Below are positions 1 through 64,000 of a DNA stretch of 64,000 nucleotides, one piece after another. Origin of the DNA: Nonomuraea fuscirosea. Its GTDB lineage: Bacteria; Actinomycetota; Actinomycetes; Streptosporangiales; Streptosporangiaceae. The position numbers and the translations under genes are program-made. The notes under the pieces are model-generated. The model worked only from the letters and a program-made list of their open reading frames with translations. It searched no databases and was not told the DNA's origin. Location: positions 124,001-188,000 of the forward strand of contig NZ_PVNG01000017.1 in the NCBI RefSeq assembly GCF_003001935.1, in the 5' to 3' direction. Positions within the stretch are counted from its first letter, which is position 1. Every line of letters starts with the position of its first letter.

Positions 1-230
1 GAGGAGCGTTCGGTGTAGGGCAGCGGCTCGCCGGACAGCTCGCGCACCGCGCGTTCCAGGCCGTCGGACCCGCCGACGGAGAAGCCGCGCAGCAGCAGCG
101 CGCCGTGGCGGGTGAGCAGCGCGCGCAGCCGTGCCCTGTCGGCCGCCACCAGGCCGGCGACGGGGTCGCCCTCGTCCGCCGCCTGCACCACGTACGGGAG
201 CGTGTGCTCGCTCTCAGGGAAACCGTTCAT
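1..230 (-). CDS. SyrP-like TauD/TfdA-family dioxygenase (partial, 3' end outside window)
   Basis: Only the first 76 codons are present. They read from an ATG at 230-228 that overlaps the stop of the upstream carbamoyltransferase gene (ATGA). The visible sequence contains RHGALLLRGF and GEPLPYTERSS, which are characteristic of SyrP-type members of the TauD/TfdA family. These are Fe(II)/2-oxoglutarate oxygenases that often hydroxylate carrier-bound amino acids such as Asp in NRPS clusters. The iron ligands (HxD...H) would lie beyond the left edge and cannot be checked. Coupling to the carbamoyltransferase and sulfotransferase suggests one leftward operon that tailors the same precursor or peptide. 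The substrate is unknown. Confidence 0.8.
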   Translation of the reverse strand, partial: MNGFPESEHTLPYVVQAADEGDPVAGLVAADRARLRALLTRHGALLLRGFSVGGSDGLERAVRELSGEPLPYTERS

Positions 231-1153
231 GAGCGGCACCACCTCAGTAGCGCCATCGCGCTGTGCAGCTTGTTCTCAGCCTGGTCGAAGGCGATGCTGT
301 GCGGGCCGTCGAGCACGTCCGCCGTGACCTCCTCGCCCCGGTGGGCGGGCAGGTCGTGCATGAAGAGCGCGCCGGGGCTGTCCTTCCAGAGCGCCTCAGT
401 GACCTGGAAGGGCGCGAAGTCCCGCCGCCAGTCCGGGTCGGGCTTGGACGTGCCGGTCGTCTGCCAGCGGGTGGTGTAGACCACGTCGCAGCCGATGGGC
501 AGGTCTGCCATATCGTGCCGTTCCACCACGGTCGCCCCGCTCCGCTCGCAGTGGGCGGCGACTCGCCCGCGTACGTCGTCCGTCAGCCCGTAGCCGGGCG
601 GGGTGCGCAGTTCCAGCGTGACCAGCGGGTAACGGGACAGCGCGAGGGCGAGCGCGGCGGCTGTGTTGTTCCCCTCGCCGATGTACAGCAGCCGCAGGCC
701 CTGCACGCGGCCGAACACCCGTGACAGCGTGGTCAGATCCGCCAGCGCCTGGGTCGGGTGCTCGTCGGCGCTCATCGCGTTCACCACGGACATCCCGCCT
801 TCCATGGCCCAGCCGCGCAGCTCGGCCGGATCGCCGGCCGTCCTGCAGACGATCGCGTCGAGCATCCGTGACAGCACCCGTCCGGTGTCCCCGACACTCT
901 CGCCGGTGTTCGTCTGGAGGTCGTCGGCGCCGAAGGAGACGATCCGCGCGCCCAGGCGTAGCGCCCCGGAGGAGAAGGCGGTCCTGGTCCGTGTGGACGT
1001 CCTGCGGAAGTAGATGCCGACGACCTGGCCCTCCAACGGGTCGCCCGGACGGTCGAGCCCGGCGGACAGGCGGGTGCCCGCCTCGACGATCGCGTGCAGG
1101 TCCGCGTCGGTCAGGTCGTCGAGCGAGATCAGGCATCTCGCTGGGTGCTTCAT
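227..1153 (-). CDS. Ornithine carbamoyltransferase-like enzyme, probably a pathway N-carbamoyltransferase
   Basis: The protein has 308 residues, close to the normal OTC length of about 310. The carbamoyl-phosphate loop is seen as FRRTSTRTRTAF (about residues 49-60), and the conserved HPTQALADL follows near residue 132. The amino-acid-binding motif is MHDLPAHRGEE near residue 266, where ornithine transcarbamylases have HCLP. The Cys that normally contacts the ornithine backbone is therefore Asp, arguing for another substrate. It is coupled by 4-nt overlaps to the sulfotransferase upstream and the oxygenase downstream. The same cluster encodes SbnA/SbnB-like diaminopropionate synthases (32878-34891), so carbamoylation of diaminopropionate to a ureidoalanine (albizziine) is an attractive inference. 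Carbamoylation of another amine is equally possible. Confidence 0.85.
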   Translation of the reverse strand: MKHPARCLISLDDLTDADLHAIVEAGTRLSAGLDRPGDPLEGQVVGIYFRRTSTRTRTAFSSGALRLGARIVSFGADDLQTNTGESVGDTGRVLSRMLDAIVCRTAGDPAELRGWAMEGGMSVVNAMSADEHPTQALADLTTLSRVFGRVQGLRLLYIGEGNNTAAALALALSRYPLVTLELRTPPGYGLTDDVRGRVAAHCERSGATVVERHDMADLPIGCDVVYTTRWQTTGTSKPDPDWRRDFAPFQVTEALWKDSPGALFMHDLPAHRGEEVTADVLDGPHSIAFDQAENKLHSAMALLRWCRS

Positions 1154-1890
1154 GGCTTCTCCTCACACACGCGCAGGCGGTGGCGATGCAGTTCCTCGTA
1201 GAAGGGCAGGTGATGCCGCAGGTGGCCGCTCAGTACCGGGTCGCGGTCGACGTCGAGGTCGTAGACAGTCGAAGCCTGGCGGAAGCCGGTGCTGCGGGCG
1301 ACGTCCGCGTGCCAGCGCCGGGTCGGCCGCCATTCAGGCCGGTCGCCGGCCTCCCAGGTGAGCGCTCGCGGGTCGAAGGGGATCGACACCCGTGCGCAGT
1401 ACGCGCGGACCAGCGCCTCGGGCGCAGCCACGAGGTCGGCCGAGTCGATCACGACGGGGACCTTGCCGGTCAGCCGCCCGACCGCGGTGAAGATCTCGTG
1501 CAGGGCCTCGACGCCGATCTGGTGGCGCCGTACCTCCGGGTTGAGCGCGTGATAGGAGCGGATGGTCTCGCGCGGGTGCCGGATCAGGAACGTGTGCCGC
1601 GCACCCGTACACAGGAAGTCACGGTCGTCGAGCACCGCGGGGTAGCGCTCGTCCGTCGTGTCCTTGAAGAACACCGGGCGCTCCTCGGCCGCGGACCTGA
1701 GCGTGCTCAGCAGGGCGCGCGGCGTGCGCACCCGCCGGCCCGCCACCTCGGCGGAGCCGAACTCGGCGAGGTTGGAGAACGGTTCGTGAACGGCGAGGAA
1801 GTCGCCGCGTTGGGCCATCATCCGGAAGAAGGCGGTGGACCTGCTCCGCGGCAGGCTCCACAGGGCGAGGATCACCGGCTTCGTGTCCAC
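1150..1890 (-). CDS. Sulfotransferase-family protein (PAPS-dependent, putative)
   Basis: The protein has 246 residues. The N-terminal P-loop SLPRSRSTAFFRMM (about residues 12-25) matches the 5'-phosphosulfate loop of sulfotransferases. TFLIRHPRETIRSYH (about residues 100-114) matches the strand, Arg and Ser of the 3'-phosphate-binding segment. It is the first gene of the leftward operon, is coupled by ATGA to the carbamoyltransferase gene, and diverges from the NRPS at 2126. Known context: in azabicycle/aziridine pathways a hydroxyl is sulfated and the sulfate is later displaced by an adjacent amine. A matching role here, sulfating the terminal hydroxyl of the carrier-derived C7 amino acid, is inferred. 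The fold is also shared with some proteins of unknown activity, so the reaction is not certain. Confidence 0.75.
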   Translation of the reverse strand: MDTKPVILALWSLPRSRSTAFFRMMAQRGDFLAVHEPFSNLAEFGSAEVAGRRVRTPRALLSTLRSAAEERPVFFKDTTDERYPAVLDDRDFLCTGARHTFLIRHPRETIRSYHALNPEVRRHQIGVEALHEIFTAVGRLTGKVPVVIDSADLVAAPEALVRAYCARVSIPFDPRALTWEAGDRPEWRPTRRWHADVARSTGFRQASTVYDLDVDRDPVLSGHLRHHLPFYEELHRHRLRVCEEKP

Positions 1891-2125
1891 GACGTACTCA
1901 CGCTGCTCCCACGCTCTCCTCCAAAGGGGCGGGCCTGGCCTGGCTCGATCGGGCCGGGAACGCGCCCGTCCGGCGGAACGGCGCCGATCACCGGCAGCCT
2001 AGGACCGCCATTCGGCTGTGAAATGTCGGGAATCTTCCTGACTACTCGCCTTCAGACGGGCGATGCGACCGTGAAACGACTCGCCATCCGCGAGCCGGTC
2101 GATCCGCAGGGGAGTGATACTGATC
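1891..2125. other. Divergent intergenic promoter region
   Basis: This stretch of 235 bp separates the leftward sulfotransferase operon from the rightward NRPS operon. It holds the 18-bp dyad at 2025-2042, which may therefore control both directions. An in-frame GTG at 2114 overlaps the Shine-Dalgarno-like AGGGGAG (2108-2114). I place the NRPS start at the ATG at 2126. I see no other gene. Confidence 0.6.
2025..2042 (+). promoter_or_regulatory. 18-bp inverted repeat, candidate cluster operator (copy a)
   Basis: The site reads GTCGGG-AATCTT-CCTGAC, with half-sites separated by six AT-rich bases and one mismatch from perfect symmetry. It ends 83 nt before the NRPS start at 2126. Closely similar sites lie at 15137-15154 and 26289-26306, each just before the first gene of another rightward unit. 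The LAL-type LuxR regulator at 24022 is the obvious candidate ligand, but this is inference. Confidence 0.6.
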
Positions 2126-5100
2126 ATGCGGTCCGCACGCCTGACCGGTGACCGCAGGAAGCTGCTCGACCAGCTCCTGGACCGGCACCACGTGGCACCC
2201 GCCGACCGGCGGATCGCCCCATCGGCCGCGGACCGGGCCCGCCTGCCCCTCTCCTTCGCCCAGCGCAGGCTCTGGTTCATTCACCAGCTCGACCCCGGCT
2301 CCGCGCAGTACAACGTGGCCGGGCTCGTCCGCTTCGACGGCGCACTCGATGTGCCGGCCCTGAGCCGGAGCGTTGACGAGATAGTCCGCCGGCACGAGAC
2401 ACTGCGCACGACCTTCCACCAGGACGACGGGGAGCCATGGGCGCGGGTGGAGCCCGCGGACCCGGTCGAGCTGCCGCTCGTCGACCTGTCCTGCGTGCCG
2501 GAGGCGGAACGCGAGGCGGCCATGGCCGCGCGTTGCCACGCGGCGGCGCACCAGCCCTTCGACCTCACCCACGACCTCATGGTGCGCACGCTGCTCGTAC
2601 GCACGGCGCCCCGCGAGCACGCCCTCGTCCTGTGCGTCCATCACATCGCCGCCGACGGCTGGTCGCTCGGGGTCATGTTCCGCGAGCTGACGGCCTTGTA
2701 CGAGGCGTTCCGCGCAGGAGCGGAGTCCCCGCTCGCCGAGCTCTCGCTCCAGTACGCCGATTTCGCGATCTGGCAGGCCGGGCAGCTGGACGGCCCGTGG
2801 CTGCGCGGGCAACTGGACCACTGGTGCGAGCTGCTCGCCGGCTCCCGGCCCGTCGAGCTGCCCGGCGATGCCGCGCCCGGTACGGAGCGATCGGAACGCG
2901 GCGCGTCGGTGCCGTTCGACGTGCACTCGGACCTGGCGGGCCGGCTGCGCGCGTTCGGCGACGGCGAGCGCGCGACGCTCTACATGGTCCTGCTCACCGC
3001 GTTCGCCGTGTTGCTGCACCGGTGGAGCGGGCAGGACGACCTCGTGATCGGCGCGTCGATCGCGGGCCGCAACCGCGCCGAGATCGCCGACCTGGTCGGG
3101 CCCTTCACGAACACGCTGCCGCTGCGACTCGACCTGTCGGGGGAGCCGTCGTTCCGCGAGGCCCTGCGCCGCGTGCGGCAGGCGTGCCTGGACGGCTACG
3201 CCAATCAGGACGCGCCCTTCGAGCGAGTGGTGGACGAGGTCAACCCCGACCGTGACCCGGCGGCGCGCACGCCCCTGTTCGGGCAGACGCTCGTCGTGTA
3301 CGAGACCCCGCACCCGAAGCTCCGCCTGCCGGACCTGGACGTCGAGGTCGCGCCCCTCTACACCGACACGGCCAAGTTCGACCTGCGCCTGGAGTTCACC
3401 CCTGACCATGCGGGAGCCCTGCACGGCCTGGTCGAGTACCCGGTGGACCGCTACGACGAGGCCGGCGTCCGCCGCCTGGCCGAGGCGTGGCGGACGATCG
3501 TCACCGCCGCCGTCGCCGAGCCGGACCGGAGCATCGGGCGGCTCCCGCTGATGGACCGGTCCGAGAGGGAGCGGCAGCTGCGCCTCGATCGCGCGGGCAC
3601 GGGCCTCGCCGCGGCGGACGGCTGCCTGCACCGGCTCTTCGAGGACTCGGTGGACCGCCGGCCCGACGCCGTCGCGGCCGTGGACGACGGGGCCAGGCTG
3701 ACGTACCGGGAGCTGGACGAATGGGCGAACCGGCTGGCTCACCTGCTGCGGGAGTCGGGGGTGCGGCACGAGGACACGGTCGGTGTCTGCCTGCCCCGTT
3801 CGGCGGAGCAACTGGCCGTGCTGCTGGGCGTGCTCAAGGCGGGGGCGGCCTACGTTCCGCTCGATCCGGCGCTGCCCGCCGCGCGGCTGGCGTTCATGGT
3901 GCGTGACAGCGCTCCGCGCGTGGTGGTGACCAGGGCCGGGCTGCCGTGCGGCGATGCCGGGCGGACGATCCTGCTGGACGACCTGGCGCCGCGGGCGGCG
4001 GGCCTCGCCGGGGCGCGGCCGGGTACGCGGGTCGATTCGCGCTCGGCGGCGTACGTGATCTACACCTCTGGCTCGACCGGGAGGCCCAAGGGTGTGGTCA
4101 ACGAGCATCGCGCTCTGGTCAACCGGATCCGGGCGATGCGGGAGGCGTACGGGCCGGGGCCGGACGAGGCGGTTCTGTACAAGACGCCCATCGGCTTCGA
4201 CGTGTCGGTCGGGGAGTGGGCGCTCGGCCTGGCCTCGGGCGCGCGGGTGGTCATCGCCGCGCAGGGCGGGCATCGGGACCCCGCGTACCTGGCCGGGCTC
4301 GTGGCGGCGGAGCGGGTCGGTACGGCGAACTTCGTACCGTCGCTGCTGGGCGCCTTCCTGGAGGAGCCGGGCGTCGCGGAGTGCGGGTCCCTGCGCCGGG
4401 TGTTGTGCGGCGGCGAGGTGCTGCCGCCCGACCTGGCACGCCGCTTTCACGAAAGGCTGCCGGACACCGAACTGTTCAACCTGTACGGCCCCACCGAAGC
4501 GGCCATTGACGTCACGGCCCACCCCGTGCCCCTGCCGCCGCCCGCCACGCGGATCCCGATCGGCCGGCCCGTCCCCGGTGCGCTCCTGTACGTGCTGGAC
4601 CCTCACCTGGAGCCCGTGCCGGACGGCGTGCCCGGCGAGTTGTACATCGGCGGCGCACCCGTCGCCCGCGGCTACCACGCGCGGCCCGCGCTGACCGCGG
4701 AACGGTTCGGGCCGGATCCCTTCGGCACGGGCGGCAGACTGTACAGGACCGGCGACCGCGTCCGGCGGCTCCCCGACGGCACGATCGACTTTCTGGGGCG
4801 GCTCGACGACCAGGTGAAGATCCGCGGACACCGGGTCGAACCCGCGGAGGTCGAGGCGGTCCTCGCCGCTCACCCCAAGGTCGACAAGGCGGTCGTGGTC
4901 GCCCGCGATGGCGGCGGGGACGTCGGGCTGGCCGCGTACGTGACCATGCGCGAGGAGGACCTGGCCGCCGCCCCTCGCGAGGAACGCCCCGAAACCGAGG
5001 CAGTCGGGCACGCCGGCGAGACCGTCCGCCGCGTCATGGGCCTGCGCCCGTCGCGGGTGCTGCAGATCGGCTGCGCCGACGCGGCTCTACCGCTCAGCCT

Positions 5101-6460
5101 GGCGCCACAGTGCGACTCCTACCACCTCATCGGCGGATCCGACCTGCCCGGGATCGAGGACCGCCTGGGCGGGAAGGTGACGACGCTGCCGCGCCGGCCC
5201 GCCGACGACTTCTCCGGCCTTCCCGCGGACCACTTCGACACCGTGATCATCGACTCGGTGATCGGCGGCTTCCCCGATCTGGACCACCTCGTACGAGTCG
5301 TGGCAGGCGCCGCCCGGCTGTTGCGGCCGGGCGGCCAGGTGTTCCTCGGCGGCCTGCGCAGCCTCCCGATGCGGGAAGTGGCGTGGACCGCCGAGCTGCT
5401 GCGCGTCATGAAGCCAGACACACCGTGCGAGATCGCCAGGCAGGCGCTGGTCCGGCGCGTCGCGGCCGAGGAGGGGCTCGCGCTGGACCCGGCGTTCTTC
5501 CCCGCCCTGGTCGAGCGGATCCCGGAGCTGGCCTCGGCCGAGGTCCTGGCCAGGCCGCTCCCGGCGCCGGTGGGCGCCATCTTCGACGTCGTGCTCCGAA
5601 CGGGACCCGTCAGAGAGCCCGCCGCCGTGCCCGGCGAGCTGGACTGGGGGGAAGGCGCGCTGGACGCCGCGGTCGGCGGGCCGGTCGTGGTGCGTGGCGT
5701 CCCCGACGCGGCGATCATGGATGAGGTGCGGGCCGCGCGTCTGCTGTCCGACCCCGGCGGCCCCCGCACGCTGGCCGGCCTGCGCCGTACGCGAGAAACC
5801 GAGCGGCTGGGGGAAGCGCTCGCGGAACTGCTGGATCTCGGCGCGCGCCTCGGCCGCACTGCGAAGCTCATCCCCGTGGCGGCCGGCGAGTTCGACGTCG
5901 TCCTCGCCGACGCCGGAACGGTCGTCACCATGCCGGCGGGCGGCGAGCGGCAGTGGGAGTCGTACGCGACCGCCCCCGTGCGCGCCGCAGCCCGGAAGCT
6001 CCTGGCACCGGAGCTGCGGAACTACCTGCGCGAGAGACTCGCCGAGGTCATGGTCCCCGAGACCGTCGTCGTCCTGCCCCGGTGGCCGGTCGGCCCGAAC
6101 GGCAAGCTGGACAGGTCCGCGCTGCCACCTCCGGACGAGCACCGCCAGGGCGAGTGGACGGCGGACGGCGAGCCGCGCACGGACACCGAACGCGCCGTCG
6201 CCGGCCTCTGGCGGGCGGTGCTCTCGGTGCGGCGCGTCGGTGTGCACGACGATTTCTACGACCTCGGTGGCCACTCGCTCCTGGCCGCGCGCATCGTCGC
6301 GCGCATCCGGGCCGCCTTCGGCGTGGACCTCCCCCTGGGCGTGCTGCTGAGCAGCCCGACCGTTGCGGGAGTGGCGGAGTACCTGGACCAGGCCCGGCAC
6401 GCAGGACAGGCCGTCAGGCCGATCGACCGGGCACCACGGCAACGGAGAGAGACGACATGA
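2126..6460 (+). CDS. NRPS, one module: C-A(MT-like insert)-T
   Basis: The product is about 1,444 residues. Order: condensation domain with HHIAADGW near residue 171; adenylation domain with [11 protein letters not shown] near 646 and RLDDQVKIRGHR near 890; a methyltransferase-like insert of about 200 residues (about 970-1180); the A-domain tail with NGKLDRSALP near 1325; and a carrier domain with LGGHSLLAAR near 1380. Specificity positions read by eye are D-V-G-N-L-G-L-I-D-K. This resembles the serine pocket of the NRPS at 18723 but with Gly and Asn replacing Trp and His, so a longer polar side chain such as diaminopropionate or ureidoalanine is possible. The insert carries VLQIGCADAAL where active NRPS methyltransferases have a GCGTG loop, so it may be inactive. 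There is no thioesterase. Start: ATG 2126 after AGGGGAG. Confidence 0.93.
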   Translation: MRSARLTGDRRKLLDQLLDRHHVAPADRRIAPSAADRARLPLSFAQRRLWFIHQLDPGSAQYNVAGLVRFDGALDVPALSRSVDEIVRRHETLRTTFHQDDGEPWARVEPADPVELPLVDLSCVPEAEREAAMAARCHAAAHQPFDLTHDLMVRTLLVRTAPREHALVLCVHHIAADGWSLGVMFRELTALYEAFRAGAESPLAELSLQYADFAIWQAGQLDGPWLRGQLDHWCELLAGSRPVELPGDAAPGTERSERGASVPFDVHSDLAGRLRAFGDGERATLYMVLLTAFAVLLHRWSGQDDLVIGASIAGRNRAEIADLVGPFTNTLPLRLDLSGEPSFREALRRVRQACLDGYANQDAPFERVVDEVNPDRDPAARTPLFGQTLVVYETPHPKLRLPDLDVEVAPLYTDTAKFDLRLEFTPDHAGALHGLVEYPVDRYDEAGVRRLAEAWRTIVTAAVAEPDRSIGRLPLMDRSERERQLRLDRAGTGLAAADGCLHRLFEDSVDRRPDAVAAVDDGARLTYRELDEWANRLAHLLRESGVRHEDTVGVCLPRSAEQLAVLLGVLKAGAAYVPLDPALPAARLAFMVRDSAPRVVVTRAGLPCGDAGRTILLDDLAPRAAGLAGARPGTRVDSRSAAYVIYTSGSTGRPKGVVNEHRALVNRIRAMREAYGPGPDEAVLYKTPIGFDVSVGEWALGLASGARVVIAAQGGHRDPAYLAGLVAAERVGTANFVPSLLGAFLEEPGVAECGSLRRVLCGGEVLPPDLARRFHERLPDTELFNLYGPTEAAIDVTAHPVPLPPPATRIPIGRPVPGALLYVLDPHLEPVPDGVPGELYIGGAPVARGYHARPALTAERFGPDPFGTGGRLYRTGDRVRRLPDGTIDFLGRLDDQVKIRGHRVEPAEVEAVLAAHPKVDKAVVVARDGGGDVGLAAYVTMREEDLAAAPREERPETEAVGHAGETVRRVMGLRPSRVLQIGCADAALPLSLAPQCDSYHLIGGSDLPGIEDRLGGKVTTLPRRPADDFSGLPADHFDTVIIDSVIGGFPDLDHLVRVVAGAARLLRPGGQVFLGGLRSLPMREVAWTAELLRVMKPDTPCEIARQALVRRVAAEEGLALDPAFFPALVERIPELASAEVLARPLPAPVGAIFDVVLRTGPVREPAAVPGELDWGEGALDAAVGGPVVVRGVPDAAIMDEVRAARLLSDPGGPRTLAGLRRTRETERLGEALAELLDLGARLGRTAKLIPVAAGEFDVVLADAGTVVTMPAGGERQWESYATAPVRAAARKLLAPELRNYLRERLAEVMVPETVVVLPRWPVGPNGKLDRSALPPPDEHRQGEWTADGEPRTDTERAVAGLWRAVLSVRRVGVHDDFYDLGGHSLLAARIVARIRAAFGVDLPLGVLLSSPTVAGVAEYLDQARHAGQAVRPIDRAPRQRRETT

Positions 6461-6473
6461 CGTCGGAGGTCAC

Positions 6474-7205
6474 GTGGCAGAGGTAACAGTGAGCGAGCCG
6501 ATCGCCGCCGACACGGCCAGGTGGGCCGCCGAGCTCGGCGCGGAGGCGTTCGCGATGATGTCCCACCGAGAGCTCGGCAAGCTGGTACCGCCGGCCGAGT
6601 TCGAGCGGTTCCGCCGCCTGTGGGACGATCTGGAGCTCGACCCGGTCCTGCCCGGCGGCGGACAGTACAGGCTCCGCCGGTACGGCAGGCTGCTGGCGGA
6701 GGCGAAGGCCGGGAGCTACCGGTTCACCGCGCTCCCGCACGTGCCGTTTCGGCAGGACGCCGAGCACATCCCCGACTACGGTGGCCGGCCCAGGACGTTC
6801 GCGCCGATCCCGGACGAGACGCTGCTGAGCCCCGCGCTCACGAGCCTGGTCGCGGTGGACCTGGCGCTGGCCACCACACTGACGCCCGCCGACCGGTGGA
6901 TCGTGGGCCTGCACATGATACGGGTGGTCGCCAAGGCCGGCGCCCCCGGGCAGGCGACCCCCGAGGGCCGCCACCGCGACGGGCACGACTACGTCGGCAT
7001 GCACCTGATCGACCGGCGCGACTGCGAGGGCGGGCACTCGGTGATCTACCGGGAAGGGCGGCCGACCGTACGCCACACGCTCGCCACGGCGCTCGACTCG
7101 CTGATCGTGGACGACGACGCGCTCACGCACGAGGTGACGGCCACGGTGTCCGCCGGCCCCGACGCCGTGCGCGACACCCTGCTGGTCGATCTAAATGTCG
7201 ACTGA
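6474..7205 (+). CDS. 2OG-Fe(II) dioxygenase family protein (PF10014-like)
   Basis: The protein has 243 residues. It contains EGRHRDGHDYVGMHLI (about residues 163-178), with the HxD iron-ligand pair, and a distal His in LTHEVTA near residue 218. This layout fits the small 2OG-Fe dioxygenase family that includes free-amino-acid hydroxylases such as L-isoleucine 4-hydroxylase. A hydroxylation of a precursor amino acid is the likely role. The substrate is not evident. The GTG at 6474 follows GGAGG (6465-6469) with short 4-nt spacing. GTG at 6489, after CAGAGG, is an equally acceptable start. It lies 13 nt behind the NRPS stop and overlaps the next gene by 11 nt, so it is in the same operon. Confidence 0.8.
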   Translation: MAEVTVSEPIAADTARWAAELGAEAFAMMSHRELGKLVPPAEFERFRRLWDDLELDPVLPGGGQYRLRRYGRLLAEAKAGSYRFTALPHVPFRQDAEHIPDYGGRPRTFAPIPDETLLSPALTSLVAVDLALATTLTPADRWIVGLHMIRVVAKAGAPGQATPEGRHRDGHDYVGMHLIDRRDCEGGHSVIYREGRPTVRHTLATALDSLIVDDDALTHEVTATVSAGPDAVRDTLLVDLNVD

Positions 7206-8331
7206 CGACGCCCTCGACACCTTGCGCCGGATGGTGGAGATCCCCTCCGTCACCGGGCAGGAGGCCGCGCTCGCGCGCTATCTGGCCGGCCGTATGACCG
7301 AGCTCGGGTACGCCGCCCGGATCGACGGGGCGGGCAATGCCGTGGGGGAGATCGGCGCCTGCCACGGTCCCGTGATCATGCTCGTGGGTCACCTGGACAC
7401 GGTCCCGGGATCGCCGCCCGTACGGCAGGTCGGCGACCGGCTCTATGGGCGCGGCACGGTGGACGCCAAGGGCCCGCTCGCGGCCATGGTGCACGCGGGT
7501 TCGCGTGCCGCGGCCGAGGCGGGCGCCCGCGTCGTCGTGGTCGGCGCGGTCGAGGAGGAGGGGTCGTCCCGCGGTGCGCGGCACCTCCTGCGCTCGGCGC
7601 CGCCGGACGCGCTGGTGATCGGCGAGCCGAGCAGCGCGGGCGCGGTCGCGATCGGCTACAAGGGCCTGCTGCGCGTCGAGTGCCTGGTGCGTCGGCCGCC
7701 GTCGCACGCCACCAGCCCCGAGGAGAAGGCCGTCGAGGTGACGGTCGATCTGGTACGGGCCGTGCGCGAACGGCTCGCCGGGAACCACCCGGCGCAAGGC
7801 CCGCTGTTCGAGCGCGCCGTCCCCGTGCTCGTGCGGCTGGAGGGCGACCTCGCCTCGGCCCGCGCCGAGCTCGACTGCCGCGTACCCGAGGGGTTCGACG
7901 CGCCGGAGTTCCTCGAATGGCTGCGCGGCCTGTCGGACGGCACCACCGTGAAGGTGCTCGAGCACGTCCCGGCCGTGCGTACCGGGAGGACCGATCCGGT
8001 GGTCAGGGCGCTGAGCGCCGCGATCCGCCGCGAGGGGCGCGTGCCGGGAGCCAAGGTCAAGCTCGGCACCTCGGACATGAACGTCCTCGCCCCGGCGTGG
8101 CAGGTGCCGATGGCGGCCTACGGTCCCGGGGACTCGCGCCTCGACCACACCGAGACCGAGCACATCGTGCTCGGCGAGTACCTGTTCGCCGTGGACGTGC
8201 TGGCCGCGGCGCTGCCGGAGATCTCCGCCGCGCTGGCGGTCCGGCCTGAGCGAGGAAGGACTGATCGCCATGCGGCCGATCGTCGTGCTGGTCTCGCGGA
8301 TACGCGTGGAGGAGAAGCTGCTGCTCGGTGA
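7195..8331 (+). CDS. LysK-like M20 metallohydrolase (carrier-protein-amino acid hydrolase)
   Basis: The protein has 378 residues of the M20 family. Metal-site motifs are GHLDTVPG (near residue 65), GRGTVDAKGP (near 85) and VEEEGSSRGARH (near 120), with a C-terminal DHTETEHI. This pattern matches LysK, which cuts the finished amino acid off the C-terminal glutamate of the LysW carrier. Here it should release the amino acid built on the carrier at 15227. Its last 62 nt overlap the LysX-like gene in another frame. The basic tail after about residue 350 is unlike LysK, so the C-terminus may be a recent frame extension. It is not an ArgE for primary metabolism, judging by its neighbours. Confidence 0.88.
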   Translation: MSTDDALDTLRRMVEIPSVTGQEAALARYLAGRMTELGYAARIDGAGNAVGEIGACHGPVIMLVGHLDTVPGSPPVRQVGDRLYGRGTVDAKGPLAAMVHAGSRAAAEAGARVVVVGAVEEEGSSRGARHLLRSAPPDALVIGEPSSAGAVAIGYKGLLRVECLVRRPPSHATSPEEKAVEVTVDLVRAVRERLAGNHPAQGPLFERAVPVLVRLEGDLASARAELDCRVPEGFDAPEFLEWLRGLSDGTTVKVLEHVPAVRTGRTDPVVRALSAAIRREGRVPGAKVKLGTSDMNVLAPAWQVPMAAYGPGDSRLDHTETEHIVLGEYLFAVDVLAAALPEISAALAVRPERGRTDRHAADRRAGLADTRGGEAAAR

Positions 8332-9112
8332 GCTGGAGCGGCGCGGGATCCCCGTGGAGGTGCTCGACACGCGCACCGCGGCGTTCGGCATGGAACGGCT
8401 GGACGGTCGCTACCGGGGCGCGCTGAGCCGCGAGATCTCCCACACCAGGAATCTGTACGCCTCCCGCCTGCTTGAGCACGCGGGCCTGCGCGTGGTCAAC
8501 GACTCCAAGGTGGTCGCGCTCTGCGGGGACAAGCTCCTGACCACCCTCGCCCTGCGCGAGGCGCGGCTGCCGGTGCCCCGCTGCATGGTCACGCTCACCC
8601 CGGGCGCGGCGCTGGAAGCGCTCGACGGCTTCGGCTACCCGGCCGTGGTCAAGCCGCTGACCGGCTCCTGGGGACGGCTCGCGGCGCGCCTGGGCGGCAG
8701 GGACGCCGCCGAGGCCGTACTGGAGCACCGGGAGGCGCTGCCCGGCCCGGCGAACCAGATCACCTACGTGCAGGAGTACATCGACAAGCCCGGCCGCGAC
8801 ATCAAGGCGTACGTGCTGGGCGGCGAGGTCGTCGGCGCGATCTACAAGGTCTCCTCGCAATGGCGGACGAACACCGCGCGAGGCGGCCACACCCAGGTCT
8901 GCCCGCTCGACGACGACCTGGTGAAGCTGCTCGGCGCCACCGCGGAGGCGATCGGCGACGGAGTGCTCGGCATCGACGTGATCGAGGACCGCGACGGCAA
9001 CCGTTTCGTCAACGAGGTCAACCACACGCCCGAGTTCCACGGCGCGATCGAGGTGCTGGGGACGGGACTGGTCGGCCGCTACGTCGACCACGTGCTCGAA
9101 CGGCTTGACTAG
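8270..9112 (+). CDS. LysX-like ATP-grasp ligase loading the amino-group carrier protein
   Basis: The protein has 280 residues and belongs to the LysX/RimK ATP-grasp group. Visible features include PAVVKPLTGSWGRL (about residues 124-137, ATP-binding loop), VQEYIDKPGRDIKAYVLGG (about 167-185), and GIDVIEDRDGNRFVNEVNHT near 235-254, which carries the Mg ligands. LysX homologues join the alpha-amino group of glutamate or aminoadipate to the C-terminal glutamate of LysW. Here the partner is the 61-residue carrier at 15227, encoded in the next main unit. Glutamate is the expected substrate if the pathway parallels vazabitide or azinomycin. Start: ATG 8270, inside the end of the LysK-like gene, consistent with translational coupling. 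Confidence 0.9.
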   Translation: MRPIVVLVSRIRVEEKLLLGELERRGIPVEVLDTRTAAFGMERLDGRYRGALSREISHTRNLYASRLLEHAGLRVVNDSKVVALCGDKLLTTLALREARLPVPRCMVTLTPGAALEALDGFGYPAVVKPLTGSWGRLAARLGGRDAAEAVLEHREALPGPANQITYVQEYIDKPGRDIKAYVLGGEVVGAIYKVSSQWRTNTARGGHTQVCPLDDDLVKLLGATAEAIGDGVLGIDVIEDRDGNRFVNEVNHTPEFHGAIEVLGTGLVGRYVDHVLERLD

Positions 9113-9141
9113 CGATGACACCGACTGCGTTTGGAGGACGG

Positions 9142-9486
9142 ATGCCCGTTGACGAGATCCCCTCGGGGCTGAGGTGCGAGGGCCAGCTCGTCCCCGCTCC
9201 GGCAGGCCGGTACGACTGGCTGCACCTGCTGCTGGACGGCGCCGAGCCGGGCGAGGAGGTCGACGAGGTGGTCTGGCTGCACTACGAGAACGCCGTGGAC
9301 CCCGAGTGGCTGCGCACAGCGGCGGGAGAGCCGGCCACCCGCCTCCCGGTGACCCGCACGGAACGCCTGGTCCAGGTGCGCCTGCCGGAGCGGCCCGGCC
9401 TGCGAGTGGTCGCGATGACCCCGGCCGTGGCCGCCGTATGGGCAGAGGCGTCGGCTCCGTCCCTGCCGGGACGGGGTGGCAGATGA
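9142..9486 (+). CDS. Small protein related to the 13494 gene product (function unknown)
   Basis: The protein has 114 residues. The ATG at 9142 follows TTGGAGGA. I do not recognise a database family. By eye it aligns with the middle and C-terminal part of the 201-residue protein at 13494. Shared blocks are LRC-GQ, a G-R-DWL segment, HY followed by WLR, and a late V-LPE-P. The sequence looks like an all-beta, galactose-binding-like sandwich. It sits between the LysX-like gene and the aminotransferase, and its stop overlaps the next start (ATGA), so it is surely co-expressed. It may be a subunit of one of the carrier-bound steps. Confidence 0.7.
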   Translation: MPVDEIPSGLRCEGQLVPAPAGRYDWLHLLLDGAEPGEEVDEVVWLHYENAVDPEWLRTAAGEPATRLPVTRTERLVQVRLPERPGLRVVAMTPAVAAVWAEASAPSLPGRGGR

Positions 9487-10805
9487 GCGGGCTGGCGATG
9501 TTCGGTGGACCGCGGGCGGTGCCCGCGGAACTGGCGAGCGAGGAGCACGTCGGCTGGCCCGTCGTCACCGACGCCGAGCGCGCGGCGGTCGTGGACGTGC
9601 TCGACAGCGGTCGCTTCACCTCCAACCAGCAGGCGGGCGAGGTGCAGGCGCTCGAACGGGAGTGGGCCGAGTACGTCGGCGCCCCCCACTGCGCGGCCGT
9701 GGTCAACGGCACCGCGGCGATCGAGCTGGCGCTGGCCGCAGCCGGGATCGAGGCCGGCGCGGAGGTGCTCATGCCCGCGCTGTCGTTCATCGCCGGCGCG
9801 GTCGCGGCGGTGCACCGCCTGGCGGTCCCGGTGTTCGTGGACGTCGATCCCGTCACGTTCACGATGGACCCGGAGGCGACGCGGGCCGCGGTCACCCCGC
9901 GTACCCAGGCGATCCTGGCCGTTCACCTGCACGGCCTGCCCTGCGAGATGGACGCCCTGCGCGCGCTCGCCGCCGAACGCGGCCTGGTGCTGATCGAGGA
10001 CGCCGCGCAGGCCCACGGGGCGACCTACAGGGGACGCCGGACGGGTGCCCTCGGCGACGTCGCGACCTTCAGCCTCAACGTGGTCAAGAACCTGCCCACC
10101 TGCGGTGAAGGCGGCCTGGTGACCACCGGTGACGCGGACCTGCACCGGCGGCTGCTGCGTTACCGGCAGTTCGGCGAGGACCTGCAGGGGCGGCGCCGGC
10201 GCGACTACCTGTCGCACGTTCTGGCGGGCAACGCCAAGATCAGCGCCGTGCAGGCGGCCTTCACCCGGTGCCAGCTCGCGCGGCTGGAGGAGTACCGGCG
10301 GGCACGCGAGCGGAACGTGGAGTCGTTGCTCGGCCGGCTCCGCGAGCTGCCGGGATTCGTCCCGCCGAGTTGCCCGCCCGACCGCACGCACGCCTGGCAC
10401 ATCATTCGCTTCAGGCTCGACCCGGCGGCGCTGGACCATCCCGACCTGGCGCCCGGCGCCCTGCGCGCGGTGGCCGAGCGGGCGCTGCGCGCCGAGGGCG
10501 TACCCGTGATGCGATACCAGACGCTGCCGCTGCCGGAGCAGCCGGCCTTCCGGAGCAGGGACGGCTTCGCCGGCGGGTATCCGTGGCGGCTGCCGGGGGC
10601 CTGTTCGGCGCCGTACCGGCCGGAGGACTATCCGCGTACGCTCGCCGTGATCGAGGACTCGCTGACGTTGCAGCGCTGGCATCTCAACCCGGCCGCGGGA
10701 TCGGTGCTGCGCCGGTGCGCCGACGCCTTCGAGAAGGTGTGGGAGCACCGCGACGAGCTGGCCGCGGCGGCCAGGGCGATGGACGATCGGCAGGCGATCT
10801 CATGA
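9483..10805 (+). CDS. DegT/DnrJ/EryC1/StrS-family PLP aminotransferase
   Basis: The protein has 440 residues. Typical family blocks are seen: NGTAAIELAL (about residue 76), EDAAQAHGA (about 172) and FSLNVVKNLPTCGEGGL near 196-212, where the Lys should hold PLP. These enzymes usually aminate keto-sugars, but in carrier-protein pathways a keto group on the extended chain must be aminated. Here it replaces LysJ, the class-III aminotransferase of lysine/ornithine synthesis, which is absent. The likely substrate is the carrier-bound dihydroxy-6-oxo acid made by the adjacent transketolase. The gene is coupled by ATGA on both sides. Confidence 0.88.
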   Translation: MSGLAMFGGPRAVPAELASEEHVGWPVVTDAERAAVVDVLDSGRFTSNQQAGEVQALEREWAEYVGAPHCAAVVNGTAAIELALAAAGIEAGAEVLMPALSFIAGAVAAVHRLAVPVFVDVDPVTFTMDPEATRAAVTPRTQAILAVHLHGLPCEMDALRALAAERGLVLIEDAAQAHGATYRGRRTGALGDVATFSLNVVKNLPTCGEGGLVTTGDADLHRRLLRYRQFGEDLQGRRRRDYLSHVLAGNAKISAVQAAFTRCQLARLEEYRRARERNVESLLGRLRELPGFVPPSCPPDRTHAWHIIRFRLDPAALDHPDLAPGALRAVAERALRAEGVPVMRYQTLPLPEQPAFRSRDGFAGGYPWRLPGACSAPYRPEDYPRTLAVIEDSLTLQRWHLNPAAGSVLRRCADAFEKVWEHRDELAAAARAMDDRQAIS

Positions 10806-11605
10806 GCGGCTCTCTGACCGAGCGCGCCCTGCGCGTACGCGAGCGCATACTCAAGATCGGGGCGGGCGAGCACGGCACGCACGTGGGTGGCAGCCTGTCT
10901 GCCGCGGACCTGCTCACCGTCCTGTACGGAGAGGTGCTGCGGACCGACCCCCGCGACTGGTTCGTCCTCAGCAAGGGCCACGCCAGCGCCGCCCTGTACG
11001 CCGTCTTCGCCGAGTACGGGCTCATCCCGGAGGCGGAGTGCGACACCTACGGCGCGCCGGGCAGCCGGCTCGCCGGGCACCCGCTGCGCCGGCTCGGCGG
11101 CGTCGACTTCCCCACCGGCTCGCTCGGTCACGGGCTCTCGCTCGCCACGGGCGTGGCGCTGGCCGCCAAACGCGGCGGGCGGCTCGGCCGGGCCTTCGTC
11201 CTGATGGGCGACGGGGAGTTGCAAGAGGGGTCCGTGTGGGAGGCCGCGATGGTGGCCGCCCAGCTCCGGCTGGACAACCTGATCGCCGTCGTGGACCGCA
11301 ACCGCTGGCAGATCAGCGGGCGCACCGAGGATTGTGTCGGCCTGGAGCCGCTGCCCGACAGGTGGCGGGCGTTCGGCTGGTCGGTACGCGAGGTGGACGG
11401 GCACGACCTGGACGCGTTGCCCGGCGTGCTCGGAGCGCCGCCCCCTGCGGCGGACCGGCCCACCGTCGTGATCGCGAACACGGTCAAAGGGAGCGGCGTG
11501 CCCATCTTCGAAGATCGCAAGAAGAGCCACTACGTCAAGCTCAGCCCCCAGCTCTACGCGCGGGCCTCCGCGGGGCTACGCAACCGGGCCAGGAGGTCAC
11601 GATGA
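10802..11605 (+). CDS. Transketolase, N-terminal (TPP-binding) subunit
   Basis: The protein has 267 residues and corresponds to the first half of transketolase. The TPP motif is seen as GDGELQEGSVWEAAM (about residues 137-151) ending in DRNRWQ near 165. SKGHASAAL near 58 and GSLGHGLS near 110 are cofactor-site segments. Split transketolases occur in secondary metabolism and use carrier-bound aldehydes as acceptors. Here the subunit pairs with the next gene to move a two-carbon ketol unit to the carrier-bound glutamate semialdehyde, which would give a C7 chain. This role follows from comparison with vazabitide and azinomycin pathways and is inferred. Coupled by ATGA to both neighbours. Confidence 0.92.
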   Translation: MSGSLTERALRVRERILKIGAGEHGTHVGGSLSAADLLTVLYGEVLRTDPRDWFVLSKGHASAALYAVFAEYGLIPEAECDTYGAPGSRLAGHPLRRLGGVDFPTGSLGHGLSLATGVALAAKRGGRLGRAFVLMGDGELQEGSVWEAAMVAAQLRLDNLIAVVDRNRWQISGRTEDCVGLEPLPDRWRAFGWSVREVDGHDLDALPGVLGAPPPAADRPTVVIANTVKGSGVPIFEDRKKSHYVKLSPQLYARASAGLRNRARRSR

Positions 11606-12570
11606 CCGCGACACAGGCATGGGAGGAGACCTATGGGGGCGCGGCCCGTGACGTCTGCCGGCGTACGCTGCTGGAGCTGGCCGCGGCCGACCCGCGGGTG
11701 ATCTGCGTCGACTCCGATACCGGCGGGCTGGAGGACCTGTTCGCCGAGCTGCCACGCCAGTACGTCAACGTCGGCATCGCCGAGGCGAACATGATCAGCA
11801 TGGCGGCCGGCCTGGCCGCCGCCGGGTTGCGTCCCTTCGTCCATACGCTCAGCAGCTTCGCGGCGGCGCGGGCCTGCGAGCAGATCAAGATCGACGTGGC
11901 CGGCAACAACCTGCCGGTGCGGATCGTGGTGACGCACGGCGGCCTGTCCGCCGGGCACTACGGTCCCACCCACCACGCGGTGGAGGACGTCGCCCTCATG
12001 CGGACGATGCCCAACCTGACCGTGCTCGTCCCAGCCGACGCCGTTGAGGCCGATCTCGCGCTGCGCGCCGCGCACGAGCTGGCCGGTCCGGTGTTCCTGC
12101 GGCTGGGCCGCGCGCCCACGCCGCTCGTGCACCGGGGGCCGTGCGACTTCGAGGTCGGCCGGGCCCTGCGGCTACGTGACGGCGACGACGTGACGATCGT
12201 CGCGACGGGGCCGTACCCGGTGCTCATGGGGATCGAGGCGGTGGAACTGCTCGCGGGGCGGGGCGTACGGGCCCGGCTGCTCGATATGCACACGGTCAAG
12301 CCCCTGGACAGGGGGGCCCTGGTCCAGGCCGCGCGGGAGACGGGCGCCATCGTGACGGTCGAGGACCACGTGCTCGTCGGCGGCCTCGGCGGCGCGGTGT
12401 GCGAGGTGGTCGCGGAGGAACATCCGTGTCCGGTGCGCCGCATCGGCGTGCCCGACGCCTACAACGACCGGGTGGGTGACGAGCTGCACCTGCTCAACGA
12501 GGCAGGAGTGTCGGTGGAGCGGATCGCCGCGGCGGTGCTGGAGCTGTTGGGTGTGCGGGCGGGTCGGTGA
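11602..12570 (+). CDS. Transketolase, C-terminal (pyrimidine-binding) subunit
   Basis: The protein has 322 residues and corresponds to the pyrimidine-binding and C-terminal domains of transketolase. YVNVGIAEANMISMAAGLA (about residues 54-72) contains the Glu that activates TPP. Further blocks are RIVVTHGGLSAGHYGPTHHA (about 107-126) and VEDHVLVGGLGGAV near 253. It forms the active enzyme with the upstream subunit, overlapping it by 4 nt after an AGGAGG ribosome site. It is the last gene of unit 1. The convergent GNAT gene ends only 5 nt away, without an obvious hairpin between them. Confidence 0.92.
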   Translation: MTATQAWEETYGGAARDVCRRTLLELAAADPRVICVDSDTGGLEDLFAELPRQYVNVGIAEANMISMAAGLAAAGLRPFVHTLSSFAAARACEQIKIDVAGNNLPVRIVVTHGGLSAGHYGPTHHAVEDVALMRTMPNLTVLVPADAVEADLALRAAHELAGPVFLRLGRAPTPLVHRGPCDFEVGRALRLRDGDDVTIVATGPYPVLMGIEAVELLAGRGVRARLLDMHTVKPLDRGALVQAARETGAIVTVEDHVLVGGLGGAVCEVVAEEHPCPVRRIGVPDAYNDRVGDELHLLNEAGVSVERIAAAVLELLGVRAGR

Positions 12571-12575
12571 CGGGA

Positions 12576-13502
12576 TCAGCCGCGCCGGCCGACCGGGGTA
12601 CGCCACAGGGCCAGCAGCTCAGGCTCGCCGGCCCGGGGACAGGTGTATGCCTCCACGTCAAGGGAGGGGCGGTCGAAGAGCAGCAGCCGATCGCCGCCAC
12701 GGTCGGCGGACGACGCCAGGCGCGCGCTCACCCCTTCGACGTCGGGCGTCTCGCCGTCCTCCCAGCAGTCGGCGCCCAAGAAGCGTGCCGGGCGGGCACC
12801 CAGGTCCGCGGCGTGCCGGGCGAGGGCCCGCACGGTGGCCCGGGAGCCGGGCTCCGCCTCGCCGAGCACCGCCGCGGTGCCGCCCTCGACGGCGAACCAG
12901 GCGATGACCGGGCGGCCCGCCGCCAGCTTCGGCTGCGTGCCCCACGGATAGGCCAGCGCCGGGCGCGGGACGCCCGCCCGCACCTCCATGACCGCCTCGG
13001 AAAGGGGCTTGCCCGGACTGGCGAGGTGCCCTGTCGTGCGGTATCCGAGGCGAGCGTACAGGGGCGCGATGCCCCGCTCCACCAGCGCCCAGACGACCAC
13101 GTTCGCGACGCCCTCCGAGCGTGCCGCCCGCTCCAGCCCGAGCACCAGCTCGCGGCCCACGCCTCGCCCCTGCATGTCCTGGCGGATGGCCAGGCGGCGG
13201 ATCTGCCACAACGAGGAGTCGCGCGGGATGGCGCGCACGTAGCCGAGCGGCCGGCCGTCGCCCGAGTGCGCCATCCAGAGCCGGATGCCTGCGCGCAGGT
13301 CCGCCTCGATGCTCTCGGCGGTGTCGGAGGCGCCGTCCGCAGCGGGCAGGCCGGGCAGCATGTCGCCGTCGGCGAATGCCGCACGGGTGATCGCGGCCAT
13401 GGTGTCCAGATCCGCGCTCCCCGGCCAGGAGATCTCCGCCACGTGCCAACGGGGCGTGGCGGGCTGCTGCGTGTTCGCATCGAGGAGGTTCACATGTCGC
13501 AT
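12576..13502 (-). CDS. GNAT-family N-acetyltransferase
   Basis: The acetyl-CoA-binding segment is clear: IRRLAIRQDMQGRGVGREL, followed by a WALVERGIAPLYARLGYRTTG region typical of GNAT C-terminal strands. About 120 further residues follow the GNAT fold, longer than a minimal GNAT. The gene points against the cluster between the transketolase and the 13494/14096 pair. The 5' end is uncertain: ATGs at 13526 and 13502 would overlap the divergent gene at 13494, while a GTG at 13442 would leave a 51-bp divergent gap. None has a convincing ribosome site. Acetylating an amine of the precursor or product, as protection or self-resistance, is a plausible but unproven role. Confidence 0.82.
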   Translation of the reverse strand: MRHVNLLDANTQQPATPRWHVAEISWPGSADLDTMAAITRAAFADGDMLPGLPAADGASDTAESIEADLRAGIRLWMAHSGDGRPLGYVRAIPRDSSLWQIRRLAIRQDMQGRGVGRELVLGLERAARSEGVANVVVWALVERGIAPLYARLGYRTTGHLASPGKPLSEAVMEVRAGVPRPALAYPWGTQPKLAAGRPVIAWFAVEGGTAAVLGEAEPGSRATVRALARHAADLGARPARFLGADCWEDGETPDVEGVSARLASSADRGGDRLLLFDRPSLDVEAYTCPRAGEPELLALWRTPVGRRG

Positions 13503-14099
13503 GAAAGCACTTGGGCCACGGTCCATCGGCGCCCATCAGGGATATTCCGGACAGTTGACCTGGGGTCGTACGCCGACTGCGTGGGCATCGAGTTCACCCG
13601 GCGGCCCGGTGACGGGGCCTTCAACATCTGGCGGAACACCTTCCCCGCCGAGGACCTGCCACGAGGGGAGATCGTGGACGTCGGCGGCGTCCCGTTCTGC
13701 TTCCCCGCGGCCGACGGGCGCCACCCCGACAACCTGCGCTGCCGGGGGCAGCGGATCGAGCTGCCGGTCGGGCGGGTGGACTGGCTCTGCTTTCTGGCCG
13801 CAGCCGAGCGGCGTACGGAGGACACGTTGAGCGTGCACTACGCGGACGGCGCGACGCGTGCGCAGTGGCTGCGGGTGTCCGACTTCTGGCCGGAGACGCC
13901 GCCCAGGTTCGGCGACGTGCTCGCCTTTCGTACGCCGTACCTGCTGTATCAGCGGCACGCGCAGAGCGGGATGGCACCGGCGATCTGGCGGCAGCGGGTG
14001 CCCGTGACGATCCCCGGCGACGTCGCGGCCGTCACCCTGCCGGAGAATCCGGCGATGCACATCTTCGCCCTGACCCTGCTGACCGAGGAGGAAATGTGA
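13494..14099 (+). CDS. Unknown protein, small partner of the 14096 gene (candidate AziU2-like subunit)
   Basis: The protein has 201 residues. ATG 13494 follows AGGAGG with 5-nt spacing. The sequence is rich in beta-strand-like patterns. It contains VGGVPFCFP (about residue 64), LRCRGQRIELPVGRVDWL (about 82-99) and LSVHYADGA (about 112), which resembles galactose-binding-like sandwich domains. Its 3' end overlaps the next gene by GTGA, so the two proteins probably work together. Azinomycin and vazabitide clusters encode a two-protein aziridine-forming enzyme (AziU3/AziU2, Vzb10/11). The sizes and pairing here are compatible, but I could not compare the sequences. A shorter relative is encoded at 9142. 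Confidence 0.65.
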   Translation: MSHESTWATVHRRPSGIFRTVDLGSYADCVGIEFTRRPGDGAFNIWRNTFPAEDLPRGEIVDVGGVPFCFPAADGRHPDNLRCRGQRIELPVGRVDWLCFLAAAERRTEDTLSVHYADGATRAQWLRVSDFWPETPPRFGDVLAFRTPYLLYQRHAQSGMAPAIWRQRVPVTIPGDVAAVTLPENPAMHIFALTLLTEEEM

Positions 14100-15127
14100 G
14101 GGTCGAGCTACCGGGGATCCGGCACTGGCGGCACGACCTCACCGGGTGCCTGCACGTCGCGATGGCCGTGTTGCTCCAGCACCGCGGGCTGAACCCGGTC
14201 GAGGTGCTCGGAGCCGCCTGGAGCTTCGACCATCGCCCTGAACGGCTGCGCCGCGAGGAGTACTACTTTCCGGGAGGCGAGGACGACCTGCTGGCCGCGC
14301 TGGCTCCCTACCACCCGCTCACCTCGCGCTGGCACTCGCCGGCGGACGCCACGGCCGGGTGGCTGGAGGTCAGGGACGCCGTCGCCGCCGGGCAGCCGGT
14401 GGCCGTCTCGGCGGACAACTACCACCTGCCGTTCCGCCCGGCCTTCGGCGATGTGCACACCAACCACCTGATCACCGTGTACGGCTTCGACGACGAGCTC
14501 GACATCGCGCTCGTGATCGACTCCGTGCCGCCCCGATACCGTGGTCCGCTGCCGCTGCCCGCCCTCGCGGCGGCCCGCGACTCGGGCAACCCCGTCGTGC
14601 ACGACCGGGATCTGTTCTTCACCGGGCAACCCATCGGCAACCGCTGGCTGGAGGCCGAGGTGACCGGAGAGATCCCCGCCTTCGACCGCGACTTCGTCCG
14701 CCTGGCCATCGAACGCAACGCCGCCGCCCTGCACGCCGCCGAGCCCGCCGGCCGGTACGCCGGTCTGGCGGGGCAGGAGCGCTTCCTCCTCGACATCGCC
14801 GGCGAGCTGGCCGAGGGCAGCACGGGCGCGATCGACGAGACGTTCGTGGTGGCCGGTCCCGCCCTGGCCGTGGCCGGGCTGCACGCCGAGTGGCTCGCCC
14901 ACGCCGGCCGCGTACTCGGCGAGCCCCGCCTGCTGGAGTCCGCCCGCCTCGTCGAGCGGGTGGCACACCACTGGTCCGCCGTCCGGATCATCGCGGGCGC
15001 CGCACGGCCCGACCCGGCCGCCGCCGCGGGCTCGATGCGCTCGCGGACCCGCGAGCTGGTGGCCGACCACGTGCGGGCGCTGGAGAGCACCCGGCGCGCG
15101 GTGGGGACGACCGCCCTCGCGCGGTGA
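14096..15127 (+). CDS. BtrH-like protein, large partner of the 13494 gene (candidate AziU3-like subunit)
   Basis: The protein has 343 residues. GTG 14096 overlaps the previous stop and follows GAGGAGG. The N-terminal 200 residues resemble the BtrH_N group, a cysteine-peptidase-like fold with acyl-transfer activity. GCLHVAMAVLLQHRGL near residue 18 supplies a Cys; ADNYHLPF near 103 and VHTNHLITVYGFDDE near 120-134 supply His and Asp; DSVPPRYRGP follows. The rest is helical and unrecognised. The gene lies immediately before the AmCP gene. Two readings exist: an acyl- or aminoacyl-transfer enzyme like BtrH, or the large subunit of an AziU3/U2-type aziridine synthase. Context favours the second; the visible motif favours the first. 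Confidence 0.65.
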   Translation: MRVELPGIRHWRHDLTGCLHVAMAVLLQHRGLNPVEVLGAAWSFDHRPERLRREEYYFPGGEDDLLAALAPYHPLTSRWHSPADATAGWLEVRDAVAAGQPVAVSADNYHLPFRPAFGDVHTNHLITVYGFDDELDIALVIDSVPPRYRGPLPLPALAAARDSGNPVVHDRDLFFTGQPIGNRWLEAEVTGEIPAFDRDFVRLAIERNAAALHAAEPAGRYAGLAGQERFLLDIAGELAEGSTGAIDETFVVAGPALAVAGLHAEWLAHAGRVLGEPRLLESARLVERVAHHWSAVRIIAGAARPDPAAAAGSMRSRTRELVADHVRALESTRRAVGTTALAR

Positions 15128-15136
15128 CCGGAGTGG

Positions 15137-15154
15137 GTAGGGGATTGTCCCGAC
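15137..15154 (+). promoter_or_regulatory. 18-bp inverted repeat, candidate cluster operator (copy b)
   Basis: The site reads GTAGGG-GATTGT-CCCGAC, one base from perfect half-site symmetry. It lies in the only gap of unit 2, between the 14096 gene and the carrier-protein gene. It ends 72 nt before the carrier start at 15227, exactly the spacing of copy c before its NRPS. Confidence 0.65.
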
Positions 15155-15226
15155 TTCAGGCCGGCGGCGGTTCGGACGATCCTGATCAGGCGTGCTCAAG
15201 CACGCTCCGATCGGAGGGAGCCGTCT

Positions 15227-15412
15227 ATGTCGGATGTCGGTGTGTCCGAGGTGCGCTGCCCGGCGTGCGAGGGGGATGTCGAGATCGACTCCTCGACCCG
15301 GCAGTTCGAGATCGTCGAATGCCCCGACTGTCGTTCCGAGCTAGAGGTGATCGGCCTGAGTCCCATGACGCTGGCGCTGGCGCCGGAGGTCGACGAGGAC
15401 TGGGGCGAGTAG
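15227..15412 (+). CDS. Amino-group carrier protein (LysW-like AmCP)
   Basis: The protein has 61 residues. It has two zinc-type knuckles, CPAC (about residues 10-13) and CPDC (about 31-34), an acidic body, and the diagnostic C-terminal EDWGE. The terminal Glu side chain is where LysX-type ligases attach the alpha-amino group of the substrate. The acidic surface lets LysX, LysY, LysZ and LysK homologues dock. All four are encoded nearby. It is not for primary lysine or arginine synthesis here, because the aminotransferase step is replaced by transketolase plus DegT enzymes and the genes sit inside an NRPS cluster. ATG 15227 follows CGGAGGGA. Confidence 0.93.
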   Translation: MSDVGVSEVRCPACEGDVEIDSSTRQFEIVECPDCRSELEVIGLSPMTLALAPEVDEDWGE

Positions 15413-15413
15413 C

Positions 15414-16451
15414 GTGGCTGCCGATCGGCTCCGGGTCGCCGTCTTCGGCGCCTCCGGCTACGTCGGGGGCGAGTTGCTGCGACTGCTGCTCGGGCATCCG
15501 CAGGTTGAGATCGCCGCGGCCACCTCTACCCGGTACGCCGGGCGCCCAGTGGGCACGGTGCACCCCAACCTGCGGGGCCTGACCGGCCTCCGCTTCCGCT
15601 CGCCGGAGGAGATGGGCGGCTTCGACGTCGTCTTCCTCGCGGCCGAGCTGCAGACGGCGATCAAGGTCGGCGCCGACCTGGCGAAGCGCAACGAGTGCCT
15701 GATCGACCTCAGCCCCGCCTACCGGCTGCGTGACCCGGCCGTCTTCGAGCGCTACTACGGCACCGCGCACACCGCCCCTGAGCTGCTGGGCTCGTTCGTC
15801 AGCGGGCATCCGGAGGACAACCGGGCGGCGCTGCGCACGGCCCGCCTCGTCAGCGTCCCCGGCTGCATGGTGATCGCGACGCTCATCGCGTTGCGGCCGT
15901 TCGCGGCGGACGACCTTGTGGACGGCGACGTGATCGTGGACTGCCGCATCGGCTCCAGCGGGTCGGGTGCCGCGGCCGAACGCCTCAACCTGCACGCGGA
16001 ACGCAGCGGGGCGCTGCGCGTGTTCGCCCCGCACGGGCACCGGCACGAGGCCGAGGTGTGCCAGGCCAGCGGACTCGCCGTGCGGATGACCGCGACCGGC
16101 GTCGAGGCCGTACGTGGAGCGCAGGTGGTGTGCCACGTCCCGCTACGCAGGCCGCTGAGCGAGGTAGAGATCCGCCGCCTGTACCGGGACGCCTACGCCG
16201 ACGAGCCGTTCGTCCGCGTCATCGCGCAGCGCCGTGGGCTGTACCGGCTGCCTGAGCCCAAGATCCTCATCGGCTCGAACTTCTGCGACGTCGGCTTCTC
16301 CGTCACACCGGACGGGCGCCGCGTCGTCGCCGTGGCCGCGCTGGACAACCTGATGAAGGGCAGTGCGGGCACCGGCGTGCAGTGCCTGAACATCCGCATG
16401 GGCTGGCCGGAACGGCTCGGCCTGGCGTTCGCGGGTCTCCATCCGATCTAG
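15414..16451 (+). CDS. LysY/ArgC-like carrier-bound acyl-phosphate reductase
   Basis: The protein has 345 residues, as usual for ArgC/LysY. The NADPH-binding loop FGASGYVGGELLRLL (about residues 10-24) and the catalytic SVPGCMVIATLIAL (Cys near 147) are clear. A GSNFCDVGF segment near 284 is present. It should reduce the carrier-bound gamma-glutamyl phosphate to the semialdehyde, the acceptor for the transketolase. GTG 15414 lies 1 nt after the carrier-protein stop, so expression is tightly coupled. Confidence 0.92.
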   Translation: MAADRLRVAVFGASGYVGGELLRLLLGHPQVEIAAATSTRYAGRPVGTVHPNLRGLTGLRFRSPEEMGGFDVVFLAAELQTAIKVGADLAKRNECLIDLSPAYRLRDPAVFERYYGTAHTAPELLGSFVSGHPEDNRAALRTARLVSVPGCMVIATLIALRPFAADDLVDGDVIVDCRIGSSGSGAAAERLNLHAERSGALRVFAPHGHRHEAEVCQASGLAVRMTATGVEAVRGAQVVCHVPLRRPLSEVEIRRLYRDAYADEPFVRVIAQRRGLYRLPEPKILIGSNFCDVGFSVTPDGRRVVAVAALDNLMKGSAGTGVQCLNIRMGWPERLGLAFAGLHPI

Positions 16452-16466
16452 AGTCCGGGGGCGGTC

Positions 16467-17309
16467 ATGTCAGACGGGATCACCGTGGTCAAATGCGGTG
16501 GCGCCGCAGGGGTCGATCCGGCGGCCGTGTGCGCCGCCGTCGCGGCCGAGTCGGCGGCCGGTCGCCGTCCTGTCCTCGTTCACGGCGCCTCCGCCGAGAC
16601 CACGGCGCTGGCGGGCAGGCTCGGCGTGCGCCTGCGCGAGCTCACCGGCCCCGGCGGCGAGGTCAGCCGCCACACCGACGCCGCCGCGCTCGAAGTGCTC
16701 GTCCTGGCCCTGGCGGGCCGGGTCAAGCCGGCGCTGGTCGCCGAGTTCGGGCGGCTCGGCGTGCCTGCCGCTGGGCTCACCGGCCTCGACGCGGGGCTGC
16801 TGCGGGCCCGCCGCAGCACCACGGTGCGCGCGGTGGTGGACGGGCGCGAGGTCGTGGTGCGCGACGACCACAGCGGCCGGCTGACCCGAGTGGATCCCAC
16901 GCTGCCGCGGCTCCTGCTCGACGCCGGGCTGCTGCCGGTCGTCTCTCCACCGGCGCTGGGCGAGGACGGCGCGCCCGTCAACGTCAACGCCGACCGGGTG
17001 GCCGCCGCCCTGGCGGTGTCCCTGCGTGCCGAGCGGTTGGTCCTGCTGACAGCCGCGCCCGGAGTGCTGGCCGACCCGTACGACGAGCGGAGCGTACGCA
17101 GGGACTACCGGCTCCCGCCCCGGGGGGTCGCGGACCCGGCGGTGGGCGGCGGCATGACCGTCAAGCTCCTGGCGTCCAGGCAGGCGCTCGAGGGCGGCGT
17201 ACCGGAGGTGCTCATCGCCGACGGCCGCTCCGGCGACGCCGTACGGCAGGCGCTGGCCGGTACCGCCGGCACCCGCATCGCCCTCACCGACTCCACAGAC
17301 CTCCGGTGA
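16467..17309 (+). CDS. LysZ/ArgB-like amino acid kinase acting on carrier-bound glutamate
   Basis: The protein has 280 residues of the amino acid kinase family. VVKCGGAAGV (about residues 7-16), VLVHGAS (about 36), VNVNADRVAAALAVSL (about 172-187) and GGGMTVKLLAS near 228 are the nucleotide- and phosphate-binding parts. Reaction expected: ATP-dependent phosphorylation of the side-chain carboxylate of carrier-linked glutamate. It lies 15 nt after the LysY-like gene in the same unit. Confidence 0.92.
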   Translation: MSDGITVVKCGGAAGVDPAAVCAAVAAESAAGRRPVLVHGASAETTALAGRLGVRLRELTGPGGEVSRHTDAAALEVLVLALAGRVKPALVAEFGRLGVPAAGLTGLDAGLLRARRSTTVRAVVDGREVVVRDDHSGRLTRVDPTLPRLLLDAGLLPVVSPPALGEDGAPVNVNADRVAAALAVSLRAERLVLLTAAPGVLADPYDERSVRRDYRLPPRGVADPAVGGGMTVKLLASRQALEGGVPEVLIADGRSGDAVRQALAGTAGTRIALTDSTDLR

Positions 17310-17382
17310 ACGCGTCACCGGCCGGCCCCGCCCGCCCGACGAACGCTTCGGCGGCCGAACCCGCCCAGGAGGCTCCCGCCCG

Positions 17383-18705
17383 ATGAACGCCGTACCGGCC
17401 GACCCCGTACTCCTTCTGCAGCGGCTCATCCGTTTTCGCAGTGTGAACCCACCCGGGGAGGAGGGCCCCTGCGTCGCCTACGTCGCCGACCTGCTTCGCG
17501 ACGCGGGCATCGACGTACGGCTCCTCGCCCGCGACCAGGACCGTCCCAACCTCGTGGCCAGGATTCCCGGGCGGGGACTGGCGCCGCCCCTGCTGTTGCA
17601 CGCTCACGCCGACGTCGTGCCGGTCGAGGGCCAGGACTGGACGGTCCCGCCGTTCGAGGGCCGTCTTTCCGACGGGCACGTCTGGGGGCGGGGCGCCATA
17701 GACATGAAGGGCGGCCTGGCCATGATGCTCAGCGCCCTGACGCGGCTGCGCGCGGACGGCGAGGACCCGGCCGGGGACGTACTGGTCGCGGTGTCGCCCG
17801 ACGAGGAGACGGGAAGCGAGATGGGTGCCCGTTACCTCGTCGATCACCACGCCGAGCTGTTCGACGGCGTCCGTTACGCGATCGGCGAGGACGGCGGGGC
17901 GATCTTCGGTGCCGGAGGGCGGCGATGGCATCCCGTCGTCGTGGCCGAGAAGCGGGCCTGCTGGATGCGGGCCACGCTACGCGGCCGGGGCGGCCACGCC
18001 TCCAGGCAGGGCTGGTCAGGCACGGCCATGGCCGCGCTGACCCGCATGCTCGGCGCGCTCCAGACCGGCCGGTTGCCCGCCCACGTGACCCCGGCGTTCG
18101 AGCGGATGGCCGCCGAGCTCGCCGCCTTCTCCGACGGGCCGCTGGCCGGCCGCATGAAGGCGCTGATCCACGACCCGGCGGCGGAAGTGCCGTACGACCT
18201 GCTCCCCGAGGCGGACGCCGTCTATCTCGACTCGGTGATCAGGAACACCGCCAACGCCACCATCGTGCGTACCAGCGACAAGATCAACATGCTGCCCACC
18301 GAGATCACGGTCGACATCGACGGCCGGATTCTGCCCGGCGAGTGGAGCGCGGACGACTACCTCGCCGAGCTGCGGACGCTGATCGGCCCCGAGCCCGAGA
18401 TCGAGGTGCTGCTGGAAGGGCGGCGGTCGGCTCAGCCGGTGTTCGGCACCTTCTACGACTCGCTCGTCTCGGTGTTGCGCGAGAAGGACCCGGACGGCGT
18501 GCCGCTGCCCATGATGACCCCCGCCTCCACGGACGCGCGCCTTTTCGCCGGGCTGGGCATCGCCTGCTACGGGTGGCTGCCGCTGCTGACGTCGCCCGGC
18601 AGTCGCTACCAGGACACGATGCACGCGGCCGACGAACGCGTACCGGTTGAGGCGGTGCGCTTCGGGGCCGACTGCGTGCACCGCCTGCTGTCGACGTACC
18701 GCTGA
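17383..18705 (+). CDS. Second M20-family metallohydrolase (ArgE/DapE type)
   Basis: The protein has 440 residues. Metal-site motifs are LLHAHADVVPVEG (about residues 72-84), GRGAIDMKGGLAMML (about 103-117) and SPDEETGSEMGARYL near 138-152. The dimerisation insert includes GRGGHAS. It is longer than the LysK-like enzyme at 7195 and belongs to a different branch of the family. Carrier-protein release is already covered by the first hydrolase, so this one probably removes another amide, such as an acyl, acetyl or carbamoyl group. The substrate is unknown. It lies between the LysZ-like gene and the acyl-loading NRPS. AGGAGG sits 9 nt before the ATG. Confidence 0.85.
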   Translation: MNAVPADPVLLLQRLIRFRSVNPPGEEGPCVAYVADLLRDAGIDVRLLARDQDRPNLVARIPGRGLAPPLLLHAHADVVPVEGQDWTVPPFEGRLSDGHVWGRGAIDMKGGLAMMLSALTRLRADGEDPAGDVLVAVSPDEETGSEMGARYLVDHHAELFDGVRYAIGEDGGAIFGAGGRRWHPVVVAEKRACWMRATLRGRGGHASRQGWSGTAMAALTRMLGALQTGRLPAHVTPAFERMAAELAAFSDGPLAGRMKALIHDPAAEVPYDLLPEADAVYLDSVIRNTANATIVRTSDKINMLPTEITVDIDGRILPGEWSADDYLAELRTLIGPEPEIEVLLEGRRSAQPVFGTFYDSLVSVLREKDPDGVPLPMMTPASTDARLFAGLGIACYGWLPLLTSPGSRYQDTMHAADERVPVEAVRFGADCVHRLLSTYR

Positions 18706-18722
18706 TCGAACGGGAGAGAGAA

Positions 18723-23966
<5,244 letters not shown>

Positions 23967-24021
23967 GGGCATGAAGGCGCCGTGAAGCGGATCTGAGCCA
24001 CCCTGGCCGTAGCGTGCAACG

Positions 24022-26247
24022 GTGAGCACCAACCCTGTAGGCAGTGCGACGAAACTCTTCCTGGACGGGCGCGTGGACGCCGATCTGGCCGCCGTACTCG
24101 ACGGCACGGCCACCGGCGTGCGGGTGATAGAGGTCAGCGGGGAGGCGGGCGTGGGCAAGACCCGCCTGCTCGGCGAGATCACCGGGTACGCCCGCGACCA
24201 CGGCTGGACAGTGGTCTCCAACATCTCCGGGACCGCACCTCGTGACCTGCCTTTCGGCGCGTTCGCCGATGCGCTCGACGACATACTCGCCTTCTGCGGC
24301 GATGGCCTGGTCGCCGGCTTCTCGTACGAGCACGTACGCTGGCTGGCCGGTACGTTCCCCGCCCTGGCCACCGCCGCGCCGGGCGCCGACCCCAGGGAGT
24401 TCAAGGAGCTGTACCACGCCTTCCACGCCGTCCGCGGCCTGCTGGGGGCATTATGCCTGGAGGTGGGCGGCAACGGCCTCGTGGTCATCATCGACGACGC
24501 GCACCGCACCGACGACGCCTCGCTGGAACTGCTGCGCCAACTGGCCGGCCGGCCGCCGAGTGCCGGCCTCATGCTGGTGGTCGCGCACCGGCCGCGCCAG
24601 GCCGACCGGATGCTGCGGGAACTGCTCGCCGCCGGCGATGCGGCGGGCGTGGTCCGCCGCATCGAGCCGGCTCCCCTGGAGGAGCGGGAGGCGCTCGCCC
24701 TCCTGCCCGGCTCGCTGAACGAATTTCGCCGGCGGGGCATCGTCCGCGCGGCCGGGGGGAATCCGGGGACGCTTGAGGCGCTGGTGCTGGCCGGCGCGGC
24801 GCCGTACCCGGACGAGGAGCCGGCGAGGGAGCTTCCCGTGGCTGTCATGTCCCGCTATTTTCGGGACATCCGCGCACTGTCGCCCCTCGGCACGCTCGTC
24901 GCACAGGCGCTGGCCGTCACCGGCGACCCGTTCCGGATGGATCTGCTCAGGGCGGTGGCCGAGCTTTCCGAGCCGGAGGTGTGGGCGGCGCTGGACGAGC
25001 TGGTCGGCGACGACGTGCTGCGTGCTGAGGGCACGCTGCTCAGCTTCCGGTTCCGCGACCCCTTCCTGCGCGGCGCGGCCTACCGGTCGGCCGGCGCGGG
25101 CTGGCGGATCGGCGGCCACAGCCGGGCGGCCGCCGTCCTGCAGGCCGACGGGGCGCCACCCACGGTCCTCGCTCCGCATCTGGTGCACACCATCGCCGCC
25201 GGCGACGAGGCCGGCGCTCGGATCCTCTTGGACGCCGCGCGGGCCTGCGTCTGGTCCCGGCCGGCGCGCACCGTCGCGTGGGCGCGGGCCGCGCTGCAGT
25301 CGCTGGAGCCCGCGGCCGAGGCGCCCGCCGGCCTGCTGCTGGTGCTCGGTGAGGCGCTGGTGATGACCGGCTCGTACGCGGACGGTGTCACGTATCTGGG
25401 CGCCGCGTGCGCTCACGGCGACCGGGCTGCCGGCGTGTGGGCCGAGGCCGTGGAGTGGCAGGCCCGCGGGCTGCGGCTGCTCGGACGGCACGCCGAGGCC
25501 ACCGGCCGGCTGCGCGCGGCCCTGAACGGGCTTTCCGCCGACGCCGATGATCACCGCCTGCGGCTGCGGATGGAGCTCCTCGCCGCGGAGTTGGACCGCG
25601 ACGGCGCGCCGGACCGGGCGCGCGAAGCCGCGGCCCCCAGGCCCGCCCCGCCGTCGGATCCCGCGCTCGGCGCCCACCTGCTGGCGTTGCTCGCCGCCGC
25701 GGACGTCAGGCAGGGCGTCACGGGCGGCATGGAGACCCGCGTGGACCAAGCGGCCAGGCAGGCCGACTCCCTGTCCGACGACGAGATCGTGCGCCATCTC
25801 GAACTGCTGCGCTGGCTCGGCGGGGCGGAGCTGTCGCTGATGCGGTACCAGGCGGCGCGCGGGCACCTCGAACGCGGGCTCGCCCTGTCCGAGCGGTGCG
25901 GCCTGCTCTTCCTGACCGCCTCGTTCTCGGCCCAGCTGAACGACCTGCTCTCCCGGCAGGCCGACGGGCCGGAACCGGATCCCGGCTCGTCCCTGCGGGA
26001 TCCGGGCGACATTGCGGTGGTGAACCAGTTGCGGCAGCTCAGCGGGCGGGAGCTGGAGATCGCCATGCTCGTCAGCGACGGTCGTACGAACCAGCAGATC
26101 GCGCGGGCGCTCGACCTGAGCCACAAGACAGTCGAGACATACCTCGCGCGGATCTTCAAGAAGCTCGGCGTCTGCTCGCGGGCGCAGGTGGCGGCCCTGA
26201 TAGGTCGCTACGGCCACACGGGAGACCAGCTCCACAAGGTGAGCTGA
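24022..26247 (+). CDS. LAL-type LuxR-family transcriptional regulator
   Basis: The protein has 741 residues. Walker A is GEAGVGKTRLL (about residues 41-51), and Walker B is LVVIIDDAHRTDDASLELL (about 154-172). A long helical, TPR-like middle follows. The C-terminal LuxR helix-turn-helix is LSGRELEIAML followed by NQQIARALDLSHKTVETYL near 694-712. This is the only regulator in the cluster. It follows the FAAL-NRPS by 55 bp, possibly co-transcribed, and precedes the dyad at 26289. LAL proteins are usually pathway activators. Control of the three dyads is inferred. Start: GTG 24022. Confidence 0.92.
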   Translation: MSTNPVGSATKLFLDGRVDADLAAVLDGTATGVRVIEVSGEAGVGKTRLLGEITGYARDHGWTVVSNISGTAPRDLPFGAFADALDDILAFCGDGLVAGFSYEHVRWLAGTFPALATAAPGADPREFKELYHAFHAVRGLLGALCLEVGGNGLVVIIDDAHRTDDASLELLRQLAGRPPSAGLMLVVAHRPRQADRMLRELLAAGDAAGVVRRIEPAPLEEREALALLPGSLNEFRRRGIVRAAGGNPGTLEALVLAGAAPYPDEEPARELPVAVMSRYFRDIRALSPLGTLVAQALAVTGDPFRMDLLRAVAELSEPEVWAALDELVGDDVLRAEGTLLSFRFRDPFLRGAAYRSAGAGWRIGGHSRAAAVLQADGAPPTVLAPHLVHTIAAGDEAGARILLDAARACVWSRPARTVAWARAALQSLEPAAEAPAGLLLVLGEALVMTGSYADGVTYLGAACAHGDRAAGVWAEAVEWQARGLRLLGRHAEATGRLRAALNGLSADADDHRLRLRMELLAAELDRDGAPDRAREAAAPRPAPPSDPALGAHLLALLAAADVRQGVTGGMETRVDQAARQADSLSDDEIVRHLELLRWLGGAELSLMRYQAARGHLERGLALSERCGLLFLTASFSAQLNDLLSRQADGPEPDPGSSLRDPGDIAVVNQLRQLSGRELEIAMLVSDGRTNQQIARALDLSHKTVETYLARIFKKLGVCSRAQVAALIGRYGHTGDQLHKVS

Positions 26248-26288
26248 GCGGGCGAACCCCGGCGCTCGCATCGGGCCGGCCGGGTGAC

Positions 26289-26306
26289 GTCGGGGAAAGT
26301 CCCGAC
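26289..26306 (+). promoter_or_regulatory. 18-bp inverted repeat, candidate cluster operator (copy c)
   Basis: The site reads GTCGGG-GAAAGT-CCCGAC, with perfect 6-bp half-sites around six AT-rich bases. It ends 72 nt before the NRPS start at 26379. A possible -10-like GGATAT lies at 26332-26337, about 25 nt downstream. This is the best copy of the three. Confidence 0.7.
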
Positions 26307-26378
26307 GTTCCATTCGCCGGGCGACGCAGAAGGATATGGCGGTGATCCGCAATTTGCGCTGACACCCCAGGGAAGCCT

Positions 26379-29300
26379 ATGACGAACTCAGTGCCTGGGC
26401 AGGCCATCCCGCTGCAACCTCGCGAGCGGCGTTCCGCGTCGCACGAGCTCGCGCAGGCCAGGCAGGCCCTGCTGAATCTGCGTGCCCGCAGGGCGGAGCA
26501 GGACCGGGTCGCGATCCGGCCGGTCCCCCGGGACCGGCCGCTGCCGCTGTCCTTCGCCCAGCAGCGGCTGTGGTTCCTCGACCAGTGGTTTTCCAACCGC
26601 CCGGTCTACAACTCGCCGTTCGCGCTGCGCGTACGAGGCGTCATCGACGCGAACGTGCTCGGCCGGGCGCTCACCATGGTCGTCGCCAGGCACGAGTCGC
26701 TGCGTACTCGCTACGACGCGGAACGGGGCGTCCCCTACCAGATCATCGACCCGCCCCCGGAAGCCGTCGACGTGCCCCTCGTGGACGTCACGGGGTTCCC
26801 GGAGGAAGTCCGGTACGAGCGCGCACGCGACGAGCTGACCGACCTCGTACGGATGAGCTTCGACCTGGCGCGCGGGCCGCTGCTGCGCACCCGGCTCATC
26901 AGGATCGCCGCCGACGACCACCTGCTCGGGATCTCCATCCACCACATCGCGACCGACGGCTGGTCCGGCGGGATCTTCATGCGGGAGTGCGTCGCCTGCT
27001 ATGAGGCCGTCCTCACCGGGTCGACCGCCGGCCTGCCCGCGATCGACGTCCAGTACGCCGACTACGCCGTCTGGCAGCGCGAGCAGCAGTCCAGCGCGTA
27101 CCTCTCCCGCCAGCTCGACTACTGGCGGGAGAGGCTGGCCGGCTTGCCCACCCTCGACCTGCCCACGGACCGGCCCCGCCCGGCCGAATGGAGTTTCCGC
27201 GGCCAGACGATCACTCTTCACCTGCCGGAGGAGCTGCGGCTCGGGCTGGGGCGGTTGGCGCGGGCCGAGCAGGCGACCATGCTCACAGTGACGCTGGCCG
27301 CGTTCACCGCGCTGCTGTCACGCCACACCGGGCAGGACGACATCGTGGTCGGGTCGATCTTCTCAGGCCGGACCACAGCGGAGATCGAGCCGCTGATCGG
27401 CTTCTTCGCCAACACCCTCGTGCTGCGTACCAGCACCGCGAGCGACCCGACGCTCAGCGAGCTGATCGCCCGCACGCGCGACGTCGTGCTCGGCGCCCAC
27501 CTCAACCAGGACGTCACCTTCAACCGGCTCGTGGACGAGCTGGCCCCCAGCCGGGACGCCAGCCGCAACCCGTTGTTCCAGGTCAGCTTCACGCTGCAGC
27601 ACGAGTCGCAGGCCGAGGCCGCGGTGGGCGGCCTGACCATCCGCTCCGAACCGGTCCAGATCGGCACGGCCCGCTTCGACCTGGCCGTGCACGTCACCGA
27701 GTTCCCCGGCGACGGGCTGGAGCTGTGGGCCGAGTTCTCCACCGAGCTGTTCGACCCCGGCCGGATCCGGCGACTGCTCGATCAGTACGTCCACGTGCTG
27801 CACCAGGTCGTGGCGGATCCCGGTGTCCGGCTCGGCCGCCTGGAACTGCTGACCCCCGGCGAACTGGCCGCGACGATCGAGCAGAGCAGGTCACCCGCGC
27901 GACCGGGCGTCGCGGACCGCTGCCTGCACGAGTTGTTCGAGCGGCAGGCCGACGCGGACTCCGGGCGGTCCGCCTGCCGGTTCCTCGGCAAGACCACCAC
28001 GTACGGAGAGCTCGACCGCCACGCCAACCGGCTCGCCCACCTGCTCCGCTCTTCCGACGGGGCCGTCGGGCCGGAGTCGGTGGTCGGCGTGCTGCTCGAC
28101 CGCGGACCCGACCTGCCTGCCGCCCTGCTGGGGATCATGAAGGCGGGCGGCGCGTACCTGCCGCTCGATCCGCAGCACCCCGTCGATCGCATCGCGTATG
28201 TGCTGCGCGACGCCGGCTGCCGGACGGTGCTCACGTCCCGGCGCCTGACGGGGCTGCTGCCCGGCGACGTACGGGCCGTCGTGCTCGACGAGCCGTCGGT
28301 ACGCCAGGCGCTGGACGAGTTGCCGGACGACCGGCTCCCCGCCACGGCGGGCCCGCGCCACGCCGCCTACCTCATCTACACCTCAGGATCCACCGGCCGG
28401 CCGAAGGGGGTGGTGGTGGAGCACCGCCAGATCGTGAACTTCACGCTCGCGGTCCTGGAGATGTTCCGCCTGACGCCGGCCGACCGGCTGCTGCAGTTCG
28501 CCAACCCGGCCTTCGACACCAGCGCGTTCGACTTCTACGGCGCGTTCGCGGCCGGCGCGACCCTGGTCCAGGCCCCCGCGGTCACGCTCCACGATCCCGC
28601 CGCGCTCACCGAGCTGATGCGGGCGGAACGCGTCACGGTCACGGACCTGCCGCCCAGCGTGCTCGCCGAGCTGGATCCCGGCGCCCTGCCCGAGCTGCGG
28701 GCCCTGTTCGTCGGGATGGAGCCGTTCCCCGGAGAGCTCGTCAACCGGTGGAACGTCCCGGGGCGCGAGTTCCACAACGGCTACGGCCCGACGGAGGCGA
28801 CGGTAGCCTGCGTCGACCATCTGTGCCCAGACGGGCGGCTGGACGCGATGCCGCCGATCGGGCTGCCGATGGCCGGCTGCGCCGCGTACGTCCTGGACCG
28901 GTCGGGGAATGTGGTTCCGCCCGGCGTGACCGGTGAGCTGTACATCGGCGGCGACTGCGTCGCCCGCGGCTACCACGGCCGCGCGGCCCTGACCGCCGAG
29001 AGCTTCCTGCCCGACCCCTTCGGCGCGCCGGGATCGCGCATGTACCGCACCGGCGACCTGGCTCGCAGGGGTGAGGACGGCACCCTCATGTTCCACGGAC
29101 GGGCCGACTCACAGATCAAGATCCGGGGTCTGCGCATCGAGCCAGGGGAGATCGAGACGCTGCTCCGGGAGCATCCGCAGGTCGAGCAGGCCCTCGTGAC
29201 GGCCTGCACGGATGGGGACGGGCCGCGGCTGGTGGCCTACGTGGTCCCCGGGCCGGGAGCCACGCCGGGAAGTGTGCCGGACGTCGCGGAGCTGCGCGGG

Positions 29301-29696
29301 CACCTGTCGCGCCGGCTGCCGCCGTACATGGTGCCGGCCGCGTTCGAGATGCTCGACTCCTTTCCGAGGAACGTCAACGGCAAGGTCGACCGCGCCCGGC
29401 TGCCCGTTCCGGACCCGGGTGCCCCGGCCGCCGCGTGGATCGCCCCGCGTACGCCCATCGAGGCGCGGCTGGCGCAGGCGTGGGCGGAGGTCCTGGGCGT
29501 CGAGAAACCCGGGGTCGAGGACGACTTCTTCGCGCTGGGCGGCAACTCCCTGAAGTTCGCGCAGATCGCGGCCAGGGTCCGCGAGGACTTCCACGTGGAC
29601 GTGGAGCTGCGGGACCTGTTCTCCCACCCCACGATCGCGGGCCTTGCCGAGGTCCTGGAACCGCCGCAGGACGGGCACGACGGCGAGGGCCGCTGA
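26379..29696 (+). CDS. NRPS, one module: C-A-T
   Basis: The protein has 1,105 residues. Condensation domain: HHIATDGW near residue 187. Adenylation domain: [11 protein letters not shown] near 666 and [20 protein letters not shown] near 908-927, with [12 protein letters not shown] near 998. Carrier domain: [10 protein letters not shown] near 1055. Specificity positions read by eye are D-T-F-D-F-G-G-V-A-K, which I do not recognise. The Asp at the fourth position would suit a side chain with an amino or guanidino group, for example the carrier-derived diamino acid or diaminopropionate. The N-terminal 55 residues before the C domain are short and basic, possibly a docking segment. It heads unit 3 and is followed directly by a thioesterase gene. 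Confidence 0.94.
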
Positions 29697-30559
29697 TGGA
29701 GCACAGGAACGTGACGGCCGCGCCCGGAAGACGGCCAAGGGGGGAAGGCACGCGATCACGGGACATTCTCACCCCGCTGCACGGCAGGGGTAGGCGTCCC
29801 GCGCTGTTCCTGGTGCACCCGAGCGGCGGTTCGTCGGTGCCCTACCTCGCGCTCGCGCGCCACCTGGGGGACGACCAGCCCTCTTATGGCGTCGACGCGG
29901 TCGGCCTGGACGGCGGGGCGCCGCTGACGAGCGTGCCGGCCATGGCCGAGAGGTACCGGGAGGCGATACGGACCGTCCAGCCGCACGGTCCCTACCACCT
30001 CGCCGGCTGGTCCGTGGGGGGCGGATTCGCCCACGCGGTGGCCACGCGCATGCGCGCCCTTGGCGAGCCCGTGGCGCTGCTCGCCCTGATCGATGCCCCG
30101 CCGCCGCCCGAGATCGAGTCGGCGCCGGACAAGGCCGAGGCGCTCGCCCGTTTCGCCGAGAACGTCGCGCTCACGGTGGGGGCGCCCCAGCCCCTCGTCG
30201 GGGCCGCTGAGCTGCGCGCCCTGCCGCCCGCCTCGCGTATGCCGCTGGTGTTGCGCCGGCTCGCCGACGCGGGGGTGTCGCCGCCCGAGGCGGCGGACTT
30301 CATACGGGCCCGGGCGGCGGTGTTCGAGGCTCTGCTCACGGCCTGGGCCCTGTGGCGTCCCGACCGCTACGACGGCCGCATCGACGTGTTCCAGGCGGCC
30401 CTCGCGGGCGTCGGGGACGGCGTACGGGGCTGGTCCGCATGGACGTCCGGGGACGTGGTGCGCCACCGCGTGCCCGGCGATCACTACAGCATGATGCGTT
30501 CCCCGCAGGTGGAGTCGCTCGCCGACGCCCTGCGCGCGCAGATCGACCGAGACCTGTGA
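29696..30559 (+). CDS. Stand-alone thioesterase resembling NRPS release domains
   Basis: The protein has 287 residues with an alpha/beta-hydrolase fold. [10 protein letters not shown] (about residues 36-45), the nucleophile elbow [11 protein letters not shown] near 100-110, and GDHYSMM near 261 supply the oxyanion loop, Ser and His. The sequence resembles C-terminal type-I thioesterase domains more than editing type-II enzymes. None of the three NRPS proteins carries its own thioesterase, so this is the likely release enzyme. The ATG shares one base with the NRPS stop (TGATG). The first 20 residues are basic and may be a linker. Confidence 0.88.
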
Positions 30560-30569
30560 TGGGAGTCCC

Positions 30570-31730
30570 ATGCGGCACACGTATATCCCGGACACCACGC
30601 TGACGGAGGGCCAACGCGCCTTCCGCGCCGACGTACGCGCCTTCCTGAGATCCGACAAGGTGCGGCGGTCCGTGGAGACGATCAGGCGCTGTCCACCCGA
30701 CCGGGAGGCGGGTCCGTTGGAGGTGTACCAGTGGCTGGGAGAGCGCGGCTGGCTCGCGCCGAACTGGCCGGAACGGTACGGCGGCGCTGGCCGCGGCGTG
30801 GCGGAGGCCGCGATCGTGACCGAGGAGATGTGCCTGGCCGGCGTGCCGGACGACGCCCACGTGCTCAGCGTCGACATCGTCGGGATGTTCCTCCTCCACG
30901 TCGGTACCGAGGACCAGCGGCGGCGGATCCTCCCCTCTATCGCGAGCGGCGAGCGGATCGCGACCGTGTTGTTCACCGAGCCCGGTTGCGGCTCCGACCT
31001 GTCACGGCTCACCACGCGGGCGGAGCCCGACGGCGACGGCTGGCGGCTGCACGGCACCAAGATCTACAACCAGAAGACGCAGTTCAGCGACGTCGGCCTG
31101 TGCGCGGCACGTACGTCGGAGGGTCCCGTGCCCTACCACGGGATCACGCTGTTCCTGGTTCCGCTGGACTCGCCTGGCGTCACGGTCAGGACGATCGAGA
31201 ACATGACCAACGACCGCTTCCACGAGGTTGCCTTCGATGGGATCCGGCTGACCGAGTCCGACGTGGTCGGCTCCGTCGATGACGGATGGCGGCTGCTGAA
31301 CGAGATGCTGGTCCTGGAGCGTACCGGCATCGACTTCCACGCCAAGATCCGCCGCTGGCTGGACTCGGTCGTCACGGAGGACCTCCTGAGCGATCCCGTG
31401 CTCGCCGCCCGGCACGCGGAGCTGGACGCGCACCTGCGCGCCGCCCACGCGCTCGCCTGGAGGGTCATCACCGAGATCGGCAACGGCCGCCAGGATCCGG
31501 CGACGGCGGCCATGGCGAAGTGGTACGTCACCGAACAGGCCCGTGACGTGATCCGGTTCTGCCTTGACGCCACCGGCCTGCCCGGCCTGCTCAGCTCCTG
31601 GGACCCGGACGCCCCTGATCTGGGCCTCGTCGAGGCTGCCTGCCGGTACGCGCCCACGTACCGGCTGGGTTCGGGCACCTCCGAGGTCATGCTGTACATC
31701 ATCGCGACCTCCGCCCTGGAGCTGCTGTGA
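30570..31730 (+). CDS. Acyl-CoA dehydrogenase-like flavoenzyme 1
   Basis: The protein has 386 residues. FTEPGCGSDLSRLTTRA (about residues 133-149) and LHGTKIYNQKTQFSD near 159-173 are the FAD/substrate loops of acyl-CoA dehydrogenases. The C-terminal YRLGSGTSEVML replaces the usual YEGT pattern, so the catalytic base may differ. Two ACAD-like genes beside an FAAL recall the LipB/LipE pair of friulimicin and the ACADs of ramoplanin, which desaturate the acyl tail. That role is inferred here. Desaturating a carrier-bound amino acid, as VioJ does, is the alternative. A 13-bp palindrome covers the start codon. Confidence 0.88.
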   Translation: MRHTYIPDTTLTEGQRAFRADVRAFLRSDKVRRSVETIRRCPPDREAGPLEVYQWLGERGWLAPNWPERYGGAGRGVAEAAIVTEEMCLAGVPDDAHVLSVDIVGMFLLHVGTEDQRRRILPSIASGERIATVLFTEPGCGSDLSRLTTRAEPDGDGWRLHGTKIYNQKTQFSDVGLCAARTSEGPVPYHGITLFLVPLDSPGVTVRTIENMTNDRFHEVAFDGIRLTESDVVGSVDDGWRLLNEMLVLERTGIDFHAKIRRWLDSVVTEDLLSDPVLAARHAELDAHLRAAHALAWRVITEIGNGRQDPATAAMAKWYVTEQARDVIRFCLDATGLPGLLSSWDPDAPDLGLVEAACRYAPTYRLGSGTSEVMLYIIATSALELL

Positions 31731-32881
31731 CGACGGCGCGGGCGGCAGCGGACGAGGCGGACCTGTTCGACGCCGAGGTGGCGCCGCTGATCAGGCGGCT
31801 GGGGGAGCGAGCACGGGGCCGCGCCGAGCCGATCGACGTGGACGACGCGGCCGTCAGTGCGGCGGTCTGGCGCGGGCTCGCGGGCCTCGGCGTGCTTTCC
31901 GGAGGTGCCGGCGCGCCTTCGCAGGACCCCGGCATGCCGCCTGGAACGGAGTCGTCAGGCGACGGCCGGGGACTGCTGGCCAAGGCGCGGTTGCACGAGC
32001 TGATGGGCAACGCGCTGTACCAGAGCCCGTACTTCGACATGGCGCTGGCCGCCGACATCATCGGCGCGTACGTGCCCGCCGGCCTGCTGCCCGGCCTGGC
32101 CGCCGGAGACGTGACGATCGCCGTGGCGGCGCTCGCGCACGACGCCGACGCCCCCGGGCCGCTGGAGATCGACGAGACCGCGGGCAAGGTGAGCGGCGTA
32201 CGGCGCTTCGTGTCGTACGCGGCCGGCGTCGATCATCTGCTGGCGGTGGGCACCGGCGACGGCGGCCGGCTCGCCGTGGTCCTCGTGCCGCGCGACCAGC
32301 CGGGCGTCACCCTGCGCAGGCAGGACGACCTCGGCCGCGGCGACCTGTACGAGGTCCGCTTCGAGAACGCCTCGGAGCTTCCCGGCGGCGGCGTACCGGC
32401 CGAGGGATGGGCGGAACTCTGGCGGGTGGCGCTGGCCAGGGCCCGGCTACGCCGAGCCGGCTACCTGACCGGCCTGGCCCTCGGGGCCCTCGACCTCAGC
32501 GCGGACTACGCCCGCCGCCGCCGCGTCTTCGGCGGGCCGCTCGCCAAGCTCCAGGCCCCGGCCTTCCGCCTGGCCTCACTCGCCGCGCGCGTGGAGGCGG
32601 TCCGTACGCTCGTCCACCGGACCTGCGCCGAGGCCGACGCGGTCGCCGACATCGAGTTGCCCGCCTGCCAGGCGCTGATGCTGGCCGCCGAGCTCGCCGT
32701 GGAGACGGCCGCGGAGGCGATCCAGATCCACGGCTCGTACGGCCTCACGGAACGCTGTGACGCGCAGCTGTTCTACCGCCGCGCGATCGTCGACTCGATG
32801 CTGCTCGGCACCGGCCGCGACCTGCGCCGCCGCACCGCCGAACTGCTCGCGCGAACGGCGGAGAAAGGGGACCAGGCGTGA
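31727..32881 (+). CDS. Acyl-CoA dehydrogenase-like flavoenzyme 2
   Basis: The protein has 384 residues and is more divergent than the upstream partner. Family features lie in the C-terminal half: YARRRRVFGGPLAKLQAPAF (about residues 263-282) and AAEAIQIHGSYGLTE near 325-339. A short N-terminal half lacks a clear EPGxGSD loop. It overlaps the first ACAD by GTGA, and the pair may form a heteromeric enzyme, as proposed for other lipopeptide acyl-tail desaturases. The reaction is not proven. Confidence 0.85.
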   Translation: MTTARAAADEADLFDAEVAPLIRRLGERARGRAEPIDVDDAAVSAAVWRGLAGLGVLSGGAGAPSQDPGMPPGTESSGDGRGLLAKARLHELMGNALYQSPYFDMALAADIIGAYVPAGLLPGLAAGDVTIAVAALAHDADAPGPLEIDETAGKVSGVRRFVSYAAGVDHLLAVGTGDGGRLAVVLVPRDQPGVTLRRQDDLGRGDLYEVRFENASELPGGGVPAEGWAELWRVALARARLRRAGYLTGLALGALDLSADYARRRRVFGGPLAKLQAPAFRLASLAARVEAVRTLVHRTCAEADAVADIELPACQALMLAAELAVETAAEAIQIHGSYGLTERCDAQLFYRRAIVDSMLLGTGRDLRRRTAELLARTAEKGDQA

Positions 32882-33897
32882 TCGCGCGCGGCATTCTGGA
32901 CACCATCGGCGATACCCCGCTCGTGCGGCTGGAGCGGCTGTTCCCCGAGCTGGACGCGCAGGTCTTCGCGAAGGCGGAATGGTTCAACCCGGGCGGCAGC
33001 GTCAAGGACCGCGCCGCGCTCAGCATGTTGCTGGGCAAGATCGAGAGCGGCGAGCTCGCGCCGGACCGCTCGGTGGTGGTGGAGTCCAGCTCAGGAAACC
33101 TCGCGATCGGGATCGCGCAGATCTGCCGCTACTACCGGCTGCCCTTCGTCTGCGTGGTCGATCCCAGGACCACTGAGCAGAACGTGGCCATCCTGCGCGC
33201 CTTCCGGGCCCACGTCGAGATCGTCACCGAGCCCGATGACCGCACCGGCGAGTACCTGCCCGCCCGGATCCGCCGGGTCAAGGAGATCGTCGGGAACCTG
33301 CCGGGGGCGTACTGGCCGAACCAGTACGCCAACCCGCTCAACGCCAAGGCGCACGAGCGGACGATGCACGAGATCGCCACGGCACTGGATGGCCGCGTGG
33401 ACTACCTCTTCTGCGCCACCAGCTCCTGCGGCACTCTGCACGGATGCGTGACCTACGTGCGGGAGCACGGCCTGTCCACCACGATCGTGGCAGTGGACGC
33501 GATGGGCAGCGCCATCTTCGACGGCGATTCCAGTTCCTCCCGGCTCATTCCAGGATACGGAGCCTCGGTCCGTCCGGCCTTGCTGGAGCCGGAGGACGCC
33601 GACGGGGTCGTGCACGTGTCCGACCTGGAGTGCGTTGTCGCCTGCCACCGGCTCATGTGGCAGGAGGCGATCCTGGCCGGCGGTTCCTCCGGGGCGACGG
33701 TCGCCGCGCTCCAGCGCATGAGCGACCGGATCCCGGCCGGAGCCAACTGCGTCTGTGTCTTCCCCGACGGCGGCGACCGTTATCTCGACACGATCTACTC
33801 CGCCTCCTGGGTTCGGCGCAACTTCGGCGACGCCGAGCATGAGTTGTTCCCACCCGACGAACTGGAAGGCGGCGTCCGTGATCATCATTCGCCATGA
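32878..33897 (+). CDS. SbnA-like PLP enzyme (2,3-diaminopropionate pathway)
   Basis: The protein has 339 residues of the cysteine-synthase fold. GDTPLVRLERL (about residues 11-21), NPGGSVKDRAALSM near 38-51 (PLP lysine in SVKD) and ESSSGNLAIGIA near 69-80 are diagnostic. SbnA joins O-phosphoserine and glutamate into an aminocarboxyethyl-glutamate, which SbnB then oxidises to L-2,3-diaminopropionate. The next gene is SbnB-like, so the pair is complete. The same pair (VioB/VioK) serves tuberactinomycin antibiotics. It overlaps both neighbours. Confidence 0.9.
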   Translation: MIARGILDTIGDTPLVRLERLFPELDAQVFAKAEWFNPGGSVKDRAALSMLLGKIESGELAPDRSVVVESSSGNLAIGIAQICRYYRLPFVCVVDPRTTEQNVAILRAFRAHVEIVTEPDDRTGEYLPARIRRVKEIVGNLPGAYWPNQYANPLNAKAHERTMHEIATALDGRVDYLFCATSSCGTLHGCVTYVREHGLSTTIVAVDAMGSAIFDGDSSSSRLIPGYGASVRPALLEPEDADGVVHVSDLECVVACHRLMWQEAILAGGSSGATVAALQRMSDRIPAGANCVCVFPDGGDRYLDTIYSASWVRRNFGDAEHELFPPDELEGGVRDHHSP

Positions 33898-34891
33898 GGA
33901 CGTCGAAACGATCCTGACCGGCCGCGAAGCCGAGCTGGTCGATCTCGTCGATCACGCTTACCGCCTGCACGACGAGGGGCGCACCGCCGTACCGCACTCG
34001 GCGTTCCTGCGCTTTCCCGAGAGCCGCAGGGAACGCATCATCGCCCTTCCGGCCTTCGTCGGGGACGACGAGCAGGTGGCGGGGGTCAAGTGGGTCTCCT
34101 CGTTTCCGGGGAACATCGGCAAGGGCTTACCCCGCGCCCACGCGGCGATCGTGCTGAACTCGACCGAGACGGGACGTCCCGAAGCGTTGATCGAGGGGTC
34201 CCTGATCTCGGCCAAGCGTACGGCGGCGAGCGCGGCCCTCGCCGCGCGGGTGCTGCTGGGCGGCGAGTTCCCCCGTCATCTGTCCCTCGTCGGTTGCGGC
34301 GTCATCAACGAGGAGGTACTGCGCTTCCTCACGGCGCTACGGCCGCACTGGCCCGAGGTGACCCTCTACGACCTCGACCGGGAGCGGGCCGCGGCGTTCG
34401 CCCGCCGCTGCGCGGAGATCGTGCCTGGCACCCGCGTGACCGTGGCGGCCGACGCGGCGGGCGCGCTCGCCGCCGGCACGCTGATCTCGATCGCGACGAC
34501 GGTGTCGGAACCCCACCTGGACACGGCCGCCTGCCGGCCCGGCAGCCTCATCCTGCACCTGTCGCTGCGCGACCTCACGCCCGAGGCCATCCTCGCCGCG
34601 CAGAACGTGGTGGACGACCCCGACCACGTCTGCCGAGAGCTGACCTCGCTACACCTCGCGGAGCAGCTGAGCGGGGATCGCCGGTTCGTCGGCGCGTCGA
34701 TCGGCGCCCTCCTGCGGGCGGGCGGGGCGTACCGGCGCGACCCGGCCAAGGTCACGGTCTTCTCGCCGTTCGGGCTCGGTGCCCTCGACATGGTCCTGGC
34801 GCGCTTCGTACGGGCCGCCGCTCGGAAGGAAGGGCGCGGCCTCGAGATAGCGGATTTCCTCCCACAGTCGACCGATCAGGAGCGAAGGTGA
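33878..34891 (+). CDS. SbnB-like ornithine-cyclodeaminase-family enzyme
   Basis: The protein has 337 residues. GTG 33878 lies inside the end of the SbnA-like gene. The family is shown by [13 protein letters not shown] (about residues 67-79), [11 protein letters not shown] near 118-128, [17 protein letters not shown] near 133-149 (the NAD loop), and a [15 protein letters not shown] segment near 294-308. SbnB is the NAD-dependent dehydrogenase that releases L-2,3-diaminopropionate from the SbnA product. Together the two genes strongly predict that diaminopropionate is made by this cluster. Confidence 0.9.
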
Positions 34892-35142
34892 ACGACACAC
34901 AGGACGACGAGCAGCAGTACCTCGTCGTCGTCAACGACGAGGAGCAGTACTCCATCTGGCGCGTCGGCGCGGAGGTGCCCGCCGGCTGGCACGCGGACGG
35001 CACGCGAGGAACCCGGGCGGAGTGCCTGGCCCACATCGACGAGGTCTGGACCGATATGCGCCCACTCAGCCTGCGCAGGGCGATGGAGGAGGCGGCACCC
35101 CTCGATGAGACGCAGGGACGTCACGACGGATTGGTTCGGTAG
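34888..35142 (+). CDS. MbtH-like NRPS accessory protein
   Basis: The protein has 84 residues. [20 protein letters not shown] (about residues 14-33) and the [18 protein letters not shown] segment near 48-65 are the MbtH signature, with the three conserved Trp. MbtH proteins bind adenylation domains and are often needed for their solubility and activity. It should serve the A domains encoded at 2126, 18723 and 26379. GTG 34888 overlaps the SbnB-like stop. Confidence 0.95.
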
Positions 35143-35148
35143 CAGCGC

Positions 35149-37248
35149 ATGCCCACACGGATCATCGGCATCAATCTCAGCCATGACAGCAGCGTGTGTC
35201 TTGTCGAGGACGGGCGGGTAGTCTCCGCCCTCGCTCTGGAGCGCACGACCAGGGTGAAGCGGGGAACCGTGCCGCTGTCGTCGTACGCGCCGGCCATGGC
35301 CGACCTCACGGGCGAGCTGGTGGCCGCGGCCGGTCTGGCCCCGCACGACGTGGACTACTGGATCGCCACATCCACGGAATCCAGGGACGAGGAGGACGAG
35401 CGGCGCCTGGCCAGCGTGCTCGGCCTGCTGGTCCCCGCGGAGCGGCAGCTGGCCCTGCCCCATCCCGGCCACCACCTGGCGCACGCCGCCGCGGCGTTCC
35501 ACTCCTCCGGGTTCGACGAGGCCGTGGCGGTGGTCGTCGACGCTTACGGCTCGCTGATGCGGCCCGGGCGGGAACGCGAGAGCGTATTCGTCTTCGGTGC
35601 CGGGGATGTCCCGCGTACGGTGCTGCGGCACGTACGCGACCTCGACCGCATCGCCGGCCACCGCAAGAACGGCAGGATCTGGATACCGGAGCCGCTCAGC
35701 GGGATCGGGGAGCTGTACCGGGTGGTCACGCTCGCGCTCGGGTTCAACGAGTCGGGCACCACCTACGACGACGCCGGTAAGACCATGGGACTGTCCTCCT
35801 ACGGGCGGCGTCTGTCGGACGAGGACCTGTTCATCCGTACCGGGCCGGACGGCATCTCGTTCGACGGGGCCGTGGACTCGCTGGTCGAGCTCGGCCTGGC
35901 AGCCAGGAGGGAGGACGGACTACGGCTGATCCCGCGCGCACCCGACGCGCCGCTGCAGGACTTCCACAAGAACCTGGCTGCCCAGATCCAGTCCGAGTTC
36001 GAGGAGGCGTGCCTGTATCTGACGAGGCAGAGCATGGACCTCGCCGGGACCAGGTCGCTGGTGCTGTCCGGAGGGTGTTTCCTCAACTCGCTGCTCAACA
36101 CCCGCATCGCCAGGGAGACGGAGGTCGAGCGGCTGTTCGTCTACCCGGCCGCCACCGACGACGGCAACGCGGTCGGAGCCGCCCTGTACGCCTACCACCA
36201 TCTCATCCAGGAAAGCGCGCGTACGCCGCAGCGCCCCGGGCCCCCGCTCAGGGACGTTTTCCTGGGGCCGCCGCGGCTGACCGGTCCCGGCAACACTCCT
36301 GACCGGATCCCGCGCCTGGCGGAGAGCTGGCGGCATCCCGTGCACCGGCACGACGACCTGAGTGCCGCCGCCCACGCCGCGGCCGAGGCCATCGCGCGTG
36401 GCGAGATCGTGGGCTGGTTCCAGGACCGCGCCGAGTTCGGCCCCCGCGCCCTCGGCGCGCGCTCCATTCTCTGCCATCCGGGAATCGCCGGGATGAAGGA
36501 CCGGCTCAACGCCCGGGTCAAGTTCCGCGAGTCCTTCCGCCCCTTCGCGGCCTCCGCACTGGCCGAGCACGCCCACAAGTGGTTCGACATGCCCGCCCCG
36601 GACGCGCCGTTCATGTTGACGGTGTGCCCGGTCCTGCCCGCCCAGTGCGCGACGATCTCTGAGGTCGTGCACGTGGACGGTACCTGCCGCATCCAGACCG
36701 TGGACGCGGACCTGCCGGGCGGCCTGCGCGAGCTGATCGAGCACTTCGAGGACGCGACCGGCCTTCCGCTGGTGCTCAACACCTCCTTCAACCTGCGCGG
36801 GATGCCGCTGGTGGAACGCCCGGAAGAGGCGCTCGACTGCCTTTTCGGCTCCCGTCTCGACCGGCTGTTCGTCGGCGCGTACGAGTTCGCGGCGCCCGAC
36901 TTCACCGCCCTGCGCCCCGTACGCGAGCGAGGCGAGATGCGCCTGAGCATCGACCTGGCCGCCAGCGGGTCATTGCTGGCGGACGAGGCGTTCCTCACCT
37001 CCGAGGCCACACACTCGGGGCGTGTGCCGCGGCGGATCAGCGTCATGGAACTGCGCCTGCTCGATTACGCCGACGGCGCGACCAGCCTGGGCGAGATCGC
37101 CGACCGCTGCGGCCTGGACCGCGACGTGGCGACGGACATGGTCCTCGAACTGCGGCGCCACGGCCTGCTGCGGTGGAGCGGCCTGCCAGGACCGTCGCTG
37201 CCGACCTTCCCGGTCCAGCAATACGTCCCCACGACCTCGGACACATGA
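35149..37248 (+). CDS. NodU/TobZ-type carbamoyltransferase with an extra C-terminal domain
   Basis: The protein has 699 residues. The N-terminal domain begins IIGINLSHDSSVCLVEDGR and has HPGHHLAHAAAAFH near residue 105 (metal-site His). The C-terminal YrdC-like domain has WFQDRAEFGPRALGARSIL near 424-442 and VLNTSFNLRGMPLVE near 542. These enzymes transfer carbamoyl from carbamoyl-adenylate to a hydroxyl. Serine or a hydroxyl of the C7 amino acid could be the target. After about residue 600 there is an additional segment with ISVMELRLLDYADGATSLGE and AT-rich-free helices that looks like a winged helix, absent from TobZ. The last gene of unit 3. Confidence 0.9.
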   Translation: MPTRIIGINLSHDSSVCLVEDGRVVSALALERTTRVKRGTVPLSSYAPAMADLTGELVAAAGLAPHDVDYWIATSTESRDEEDERRLASVLGLLVPAERQLALPHPGHHLAHAAAAFHSSGFDEAVAVVVDAYGSLMRPGRERESVFVFGAGDVPRTVLRHVRDLDRIAGHRKNGRIWIPEPLSGIGELYRVVTLALGFNESGTTYDDAGKTMGLSSYGRRLSDEDLFIRTGPDGISFDGAVDSLVELGLAARREDGLRLIPRAPDAPLQDFHKNLAAQIQSEFEEACLYLTRQSMDLAGTRSLVLSGGCFLNSLLNTRIARETEVERLFVYPAATDDGNAVGAALYAYHHLIQESARTPQRPGPPLRDVFLGPPRLTGPGNTPDRIPRLAESWRHPVHRHDDLSAAAHAAAEAIARGEIVGWFQDRAEFGPRALGARSILCHPGIAGMKDRLNARVKFRESFRPFAASALAEHAHKWFDMPAPDAPFMLTVCPVLPAQCATISEVVHVDGTCRIQTVDADLPGGLRELIEHFEDATGLPLVLNTSFNLRGMPLVERPEEALDCLFGSRLDRLFVGAYEFAAPDFTALRPVRERGEMRLSIDLAASGSLLADEAFLTSEATHSGRVPRRISVMELRLLDYADGATSLGEIADRCGLDRDVATDMVLELRRHGLLRWSGLPGPSLPTFPVQQYVPTTSDT

Positions 37249-37413
37249 CGACGCCGGACGCCCGGCGGGCGCCGCAGTCGGGGACGCCCAGAGAGCCCGG
37301 CTGATCACCCTGCCGACCGGGCATGAACCACCGGACCCAGCAGGCCCGGTGATCCTCCGGCGGGCCTGTGTCTTGTCTGTCTTTGTCGGCTCGTGCGTCC
37401 AGGAACGACTCAG

Positions 37414-37615
37414 GAGCTTCGGGACCTGATCGTGCGCCGATCCCGGATGGGGCCATCGACGGGTGCACGGGGAGCTGGTGCGGCTTGGGTTCCAGGTCGG
37501 CGAGGCGACCGTGCGGCGCATCCTGCGCTCGCACCCTTTTCTTCGTAAGCCGTTCGACGTCTTCCGCCTGCAGGTCGGCTACGACAAGACCACCCACACG
37601 GCACCTGCACGGTGA
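37414..37615 (+). pseudogene. Decayed transposase/integrase fragment
   Basis: One frame encodes ELRDLIVR. After a frameshift the next reads DPGWGHRRVHGELVRLGF and then QVGEATVRRILRS. This matches the helix-turn-helix segment before the catalytic core of IS3-like and related rve integrases (usually written as WGxRRIxGEL). No start, no DDE core and no end remain. It is a remnant at the boundary of the biosynthetic cluster. Confidence 0.6.
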
Positions 37616-37675
37616 CCCTTACAAGCGAAACCGTCGACATCGCCGGCGTCCTCTCGGACGAGGCTCTACAAAAGC

Positions 37676-37703
37676 CGAACGGGCACCTGACGGTGCCCGT
37701 TCG
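37676..37703 (+). terminator. 12-bp perfect hairpin, likely terminator
   Basis: Arms CGAACGGGCACC and GGTGCCCGTTCG flank a TGAC loop. There is no T-tract, which is common for actinobacterial terminators. It follows the last cluster operon and the transposase remnant. Confidence 0.75.
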
Positions 37704-37806
37704 CGTGAGGAAGTCCTCCTGAGAGTGAGGACCAACGCGCGCCCATGAAGGACCTTCGCCTCATCCGCGGCTCTGCGTCGCTTGCCACGCTGGAAGCAGG
37801 CGAGTC

Positions 37807-38892
37807 ATGCGGAAGGAAGTGCTGGTCCTGGGCGGGAACTTCGGCGGGCTCAACGCCGCGCTCGGCGTCAAGCACGAGTTGGAGGGGGACGTGGACGTCA
37901 CCGTCGTGTCGGCCGCTGAACGTTTCCTGTTCAACCCGTCGCTCATCTGGCTGCCGTTCGGCAGGAGATCCCCGGCCGACATCACCTTCCCGCTGGCGCC
38001 GACCTTCGGGATGCACGGGGTGGAGTTCGTGCACGCGGCGGCCACGGTGATCGACCCGCAGGCGCGGGTCGTGCACACGACCAAGGGCGTCCACAACTAC
38101 GACTACCTGGTCATCGCCACGGGCTACCGCAACACCTTCGACGTCCTGCCCGGGTTCGAGTCCGCCGACGGGGTGTACACGATCACCACGCTGGAGGACG
38201 CCATCAGGCCGGGGGAGGAATGGCGCCGGTTCCTCGACGATCCCGGCCCCGTGGTGATCGGGGCCACGCAGGGGGCGGGGTGCTTCGGCGCCGCGTACGA
38301 GTTTCTGTTCGACACCGCCTACCAGGTGAAGAAAGCGGGGCTGCGCGGGCGGGCGCCGCTCACGTACGTGACCGCCGAGCCCTTTCTGGGACAGTCCGGC
38401 ATCGGCGGACTGCCGGGCGGCGAGAAGCTGCTGAGGATGTTCTGCAAGAAAGAAGGCATCCAGACCGTCACCGGGGTGGCGATGCAGGAGCGCGCGCCGG
38501 GCAAGCTGCGACTGGCCGACGGGCAGGATCTGCACTATGCGTACGCGATGATCGTGCCGCCCTTCACCGGCCAGGACGTGGTGGCCGCGGTGCCCGGTCT
38601 GGCCGATGACAAGGGGTTCGTGCCGGTACGAGACACCTACCAGTCCCTCGCCTACCCCGAGGTCTACCCGGTCGGGGTCGCCGCCGCGGTGCAGGTGCCC
38701 TGGACCACCGCCATCCTAGCCGTCTGCGTCATGGACGCCGGCGCCAACGGGGTGATGATCCTGGCCGACCGGATGCTGCCGCCGCGCAAGTTCGGCGTCA
38801 TGATCCCGAGGCCGCAGTCGCATCTCGCGAAGCTCATGTTCGAGAAGTACTTCGTGTGGAAGTCCCGCCACGGCTACGTACGGCTCCCGTAA
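37807..38892 (+). CDS. FAD-dependent oxidoreductase, sulfide:quinone-oxidoreductase-like
   Basis: The protein has 361 residues. It opens with VLVLGGNFGGLNAALG (FAD Rossmann loop). YDYLVIATGYRNTFDVLPGF near residue 99-118 and a C-terminal PRPQSHLAKLMFEKYFVWK also fit SQR/NDH-2-type flavoproteins. The family passes electrons from sulfide or other donors to quinone at the membrane. I cannot confirm the catalytic Cys pair of true SQR, so the donor is unknown. It is followed 29 bp later by a PPOX-type flavin-binding protein. It is outside the NRPS cluster. Confidence 0.8.
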   Translation: MRKEVLVLGGNFGGLNAALGVKHELEGDVDVTVVSAAERFLFNPSLIWLPFGRRSPADITFPLAPTFGMHGVEFVHAAATVIDPQARVVHTTKGVHNYDYLVIATGYRNTFDVLPGFESADGVYTITTLEDAIRPGEEWRRFLDDPGPVVIGATQGAGCFGAAYEFLFDTAYQVKKAGLRGRAPLTYVTAEPFLGQSGIGGLPGGEKLLRMFCKKEGIQTVTGVAMQERAPGKLRLADGQDLHYAYAMIVPPFTGQDVVAAVPGLADDKGFVPVRDTYQSLAYPEVYPVGVAAAVQVPWTTAILAVCVMDAGANGVMILADRMLPPRKFGVMIPRPQSHLAKLMFEKYFVWKSRHGYVRLP

Positions 38893-38921
38893 CGGCGTGC
38901 CGAGAGTGAGAGGAGTGCGTC

Positions 38922-39452
38922 ATGTCCACAGCCGTCGAGCCTCGAGATGCTGCCGGAGCGGACGGCTGGGGCCTCGCTCCAAGGCTGACCAGCGAGGAGG
39001 TGTGGCGGGAGTTGGGCAGAGCGTCGTTCGCGGTCGTCGGGCACGTCACCCCGGAGGGGAGGCCGCGCTCCAGCGGCGTCCTCTACATGATCGCCGATCA
39101 CCGGATGTACGTGGTCGTGGCGGCCGACAGCTGGAAGGCCCGGCACATCGGGATCGGCGGGCAGGTCTCGGTGACGGTGCCGATACGGAGGGGCGGGCTC
39201 ATGTCGCTCCTCGTGCCCATCCCGCCCGCTACCGTCAGCTTCCACGGGACAGCGGTCGTGCACCCGGCGGGCAGCCTGGAGGGCGGCGCTGTCGGGAGGA
39301 AGCTGGCCCGCATGCCGCCCAGCGAGCGGCGGGCGTCGTGCCGCGTCATCGAAATTGTGCCGGAAGGCTGGTTCGTCACCTACGGCATAGGCGTCTCGCT
39401 CATGCGGCTACGCGTCCCGGATCTCGCGCGGAGCCGCGTGCCCGTGGCTTGA
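38922..39452 (+). CDS. Pyridoxamine 5'-phosphate oxidase-family (split-barrel flavin-binding) protein
   Basis: The protein has 176 residues. ATG 38922 follows GAGAGGAG. FAVVGHVTPEGRPRSSGVLYM (with a break after VTPEG) is the typical first strands of the split beta-barrel, then MYVVVAADSWKARHIG and VSVTVPIRRG. Such proteins bind FMN, F420 or heme. The ligand is not determinable from sequence alone. Its distance to the SQR-like gene suggests co-transcription. Confidence 0.75.
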   Translation: MSTAVEPRDAAGADGWGLAPRLTSEEVWRELGRASFAVVGHVTPEGRPRSSGVLYMIADHRMYVVVAADSWKARHIGIGGQVSVTVPIRRGGLMSLLVPIPPATVSFHGTAVVHPAGSLEGGAVGRKLARMPPSERRASCRVIEIVPEGWFVTYGIGVSLMRLRVPDLARSRVPVA

Positions 39453-39575
39453 CGGCTCCGCGGCCCTTCCCGGAGCCAGGGCTCTGGGCCGCCACGCTGT
39501 CCTCGGCCCCGGCGGGTGTCGTAGTCTCGTCATCGCCCACTCCTCGATCCGTTCCTGCTCCCGAAGGCCACGAGG

Positions 39576-40790
39576 ATGAAGGCCAAGGACGTGATGTCGG
39601 TTCCCGTGGTCTCGGTTCCTTCCGGCGTGACCGCCGGCGGCTTCCTCCTTCCTGTCGGCGTGAAGGAGCCGCGAGTCGTGCGTAGCGTGGCGTTCTTCGC
39701 TCTGGTCTTTCTGCTCACCGTCCCGTTCCTGGTCCTCGGAACGGTGGCCGGGACCCAGATCCTGCCCGGCCTGCCACTGACCGCGCTCGCGGCGGTCTGC
39801 CCGGTCGCCGCCGCGGTGATCCTCGAGTATCGGCGCGGTGGCGGGGCCGGCGTGGGAGCGTTGCTGCGGCGATCTTTTGACTTCCACAGGATCGAGCACA
39901 GGGGCTGGTACGTTCCCATCCTGCTGCTGTACCCGGCCGTGCTGGTGGCCTCGTTCATCCGCCTTCGGCTGATCGGGATCGAGGTGCCGGTCCTGCGGAT
40001 CGCTCTGGTGCCGGTACTGGCGATGGCGGCCGCGTTCTTCATGAGCGCCTTGTGCGAGGAGCTCGGCTGGTCCGCCTACGCCGTCGATGCGCTGCGGGAA
40101 CGGTGCGGCGCGCTGAGAACGGCCCTCATCGTGGGCGTGGTGTGGGCCGTCTGGCACTGGCCCGCCCTGCTCCAGGCGCACCGGGCCCTGTCGTGGATCG
40201 CCTGGTGGTCACTGGCTACCGTGGCGGCGCGGGTCATCATGGTGTTGCTGTACGACAACACCGGCAGGAGTGTCTTCGCCGTGACGCTCTTTCACGCGAT
40301 CTCCAACCTCGGCTGGCAGCTGTTCCCCGTCCACGGGTCGTACTTCGACCAGCCTTCGGTCGCGGTCATCATGGCCGCGGTCGCTGTCGTCATCGCGGTC
40401 ATCCTCGGCTTCGGGGTGCGGATCGAGCCCGCCATGATCGCCGGAATGCTCGGCGCGATCGTCGCCGGGGTCGCGTGCTTCACGGTGCTCGGCGCGCTGG
40501 TGGTGGCGTTCGTCCGCAAACAGCAGACCGTCGGCGCACTCACCCTCGGCACCTTCCTGCCGCTGGCCTTCGTCTCCGACGTGTTCGTCATGGGCGGAGA
40601 GCTGCCCGGAGTGCTGAGCACCATCGGCGACCTCTTCCCGCTCAAGCACCTCTCCCACACGCTGCTCGCCGTGCTGGACCCGGTCGGCCGGCCATGGCCG
40701 TGGGCCGACCTGGCCGTGATCGCCGCCTGGACGCTCGCCGCGGCGGCGGTGCTGGTCCTCAAGGGAGGCAGGTGGACGGCCGTCCGGTGA
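39576..40790 (+). CDS. CPBP-family membrane protease fused to a C-terminal ABC-2 permease segment
   Basis: The protein has 404 residues with about ten membrane segments. The CPBP (CAAX-protease-like) motifs are CEELGWSAYAVDAL (about residues 157-170), WAVWHWPALL near 190-199 and LFHAISNLGW near 239. After about residue 290 the sequence changes to LGTFLPLAFVSDVFVMGGEL and FPLKHLSHTLL, which is how ABC-2/DrrB-type permeases end. The first 20 residues (MKAKDVMSVPVVSVPSGV) resemble the start of a CBS-domain protein. GTG codons at 39660 and 39678 are alternative starts. Function of the chimera is unknown. Confidence 0.75.
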   Translation: MKAKDVMSVPVVSVPSGVTAGGFLLPVGVKEPRVVRSVAFFALVFLLTVPFLVLGTVAGTQILPGLPLTALAAVCPVAAAVILEYRRGGGAGVGALLRRSFDFHRIEHRGWYVPILLLYPAVLVASFIRLRLIGIEVPVLRIALVPVLAMAAAFFMSALCEELGWSAYAVDALRERCGALRTALIVGVVWAVWHWPALLQAHRALSWIAWWSLATVAARVIMVLLYDNTGRSVFAVTLFHAISNLGWQLFPVHGSYFDQPSVAVIMAAVAVVIAVILGFGVRIEPAMIAGMLGAIVAGVACFTVLGALVVAFVRKQQTVGALTLGTFLPLAFVSDVFVMGGELPGVLSTIGDLFPLKHLSHTLLAVLDPVGRPWPWADLAVIAAWTLAAAAVLVLKGGRWTAVR

Positions 40791-40838
40791 GCAGCGGCCT
40801 GACGCGATGGTGACCAAGGTCCTCTTGCCCGCGGACGT

Positions 40839-40912
40839 ACGGCACCGCCACCCCGCCCGCTCTGCGGCGGCCTCACAGCCGACCCGCACGGGGCGGGGTG
40901 GCGGTGCCGTAG
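40839..40912. terminator. 21-bp perfect hairpin between convergent genes
   Basis: The arms are 40839-40859 and 40892-40912, 21 bp and fully complementary (left arm begins TACGGCACCGCC), with a 32-nt loop. The right arm lies inside the 3' end of the hemerythrin gene. A bidirectional terminator for the two convergent genes is the simplest reading. Confidence 0.8.
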
Positions 40913-41547
40913 AGGCGCTTGGCATGGCGAGCGTACAGGCGCGGGGCCAGCAGCGGCATGATGAGCCGGGCCGCCGGCGGCGCATGAGAGAGCACCTCCT
41001 TGACCACGTCGGGATCACCCTCGTACATGCCCATGCCGAACACGAGGGGCAGGTCCTTCTTGGGGCTGTTCGACAGGCTGTGCTCACCGAGCTGGGCCCA
41101 TTCCGCGGCGGTGACGACTTTCGCGGCCAGCGGAAGGATCTCCTCTTCCTCCACGGCCATGTGCTCCTGCAGCCGGTCGCGCAGCACCTCGAAGGCCTCA
41201 GCGAGACGTTCACCGTTGTGAGCCGTGGCCGTCCACGCCGGCAACAGCTCCTTCACCTCCTCAAGGGCGGCCTCGATCCCGTGGTGCTGATCCTCCACCT
41301 TCGGCACGAAGATCGAGGCCTGCGCACCACCGCGCTCCAGCAGAAGCGGCCAGAGAATGAGGTCCTCTCCCTCATGGTGCAGATGCAGGACGACACACAT
41401 CAGCGCGGCATGCCTCCCCACCACCGTCGAGCGATGCGTGTCGCCCGCGGTCACCTCGCGTACGAGCTGGGGAAGAAGCCCGAACTCCCGGCGCATCATC
41501 GTGTGCACCATGAACATGTCCCGTACGTCAGCCATGGGCTGGTTCAC
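40873..41547 (-). CDS. Hemerythrin domain-containing protein
   Basis: The protein has 224 residues, mostly helical. MVHTMMRREFGLLP (about residues 13-26), LHLHHEGEDLILWPLL near 54-69, EDQHHGIEAAL near 85-95 and LQEHMAVEEEEILPL near 126-140 carry the His/Glu/Asp ligands of a hemerythrin-type di-iron site. Roles in this family include oxygen or nitric-oxide sensing and iron handling. No partner is seen. It converges on the CPBP chimera. Confidence 0.85.
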   Translation of the reverse strand: MNQPMADVRDMFMVHTMMRREFGLLPQLVREVTAGDTHRSTVVGRHAALMCVVLHLHHEGEDLILWPLLLERGGAQASIFVPKVEDQHHGIEAALEEVKELLPAWTATAHNGERLAEAFEVLRDRLQEHMAVEEEEILPLAAKVVTAAEWAQLGEHSLSNSPKKDLPLVFGMGMYEGDPDVVKEVLSHAPPAARLIMPLLAPRLYARHAKRLYGTATPPRAGRL

Positions 41548-41721
41548 TACGACCTCATTTCGCGGCTGTTCCCGTGGTCCTGATCAGGCACGACCGTCCC
41601 GGCAGCGGGATCGGCCCAACCTTCCCGGACAGCAAGATGCGGTGACCGCGCCGAAAGTTCGATTTCGGCTTCATGTTGTTCTCGCGGGGCCCGGTGGTCC
41701 CGCGCGGAAAGGCGCGAGAAG

Positions 41722-43506
41722 CTAGCCGGCGCGCATCCACGGCGGGAGGCGGAACGTCGACTCCGCGTACGGTGTCGGCGCGATGACCCGATGCCGCCCG
41801 TCCTGGATCTGGAAGACCAGATGAGCCTGTCCGAGCGAGGGGTCGGGAATCTCGTCGGGAAAGGCCGCGCTGGTCTGCCCGCCCCTGTCGAGGTCGTAGG
41901 CGCCGTTCACTCCCCGGTAGACCATGGTGCGTAGATTGCGGGCCACGCGCCCGAAGTCGTGCGGGCGTCCGTGCGCCGACCAGGCCAGAGCCAGCAGGTT
42001 GATCTGGTCGTAGGCCACGCTGGCCGCCGACCTGCCGGGCGCCGTTCCGTACCGCCTGGCGAAGCGCTCGGCGAACGCGCGCCCGCGGCTGTCCCCGTAC
42101 CGGCCGGTGACGGTCGCCCAGACCACGCCCTCGGCCGCCTGGCCCGCGAGTTCCAGGTACTGGGGCACGGCAGGCGTGTACACCATGTAGACCAGCGTCG
42201 GCGCGGGCTCTTCCGCGAACGCGCGCTGGAACGCCGCCGCCTGCTCCGGCAGGTGGTGGGTGACCATCACCGAGCCCGGTGCGTGCTCGCGGATCGTCCG
42301 CAGCACCCGGCTCCAGTCGTCGTACGGCGGCTCCATCCGGATGAGGAAGTCGATGCTCAGCCCCGCCCGCTCGACCAGCCGGACGGTCTCCTCGCTGAAG
42401 GTCTGGGTGTCGGGCATCGTCGTCTCCACGAACCCGACGCTGCGCCTGCGCAGCCGCATTCCGCGCAGGAAGCGCGCGAAGCCCTTGCCGTAGTTGCCGC
42501 GGGTGGGGCCGGTCTGGAAGATCCGCCCGAATCTGCCCGGTTCGTCCCGCACCCACTCGGCCTGCAGGTCGCTGGTGCCGATGTTCAGGTACGGAGCGCC
42601 GTAGTCGGCCGCGAGCTCGTAGGAGGCGCGCTCGTCGGTCAGCAGGTAGCCGCCGACGATGGCCGGCACCTGCCTGGCCGCCAGCTCCGCCAGCCCCGCG
42701 GCGGCCGAGTCCGCGTCGAGCGAGTCCACCGCGCTCACGTACGTGCGCAGCGGCCTGCCCGCGACGCCGCCGCGCGCGTTCAGCTCCTCGACGGCCAGTT
42801 CGGCGCCGCGCCGCATCTGCTCGCCGTCCTGGCTCGACGCTCCCACCAGCGGCAGCAGCAGTCCGATCTCGTAGGGCGTCGGGGATCTGCGCGGCGCGAC
42901 ACCGGCGGTGGCGAACCGGGGCAGCGGCCCGGGCTCGCGCATCAGCCGGTCGACCGCGCCCACGGCCAGCGCCGTCAGCTCGGGGCACGGGCCGGGAACG
43001 GGCAGCCTGAGCAGCCCGTGATCCACGGCGAAGGCGGCCACGCCGCTGCGCGTCGCCTGCCCGAGCTTGGCCAGCACGCTCTCCACCTGCTTGGACACCG
43101 TGCGCGGGCTGGTGCCGAGGTACCGGGCGACCGCGGTGTTCGTCAGGCCGCCCGCCAGCAGCGTCAGCACGTCCAGCTCGCGCGGCGTCAGCCCGTACGG
43201 CGGCCTCACCTGCGCCGCCGTGACCACGACGTCGCCCGTCTCCCGGGTGACCGTCATGCAGACGTGTGACCAGACCTCACCGCTCTCGGCGGCCGGAGAG
43301 CCGGTGCCCGGCTCGATCGCGACAAACGTGACCGCGTCCCGGCCCGACCGCAGCAGTGCCGTGGCGGCCCGTGCCAGCAGCGGCCGGCCGCGCAGGTCGG
43401 GTCCGGCGTGGTCAAGGCGCTCGACCTGGCCGTCGGCGGAGACGCGCGCCATGCCCGGCGGGCAGTCGGACGCCTCCTCATAGCTCGGTCGGTGCGGCAT
43501 CTCCAT
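41722..43506 (-). CDS. One-component regulator: LuxR HTH fused to a periplasmic-binding-protein domain
   Basis: The protein has about 594 residues. Residues 1-95 are a small unrecognised domain. LTPRELDVLTLLAGGL then NTAVARYLGTSPRTVSKQVE (about 103-140) is a LuxR helix-turn-helix. Residues from about 200 resemble branched-chain amino acid/urea ABC binding proteins (IGLLLPLVGASSQDGEQMRR, then AGLAELAARQVPAIVGGYL). There is no signal peptide, so the binding domain should sense a ligand in the cytoplasm. It diverges from the hydantoinase operon with 70 bp between starts and is the likely regulator of it. ATG 43506; ATG 43500 is an alternative. Confidence 0.82.
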   Translation of the reverse strand: MEMPHRPSYEEASDCPPGMARVSADGQVERLDHAGPDLRGRPLLARAATALLRSGRDAVTFVAIEPGTGSPAAESGEVWSHVCMTVTRETGDVVVTAAQVRPPYGLTPRELDVLTLLAGGLTNTAVARYLGTSPRTVSKQVESVLAKLGQATRSGVAAFAVDHGLLRLPVPGPCPELTALAVGAVDRLMREPGPLPRFATAGVAPRRSPTPYEIGLLLPLVGASSQDGEQMRRGAELAVEELNARGGVAGRPLRTYVSAVDSLDADSAAAGLAELAARQVPAIVGGYLLTDERASYELAADYGAPYLNIGTSDLQAEWVRDEPGRFGRIFQTGPTRGNYGKGFARFLRGMRLRRRSVGFVETTMPDTQTFSEETVRLVERAGLSIDFLIRMEPPYDDWSRVLRTIREHAPGSVMVTHHLPEQAAAFQRAFAEEPAPTLVYMVYTPAVPQYLELAGQAAEGVVWATVTGRYGDSRGRAFAERFARRYGTAPGRSAASVAYDQINLLALAWSAHGRPHDFGRVARNLRTMVYRGVNGAYDLDRGGQTSAAFPDEIPDPSLGQAHLVFQIQDGRHRVIAPTPYAESTFRLPPWMRAG

Positions 43507-43576
43507 AGGGTAAATGACGTATTGCCGCAGATGGTGGTCCGTGTCACCTTTTCTCCATCCAAGAGAGAGGAACGCG

Positions 43577-45580
43577 ATGAGACTCGGGGTGGAGTGCGGC
43601 GGCACCTTCACGGACCTGGTGTTGCTGGACGATTCCGGGCGGCTCGCGGCGACGGGGAAGGTGTTCTCCACTCCTTCCGACCCCTCGCTCGCGGTGCTGG
43701 AGGCGATCGGCGCTCTCCAGGCCGTCGATCTGCGGGGCGCGCCGCTGTTGCACGGGTCCACTGTGGCGACCAACGCCGTGCTCGAACGCAAGGGCCCGCG
43801 CCTGGGCCTCATCGTCACCCAGGGCTTCCGTGACGTGCTCGAACTGCAGCGGCACGACCGCGACGTCATGTACGACCTGCACTACCGCAAGCCGCGCCCC
43901 CTGGTGCGCCGCGAGCTGGTACGCGAGGTGCCCGAGAGACTGGACGCCGGCGGCAAGCCGCTCATCGCGCTCGACGAGCGGGCGGTACGTGACGCGGTCG
44001 CCGAGCTGGCGGCGCTCGGCGTCACCTCGATCGCGGTGTGCTTCCTGCACAGCTACCGCAACCCGGCCAACGAGCAGCGCGTACGCGAGATCGTCTCCGA
44101 GATCGCACCCGCGCTCGACGTGTCGCTGTCCAGCGAGGTCGTGGCCGAGTTCCGCGAGTACGAGCGGGCCAGCAGCACCACGGTGGACGCCTTCGTCAAG
44201 CCGACCGTCGACGGCTACCTCAGCCGCCTGGAACGTTCCCTGGCCGAGCGCGGCATGGGCGAGCTGTCGATGATGCAGTCCAACGGCGGTGTCGTGCCTG
44301 CCGCTTACGTGCGGCGACGTCCGATCCACGTCCTGCTGTCCGGCCCGGCGGCCGGCGTGGCGGGGGCGGTGGCGGTCGCCACGGCGGCCGGGATCGACGA
44401 CATCGTCACCATGGACATGGGCGGCACCAGCACGGACGTCTGCCTGGTGACCGGCGGCAGGCCACAGATCACCACCGAGTCGATGATCGACAGAATCCCG
44501 GTCAAGCTGTCGATGGTGGACATCGCCACCGTGGGCGCCGGAGGCGGCAGCATCGCGGCGCTCGACCCCGGCGGCATGCTCCAGGTGGGACCGCGCAGCG
44601 CGGGAGCGGATCCGGGACCCGCCTGCTACGGCCGTGGCGGCACCGAACCGACGGTGACCGACGCGAACGTGGTGCGCGGCCTGATCCGCCCCGGCCACTT
44701 CCTCGGCGGCCGGCACACCCTGGACCGCGAGGCCGCGCTCTCGTCGCTGGGTGTCGTAGCGGCAGAGCTCGGACGGACGCCCGGCCAGCTCGCCGAGGAC
44801 ATCTTCCGCATCGCGAACGTCGCCATGGCCGGCGCCATCCGCCTGGTCTCCACCGAACGCGGGCACGACCCGCGCGAGCACACCCTCGTCGCCTACGGCG
44901 GCGCCGGCCCGCTGCACGCCGCGGCGGTCGCCGACGAACTAGGCATCACCACCGTGCTGGTCCCCCCGCACGCCGGCCTCATGTCCGCCTACGGCCTGCT
45001 CAGCTCCGACTTCCAGCGCCGGTTCGCGGTGACGCGGGTCGACGAGCTGGACGGACTGGCACCCGGCGAGCTGGCCGAGGTGTTCGGCGAGCTGCTCGCC
45101 GACGGCATGGCCGAACTGGCCGAGCAGGGTGTGGGCCCGGAGGGCGTGGTCGTCGAGCAGGAGCTGGACCTGCGCTACCGAGGGCAGGGATTCGAGCTCA
45201 CCCTGCCGGTGCCGTCCGGCGTGAGCCCGCAGGAGGCGGCTCGGCTGTTCCACGAGACGCACGCGCAGCGCTACGGGCACAGCACTCCGGACAAAGCCGT
45301 GCAGGTAGTGACCTACCGGCTGACGTTGCGGGTGCCGCGTACCGACACGAGCCTGCCCGCCGTCGCGGTGGAACCCGGCGAGCGGCACGAGGCCCTGCCG
45401 GTCGTCATCGGCGGCGAGGAGCGCGTGTGCGCCTTCGTGTGGCGCGCCTCGTTGCCGCCCGGCTTCAGCGTCGAGGGACCGGCGGTGGTCGAGGAGGACA
45501 CCTCCACCACCTACGTGCCGCCCGGCTGGGCCGCCACCGTGGACGAAGCCACCAACCTCCGGCTGACTCGAGGAGCCTGA
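43577..45580 (+). CDS. hyuA: Hydantoinase/oxoprolinase family subunit A
   Basis: The protein has 667 residues. VECGGTFTDLVLLDDSGRL (about residues 5-23), LLHGSTVATNAVLERKG near 56-72, VTMDMGGTSTDVCLVTGG near 277-294 and TVGAGGGSIAALD near 318-330 are diagnostic of HyuA/5-oxoprolinase N-terminal proteins with an actin-like ATPase fold. With subunit B it opens hydantoins or 5-oxoproline at the cost of ATP. ATG 43577 follows AGAGAGAGG. The 5' neighbour is the divergent LuxR/PBP regulator; HyuB starts 2 nt after the stop. Confidence 0.9.
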   Translation: MRLGVECGGTFTDLVLLDDSGRLAATGKVFSTPSDPSLAVLEAIGALQAVDLRGAPLLHGSTVATNAVLERKGPRLGLIVTQGFRDVLELQRHDRDVMYDLHYRKPRPLVRRELVREVPERLDAGGKPLIALDERAVRDAVAELAALGVTSIAVCFLHSYRNPANEQRVREIVSEIAPALDVSLSSEVVAEFREYERASSTTVDAFVKPTVDGYLSRLERSLAERGMGELSMMQSNGGVVPAAYVRRRPIHVLLSGPAAGVAGAVAVATAAGIDDIVTMDMGGTSTDVCLVTGGRPQITTESMIDRIPVKLSMVDIATVGAGGGSIAALDPGGMLQVGPRSAGADPGPACYGRGGTEPTVTDANVVRGLIRPGHFLGGRHTLDREAALSSLGVVAAELGRTPGQLAEDIFRIANVAMAGAIRLVSTERGHDPREHTLVAYGGAGPLHAAAVADELGITTVLVPPHAGLMSAYGLLSSDFQRRFAVTRVDELDGLAPGELAEVFGELLADGMAELAEQGVGPEGVVVEQELDLRYRGQGFELTLPVPSGVSPQEAARLFHETHAQRYGHSTPDKAVQVVTYRLTLRVPRTDTSLPAVAVEPGERHEALPVVIGGEERVCAFVWRASLPPGFSVEGPAVVEEDTSTTYVPPGWAATVDEATNLRLTRGA

Positions 45581-45581
45581 C

Positions 45582-47231
45582 ATGCCCGTCGACCCCGTGA
45601 CCCTGAACATCGTCGGCACCGCCCTGGCGGCCGTTCCCCGCGAGATGGCCGCGAACCTGCGGCGCGCCGCCTTCTCCTCCGTGGTCCGTGAAGCCCGCGA
45701 CTTCGCGGTGGCGCTCGTGGACCCGCGCGGGAACGTGGTCAGCCAGGCCGAGGCCATCCCCATCATGGCCGCGGGCATCTCCCACGCGATCGCCGCCGTG
45801 CTGGCCGAGATCGACCCGGCCACCCTCACCGACGACGACGCGATCCTCTACAACGACCCCTTCCGCGGCGGCCAGCACCTGCAGGACATCTACCTGTTCA
45901 CGCCGATCTTCCACCAGGGCAGGCTGGCCGGGTTCGGCGCCAGCGTCGCCCATCACGTGGACATCGGCGGCGGCGAACCCGGCCTGACCGTCAACGCCAA
46001 GGAGATCTTCCAGGAGGGGCTGCGCCTGCCCGGCCGGCCGTTCTCCGTCTCACGCGACTGGCACGGCGGCTTCGTCGAGCAGCTCTTCCGCCTCAACGTC
46101 CGCGTCCCCGACCTGGTCGTCGGCGACCTCAACGCGCAGTTCGCGGCCAGCAACGTGGCCGCGGAACGGTTGCGGGAGCTGGTCACCAGGCACGGCTTCG
46201 AGCTGACCGCCGCGGTGATGGACGAACTGCAGAACTACGCCGAGCGGCGGCTACGCGACTCCATCGCCGAGATCCCCGACGGCGACTACACCGCCGAGGA
46301 GATCATCGACGCCTCCACCTGGGGCGGCGACCGGCACCACGTCAGAGTCGCGGTGCGGGTGCGCGGCTCGGACCTGGAGGTCGACTTCGCCGGAACAGAC
46401 CCGCAGGTCCCCGCGAACGTCAACTGCCCGTTCGCCTCCACGGTCTCCTCCGTGCAGAGCGCGATCAGGGGCCTGCTGCGCGACAAGGACATCCCCTTCA
46501 ACGAGGGCTGCAACCGGCCCATCACGGTCACCGCCCCGTACGGGTCCATTCTCAACCCGGCCGCGCCCGCCGCGGTGCGCGCCAGGCTCACCCCGGCCAG
46601 CCGCGCCTTCGACGCCGTCATCAGGGCGCTCGCGGAGGCCCTGCCCGACCGGGTCGTCGCCACCGGCTACGACACCACGAGCGCGGCGGCGCTCAGTTAC
46701 CTCGATCCCGACAACCATGAATACGCGGTCGTCATGGAGGTACTCGGCGGCGGGTGGGGCGCGGGCCCGGCCGGCGACGGGGCCGACGGCCTCGACAATC
46801 CCATCTCCAACTGCTCCAGCGCTCCCGTCGAAGCACTGGAGATCGACTACTCCCACTTCCGGGTGACGGAGTTCGCGCTGCTGCCCGGCTCCGGCGGGGA
46901 CGGCCGCACGCGCGGGGGGCTCGGCTTCGTCCGCACGTACGAGGCCACCAGGGACGGCGTGACCTTCTCCGCCTACTCCGATCGCCACCGCTACGGCGCC
47001 CGCGGCCTGTTCGGCGGCGAGGAGGGCGCGACCGGCGGGCTGGAGGTCACCCGGCATGACGGAACCGTGCAGCGGCTGTCCCACATCGACGCGGTGACCC
47101 TCGCCGCGGGCGAGCGGGTCAGCCTGCGCACCGGGGGCGGCGGGGGCTACGGCTCACCCGCAGAACGTCCCCACGCACACCGCGAGGCCGACCTGCGCGA
47201 CGGCCTGACCACGAAGGAGACCCCCCGATGA
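45582..47231 (+). CDS. hyuB: Hydantoinase/oxoprolinase family subunit B
   Basis: The protein has 549 residues. REARDFAVALVDPRGNVVSQ (about residues 33-52), LYNDPFRGGQHLQDI near 90-104 and HHVDIGGGEPG near 124-134 match HyuB. Late Gly-rich blocks (PGSGGDGRTRGGLGF, GGGGGYGSP) also fit. It forms the ATP-dependent amidohydrolase with HyuA. The substrate could be N-methylhydantoin, another hydantoin or oxoproline. The oxidoreductase gene downstream favours an N-methyl or amino-acid product that is then oxidised. Confidence 0.9.
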   Translation: MPVDPVTLNIVGTALAAVPREMAANLRRAAFSSVVREARDFAVALVDPRGNVVSQAEAIPIMAAGISHAIAAVLAEIDPATLTDDDAILYNDPFRGGQHLQDIYLFTPIFHQGRLAGFGASVAHHVDIGGGEPGLTVNAKEIFQEGLRLPGRPFSVSRDWHGGFVEQLFRLNVRVPDLVVGDLNAQFAASNVAAERLRELVTRHGFELTAAVMDELQNYAERRLRDSIAEIPDGDYTAEEIIDASTWGGDRHHVRVAVRVRGSDLEVDFAGTDPQVPANVNCPFASTVSSVQSAIRGLLRDKDIPFNEGCNRPITVTAPYGSILNPAAPAAVRARLTPASRAFDAVIRALAEALPDRVVATGYDTTSAAALSYLDPDNHEYAVVMEVLGGGWGAGPAGDGADGLDNPISNCSSAPVEALEIDYSHFRVTEFALLPGSGGDGRTRGGLGFVRTYEATRDGVTFSAYSDRHRYGARGLFGGEEGATGGLEVTRHDGTVQRLSHIDAVTLAAGERVSLRTGGGGGYGSPAERPHAHREADLRDGLTTKETPR

Positions 47232-48523
47232 CCACCTCCCCGCAGATGCGCAGGGTGGCGCTCGCCTCGGCGCTCGGCACCAGCATCGAATGGTACGACT
47301 TCTTCATCTACACGACGGCCTCCGCCCTGGTCTTCAACCAGCTGTTCTTCCCCACCCTGTCGCCCGTCGCGGGCGTCCTGTCGGCGTTCGCCACCTACGC
47401 CGTCGGCTACATCGCCAGGCCGCTCGGCGCCGTCGTGTTCGGCCACTTCGGCGATCGGATCGGGCGCAAGAAGTCGCTGGTCTGGACACTGCTCATGATG
47501 GGCATCGCCACCTTCCTGGTCGGCCTCGTGCCCACGCACGCGAGCATCGGCAACCTCGCTCCGCTGCTCCTGGTCGTGCTGCGCTTCGTCCAGGGCATGG
47601 CGGTCGGCGGCGAGTGGGGCGGCGCGGCGCTGCTCTCCGTCGAGCACGCACCGCGGGAGCGGCGCACGTTCTTCGGGGCGTTCGCGCAGATCGGCTCACC
47701 GGTCGGACTGCTCCTCGCCACCAGCATGTTCGCGGTACTGAACGGCACCCTGAGCGCCGAGCAGTTCGCGGCGTGGGGCTGGCGGCTGCCGTTCCTGATC
47801 TCCATCGTGCTGGTCGTGGTGGGCTTCGTGGTACGGATGAAGGTCGCCGAGACGCCGGACTTCGAGCAGTCCGCCCCGCGTTCCGACGTCCTGCCGATCG
47901 TGCAGTGCCTGCGGACGTCCTGGCGGCAGATCGTGGTGGGCCTCGGCATCTTCGTCGGCGGTTTCGCCGCCTACTACGTGCTCACCACGTTCATGCTCGC
48001 CTACACCACGACCCAGCTCGGGCTGTCCAGATCGACCGCGCTGGCGGGACAGATCGTGGCCGCGGTGGTGGAGGCGGCGCTGATGTTCGTCTTCGCCTCG
48101 ATGGGCGACAGGTACGGCAAGGGCAAGGTCATCGCCTGGGGCGCGGTCGCCGGGCTGCTGTGGGCGGTGCCGCCGTTCTGGTTGTTCGGCACCGGCAGCG
48201 CCCTGTGGCTGTGCGTCGGGGTCGGGGTCGGGCTCGTCGGCGTGACCGCCACCTACTCCGTGGGAGCGGCGTACGTGGCCCAGCTTTTCGCGCCGCGCGT
48301 GCGGTACACGGGAATGTCCCTGTCGTACCAGCTCGCCGGAGCGATCGGAGGCGGGCTGGTGCCGCTGTTCTCGACGGCGTCGCTGGGGTGGAGCGGCGGT
48401 CACTACTGGCCGGTCGCCCTCGTCACCGCGGTGTTCTACGCGTTCACCCTCATCTGCCTGCGCATCGGACGTGCGCGCGAGCAGGCCGCCGCGATCCCTG
48501 CCGCGCAGGCGGCGGCGCTGTGA
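47228..48523 (+). CDS. MFS transporter, metabolite:H+ symporter (MHS) type
   Basis: The protein has 431 residues with about twelve membrane segments. ASALGTSIEWYDFFIYTTAS (about residues 14-33) and FGHFGDRIGRKKSLVWTLL near 75-93 are the signature of the MHS group, with LRFVQGMAVGGEWGGAAL near 118-135. It should import the hydantoin or related compound used by HyuA/HyuB. It overlaps both neighbours (ATGA and GTGA), so it is in the same operon. Confidence 0.9.
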   Translation: MTTSPQMRRVALASALGTSIEWYDFFIYTTASALVFNQLFFPTLSPVAGVLSAFATYAVGYIARPLGAVVFGHFGDRIGRKKSLVWTLLMMGIATFLVGLVPTHASIGNLAPLLLVVLRFVQGMAVGGEWGGAALLSVEHAPRERRTFFGAFAQIGSPVGLLLATSMFAVLNGTLSAEQFAAWGWRLPFLISIVLVVVGFVVRMKVAETPDFEQSAPRSDVLPIVQCLRTSWRQIVVGLGIFVGGFAAYYVLTTFMLAYTTTQLGLSRSTALAGQIVAAVVEAALMFVFASMGDRYGKGKVIAWGAVAGLLWAVPPFWLFGTGSALWLCVGVGVGLVGVTATYSVGAAYVAQLFAPRVRYTGMSLSYQLAGAIGGGLVPLFSTASLGWSGGHYWPVALVTAVFYAFTLICLRIGRAREQAAAIPAAQAAAL

Positions 48524-49893
48524 CGGTGAACGGCGAGGTCTCCTACTGGTACCGCGAGATCGGCCTGCCCGCCAGACGCCCGCCGCTCGAACGCTCCCTC
48601 GAAGCCGACGTGTGCATCGTCGGCGGCGGCTACACGGGCCTGTGGACCGCCTACTACCTGAAGCAGGCCGATCCCGGCCTCAGGATCGTCGTGCTGGAAC
48701 GCGTGTTCGCCGGCTACGGGGCGTCCGGGCGCAACGGCGGCTGGATCTCCGCGGCCCTGGCCGGCTCGCGTCGCCGCTTCGCCGCCACGCACGGCCGTCA
48801 GGGCGTCATCGACCTGCAACAGGCCATGAACGCCAGCGTGGACGAGATCATCGCGGTCGCCGCGGCCGAGGGCATCGAGGCCGACATCGTCAAGGACGGC
48901 CTGCTCCGTGTGGCGCACGCCCCCGCCCACCTTCCCCGGTTGCGCGCCCAGGTCGCCGCCGCCCGCGAGTGGGCGGACGACGTGACGCTGCTCGACGCCG
49001 AGCAGACGGTCGCCAGGATCGGGGTCGCGGGCGCGCTCGGAGCCTCCTTCACTCCTCATTGCGCACGTGTCCAGCCCGCCAAGCTGGTGCAGGGGCTCTC
49101 CCACGCCGTCGAGCGGCTCGGCGTGCGGATCCACGAGTCCACGCCGGTGACGGACATCGCGCCGCACCAGGCGATCACGCCGTACGGGACGGTGCGAGCG
49201 GCGTACGTGATCAGGGCGACCGAGGGATTCACCGCCGGCCTGCCCGGCGAGCGGCGCACGTGGCTGCCGATGAACTCCTCGCTGATCGTCACCGAGCCGC
49301 TCGGCGACCGGGTGTGGGAACGGATCGGCTGGCGCGGGGCGGAACTGCTCGGCGACATGTCCCACGCCTACATCTACGCCCAGCGCACCGCGGACGGCAG
49401 GATCGCGATCGGGGGGCGCGGCCGGCCCTACCGGTTCGGGTCGCGGACGGACCACGACGGGCGCACCCACGCCTCCACCGTGCGGCAGTTGCGCGAGGCG
49501 CTCGTCCGCCTGTTCCCCGCCGTGGCCAGGGCGGAGATCGCGCACGCCTGGTCAGGGGTGCTCGGGGTGCCGCGCGACTGGTGCTCCACCGCGGGGCTGG
49601 ATCCCCGGACCGGGCTGGGCTGGGCGGGCGGCTACGTCGGCCACGGGGTGGCGACGACGAACCTGGCCGGTCGCACACTGCGCGACCTCGTCCTGAGACG
49701 GCAGAGTGAGCTGACCGGCCTGCCCTGGGTAGGCCGGCGGGTCAGGAAGTGGGAGCCGGAACCGCTGCGCTGGCTCGGGGTGCAGGGCATGTACGCCGCC
49801 TACCGGGAGGCGGACAGGCAGGAGACGACGGGCGGCCGCGTCACCACCGCGCCGATCGCCCGGCTGGCCGACCGGGTGGCCGGCCGCGAGTGA
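48520..49893 (+). CDS. FAD-dependent amine/D-amino acid oxidase-type oxidoreductase
   Basis: The protein has 457 residues of the DAO family. ADVCIVGGGYTGLWTAYYL (about residues 28-46) binds FAD. YGASGRNGGWISAALAGS near 64-81 and GWAGGYVGHGVATTNLAG near 367-384 are the second and third FAD contacts. Related enzymes oxidise sarcosine, glycine or other amines. Here it could act on the amino acid released from a hydantoin. GTG 48520 overlaps the transporter stop. The operon ends at the hairpin at 49901. Confidence 0.85.
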   Translation: MTVNGEVSYWYREIGLPARRPPLERSLEADVCIVGGGYTGLWTAYYLKQADPGLRIVVLERVFAGYGASGRNGGWISAALAGSRRRFAATHGRQGVIDLQQAMNASVDEIIAVAAAEGIEADIVKDGLLRVAHAPAHLPRLRAQVAAAREWADDVTLLDAEQTVARIGVAGALGASFTPHCARVQPAKLVQGLSHAVERLGVRIHESTPVTDIAPHQAITPYGTVRAAYVIRATEGFTAGLPGERRTWLPMNSSLIVTEPLGDRVWERIGWRGAELLGDMSHAYIYAQRTADGRIAIGGRGRPYRFGSRTDHDGRTHASTVRQLREALVRLFPAVARAEIAHAWSGVLGVPRDWCSTAGLDPRTGLGWAGGYVGHGVATTNLAGRTLRDLVLRRQSELTGLPWVGRRVRKWEPEPLRWLGVQGMYAAYREADRQETTGGRVTTAPIARLADRVAGRE

Positions 49894-49900
49894 CCCCTTT

Positions 49901-49945
49901 CCTTTCGCCGGGGCAGGGTGTCAGCCGCCTTGCCCCGGCGAAAGG
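49901..49945. terminator. 15-bp perfect hairpin, bidirectional terminator
   Basis: Arms CCTTTCGCCGGGGCA (49901-49915) and TGCCCCGGCGAAAGG (49931-49945) enclose a 15-nt loop. It lies between the end of the hydantoinase operon and the end of the convergent fascin-like gene. Confidence 0.85.
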
Positions 49946-49954
49946 GCCGGTTTC

Positions 49955-50494
49955 TCAGTCCATCTGGTCCTGGTGCTCGATGCCGAACTTCGCGTCGAAC
50001 ACGATCGACGTCGAAGTCGCGCGGAGCACGGTGGAGTCCGCGACGGACACGTACTTGTCGTTCTCCAGCGACTTGATGGTGCAGTAGGAGTTGGTCCGGC
50101 ACACGACGTCGAACTTCTCCCAGGGGCCGACGGCGGTCGCGCGTGCGCGGAGCATGCTCTTCTGGGAGCCCGTGTAGTCCACTTCGACGCTCACGTAACG
50201 TGACGAAGCCAACGAGCGGATGGTGTCGTACTTGCTGCCCAGGCAGATCTCGAACTGCTCCCAATCACCCTCTTTGGCGGTGGCCGTCCGGGCGAGAAGC
50301 GCGCCGTAGCCGGCGCCCTCCCAGTCGAGTTCGGCGCTGACCAGACGGTTGTTCGCCCAGGCGCCGATCCAGCCGTTGAAACAGCCGATGGGCGCGGCGG
50401 CGGTGTCGGCGCTCGCCGCGGGCACCGCGGTCAGCGCGATCGCTCCGGCCGCCACGGTCATGCCGATCGTGCGGGAGATACGTGCGAGGTTCAT
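49955..50494 (-). CDS. Secreted fascin-like beta-trefoil protein
   Basis: The protein has 179 residues. A signal peptide with a hydrophobic core (MTVAAGAIALTAVPAASA) ends near residue 29. The mature part has three repeats of the form W/F-E-x-F...I-x-SL-x-x-x-YVSV, for example WEQFEICLGSKYDTIRSLAS and WEKFDVVCRTNSYCTIKSLE, as in fascin domains. These fold as beta-trefoils and often bind carbohydrate or actin-like ligands. Two Cys pairs may form disulfides. The role outside the cell is unknown. Confidence 0.8.
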   Translation of the reverse strand: MNLARISRTIGMTVAAGAIALTAVPAASADTAAAPIGCFNGWIGAWANNRLVSAELDWEGAGYGALLARTATAKEGDWEQFEICLGSKYDTIRSLASSRYVSVEVDYTGSQKSMLRARATAVGPWEKFDVVCRTNSYCTIKSLENDKYVSVADSTVLRATSTSIVFDAKFGIEHQDQMD

Positions 50495-50656
50495 GCTTCC
50501 TGCTTTCTGTGATGGCGCGCCGCTTTCCGCGGCGGCTGATGGCAGAGCTCTGTAGGCGGCCCCGTCCACCGAGGGCGTCGAGAGTCGGCTTCGACTGGTC
50601 ACTCTGTGTGATCGACTGAGGTCGCGGGAGGTCGACCGTGGTGCGGTTCGGTGTGT

Positions 50657-51187
50657 TCAGACCAGCGAGATGGTGTCGCCGTCGACCTTGATCGCCACCT
50701 CGGGCAGCGGCTTGGTCGCGGGACCGCCCATGACCTTGCCGTCCAGCCAGAACATGCTGCCGTGACACGGACAGTTGATCATGCCGGAGGAGACGTCGCT
50801 CACCGTGCACCCCTGGTGGGTGCAGACGGCGCTGAAGGCCCGGAACTCGCCGGCGGACGGCTGGACGACGACGACCTTCTGGTCCGGGAAGACCTTGCCT
50901 CCCTCCTTGGGAATGTCGGTGGTCTTGGCCAGGACGGTACCCGCCCGCGTGGCGGGGGGCGTGCCGGTGCCGCCGGCGGCGGGCGCGGAGGCCCGCGAGC
51001 CGGAGGAGCCGATGCCGGCGCTGGTCTGGCCACTGCCGGCGCAGGCGGCCAGGACGGTCATCAGACCGGCGCCCCCCACACCCACGATGGCGGCGCGGCG
51101 AGACGAGCCCGCCGCGCTCCGGTCCTCCGGCTGATCATCGGTCATGACCCGGTGCGCCGGGCACCCCTGATCAGACATCGTGCACAT
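50657..51187 (-). CDS. Tat-exported Rieske [2Fe-2S] lipoprotein
   Basis: The protein has 176 residues. SSRRAAIVGVGGAGLMTVLA followed by AC gives a twin-arginine signal and a lipobox Cys. A low-complexity Gly/Ser/Ala linker follows. The cluster-binding loops CTHQGC and CPCHGS are intact near residues 123 and 141. It should be a membrane-anchored electron carrier on the outer face of the membrane. ATG 51187 follows GAAGGG. A later ATG at 51145 also keeps the whole signal. No partner oxygenase or cytochrome is next to it. Confidence 0.9.
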   Translation of the reverse strand: MCTMSDQGCPAHRVMTDDQPEDRSAAGSSRRAAIVGVGGAGLMTVLAACAGSGQTSAGIGSSGSRASAPAAGGTGTPPATRAGTVLAKTTDIPKEGGKVFPDQKVVVVQPSAGEFRAFSAVCTHQGCTVSDVSSGMINCPCHGSMFWLDGKVMGGPATKPLPEVAIKVDGDTISLV

Positions 51188-51581
51188 ACGTTCGCCCTTC
51201 GGATGCTTCCCGCGCCGTCGATCGCGGCACACGCCGAAGCCGCGTGCCGTGACGGCAGGGGAATGTCAGATAGTCGTTTCGGCCCTCGCCGGGCAGCGCT
51301 CAGAGGGCGGCCTCTGAGCGGGACCTGAAGGAGGTTGCCGGAGTCCCGGTGAGGATGACCATGTACTTTTCCACACGTCCCGGGACTTCCCGGGGGAACT
51401 TATCACCTGCTCTCCGTGCGGTCGAACATGGTGAAATCTCGTGGCGGAAAGCCCGCAAATTGATCGAGCGGAAATCGAACTTTCCGCTTGATCAGCGCAT
51501 CTTGTCTGCGTCAGATCCCTCGGCGGCCCGCACCCGCGGCGCCGGAAAAGGGATGTCACGCGGGGACCAGCAGGAAAGAAC
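51188..51581. other. Divergent intergenic region
   Basis: About 390 bp between the Rieske gene (leftward) and the GNAT gene (rightward). It contains the GC-rich element CCCGGGACTTCCCGGG near 51380-51395, two copies of CCCGGG four bases apart. Promoters for both genes should lie here. I recognise no gene. Confidence 0.4.
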
Positions 51582-52472
51582 ATGTGGCACGCAGAACAGA
51601 CTGCTCTCGCCGAAGGCGTCGAGGCGGAGTTCATGTATCGATATGAGTCGAGCGCTCCGTCGCAGGTGCGCGCCGAACTCGGCATCGCGACGACCCATAT
51701 CGGCGGAGGCGTCGCCCTGGCGATGCGCAACGACCCGACGGGTTACTGGAACAAGGCGCTCGGGTTCGGCTTCGACGAACCCGTCACCGGGGAGCTCCTT
51801 GATCGTGTCCTGGACTTCTACCGGGACGAAGGCAGCAAGATGGCGGTCATCCAGGTCGCCCCCGCCGTTCTGCCGCAGGACTGGGACGACCTCCGCGCCC
51901 GGCACGGTTTGCGGCCGGAAGGGAAGATCGTGAAGCTGTGGTGTCCGATCGACTTCTTCACCGCCGGTGTGCGGACCGCCCTGCGCGTCGAACCCGTCGG
52001 CTTCGACGACCTCCGGGAATGGGCGTCCGTCGTGCTTCGTGGCTTCGGCATGCCGGAGCAGGGGATGGGCGAGATGATCGCGGCCGCGGCGGCACACCCC
52101 GACTTTCGCCCCTTCGCCGCCTGGGACGGTGACCGGATGGTGGCCGGCGCGAACCTGTTCCTGCACGGCAAGGTCGGCTCATTGAACACGGGTGCGACCC
52201 TCCCCGGCTACCGCAACCGAGGGGCGCAGTCAGCCCTGCTGGCGGCACGCGCCCAGGAGGCCGTGCAGGCGGGCTGCCGCTGGCTCGTCGCCGAGACGGG
52301 CCAACCCGCGGAAGGCGGCTCGAACTCGTCGCTGAACAACATGCTCAGGGCGGGGATGCGGCCGCTCTACACGCGGGAGAACTGGGTCTGGCGATCTGAC
52401 GGCGCCGATCGCCTGACCCGATCGCCAAGCCGGGCGGAGCAGGGCCGCATCGGCGTCGAGGCGTTCGGCTGA
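51582..52472 (+). CDS. GNAT-family acetyltransferase (paralogue of the 60317 gene)
   Basis: The protein has 296 residues with two lobes. The C-terminal GNAT core contains VGSLNTGATLPGYRNRGAQS (about residues 196-215) and a CoA loop NRGAQSALLAARAQEAV. The N-terminal lobe includes NDPTGYWNKALGFGFDEPVT. Both blocks recur in the protein at 60317, where they read EDPARYWSKALGFGF and TLPPYRGRGAQSAM. ATG 51582 follows CAGGAAAG. The substrate is unknown. Confidence 0.85.
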   Translation: MWHAEQTALAEGVEAEFMYRYESSAPSQVRAELGIATTHIGGGVALAMRNDPTGYWNKALGFGFDEPVTGELLDRVLDFYRDEGSKMAVIQVAPAVLPQDWDDLRARHGLRPEGKIVKLWCPIDFFTAGVRTALRVEPVGFDDLREWASVVLRGFGMPEQGMGEMIAAAAAHPDFRPFAAWDGDRMVAGANLFLHGKVGSLNTGATLPGYRNRGAQSALLAARAQEAVQAGCRWLVAETGQPAEGGSNSSLNNMLRAGMRPLYTRENWVWRSDGADRLTRSPSRAEQGRIGVEAFG

Positions 52473-52516
52473 ACCGGCTGAGCAGCCGGCTCGTTCACCA
52501 GGAAAGGACGTCGTCC

Positions 52517-53185
52517 GTGCCCCCTGCGCACTCTCCCGACCTTCGCCGCCGCGCGATCGAGCTCGCGCGGCGAGGCGACAGACCGCTCGTTCAGCTCGCC
52601 AAAGATCTGGGCATCAGCCGCTCGTGCCTGCATGCGTGGCTGAAACAGGACGACGCCGACGCCAGATCCGGCGCCGGTGACCAACTGTCCACCGCGACCA
52701 GGAAGAAGCTCGCCGACCTTCGCCGGCGCACCAGGCGGTTGCAGACGGAGAACGATGTCCTCAAGCGGGCCGTCCATCTCGCCTTACGGAAGTGTTCTCC
52801 CAAGGTGCTCTATTCGCTGATCCGCGAGCTCGCCGACGGCCATGTTCCGGTCGCGGTGGCCTGCCGGCTCCTCCATGTGTCGACCTCGGGCTACTACGAC
52901 TGGCTCGGGCGTCCCGAGCCGGCGCGTGCCCTGCGTAACAAAGAGCTCACCAAGATGATCCGGCAGATACATGCCGATTCCAACGGCTGCTACGGCTCGC
53001 CGCGCGTCTACGCCAGGCTGCGGGTCGAGTTGGGGGAAGAGGTCAACCGCAAGCGCGTCGCACGGCTCATGCGCGAAGCCGGGCTGCAGGGTGCGCGGGG
53101 CCGAGAGAGGCGCCGGCAGGACGCCGTCCAGGATCGTGCGGACGGTGCCGCACAACACCGCGCTGACACTCCCGATCGGCGCTGA
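52517..53185 (+). pseudogene. Truncated IS3-family transposase (OrfA and OrfB in one frame)
   Basis: The frame encodes 222 residues. The first 95 are an OrfA-like HTH and leucine-zipper region (LAKDLGISRSCLHAWLKQD, then RRRTRRLQTENDVLKRA). Residues about 97-195 resemble the N-terminal part of OrfB (VSTSGYYDWLGRPEPARALR, then GSPRVYARLRVELGEEVNRK). OrfA and OrfB normally join by a -1 frameshift, but here they share one frame. The DDE catalytic core is missing, and the last 30 residues look out of frame. I see no terminal inverted repeats. It is a dead fragment. Confidence 0.75.
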
Positions 53186-53672
53186 CCGGCCGGCCCTGGC
53201 CCGGACGCGATACCGGAACCGGCCTGGCGGTCGCCGGGCCGCGTGACGGTCAAGACGCCTACGTCATCGATCTTCGAAGGAGAAACCTTGCCGGCTCGCA
53301 GATGGATCGCCGCAGCGGTGTTACCCCTGACGCTGACGTCCTGTTCGGTGCCGGGGAGAGGCGCCGATCCATCCGTGATCGCTCCTCATCTCATCTCGCC
53401 ACCCGCGCCCCGCCGTGCATCGCCTCCTCCACGGCGGAGCCCGGGCTCCGCCACTCACCGGTCGTGGACGGCCCCCCAGCCGCCGGGGCGACCTGCTCGA
53501 TCTGGTGTTGTCGATCACGCCGCACCCCGAACAGGTGGCCGCGTCTCGGTGGAGACGTTCATCGGTGACGCGCCGCCCCTTCGCAACGTGCCCGTGACGC
53601 CCTGACGCGGTCGACCGGCCGGCGGCCCGCACGACATGTCGACGTCCATACCGCCGTCGTCCACCAGCGGGA
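53186..53672. other. Region with one doubtful lipoprotein-like frame
   Basis: About 490 bp between the IS3 fragment and the mannosyltransferase. Apart from the small frame at 53288, I recognise nothing. The stretch behind the IS fragment looks degraded. Confidence 0.4.
53288..53605 (+). CDS. Possible small lipoprotein, perhaps the start of a degraded gene
   Basis: TTG 53288 follows GAAGGAG with 5-nt spacing. The first residues, PARRWIAAAVLPLTLTSCSV, look like a lipoprotein signal with a lipobox ending in Cys near residue 19. The remaining 85 residues are Pro/Arg/Ser-rich with no family resemblance, as expected when a real reading frame has been lost. It may therefore be the 5' end of a lipoprotein gene broken by the nearby IS element. 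Confidence 0.35.
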   Translation: MPARRWIAAAVLPLTLTSCSVPGRGADPSVIAPHLISPPAPRRASPPPRRSPGSATHRSWTAPQPPGRPARSGVVDHAAPRTGGRVSVETFIGDAPPLRNVPVTP

Positions 53673-54737
53673 TCAGCCGACCCAGCGTCCGTTGAGGAAG
53701 AGGCTGGCGTGGAGCAGCATGAGCGGCCCGAGGTTCAAGGCGTACAAGGCCATCACCCACGGTCGCCTGGTCGCGACCCTGGCCACCAGCAGCCACAGCG
53801 GGAAGCAGAGCAGCAGAGAACGCGGGACCGACAGGTAGTACGAGGAGACGAGGAGAGCCGTGGCCTGCGCCCCCGCGTACACGGCCTCGCTCCACCTGCG
53901 TAGCACGAGCAGCAGGACCGTCACGCACACCGACACCACCGCGCCGACGATCTCCATCCTGAACCCCACGGAGAAGTCGCCGTGCCCCATGGCCTCGCGC
54001 CAGGACGTCGCCCACGCCTCCCACGGCCAGGTGAAGCGGCGTCCCCAACCGGCCTCCTGCGCGTGCATCCAGGCCAGCCAGTCACTCAGCCTGCTGTACT
54101 GGTAGGCCGAGTACGCCCCTAGCGGCACCAGCGGCAGCACCAGCCACCCCGTCTTCCGCAGCGGTTCCTTGCGCACACAGAACTCCACGACGAGGGCCGC
54201 TGCCAGGAACAACCCGGTGATGCGCACGCATGAGGCTCCCGCGGCCAGCATCGCCGCCTGTGGCCAGCGGCCATGCCTGGCGGCCAGCCAGGCGGGGATC
54301 GCGAAGGCGAGAAAGAGCGACTCGCTGTAGCCCGCCGTCAGGAACACCGCCGTCGGGAAGAGCAGCAGCGCCACCACCGCCATCCATCCCGAGGCGCCTT
54401 CGGCCTCGGCCAGCCGGGCCAGTGCCACCACCGCCACCGCCCCGGCCACCAGCGAGATCAGCATCCCGGCTGCCGTCCAGTCGGGAACCACGAGGTGGAC
54501 CAGCCGCATCAGGAGCGGCAGCCCGGGGAAGAACGCGGGCAGCCCGGGATCGTGCGGCTTGGCGGGATCACCGTCGTAACCGTGCTCGGCGATCGTGGCG
54601 AACAACACGACGTCCCACTGGCGCCACCTGCCGAGATAGTCGGCGAGTGCCACCCCGAGCAGCGTGGTCACCATGATCCCCGCGTGCAGGCCGAACCAGA
54701 TCAGCAGCGCGTCCAGCCGTCCGGAACGAGTGATCAT
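53673..54737 (-). CDS. Membrane mannosyltransferase family protein (PIG-V/GT-C type)
   Basis: The protein has 354 residues with about eight to ten membrane segments. WRQWDVVLFATIAEHGYDGD (about residues 38-57) has the Asp of the GT-C first loop. AFFPGLPLLMRLVH near 69-82 and TAVFLTAGYSESLFLAFAI near 129-147 match PIG-V-like proteins. Such enzymes use polyprenyl-phosphate mannose on the outer face of the membrane. ATG 54737 lacks a good ribosome site; the frame is open to an upstream start at 54812. Confidence 0.75.
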   Translation of the reverse strand: MITRSGRLDALLIWFGLHAGIMVTTLLGVALADYLGRWRQWDVVLFATIAEHGYDGDPAKPHDPGLPAFFPGLPLLMRLVHLVVPDWTAAGMLISLVAGAVAVVALARLAEAEGASGWMAVVALLLFPTAVFLTAGYSESLFLAFAIPAWLAARHGRWPQAAMLAAGASCVRITGLFLAAALVVEFCVRKEPLRKTGWLVLPLVPLGAYSAYQYSRLSDWLAWMHAQEAGWGRRFTWPWEAWATSWREAMGHGDFSVGFRMEIVGAVVSVCVTVLLLVLRRWSEAVYAGAQATALLVSSYYLSVPRSLLLCFPLWLLVARVATRRPWVMALYALNLGPLMLLHASLFLNGRWVG

Positions 54738-55095
54738 GAAAGTGCGGAGGTCGGTGTGCGCCGGCCGCGAGCACCCTCTAAGGCTCGACCACCGTGTTGT
54801 GGCGCGCTGCACGTGTTGTTCCGCTGTTCATATCTGTGCACTGCCATCCTTCTTTTCTGGCGGTCGCAAGGGGAGATCCATCCGCGAAGAAAGCGGTCAT
54901 GGCGACAATGGGCGCGTTGCAGCCGAACGCATCTGCCGCCGCGCTGTTCGGGACCGGAGAATTCGGCGCTGTCCGGCAGTCGCCCAGGAAAGCCGACTCT
55001 TTCTGCTGCCCGCTTGGTCGCTAGGGCCGATGCGTGTCGCCGCCGACAGCAGGAATGGCCATCGCGCTATTTCCGCGAGTTGATCACATGACGTG

Positions 55096-55111
55096 TGTGA
55101 CAGCTGTCACA
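55096..55111. promoter_or_regulatory. Perfect 16-bp palindrome matching the CRP-family consensus
   Basis: TGTGACAGCTGTCACA fits TGTGA-N6-TCACA exactly. It lies in a low-GC gap, about 360 bp upstream of the leftward mannosyltransferase start. CRP/GlxR-type regulators exist in actinobacteria, so a functional site is plausible. The nearest supported start is distant. Confidence 0.5.
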
Positions 55112-55423
55112 AGCTTGGGCGAGGTCGTTTTCGTATTCGCGCTCAGTGTGAATGCTCTCTATATCGTACAGCTTCCCAAGTCTCGAATTAAATTGTTCCC
55201 CCATTCTTCGGACACCTGGCGTGAGGTCATTCAACCGGCCGAACGACATCATGAATGTCGCGCCGCATGGAAAAACGCGGAAGGTGAACGATCGCGACGG
55301 CTCCGTTCGCATCAGAAGCGTCCGCCTGCTCAAGACGGCGCGGTACGCGGCCGGATGCACAAGAGCGGCCGCCGGCAGGCCGGCCACAGCCGGCGAGGCG
55401 GACCGGACGCCGACACAGCAGCG

Positions 55424-55453
55424 GCCGGGCAGGTGCCAACGCACCTGCCCGGC
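55424..55453. terminator. 13-bp perfect hairpin, likely terminator of the alcohol dehydrogenase gene
   Basis: Arms GCCGGGCAGGTGC (55424-55436) and GCACCTGCCCGGC (55441-55453) enclose a CAAC loop. It lies 74 bp beyond the stop of the leftward gene at 55527. Confidence 0.8.
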
Positions 55454-55526
55454 ATGATCCATGACGCCGCAGCCGGCCTGCGGTCCGCGCGGCTGTCCTG
55501 GTGCGGCGGCCGGTTCACCGCGAGTG

Positions 55527-56594
55527 TCAGTCGAAGACGACGACCTGGCGGCCGATCACATCGCCGCGTGCCAGCGCCTCCAGCCGGTCGTTGATGTCGT
55601 CCAACCGCACCGGCGTGACCGTATGCGTGATCTGCCCCTGCCCGGCCAGGGCCAGGACCTCGGTGAGGTCGTTGTAGTTACCCCAGAACGATCCCGTGAA
55701 CGTGCGCTCGCCGGACACGAACGGGAACAACGGCAGCTCCACGCGCTGCCCCATCAGCCCCACCGACACCAAGGTCGCCTCGTACGCCAACAGCGAGGCA
55801 TTGAGCGCCAGTGACTCCGGAGCCCCCGAACAGTCCAGAACCCCATCGGCCTCCTCCCGGCCGGTCAGCTCCCGCAGCTCGGCCCGGACCTGATCATTGG
55901 TCTTACCCCGGGTGTTGATCGTGTGATCGGCGCCGTTCTCCCGCGCCACCGCGAGTTTGTCCTCGCTGCGGGCGAAGGCCACCACCGTCGCACCGCCCCC
56001 GAGCAACCGCGCGTACTGCACGCCGTAACTACCCAGCCCGCCGATCCCGCTGACGATCACCGTCCGCCCCGCCCCCAGCCGGCCGGTGGCCTGAAGCTTC
56101 TTCATCCCCCGGTACGGGGTCACCCCAGCGTCCACCAGCGGCGCCAGATACCGCGGCTCCAGATCGACGCCGGCGCCGATACCGATCACGTGCCGGCTGG
56201 GCACCGCGACGTACTCCGCGAACCCTCCGGGCGGACCGAACCCGATCCACCCCCCGCTGCCCGTGCACAGCTGCTCGTTGCCCTCGTGACATTGACGGCA
56301 GGTCCCATCTCCCCATGCCGGGTCCACCACCACCATGTCGCCCTCTGCCAGGCCCGCCGACGCCGGCACACCTGGACCCACCTGCGCGATGTGGCCCGCG
56401 ACCTCATGGCCGGGGATGTAGGGGAAGGCCAGTTTCACCGGGAAGTAGCCGTCCAGCAGCTGGTAGTCGCTGCGGCACATGCCGGTCGCCGCGACCTTGA
56501 CGAGCACCTCGCCCGGCCCCGGCTCAGGAATCGGAACCTCATCGATCTGCAACGGCTGCTTGTACCCGTGCATTCGAGCCGCGCGCATCCTCAT
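55527..56594 (-). CDS. Zinc-type alcohol dehydrogenase (MDR family)
   Basis: The protein has 355 residues. GMCRSDYQLLDG (about residues 38-49), PGHEVAGHIAQVG near 61-73 and a structural-zinc segment with only two clear Cys (CRQCHEGNEQLC) are seen. The cofactor loop VIVSGIGGLGSYGVQYARLL near 174-193 is typical of NAD(H)-linked MDR enzymes. The substrate is unknown. ATG 56594 follows GAGGAGG. The divergent neighbour is an aldehyde dehydrogenase, so the two could oxidise an alcohol stepwise to an acid. Confidence 0.88.
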   Translation of the reverse strand: MRMRAARMHGYKQPLQIDEVPIPEPGPGEVLVKVAATGMCRSDYQLLDGYFPVKLAFPYIPGHEVAGHIAQVGPGVPASAGLAEGDMVVVDPAWGDGTCRQCHEGNEQLCTGSGGWIGFGPPGGFAEYVAVPSRHVIGIGAGVDLEPRYLAPLVDAGVTPYRGMKKLQATGRLGAGRTVIVSGIGGLGSYGVQYARLLGGGATVVAFARSEDKLAVARENGADHTINTRGKTNDQVRAELRELTGREEADGVLDCSGAPESLALNASLLAYEATLVSVGLMGQRVELPLFPFVSGERTFTGSFWGNYNDLTEVLALAGQGQITHTVTPVRLDDINDRLEALARGDVIGRQVVVFD

Positions 56595-57072
56595 GACGCC
56601 TCCTCGTCCTTCGTTCGTCGCTGTCGTCGAGTGACGCTAACCGCGGCAAGTGGAAGGCTTGTTGATGCTGACTGAACCGTTTCGCGGCCGATTCGGCAGC
56701 GTCGAACCTTGCGGTCACCGTTTCCCGGGCAAAGGCCAGAAGTTTCACCGCGAAATCGTTGGTGCGATGGCGTCCTCAACAGCTTGGTCGCCGGGACGCC
56801 CGGTCGCGATGGGCGGCGGGTTTCCTTCGTTCACTGGTCGTCAAGTACGGACCCCTTACAGTGCGGACATCAGCGAGGTGGCCGCCCGGCCGACGCCTGA
56901 GGCCGCGGGGACCGGGTAGGCGCCGACGTGCAGGCACGAAACGAGCGGCGAGACCGGTGGCGTCGACGGGGTCGGAGCGTCAGGTGAGCCGCCGACGCCC
57001 GGTGCGAGACGTGCCGGGGCGATGGCCCGTCGCACGTCCTTTCGGGCCGGCGAGCGAAAAGGAGACCATGTC
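56595..57072. other. Divergent intergenic region, alcohol/aldehyde dehydrogenase
   Basis: About 480 bp between the divergent dehydrogenase genes. Complementary octamers TTTCGCGG (56680-56687) and CCGCGAAA (56748-56755) are about 60 bp apart. I see no gene and no clear promoter boxes. Confidence 0.4.
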
Positions 57073-58467
57073 ATGGCGATCGCCACAGTCAACCCGGCGA
57101 CGGGTGAGACGGTCAGGACATTCGAGGAGCTCGGCGAGGCCGAGCTGGAGCAGAAGATCGCTCTCGCGGACGAACGATGGAGGACGTACCGCACCACCGG
57201 CTTCGAGGAGCGGGCCGCGTGCATGTACGCCGCCGCCGACCTGTTCGAGAAGGAAGCGGACCTGGCGGCGGAGCTGATGAGTACCGAAATGGGCAAGACG
57301 CTGGCCGCGGCCAGGAACGAGGCGCTCAAGTGCGCTCATGGCATGCGCTACTACGCCGAGCACGCGGCCGGATTCCTCGCCGATGAGCCACTGGCCGACC
57401 CGTCGCGGGTCGGTGCGACGCGTGCCCTGGGCCGGTACCAGCCGCTCGGCCCGGTGCTGGCGGTGATGCCGTGGAACTTCCCGATGTGGCAGGTGATGCG
57501 CTTCGCCGCCCCGGCGCTGATGGCGGGTAACGTCGGGCTGCTCAAGCACGCCTCCAACGTCCCGCAGTGCGCGCTGTACCTGGAGAGCGTCTTCCTCCGG
57601 GCCGGCTTCCCCGAAGGCTGCTTCCAGACGTTGCTCGTCTCCTCGCGGAGGGTCGAGTCGATCCTGCGTGATCCGCGCGTGGTCGCCGCGACGCTGACGG
57701 GAAGCGAGCCCGCCGGCCGTTCCGTCGCCGCGATCTGCGGCGACGAGGTCAAACACACGGTGCTGGAGCTGGGTGGCAGCGATCCGTTCGTCGTGATGCC
57801 TTCGGCGGACCTGGAGCGCGCCGCGGCGACGGCGGTGGACGCGCGAGTGCAGAACAACGGGCAGTCGTGCATCGCGGCCAAGCGCTTCATCGTGCACACC
57901 GACGTCTACGACGCCTTCACCGAGAAGTTCGTCTCCCGCATGCGCGACCTCCGGGTCGGGGATCCGTTCGAGGCGTCCACCGACGTCGGGCCGGTGGCCA
58001 CCGAACAGGGCCGGGCCGACATCGAGGAACTGGTGGCCGACGCCGTCGCCGCCGGGGCGAGCGTGCTGTGCGGCGGACGGCGTCTCGACGGCCCCGGCTG
58101 GTTCTACCCGCCGACGGTCATCGCCGACATCACCCCCGGCATGCGGATCTACCTGGAGGAGGTCTTCGGCCCCGTCGCCTCGCTGTACCGGGCGGCCGAC
58201 ATCGACCATGCCCTGGAGATGGCCAACGCCACCGATTTCGGACTGGGCTCCAATGCCTGGACCAATGACGAAGCCGAGCAGGAACGGTTCATCGCCGACC
58301 TGGAGGCCGGCCAGGTCTTCATCAACGGCAAGACGGTCTCCTACCCCGAGCTGCCGTTCGGCGGGATCAAGCGCTCCGGTTACGGCCGCGAGCTCGCCGC
58401 CCATGGCATCAGGGAGTTCTGCAACCTCAAGACCGTCTGGATCGGCGACGAAGGAGCCTCGTCATGA
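57073..58467 (+). CDS. Aldehyde dehydrogenase, succinate-semialdehyde dehydrogenase-like
   Basis: The protein has 464 residues. VLAVMPWNFPMWQVMRFAAP (about residues 133-152), HTVLELGGSDPFVV near 233-246 (general-base Glu) and NNGQSCIAAKRFIV near 262-275 (catalytic Cys) are all present. LPFGGIKRSGYGREL near 434 completes the family pattern. It oxidises an aldehyde to an acid with NAD(P). Sequence style fits GabD-like enzymes, but the substrate cannot be read. ATG 57073 follows AAAGGAG. Confidence 0.92.
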   Translation: MAIATVNPATGETVRTFEELGEAELEQKIALADERWRTYRTTGFEERAACMYAAADLFEKEADLAAELMSTEMGKTLAAARNEALKCAHGMRYYAEHAAGFLADEPLADPSRVGATRALGRYQPLGPVLAVMPWNFPMWQVMRFAAPALMAGNVGLLKHASNVPQCALYLESVFLRAGFPEGCFQTLLVSSRRVESILRDPRVVAATLTGSEPAGRSVAAICGDEVKHTVLELGGSDPFVVMPSADLERAAATAVDARVQNNGQSCIAAKRFIVHTDVYDAFTEKFVSRMRDLRVGDPFEASTDVGPVATEQGRADIEELVADAVAAGASVLCGGRRLDGPGWFYPPTVIADITPGMRIYLEEVFGPVASLYRAADIDHALEMANATDFGLGSNAWTNDEAEQERFIADLEAGQVFINGKTVSYPELPFGGIKRSGYGRELAAHGIREFCNLKTVWIGDEGASS

Positions 58468-58725
58468 ACGCCCGAGCCCGTGGCGGGTGCGGATCCGTAT
58501 GCGCGGTTGCCGCGTGTGGCTGTGTTCGGGGTGGGGCGGAGGGCGGCACCTGAGGTCCATGACGGCGCCTGACGGGAAGCCGGAGGCGCTGGACGAGGAC
58601 GCCCGGCGGCCGGCGCGGTGAGCGCAGCACGGGTGGCTAGCCGGGGGACGGCGGCCTTCTCTCTGCCCGATTCCGGTTGTTAACCTGGGCATATACGCCT
58701 GGAGCGCGAACGGGGGTGGGTGCTG

Positions 58726-59160
58726 ATGACCAGTGCCCGGGAGCTCAAAGACAAGGTCGTGGACGCCTTCAATCAGCACGATGTGCCAGGCATAGTGCGC
58801 TGTTTCGCCCCGCAGGCCGTTTTCGTCTCACCCACGGGGCTGGCCGAGGGCAGAGAGCAGATCAGCTGGTACTACGAGCATCTGTTCGAAGGATTCCCCG
58901 ACATCAAGTTCACCGCCTGGAACAAGCCGTTGCTCGACGATCCCGCGGTCACCGAGTACATGTACAGCGGCACGCACCAGGGGCCCTTCCTGCTCGCCGA
59001 CGGCAGCGTGCTGCAGGCCACGGGCCGGCACATCGCGGTGCGCGGCGTGGCGGTGTGCAGCATCGAGAACGGCCTCATCACCACCGACCGTGACTACTAC
59101 GACCAGCTGGAGTTGTACGCCCAGCTCGGCATACCGTTCAGGACGAAGATTCCGGCCTAG
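58726..59160 (+). CDS. SnoaL-like NTF2-fold protein
   Basis: The protein has 144 residues. Typical SnoaL/ester-cyclase features are VVDAFNQHDVPGIVRCFAP (about residues 11-29), GREQISWYYEHLFEGFPDI near 42-60 and DYYDQLELYAQLG near 124. These small proteins act as cyclases, hydrolases or binding proteins. The substrate is unknown. A GTG at 58720 two codons upstream is an alternative start. The convergent neighbour is an ECF sigma factor with the same fold at its C-terminus. Confidence 0.8.
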   Translation: MTSARELKDKVVDAFNQHDVPGIVRCFAPQAVFVSPTGLAEGREQISWYYEHLFEGFPDIKFTAWNKPLLDDPAVTEYMYSGTHQGPFLLADGSVLQATGRHIAVRGVAVCSIENGLITTDRDYYDQLELYAQLGIPFRTKIPA

Positions 59161-59212
59161 TGCCGTGCCCTCTCCGGGCGGGGCAGGACGGCCGTGACCC
59201 GCGCCGTGGCCG

Positions 59213-60187
59213 TCACCGGCGGCCGTGGCAGCATCGGCAGACGGCGTCCTCGTCGCGGTGCGGGTGGAACAGCCGGATCTCCCGCACGCGGTTCGCCTGG
59301 AGGAAGTTCACCCAGATGACGGCCGGCGGGCAGTGGAACGGATCGTCGGGTGGGCTGATGAGACTGTTCTCCCAGATGACGACATCGCGGCCGACCACCA
59401 CATTGGCGGAGTTCTGTCGTACGCCGGCCTCGAGGTCGCGGTTCATCGCCCCGAGCAACCAGTCGATGCCCTGAACTCGCTTGCCCTTCATCGTGGTGAC
59501 CTCCACCTCAGGTGAGCAGAGGTCTTTCAGCGCCTGTGCGAACGAGCCGTGCCGGGCGGCCCGCAGCGTTTCCTCCGCCTGCCTGCGGCGTACCTTCTCC
59601 TGCGCGGCCACGTCGTCATGAGCCATGTCCGCCGTTGCCAGCAGCGCTTGCGACAGCTTGGTCCGCGCCTGGTTCAGCCGGCTGCGCACGGTGCCGACCG
59701 GCACATCGCACAACTGCGCGATGTGCTCGTAGGCGGTGACGTCGGTGAAGTAACGCAGCATCGTCACCAGGCGCAGACGGGGCGAAAGCTCGTCGACGGC
59801 GTGCCAGACCCAGTCCCGCAGGGCATGACCGTGCAGCAGTTCCTCCGGATCGGGCTCCCCCCGAGGAAAAGTCAGTGTCTCGACATCTTCGACCGGTATC
59901 GGTGTCGCGGCGCGAAGCTGCATCCGGCAGGCGTTGCGGACGATCGCCCGCAACCACGGTGCCACGGCGGCAGGATCACGCAGATCTCCGATACGGCGCA
60001 TCGCGATCATGACGGCGTCCTGGAGAGCGTCCTCGGCATCGGGACCGCATCCGAGGATGCTCAACGCCACCGCTCGCATGTCCGCCTGATGCCGGACCAG
60101 CAACAAGCCGAGTGCATGGACGTCACCGGCCTGAGCCTCGTGGACGAGGTCGACGTCCGTGACGGTCTCGCGCAGGCCACTCAACAA
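59213..60187 (-). CDS. ECF-type RNA polymerase sigma factor with C-terminal NTF2-like domain
   Basis: The protein has 324 residues. Sigma region 2: GPDAEDALQDAVMIAMRRIG (about residues 48-67). Region 4: YEHIAQLCDVPVGTVRSRLN near 153-172. After residue 200 a SnoaL/NTF2-like domain follows (with DPFHCPPAVIWVNFLQANRV). The last residues hold four Cys (CRCCH). In ECF groups with such extensions the extra domain modulates activity in place of an anti-sigma factor. No anti-sigma gene is adjacent. Start: TTG 60187 after GGAAGG. Confidence 0.88.
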   Translation of the reverse strand: MLSGLRETVTDVDLVHEAQAGDVHALGLLLVRHQADMRAVALSILGCGPDAEDALQDAVMIAMRRIGDLRDPAAVAPWLRAIVRNACRMQLRAATPIPVEDVETLTFPRGEPDPEELLHGHALRDWVWHAVDELSPRLRLVTMLRYFTDVTAYEHIAQLCDVPVGTVRSRLNQARTKLSQALLATADMAHDDVAAQEKVRRRQAEETLRAARHGSFAQALKDLCSPEVEVTTMKGKRVQGIDWLLGAMNRDLEAGVRQNSANVVVGRDVVIWENSLISPPDDPFHCPPAVIWVNFLQANRVREIRLFHPHRDEDAVCRCCHGRR

Positions 60188-60316
60188 GCTTCCTTCCAGA
60201 GAGCGGAGAAGTACTCATTCGCGGCCGGCTGACGAGCTCGGCCACAGGGATCCATCTGTGCGCGGCCGGCATGAGTGATGCTCGGCATCCACGTGGCGCG
60301 AGGCCGCTTCCGGGCG

Positions 60317-61159
60317 CTATCTCCCGATCGAGGACCGCGTGCTCACTGCCCAGTTGACGCGCTCGTACAGGGGAACGAACCCCGCCCTCTTCATGTTGTG
60401 CAGGGACGAGTTGTGCGTACCCGGTGCCTCGGCCCCGGTCTCGGTGAAGATCACCCGGCAGCCGGCCGCGATGGCGTCGGAGATGCGCATCCTCAGCATC
60501 GCGCTCTGGGCGCCGCGCCCTCGATAGGGCGGCAGCGTGGCGGCACCCAGGAGTTGCGCCGTCTCTCCGCCGATGTACATTCCGGCCGCCGCGACCACCT
60601 CTCCGCCGAACCGGACCACGTAGGCGCGGACGTCGGGCCGCGCGGCGAAGGCGGCCGTCATCGCTACCAGCGGCTTCTCGGCCATGTCGAACCCGCGCAT
60701 CAACATCGTGGCCCACTCCTCCGCACTGCGCGCGTCCACGCGCTCGACCGGCGGACCGGCGGACGCGGCCGGCACGCTGAGCGACAGGTCCCGAGCGAGT
60801 TTCACCGAGGACGGTCCCCGATACAGGCCGTGGTCGGCGCAGATCTTCTCCCAGCCGGGAGGCAGCACCGAGGGCGCGAGTTGCAGCACGGCCGAGGAGT
60901 CGTCGCGCGCCCGGTAGAAGTCGCAGACCTCGCCGATCAGATCGGCTGTGACCGGCCCGGTGAACCCGAAGCCCAGCGCCTTGCTCCAATAGCGCGCCGG
61001 ATCTTCTCGCATCGACAGGAGGACTCCGCCCGCGAGCCTGGCGCACTCGATGCCCAGGGTGTCGCGCACCTCGGCCGGCGCGTTCGACTCGAACTGATAC
61101 AAGGCCTCGGCCTCGGACCATTCGGCCCAGGACGGCTCTGGGCGCAAGAAGGTGACCAT
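60317..61159 (-). CDS. GNAT-family acetyltransferase (paralogue of the 51582 gene)
   Basis: The protein has 280 residues. It shares the order and motifs of the protein at 51582: an N-terminal lobe with ARYWSKALGFGFTGPVTADL and a GNAT core with TLPPYRGRGAQSAMLRMRIS, ending in a conserved N-SSL-NM segment. ATG 61159 follows GGAGAG. Two copies 8 kb apart in the same region suggest a duplicated enzyme with a shared but unknown substrate. Confidence 0.85.
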   Translation of the reverse strand: MVTFLRPEPSWAEWSEAEALYQFESNAPAEVRDTLGIECARLAGGVLLSMREDPARYWSKALGFGFTGPVTADLIGEVCDFYRARDDSSAVLQLAPSVLPPGWEKICADHGLYRGPSSVKLARDLSLSVPAASAGPPVERVDARSAEEWATMLMRGFDMAEKPLVAMTAAFAARPDVRAYVVRFGGEVVAAAGMYIGGETAQLLGAATLPPYRGRGAQSAMLRMRISDAIAAGCRVIFTETGAEAPGTHNSSLHNMKRAGFVPLYERVNWAVSTRSSIGR

Positions 61160-61713
61160 GAACTCTCCATGACAAGGCTGGACCACGGCTGCACAGCAGC
61201 TCGGCCCGAATAATGAGGGGAAACGCAGCGGTGTCACGTCGGAATGACGGAAGCCGCGGGTCGGCACAGTCCGCGTCGCTATTGATGCGGGCCGGCGGAT
61301 GCATTCTTTCCCGTTGCCGTCCCGAAAGGCAAATCGCCGCCCTGCCGTGAATGGCGCGAGTAAACGATCAGGGCCGCCGTTACGGCTTATCGCGGCACGC
61401 CGAGCAGTAAGGGCAGGTGAGTTGCCGATCGCCGGTAAACCGTCTCAACAGCGGATTCGGTTCGTCGGACCGGCGTCGTGACGTTTATCACACGGGAGTC
61501 GTACGAGTATTTTTACGCAGAAGTCGCTGATCACCATCGGCCAATGAAGGGGAGCGCATTTCCCTGCTGAGTCGCCATTCACCCGGGCCTTCCAGGACGC
61601 CGTTCACGGCGCTCACCGTCGGCGTGCCCGCGGCTCCGGCGGGCGGTCCGGCACACCACGAACCGGCTTCCGCTGGTACGCGGGAGCCGGCTCGCATCAG
61701 GTGACGGCACGAG
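61160..61713. other. Intergenic region
   Basis: About 550 bp between two leftward genes. It contains the promoter of the GNAT gene and, near its right end, the hairpin at 61663-61690. A stretch near 61490-61520 is A/T-richer. I recognise no gene. Confidence 0.4.
61663..61690. terminator. Imperfect hairpin, possible terminator of the VOC gene
   Basis: Arms CCGGCTTCC and GGGAGCCGG (one mismatch) enclose a 10-nt loop. It begins 24 bp beyond the stop of the leftward gene at 61714. Confidence 0.5.
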
Positions 61714-62148
61714 TCAGACGCCGACCGCCATGACCTCCAGCTGGATGTTGTCGATGTCCCGGAAGACGACGACCGAGTACACGAAGGGCTCCTTGACGCT
61801 CTGGATGCCGGAGTGCGCGATGCCGAGGCTGTCGAGCCAGTCCGACCACGCGACCAGCCCCGCACGCCCCTCCACGTGCAGGGAGACGTGGTCGAGGCCG
61901 GTGCGGACCTCGTCGAACTCCTCGCCCTTGTTGCCGGCGTTGTGATGCAGTCCGATGGCCAGGCCGGTGCGCGGCTCGATGACGAGCTCGGCGTACCCGG
62001 TCCATTCGCGGCCGTAGTGCGGGAGCGTTCCGTCCACGAGCTCGGCCTGGAAGACCCTCTGGTACCAGGTCACGCTGGCCTGCAGGTCCCGGACGGTGAA
62101 GGCGACATGGTGCAGGCCGCTGAAAGAGGGTGCGATCGCGTCGCTCAC
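61714..62148 (-). CDS. VOC-family (glyoxalase/bleomycin-resistance fold) protein
   Basis: The protein has 144 residues. GLHHVAFTVRDLQASVTWYQ (about residues 11-30) and LDHVSLHVEGRAGLVAWSDW near 85-104 are the paired beta-alpha-beta modules of the family, and IQLEVMAVGV ends the second module with the metal-ligand Glu. Functions in this group range from glyoxalase and dioxygenase to drug binding; none can be chosen. The DJ-1-like gene at 62222 lies 73 bp upstream in the same direction. Confidence 0.85.
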   Translation of the reverse strand: MSDAIAPSFSGLHHVAFTVRDLQASVTWYQRVFQAELVDGTLPHYGREWTGYAELVIEPRTGLAIGLHHNAGNKGEEFDEVRTGLDHVSLHVEGRAGLVAWSDWLDSLGIAHSGIQSVKEPFVYSVVVFRDIDNIQLEVMAVGV

Positions 62149-62221
62149 TGGGGTTCCTCGTCCATGAGTGGGTGTGGATGATGGTGTGCCGCCGGCCGTG
62201 GCCGGACAGTGCGCATCGGCG

Positions 62222-62911
62222 CTAGGCCGCCCCGTCGCCGGCCAGCGCGACCAGCTCGGTCGCGGCTGGGCCGGAGGAGGCCGGGTTCTGCCCGGTGATC
62301 AGCAGTCCGTCGGTCACCACGTACGGCTCGAAGTCGCCCGCTTTGGAGAAGTCCGCGCCCTTGGCGATCAGCTCGTCCTCCACCAGGAAGGGCACCACCT
62401 TCGTCAGGCCCATGAACTCCTCCTCGCTGTCGGTGAAGCCGGTCACCCGCCGGCCGGCCACCAGCGCGCTGCCGTCCGGATTCCTCGCGTGACGCAACAC
62501 TCCGGGCGCGTGGCACACCAGCGCCAGCGGCTTGCCCGACGCCGCGATCCGCTCGATCAGCCTGATCGACGCCGCGTCCTCGGCGAGATCCCACAGCGGA
62601 CCATGCCCGCCGGGGTAGAACACCGTGTCGAAATCATCGGCCGACACGGTGTCCAGCCGCACTGTCGCCGCCAGCTGCGCCTCGGCCTGAGCATCGGCCT
62701 CGAACCGCCGCGTCTGGTCGGTCTTGAACCGTTCCTCGTTGCTCTTGGGATCGAGTGGCGCCTGCCCGCCCTTCGGCGAGGCCAGCGTGATCTCCCACCC
62801 GGCGTCCTTGAACCGGTAGTACGGCGCGGCCAGTTCCTCCAGCCAGAACCCGGTTCTCCGTCCCGTATCCCCCAGTTGGTCGTGCGAGGTCAGCACGATC
62901 AGAACCTTCAC
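62222..62911 (-). CDS. DJ-1/PfpI-family (Hsp31-like) class I glutamine amidotransferase-fold protein
   Basis: The protein has 229 residues. VLIVLTSHDQLGD begins the fold, VFYPGGHGPLWDL near residue 97 contributes the acid/loop, and LALVCHAPGVLRHA near 129-142 holds the nucleophile Cys in the VCHAP elbow. Related proteins act as glyoxalase III, chaperones or proteases. The GTG at 62911 follows GAGGAG with good spacing, so I prefer it to the ATG at 62926. A VOC gene lies downstream, and both could handle reactive carbonyls. Confidence 0.88.
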   Translation of the reverse strand: MKVLIVLTSHDQLGDTGRRTGFWLEELAAPYYRFKDAGWEITLASPKGGQAPLDPKSNEERFKTDQTRRFEADAQAEAQLAATVRLDTVSADDFDTVFYPGGHGPLWDLAEDAASIRLIERIAASGKPLALVCHAPGVLRHARNPDGSALVAGRRVTGFTDSEEEFMGLTKVVPFLVEDELIAKGADFSKAGDFEPYVVTDGLLITGQNPASSGPAATELVALAGDGAA

Positions 62912-62984
62912 GATCTCGCTCCTCATCTCGTTCGCGGACACTCTCGTTCGCCGACGTCGCGCGCTTGTCCGAAATGTACGGGGG

Positions 62985-63018
62985 GCACTCTTGACGAATA
63001 CTGAAAGCACTGTTGACG
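62985..63018 (+). repeat. Two 12-bp direct repeats, 22-bp period, candidate regulator site
   Basis: GCACTCTTGACG (62985-62996) and GCACTGTTGACG (63007-63018) differ at one base and are two helical turns apart. They lie in the divergent gap between the DJ-1-like and the cNMP-binding genes. Confidence 0.45.
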
Positions 63019-63274
63019 GCGAATGGATACGGAGTGGAGGTGTCACTCCACGGCGTCTGATGCCTGGAGGCGACACGATCGACGGCCGGTCAGGCGTTTA
63101 CCGAGTTCTGCCGGAAACCTGCCGGTGTGGCGGGCGAAAGGAGGGGCCGCGTGCGCAGGCGGCGCCGCCGCCCTTCGATGGGTCCGACCTCGAAGGACGC
63201 GGCCGGCCGCAGATCGTCGGGTCACCCGTGCGCCGTCCAGTGGCCGTCGACCGGCGCGACCTATCATGCCGGGC

Positions 63275-64000
63275 ATGGCTACCGAAGACAGCAACCCGCG
63301 CGTCCTCGATGAGGAGCAGGTGGACCGTCTCGCCCGCTACGGCGAGCCGGAGGAGGTCCAGGAGGGGCAGAACCTGTATGCCTCCGGTGACAGTTCCTAT
63401 GACTTCTTCCTGTTGCGGACGGCGACCGTGGACGTCTTCAGGGACGCCACCGTGGTTGAGCCGGAGCACCTGGTCCACCGTCGGGAACCGGGGGAGTTCC
63501 TCGGCGAGCTGAATCTTCTCACCGGTCAGCAGGTCTATCTGACGGCCCGGGTCGTGAGGGCCGGGACCGTGGTGCGGATCGCGGCGGCGGAGTTGCGCCG
63601 GGTTCTCGCCGAGCAGGTCGACATCGCGGACGTGCTGATCGAGTCGTTCCGGGCGCGGCGTGATCTCCTGCGATCGTCGGCCGGCAGCGCTCTGGAAGTG
63701 GTCGGCAAGCCTGACGCTGCCGAGACGCTCAGGTTGCGCACGTTCGTGACGCAGATGCTGCTGCCGCATGCATGGCTCGATGCGACGTCGCTGTCCGGTC
63801 GTGCGCTGATGAGATCGATCGGCGCAGCCACGGACGATCTTCCGGTCGCGGTGGCGGGCGGAACGGTGCTGCGCCGCGCCACTCCGGGGACGGTGGCTGA
63901 GACGCTCGGCCTGACCTATCATCCTGCGGCGTGCATCCCGGATCTCGTGGTGGTCGGCGCCGGGCCGGCCGGGCTCGCCGCCGCCGTCTACGGTGCCTCC
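63275..64000 (+). CDS. cNMP-binding domain/thioredoxin-reductase-like flavoprotein (partial, runs off the right end)
   Basis: At least 242 residues without a stop. Residues 1-130 resemble a cyclic-nucleotide-binding domain (EPGEFLGELNLLTGQQVYLT near residue 72). A linker with GGTVLRRATPGTVAETLGL follows. DLVVVGAGPAGLAAAVYGAS at the edge is the FAD loop of thioredoxin-reductase-like enzymes. This three-part order is known in actinobacterial FAD-dependent oxidoreductases. The redox CxxC would lie beyond the window. ATG 63266, in frame, is an alternative start. Confidence 0.88.
   Translation, partial: MATEDSNPRVLDEEQVDRLARYGEPEEVQEGQNLYASGDSSYDFFLLRTATVDVFRDATVVEPEHLVHRREPGEFLGELNLLTGQQVYLTARVVRAGTVVRIAAAELRRVLAEQVDIADVLIESFRARRDLLRSSAGSALEVVGKPDAAETLRLRTFVTQMLLPHAWLDATSLSGRALMRSIGAATDDLPVAVAGGTVLRRATPGTVAETLGLTYHPAACIPDLVVVGAGPAGLAAAVYGAS

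Follow-up and report, generated by a model that had tools for sequence, protein, structure and literature searches.

A Probable Aziridine-Peptide Gene Cluster with a LysW-Type Carrier Cassette in Nonomuraea fuscirosea

The gene cluster described here most likely (probability of about 0.78) directs the synthesis of an aziridine-bearing nonribosomal peptide, in which a C7 diamino acid unit would be built on a LysW-type carrier protein and closed by homologues of AziU2 and AziU3, while an acyl cap introduced by an FAAL would probably be removed by an acylase. The sequence studied, hereafter the window, comprises 64,000 nt of Nonomuraea fuscirosea contig NZ_PVNG01000017.1 (C17; positions 124,001 to 188,000, forward strand), and the cluster of this soil actinomycete, about 50 kb in all (C17:112-162 kb), extends about 12 kb beyond its left edge. 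The genes are identified from sequence; the reactions, the succession of steps and of residues, and the loss of the acyl group are all inferred from them. Aziridines are rare among natural products, and azinomycin, which bears an azabicycle, is a DNA alkylator. The window cluster is a further variant among the azinomycin/vazabitide-type clusters.

The LysW Carrier Cassette

A preliminary description of this DNA had proposed a carrier-protein route to a C7 diamino acid, and the genes listed for it (LysW ending in EDWGE, LysX, LysY, LysZ, LysK, a split transketolase and a DegT aminotransferase) are all present on comparison with Pfam and NCBIfam models. The first part of the cassette, read on the plus strand, encodes a LysK-like M20 hydrolase (7195–8331), a LysX-like ATP-grasp ligase (8270–9112; best PDB match 3vpd), a DegT-family aminotransferase (9483–10805; PF01041, E 3e-87) and the N-terminal (10802–11605; PF00456, E 2e-35) and C-terminal (11602–12570; PF02779, PF02780) halves of a transketolase. 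The second part, also on the plus strand, encodes the LysW-type amino-group carrier protein with its C-terminal EDWGE (15227–15412; PF21344, E 4e-15), a LysY-like reductase (15414–16451; best PDB match 5eio), a LysZ-like kinase (16467–17309; best PDB match 3u6u) and a second M20 hydrolase (17383–18705), which is not LysK-like according to the comparison of NCBIfam and TIGR models. The cassette genes share one direction within each half and overlap by four bases in four pairs. As had been noted, the carrier genes form two units, separated by a minus-strand gene for a GNAT acetyltransferase (12576–13526; PF00583, E 1e-10). The aminotransferase of the cassette is of the DegT and not the LysJ type, and no class-III (LysJ-type) aminotransferase was found among the window ORFs searched with Pfam, a search that covered part of the ORFs right of 49 kb; this agrees with the earlier reading.

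LysX and LysK were compared by model scores, and LysX by PDB scores as well. LysX passes the NCBIfam model TIGR02144 (280 bits against a cut-off of 276), as does LysZ NF010659 (235 against 223). LysK exceeds the cut-off of TIGR01902 (277 bits against 163) and lies just under that of the NCBIfam model NF003367 (345 against 363; E 7e-103). The carrier similarly falls just below the NCBIfam cut-off for TIGR01206 (51.3 bits against 53.2) and well over the Pfam cut-off for PF21344 (56 against 27), and it is the single LysW-family match in the 12.2-Mb genome. For a wider view we turned to one public collection, in which 100 stretches encode an AziU3 relative, and examined 80 of these loci (34 of clade A and 46 of clade B). 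The EDWGE tail is present in every one of the 50 loci in which a LysW was found.

The models passed by LysX and LysZ bear lysine-biosynthesis names, as would be expected if the LysW genes served lysine or arginine primary metabolism. Such a role is extremely improbable. Trees, built for LysY and LysZ, place LysZ apart from primary ArgB and LysY apart from ArgC with support of 100/100 in both cases, the argC and argB genes of this genome sit on another contig (C19), and the LysW genes are flanked in the same direction by those for the transketolase, the DegT enzyme and the NRPS; on trees and gene context together this reading was rejected. The C7 diamino acid reading of the cassette is, by comparison, well supported by the cassette genes and the trees. 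In the proposed route, LysX would load glutamate onto LysW, LysZ would phosphorylate the carrier-bound glutamate for reduction by LysY, the split transketolase would add two carbons and the DegT enzyme would then aminate the product, after which LysK would free a unit of the 2,6-diamino-5,7-dihydroxyheptanoate (DADH) type from the carrier. Vazabitide A, with its carrier Vzb22, provides the likeness: by its description in PMC9303977, a carrier-protein route to DADH likewise feeds a nonribosomal peptide.

The GNAT gene and the second M20 gene follow the same division among the examined loci, the former being present in 28 and the latter in 23 of the 34 clade A loci, and both in none of the 46 clade B loci. 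An N-acetyltransferase is also mentioned for a vazabitide-related cluster (PMC12690601).

Putative Aziridine Synthase Genes and Sulfotransferase

Between the GNAT gene and the carrier gene lie, on the plus strand, homologues of the two aziridine synthase subunits, AziU2 (13494–14099; PDB 7wuw/8gs1, E 1e-38) and AziU3 (14096–15127; PDB 8gs1/7wuw, E 2e-55), the latter recognised also by a BtrH_N match (PF14399) and in a family alignment. A sulfotransferase (Sulfotransfer_5; PF19798, E 7e-20), the putative activator of a hydroxyl of the C7 unit, is encoded on the minus strand at 1150–1890. The earlier gene list was correct in the genes it named and had overlooked these three, together with the GNAT gene, a short AziU2-like protein discussed below and the section of the cluster that lies beyond the left window edge. 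Since AziU2, AziU3 and the sulfotransferase are all encoded, the C7 unit is very probably taken on to an aziridine; the sulfotransferase would act first, and the AziU2/AziU3 pair would then form the ring by displacement of the sulfate.

Homology alone is no proof of a reaction, and these proteins might catalyse a different one, in which case the C7 diamino acid would stay linear or be turned into a derivative lacking the aziridine; the presence of the short AziU2-like protein, which makes the set unlike that of azinomycin, could be taken in the same sense. We consider this improbable, as the AziU2 and AziU3 homologues occur together in 79 of the 80 loci, their genes overlap here by four bases, and the sulfotransferase accompanies them in many genomes. 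The sulfotransferase and a C-A-T module also accompany the cassette in relatives. One of the nearest described counterparts is the azinomycin B cluster of Streptomyces sahachiroi, with which the window shares the AziU2 and AziU3 homologues, a comparison made through the AziU2/AziU3 structures alone. The azinomycin route as described in PMC9570651 includes a split transketolase, an aminotransferase and sulfation followed by aziridine closure, and the first two enzymes and a sulfotransferase are likewise encoded in the window. Unlike the azinomycin B cluster, the one studied here carries FAAL, acylase, diaminopropionate and ureido genes.

The short AziU2-like protein (mini-U2; 123 aa, 9115–9486, plus strand) matches the window AziU2 homologue in blastp (E 2e-10). 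Its AlphaFold model has a pLDDT of 82.5, and AziU2 chains are its sole PDB matches at E<=0.001. In Actinophytocola oryzae, mini-U2 and U2 share one frame and are thus fused. A profile-profile match between mini-U2 and U2 was discounted as evidence, the mini-U2 set having also contained U2 sequences. This small protein may help or tune the AziU2/AziU3 pair.

NRPS Modules and the Supply of Residues

The domain and model matches bear out the FAAL and both carbamoyltransferases of the preliminary description and, for the diaminopropionate it mentions, an SbnA/SbnB-like pair. Three NRPS genes lie in the window, all on the plus strand, with A codes read from motifs by alignment. The first (2114–6460) is a C-A-PCP protein with the code DVGNLGLIDK and an insert between A and PCP that is under every Pfam cut-off (best E 0.0024) and is hence termed methyltransferase-like; it is followed by a 2OG-Fe dioxygenase (6483–7205, approximate start; PF10014, E 5e-51). 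The second (18723–23966), recognised by its domain matches, has the order FAAL-PCP-C-A-PCP and the code DVWHISLIDK, which we take to be that of serine. Beyond a LuxR/LAL-type regulator (24022–26247, plus strand; PF00196, PF13191) lies the third, a stand-alone C-A-PCP module (26379–29696; domain matches and code alignment) with the code DTFDFGGVAK. This code fits the pattern D(V/T)FDFG(G/A)V(A/T)K, which is shared by 62 of 79 locus sets (that of the window among them) and probably marks the module for the C7 or azabicycle unit. It was not found in the remaining 17 sets, among them that of genome G302 despite 40 kb having been read there.

The plus strand then continues with a thioesterase (29696–30559; PF00975, E 3e-29), two acyl-CoA dehydrogenase-like proteins that recur with the cassette (30570–31730 and 31727–32881), SbnA-like (32878–33897; TIGR03945, 408 bits against a cut-off of 350) and SbnB-like (33881–34891, approximate start; TIGR03944, 398 bits against 327) enzymes of 2,3-diaminopropionate formation, and a NodU/CmcH-type O-carbamoyltransferase (35149–37248; PF16861, PF02543). 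At the left end of the window, on the minus strand, lies a second carbamoyltransferase (227–1153; PF02729/PF00185) of the 'ornithine' kind, which reads TRWQTTG and HDLP where the ArgF-like protein encoded beside argB on C19 reads DTWVSMG and HCLP. According to PMC4581275, (T/S)RWQTTG and HDLP replace DxxxSMG and HCLP in 2,3-diaminopropionate transcarbamylases, a signature whose boundary with the diaminobutyrate enzyme (TRWQSMG) is not sharp in that paper. Here the signature-bearing enzyme shares a cluster with SbnA/SbnB-like genes that score above cut-off. RWQTTG and HDLP are, by the published motifs, common to this enzyme and those of viomycin and zwittermicin, which convert diaminopropionate to beta-ureidoalanine (PMC4581275), although the peptide context of the latter is unlike that of the window cluster.

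The window begins within a minus-strand gene for a TauD-family dioxygenase (N-terminal end at 1–242; whole gene C17:123253-124242; PF02668, E 1e-45). Because other viomycin-like parts are present, a capreomycidine-type (VioC) enzyme was considered for this protein and not adopted, as neither of its two PDB matches at E<=1e-5 is so named.

In the proposed assembly, the FAAL module would supply serine and the stand-alone module at 26379–29696 would take in the C7 unit. Either 2,3-diaminopropionate or beta-ureidoalanine would come from a further module, and two modules left of the window may contribute two residues.

The Acyl Group: Permanent or Temporary

The preliminary description had proposed a lipopeptide begun by an FAAL. 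The start holds: the FAAL-PCP-C start module is complete, and the models that best match its acyl-ligase domain are FAALs, all scoring under their cut-offs. The lipopeptide nature of the final product is uncertain because a gene for a penicillin-amidase-type (Ntn-hydrolase) acylase (PF01804, E 5e-189) lies just 5.3 kb left of the window. When this protein is aligned with known acylases, its Ser300 falls opposite residue 1 of their beta chains. An acylase accompanies the FAAL in 9 of 12 clusters of this type (counted by the FAAL domain alone in the window and eleven other genomes examined, Lentzea fradiae (L078) among them) and in none of eight FAAL-less 40-kb regions, and its gene adjoins that of the FAAL in S. 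parvulus, S. longispororuber and YIM 130001. This association suggests that acylation may be no more than transient capping and the end product perhaps no lipopeptide. The FAAL would acylate the first residue, and the acylase, which is apparently secreted, would probably strip the acyl group outside the cell.

Such an arrangement has parallels in pyoverdine (PvdL/PvdQ) and telomycin (Tem25), which share acyl loading at the NRPS start and an Ntn-hydrolase acylase (PMC6206403, PMC10587159); in pyoverdine maturation PvdQ cleaves the acyl group (PMC6206403). The peptides differ, however, and PvdQ is distant from the acylase of the window cluster (E 8e-14, where the best match reaches 4e-59).

Alternatively, the C7 unit would be made and used and the acyl group retained in a true lipopeptide, the acylase serving another purpose such as self-protection. 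The completeness of the start module is compatible with this, and the FAAL does not always need the acylase, since FAAL clusters of Goodfellowiella and Lentzea fradiae occur in genomes with no such acylase at E<=1e-20 and a third genome (G116) encodes it solely on a contig other than that of the cluster. In addition, the acylases GdnD and Tem25 are discussed as possible detoxification or self-resistance enzymes in the glidonin paper (PMC10587159). Against retention stand the frequent pairing with the FAAL, the adjoining genes in three genomes and the PvdQ precedent, and we hold it to be rather unlikely.

A search for self-resistance of the AlkZ type returned nine AlkZ-family matches above cut-off in the whole genome, none of them on C17, where the cluster lies. 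Clusters like this one, with no AlkZ-family gene on the same contig, raise the question of how the producer of an alkylating peptide avoids harm to itself.

Relation to Other Clusters

We also put forward, as a possible if doubtful reading, that these features jointly define an unrecognised branch of aziridine peptides. Its synthase would be remodelled by mini-U2, a shortened second AziU2-like subunit that is fused to AziU2 in one case; its C7 or azabicycle unit would be selected by a dedicated A domain whose single code is conserved among actinomycetes; and its capping would be temporary and two-layered, with an N-acyl group put on by the FAAL and taken off by the acylase, and an N-acetyl group put on by the GNAT enzyme and taken off by the second M20 hydrolase. 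Such capping, if true, would keep an alkylating product harmless within the producer. The conserved A-domain code, the second AziU2-like subunit and the possible acyl-cap system are features open to experiment by which clusters of this sort can be located and interpreted, and through which the self-protection of their producers can be approached.

Among the papers listed in literature searches on azabicycles and aziridines, mostly outside subscription journals, no title or abstract opening described an FAAL together with an azabicycle cassette. The combination is not confined to this DNA: most of it recurs in other actinomycetes, and nearly the same set is present in Actinophytocola oryzae DSM 45499 (L040, L131-L134). 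There the O-carbamoyltransferase has no match in the cluster, the SbnB-like match is weak (30%), the methyltransferase-like insert is mostly gone and the gene order differs. The two clusters share the cassette genes and the code DVGNLGLIDK, and identities reach 72% for the PLP enzyme, 70% for both SbnA and the carbamoyltransferase, 61% for TauD, 56% for the acylase and 50% for the FAAL.

The predicted carrier-protein route and primary metabolism

Judged by its genes, the cluster is a variant of the azinomycin/vazabitide kind, common in part to eleven other FAAL-bearing genomes. Apart from one GNAT gene (12576–13526, minus strand), all cluster genes within 2114–37248 lie on the plus strand. The window spans C17:124001-188000 of a 12.18 Mb, 93-contig genome. 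Pfam and NCBIfam searches confirmed the genes named in the preliminary description: LysW with its EDWGE tail, the LysK-like M20 protein, LysX, LysY, LysZ, the DegT aminotransferase and the transketolase halves, as well as a second M20 protein, the FAAL-PCP-C-A-PCP protein, SbnA/SbnB-like diaminopropionate enzymes and a NodU/CmcH-type O-carbamoyltransferase. Two of these, LysW and LysK, fall just short of their NCBIfam cut-offs. The reported split of the carrier genes into two units is the GNAT gene, which interrupts the cassette; in each half, adjacent genes overlap or lie at most 99 bases apart, values that depend on start codons assigned by choice. To the right of the cluster, at 43514–48523, genes of the hydantoinase A/B type stand in a row with one for an MFS transporter; no link to the cluster was seen.

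The possibility that the carrier enzymes group with those of primary arginine/lysine metabolism was examined for LysZ and LysY. The genome's own argC and argB sit on contig C19, apart from the cassette on C17. Trees of LysZ/ArgB and LysY/ArgC contained 25 rows each: 12 ArgB (or ArgC), one Thermus and 12 LysW-type, the latter comprising 10 from clusters with the aziridine synthase subunit AziU3 (window included) and two other loci, of Actinophytocola oryzae and genome G038. One long-branched row (locus L172), below the argB cut-off, was retained. In both trees the LysW-type and ArgB/ArgC groups were split at 100/100; the Thermus LysY row fell on the LysW-type side (100/100), and the Thermus LysZ row was weakly placed (73/58). 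The PDB scores agree: LysZ gave 165 bits to 3u6u and 107 to 2buf, its top match besides 3u6u and 3wwm, while LysY gave 292 bits to 5eio, 290 to 2ozp (named ArgC in the PDB) and 186 to 2i3a. Of these structures, 3u6u is Thermus LysZ, and 5eio and 2ozp are Thermus LysY; 3vpd, the top PDB match of LysX, is Thermus LysX. These data support the earlier reading of the cassette as a predicted route to a C7 diamino acid. Further LysY/LysZ-like genes lie away from the AziU3 cluster in A. oryzae (G345:C3:168774-170529) and in G038 (G038:C29:32297-37845), perhaps in other carrier-protein pathways.

From the C7 unit to a probable aziridine

The preliminary description stopped at the C7 unit and lacked three genes which carry the reading further: homologues of AziU2 (13494–14099, plus strand; PDB match to AziU2, E 1e-38, without Pfam match) and AziU3 (14096–15127, plus strand; PDB match to AziU3, E 2e-55), and a Pfam Sulfotransfer_5 gene (1150–1890, minus strand). 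AziU3/U2 is functionally an aziridine synthase acting via sulfate displacement, according to the review PMC12559475, and PMC9570651 states that in azinomycin synthesis DADH (2,6-diamino-5,7-dihydroxyheptanoate) is sulfated before the aziridine forms. Because all three proteins are encoded here, the C7 unit very probably goes on to an aziridine in this cluster.

A short second AziU2-like protein of 123 aa (mini-U2; 9115–9486, plus strand) overlaps the DegT gene by 4 bases. It shares 28% identity with the window's AziU2 homologue (E 2e-10), with an internal stretch of about 32 residues missing. Its AlphaFold model (18 sequences, pLDDT 82.5, pTM 0.69) matches four PDB chains at E ≤ 0.001, each of them from AziU2, with TM-scores of 0.58–0.59 normalized to query length. 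Among the best 80 of 100 AziU3-relative loci, a second AziU2-like stretch occurs in 17, as a separate ORF in 16. In A. oryzae the two form a single reading frame of 300 aa (L040:9102-10001), and this natural fusion suggests that mini-U2 and AziU2 work jointly.

NRPS modules and a likely ureidoalanine residue

The A-domain codes were read at nine positions by alignment, with the tenth taken as lysine. NRPS3 (C-A-PCP, 26379–29696, plus strand) carries DTFDFGGVAK. Of the 79 locus sets with a readable A domain, 62 have a code of the D(V/T)FDFG(G/A)V(A/T)K type (window counted; some sets overlap, e.g., L040 and Aoryzae, both A. oryzae). The module may fall beyond the stretch in the other 17; genome G302, read over 40 kb, showed no such code. 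As the code accompanies the cassette in both clades of AziU3 relatives, it is best explained as specifying the C7 or azabicycle unit. Two acyl-CoA dehydrogenase-like genes, which often accompany this module in the relatives, may desaturate that unit. The FAAL module (18723–23966) has DVWHISLIDK, which is similar to the serine code.

The NRPS1 (2114–6460) code, DVGNLGLIDK, was found only in the window and A. oryzae among A domains read in the 79 sets. A. oryzae also shares SbnA and the carbamoyltransferase, whose motifs (TRWQTTG, HDLP) equal those of the window's protein (227–1153, minus strand). The ArgF-like protein adjoining argB on C19 has DTWVSMG and HCLP at these sites. In the review PMC4581275, (T/S)RWQTTG with HDLP marks diaminopropionate transcarbamylase, which yields beta-ureidoalanine in viomycin and zwittermicin synthesis; TRWQSMG marks the diaminobutyrate enzyme, the boundary between the two being called unclear. 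Since the transcarbamylase motifs coincide with SbnA- and SbnB-like proteins scoring above cut-off, the product likely contains a ureidoalanine residue. Another ornithine-carbamoyltransferase-like gene lies on the same contig (G000:C17:274009-274899; 38% to the window's).

Within the NRPS1 A domain, a methyltransferase-like insert (4961–5800) gives Pfam E values of 0.002–0.04, all below cut-off. Similar stretches (33–36%) occur in S. parvulus, S. longispororuber and YIM 130001, and A. oryzae matches its last third only.

A possibly temporary acyl group

The cluster seems to extend leftward past the window to about C17:112.3k, through genes for a TauD dioxygenase, a class-V PLP enzyme, an NRPS C-A-PCP protein, an acylase and a second C-A-PCP NRPS. 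The acylase is of the penicillin-amidase family (C17:116158-118683; PF01804, E 5e-189); its N terminus has a hydrophobic, by eye signal-sequence-like stretch, and Ser300 aligns to residue 1 of acylase beta chains.

The comparison took in twelve AziU3 clusters whose FAAL domains reach about 43% identity or higher, excluding L074, L080 and L109 (acyl ligases of 28–30%). The acylase is present in nine, and in all seven with FAAL at ≥50% (window counted). Identities are 56% in A. oryzae, 53% in S. longispororuber and S. parvulus, 52% in YIM 130001, 32% in S. termitum and Nocardia NRRL S-836, and 31% in A. coloradensis and W. humida. Genome-wide searches at E ≤ 1e-20 gave no acylase in Goodfellowiella or Lentzea fradiae, while in G116 the only one lies on a different contig. 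Eight FAAL-less 40-kb regions (G024, G034, G038, G117, G216, G239, G250, G302) lack it. In Catenulispora rubra, FAAL (51%) and acylase (42%) genes lie about 17 kb apart (G357:C2:18053-39911) on a contig other than that of its AziU3 locus (L065), perhaps the rest of a broken cluster.

In pyoverdine synthesis the PvdL-loaded acyl group is taken off by PvdQ (PMC6206403), and Tem25 is an acylase within the telomycin cluster (PMC10587159). Given these precedents and the association of acylase with FAAL, the acyl group may well be temporary, the weakest step of the reading. The FAAL start module of the lipopeptide first proposed stands; a lipopeptide as the product is uncertain, given the acylase in nine of twelve FAAL clusters.

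Distribution and possible self-protection

Within the order, 18 of 345 genomes, this one counted, encode an AziU3 homologue. In a contig collection, 100 of 111 pattern matches encode a relative, and the best 80 were examined. Divided by identity to the window rather than by a tree, these form clade A (L040–L073, 34 loci, 47–62%) and clade B (L074–L119, 46 loci, 34–41%). AziU2 was found in 34/34 and 45/46 loci, respectively. GNAT (28/34), the second M20 (23/34) and mini-U2 (17/34) occur in clade A and in 0/46 clade B loci each, absences that are weak evidence as the stretches reach at most 10 kb either side of AziU3. The sulfotransferase appeared in 5/34 of the short clade A stretches among these 80, yet in five of six clusters read across 60–80 kb; in the sixth, S. 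termitum, it was found on further reading.

The AlkZ family has no match on C17. GNAT and the second M20 co-occur in 22 of the 34 clade A loci (best 80 of 100 overall; GNAT alone in 6, M20 alone in 1), from which we would guess that an acetyl cap is added by the former and removed by the latter. Locus L062, on a contig labelled Candidatus Melainabacteria, perhaps through a binning error, has AziU2 and AziU3 (54–55% to the window) with GNAT. Actinocrispum wychmicini has two distinct AziU3 loci, L061 and L088, one in each clade.
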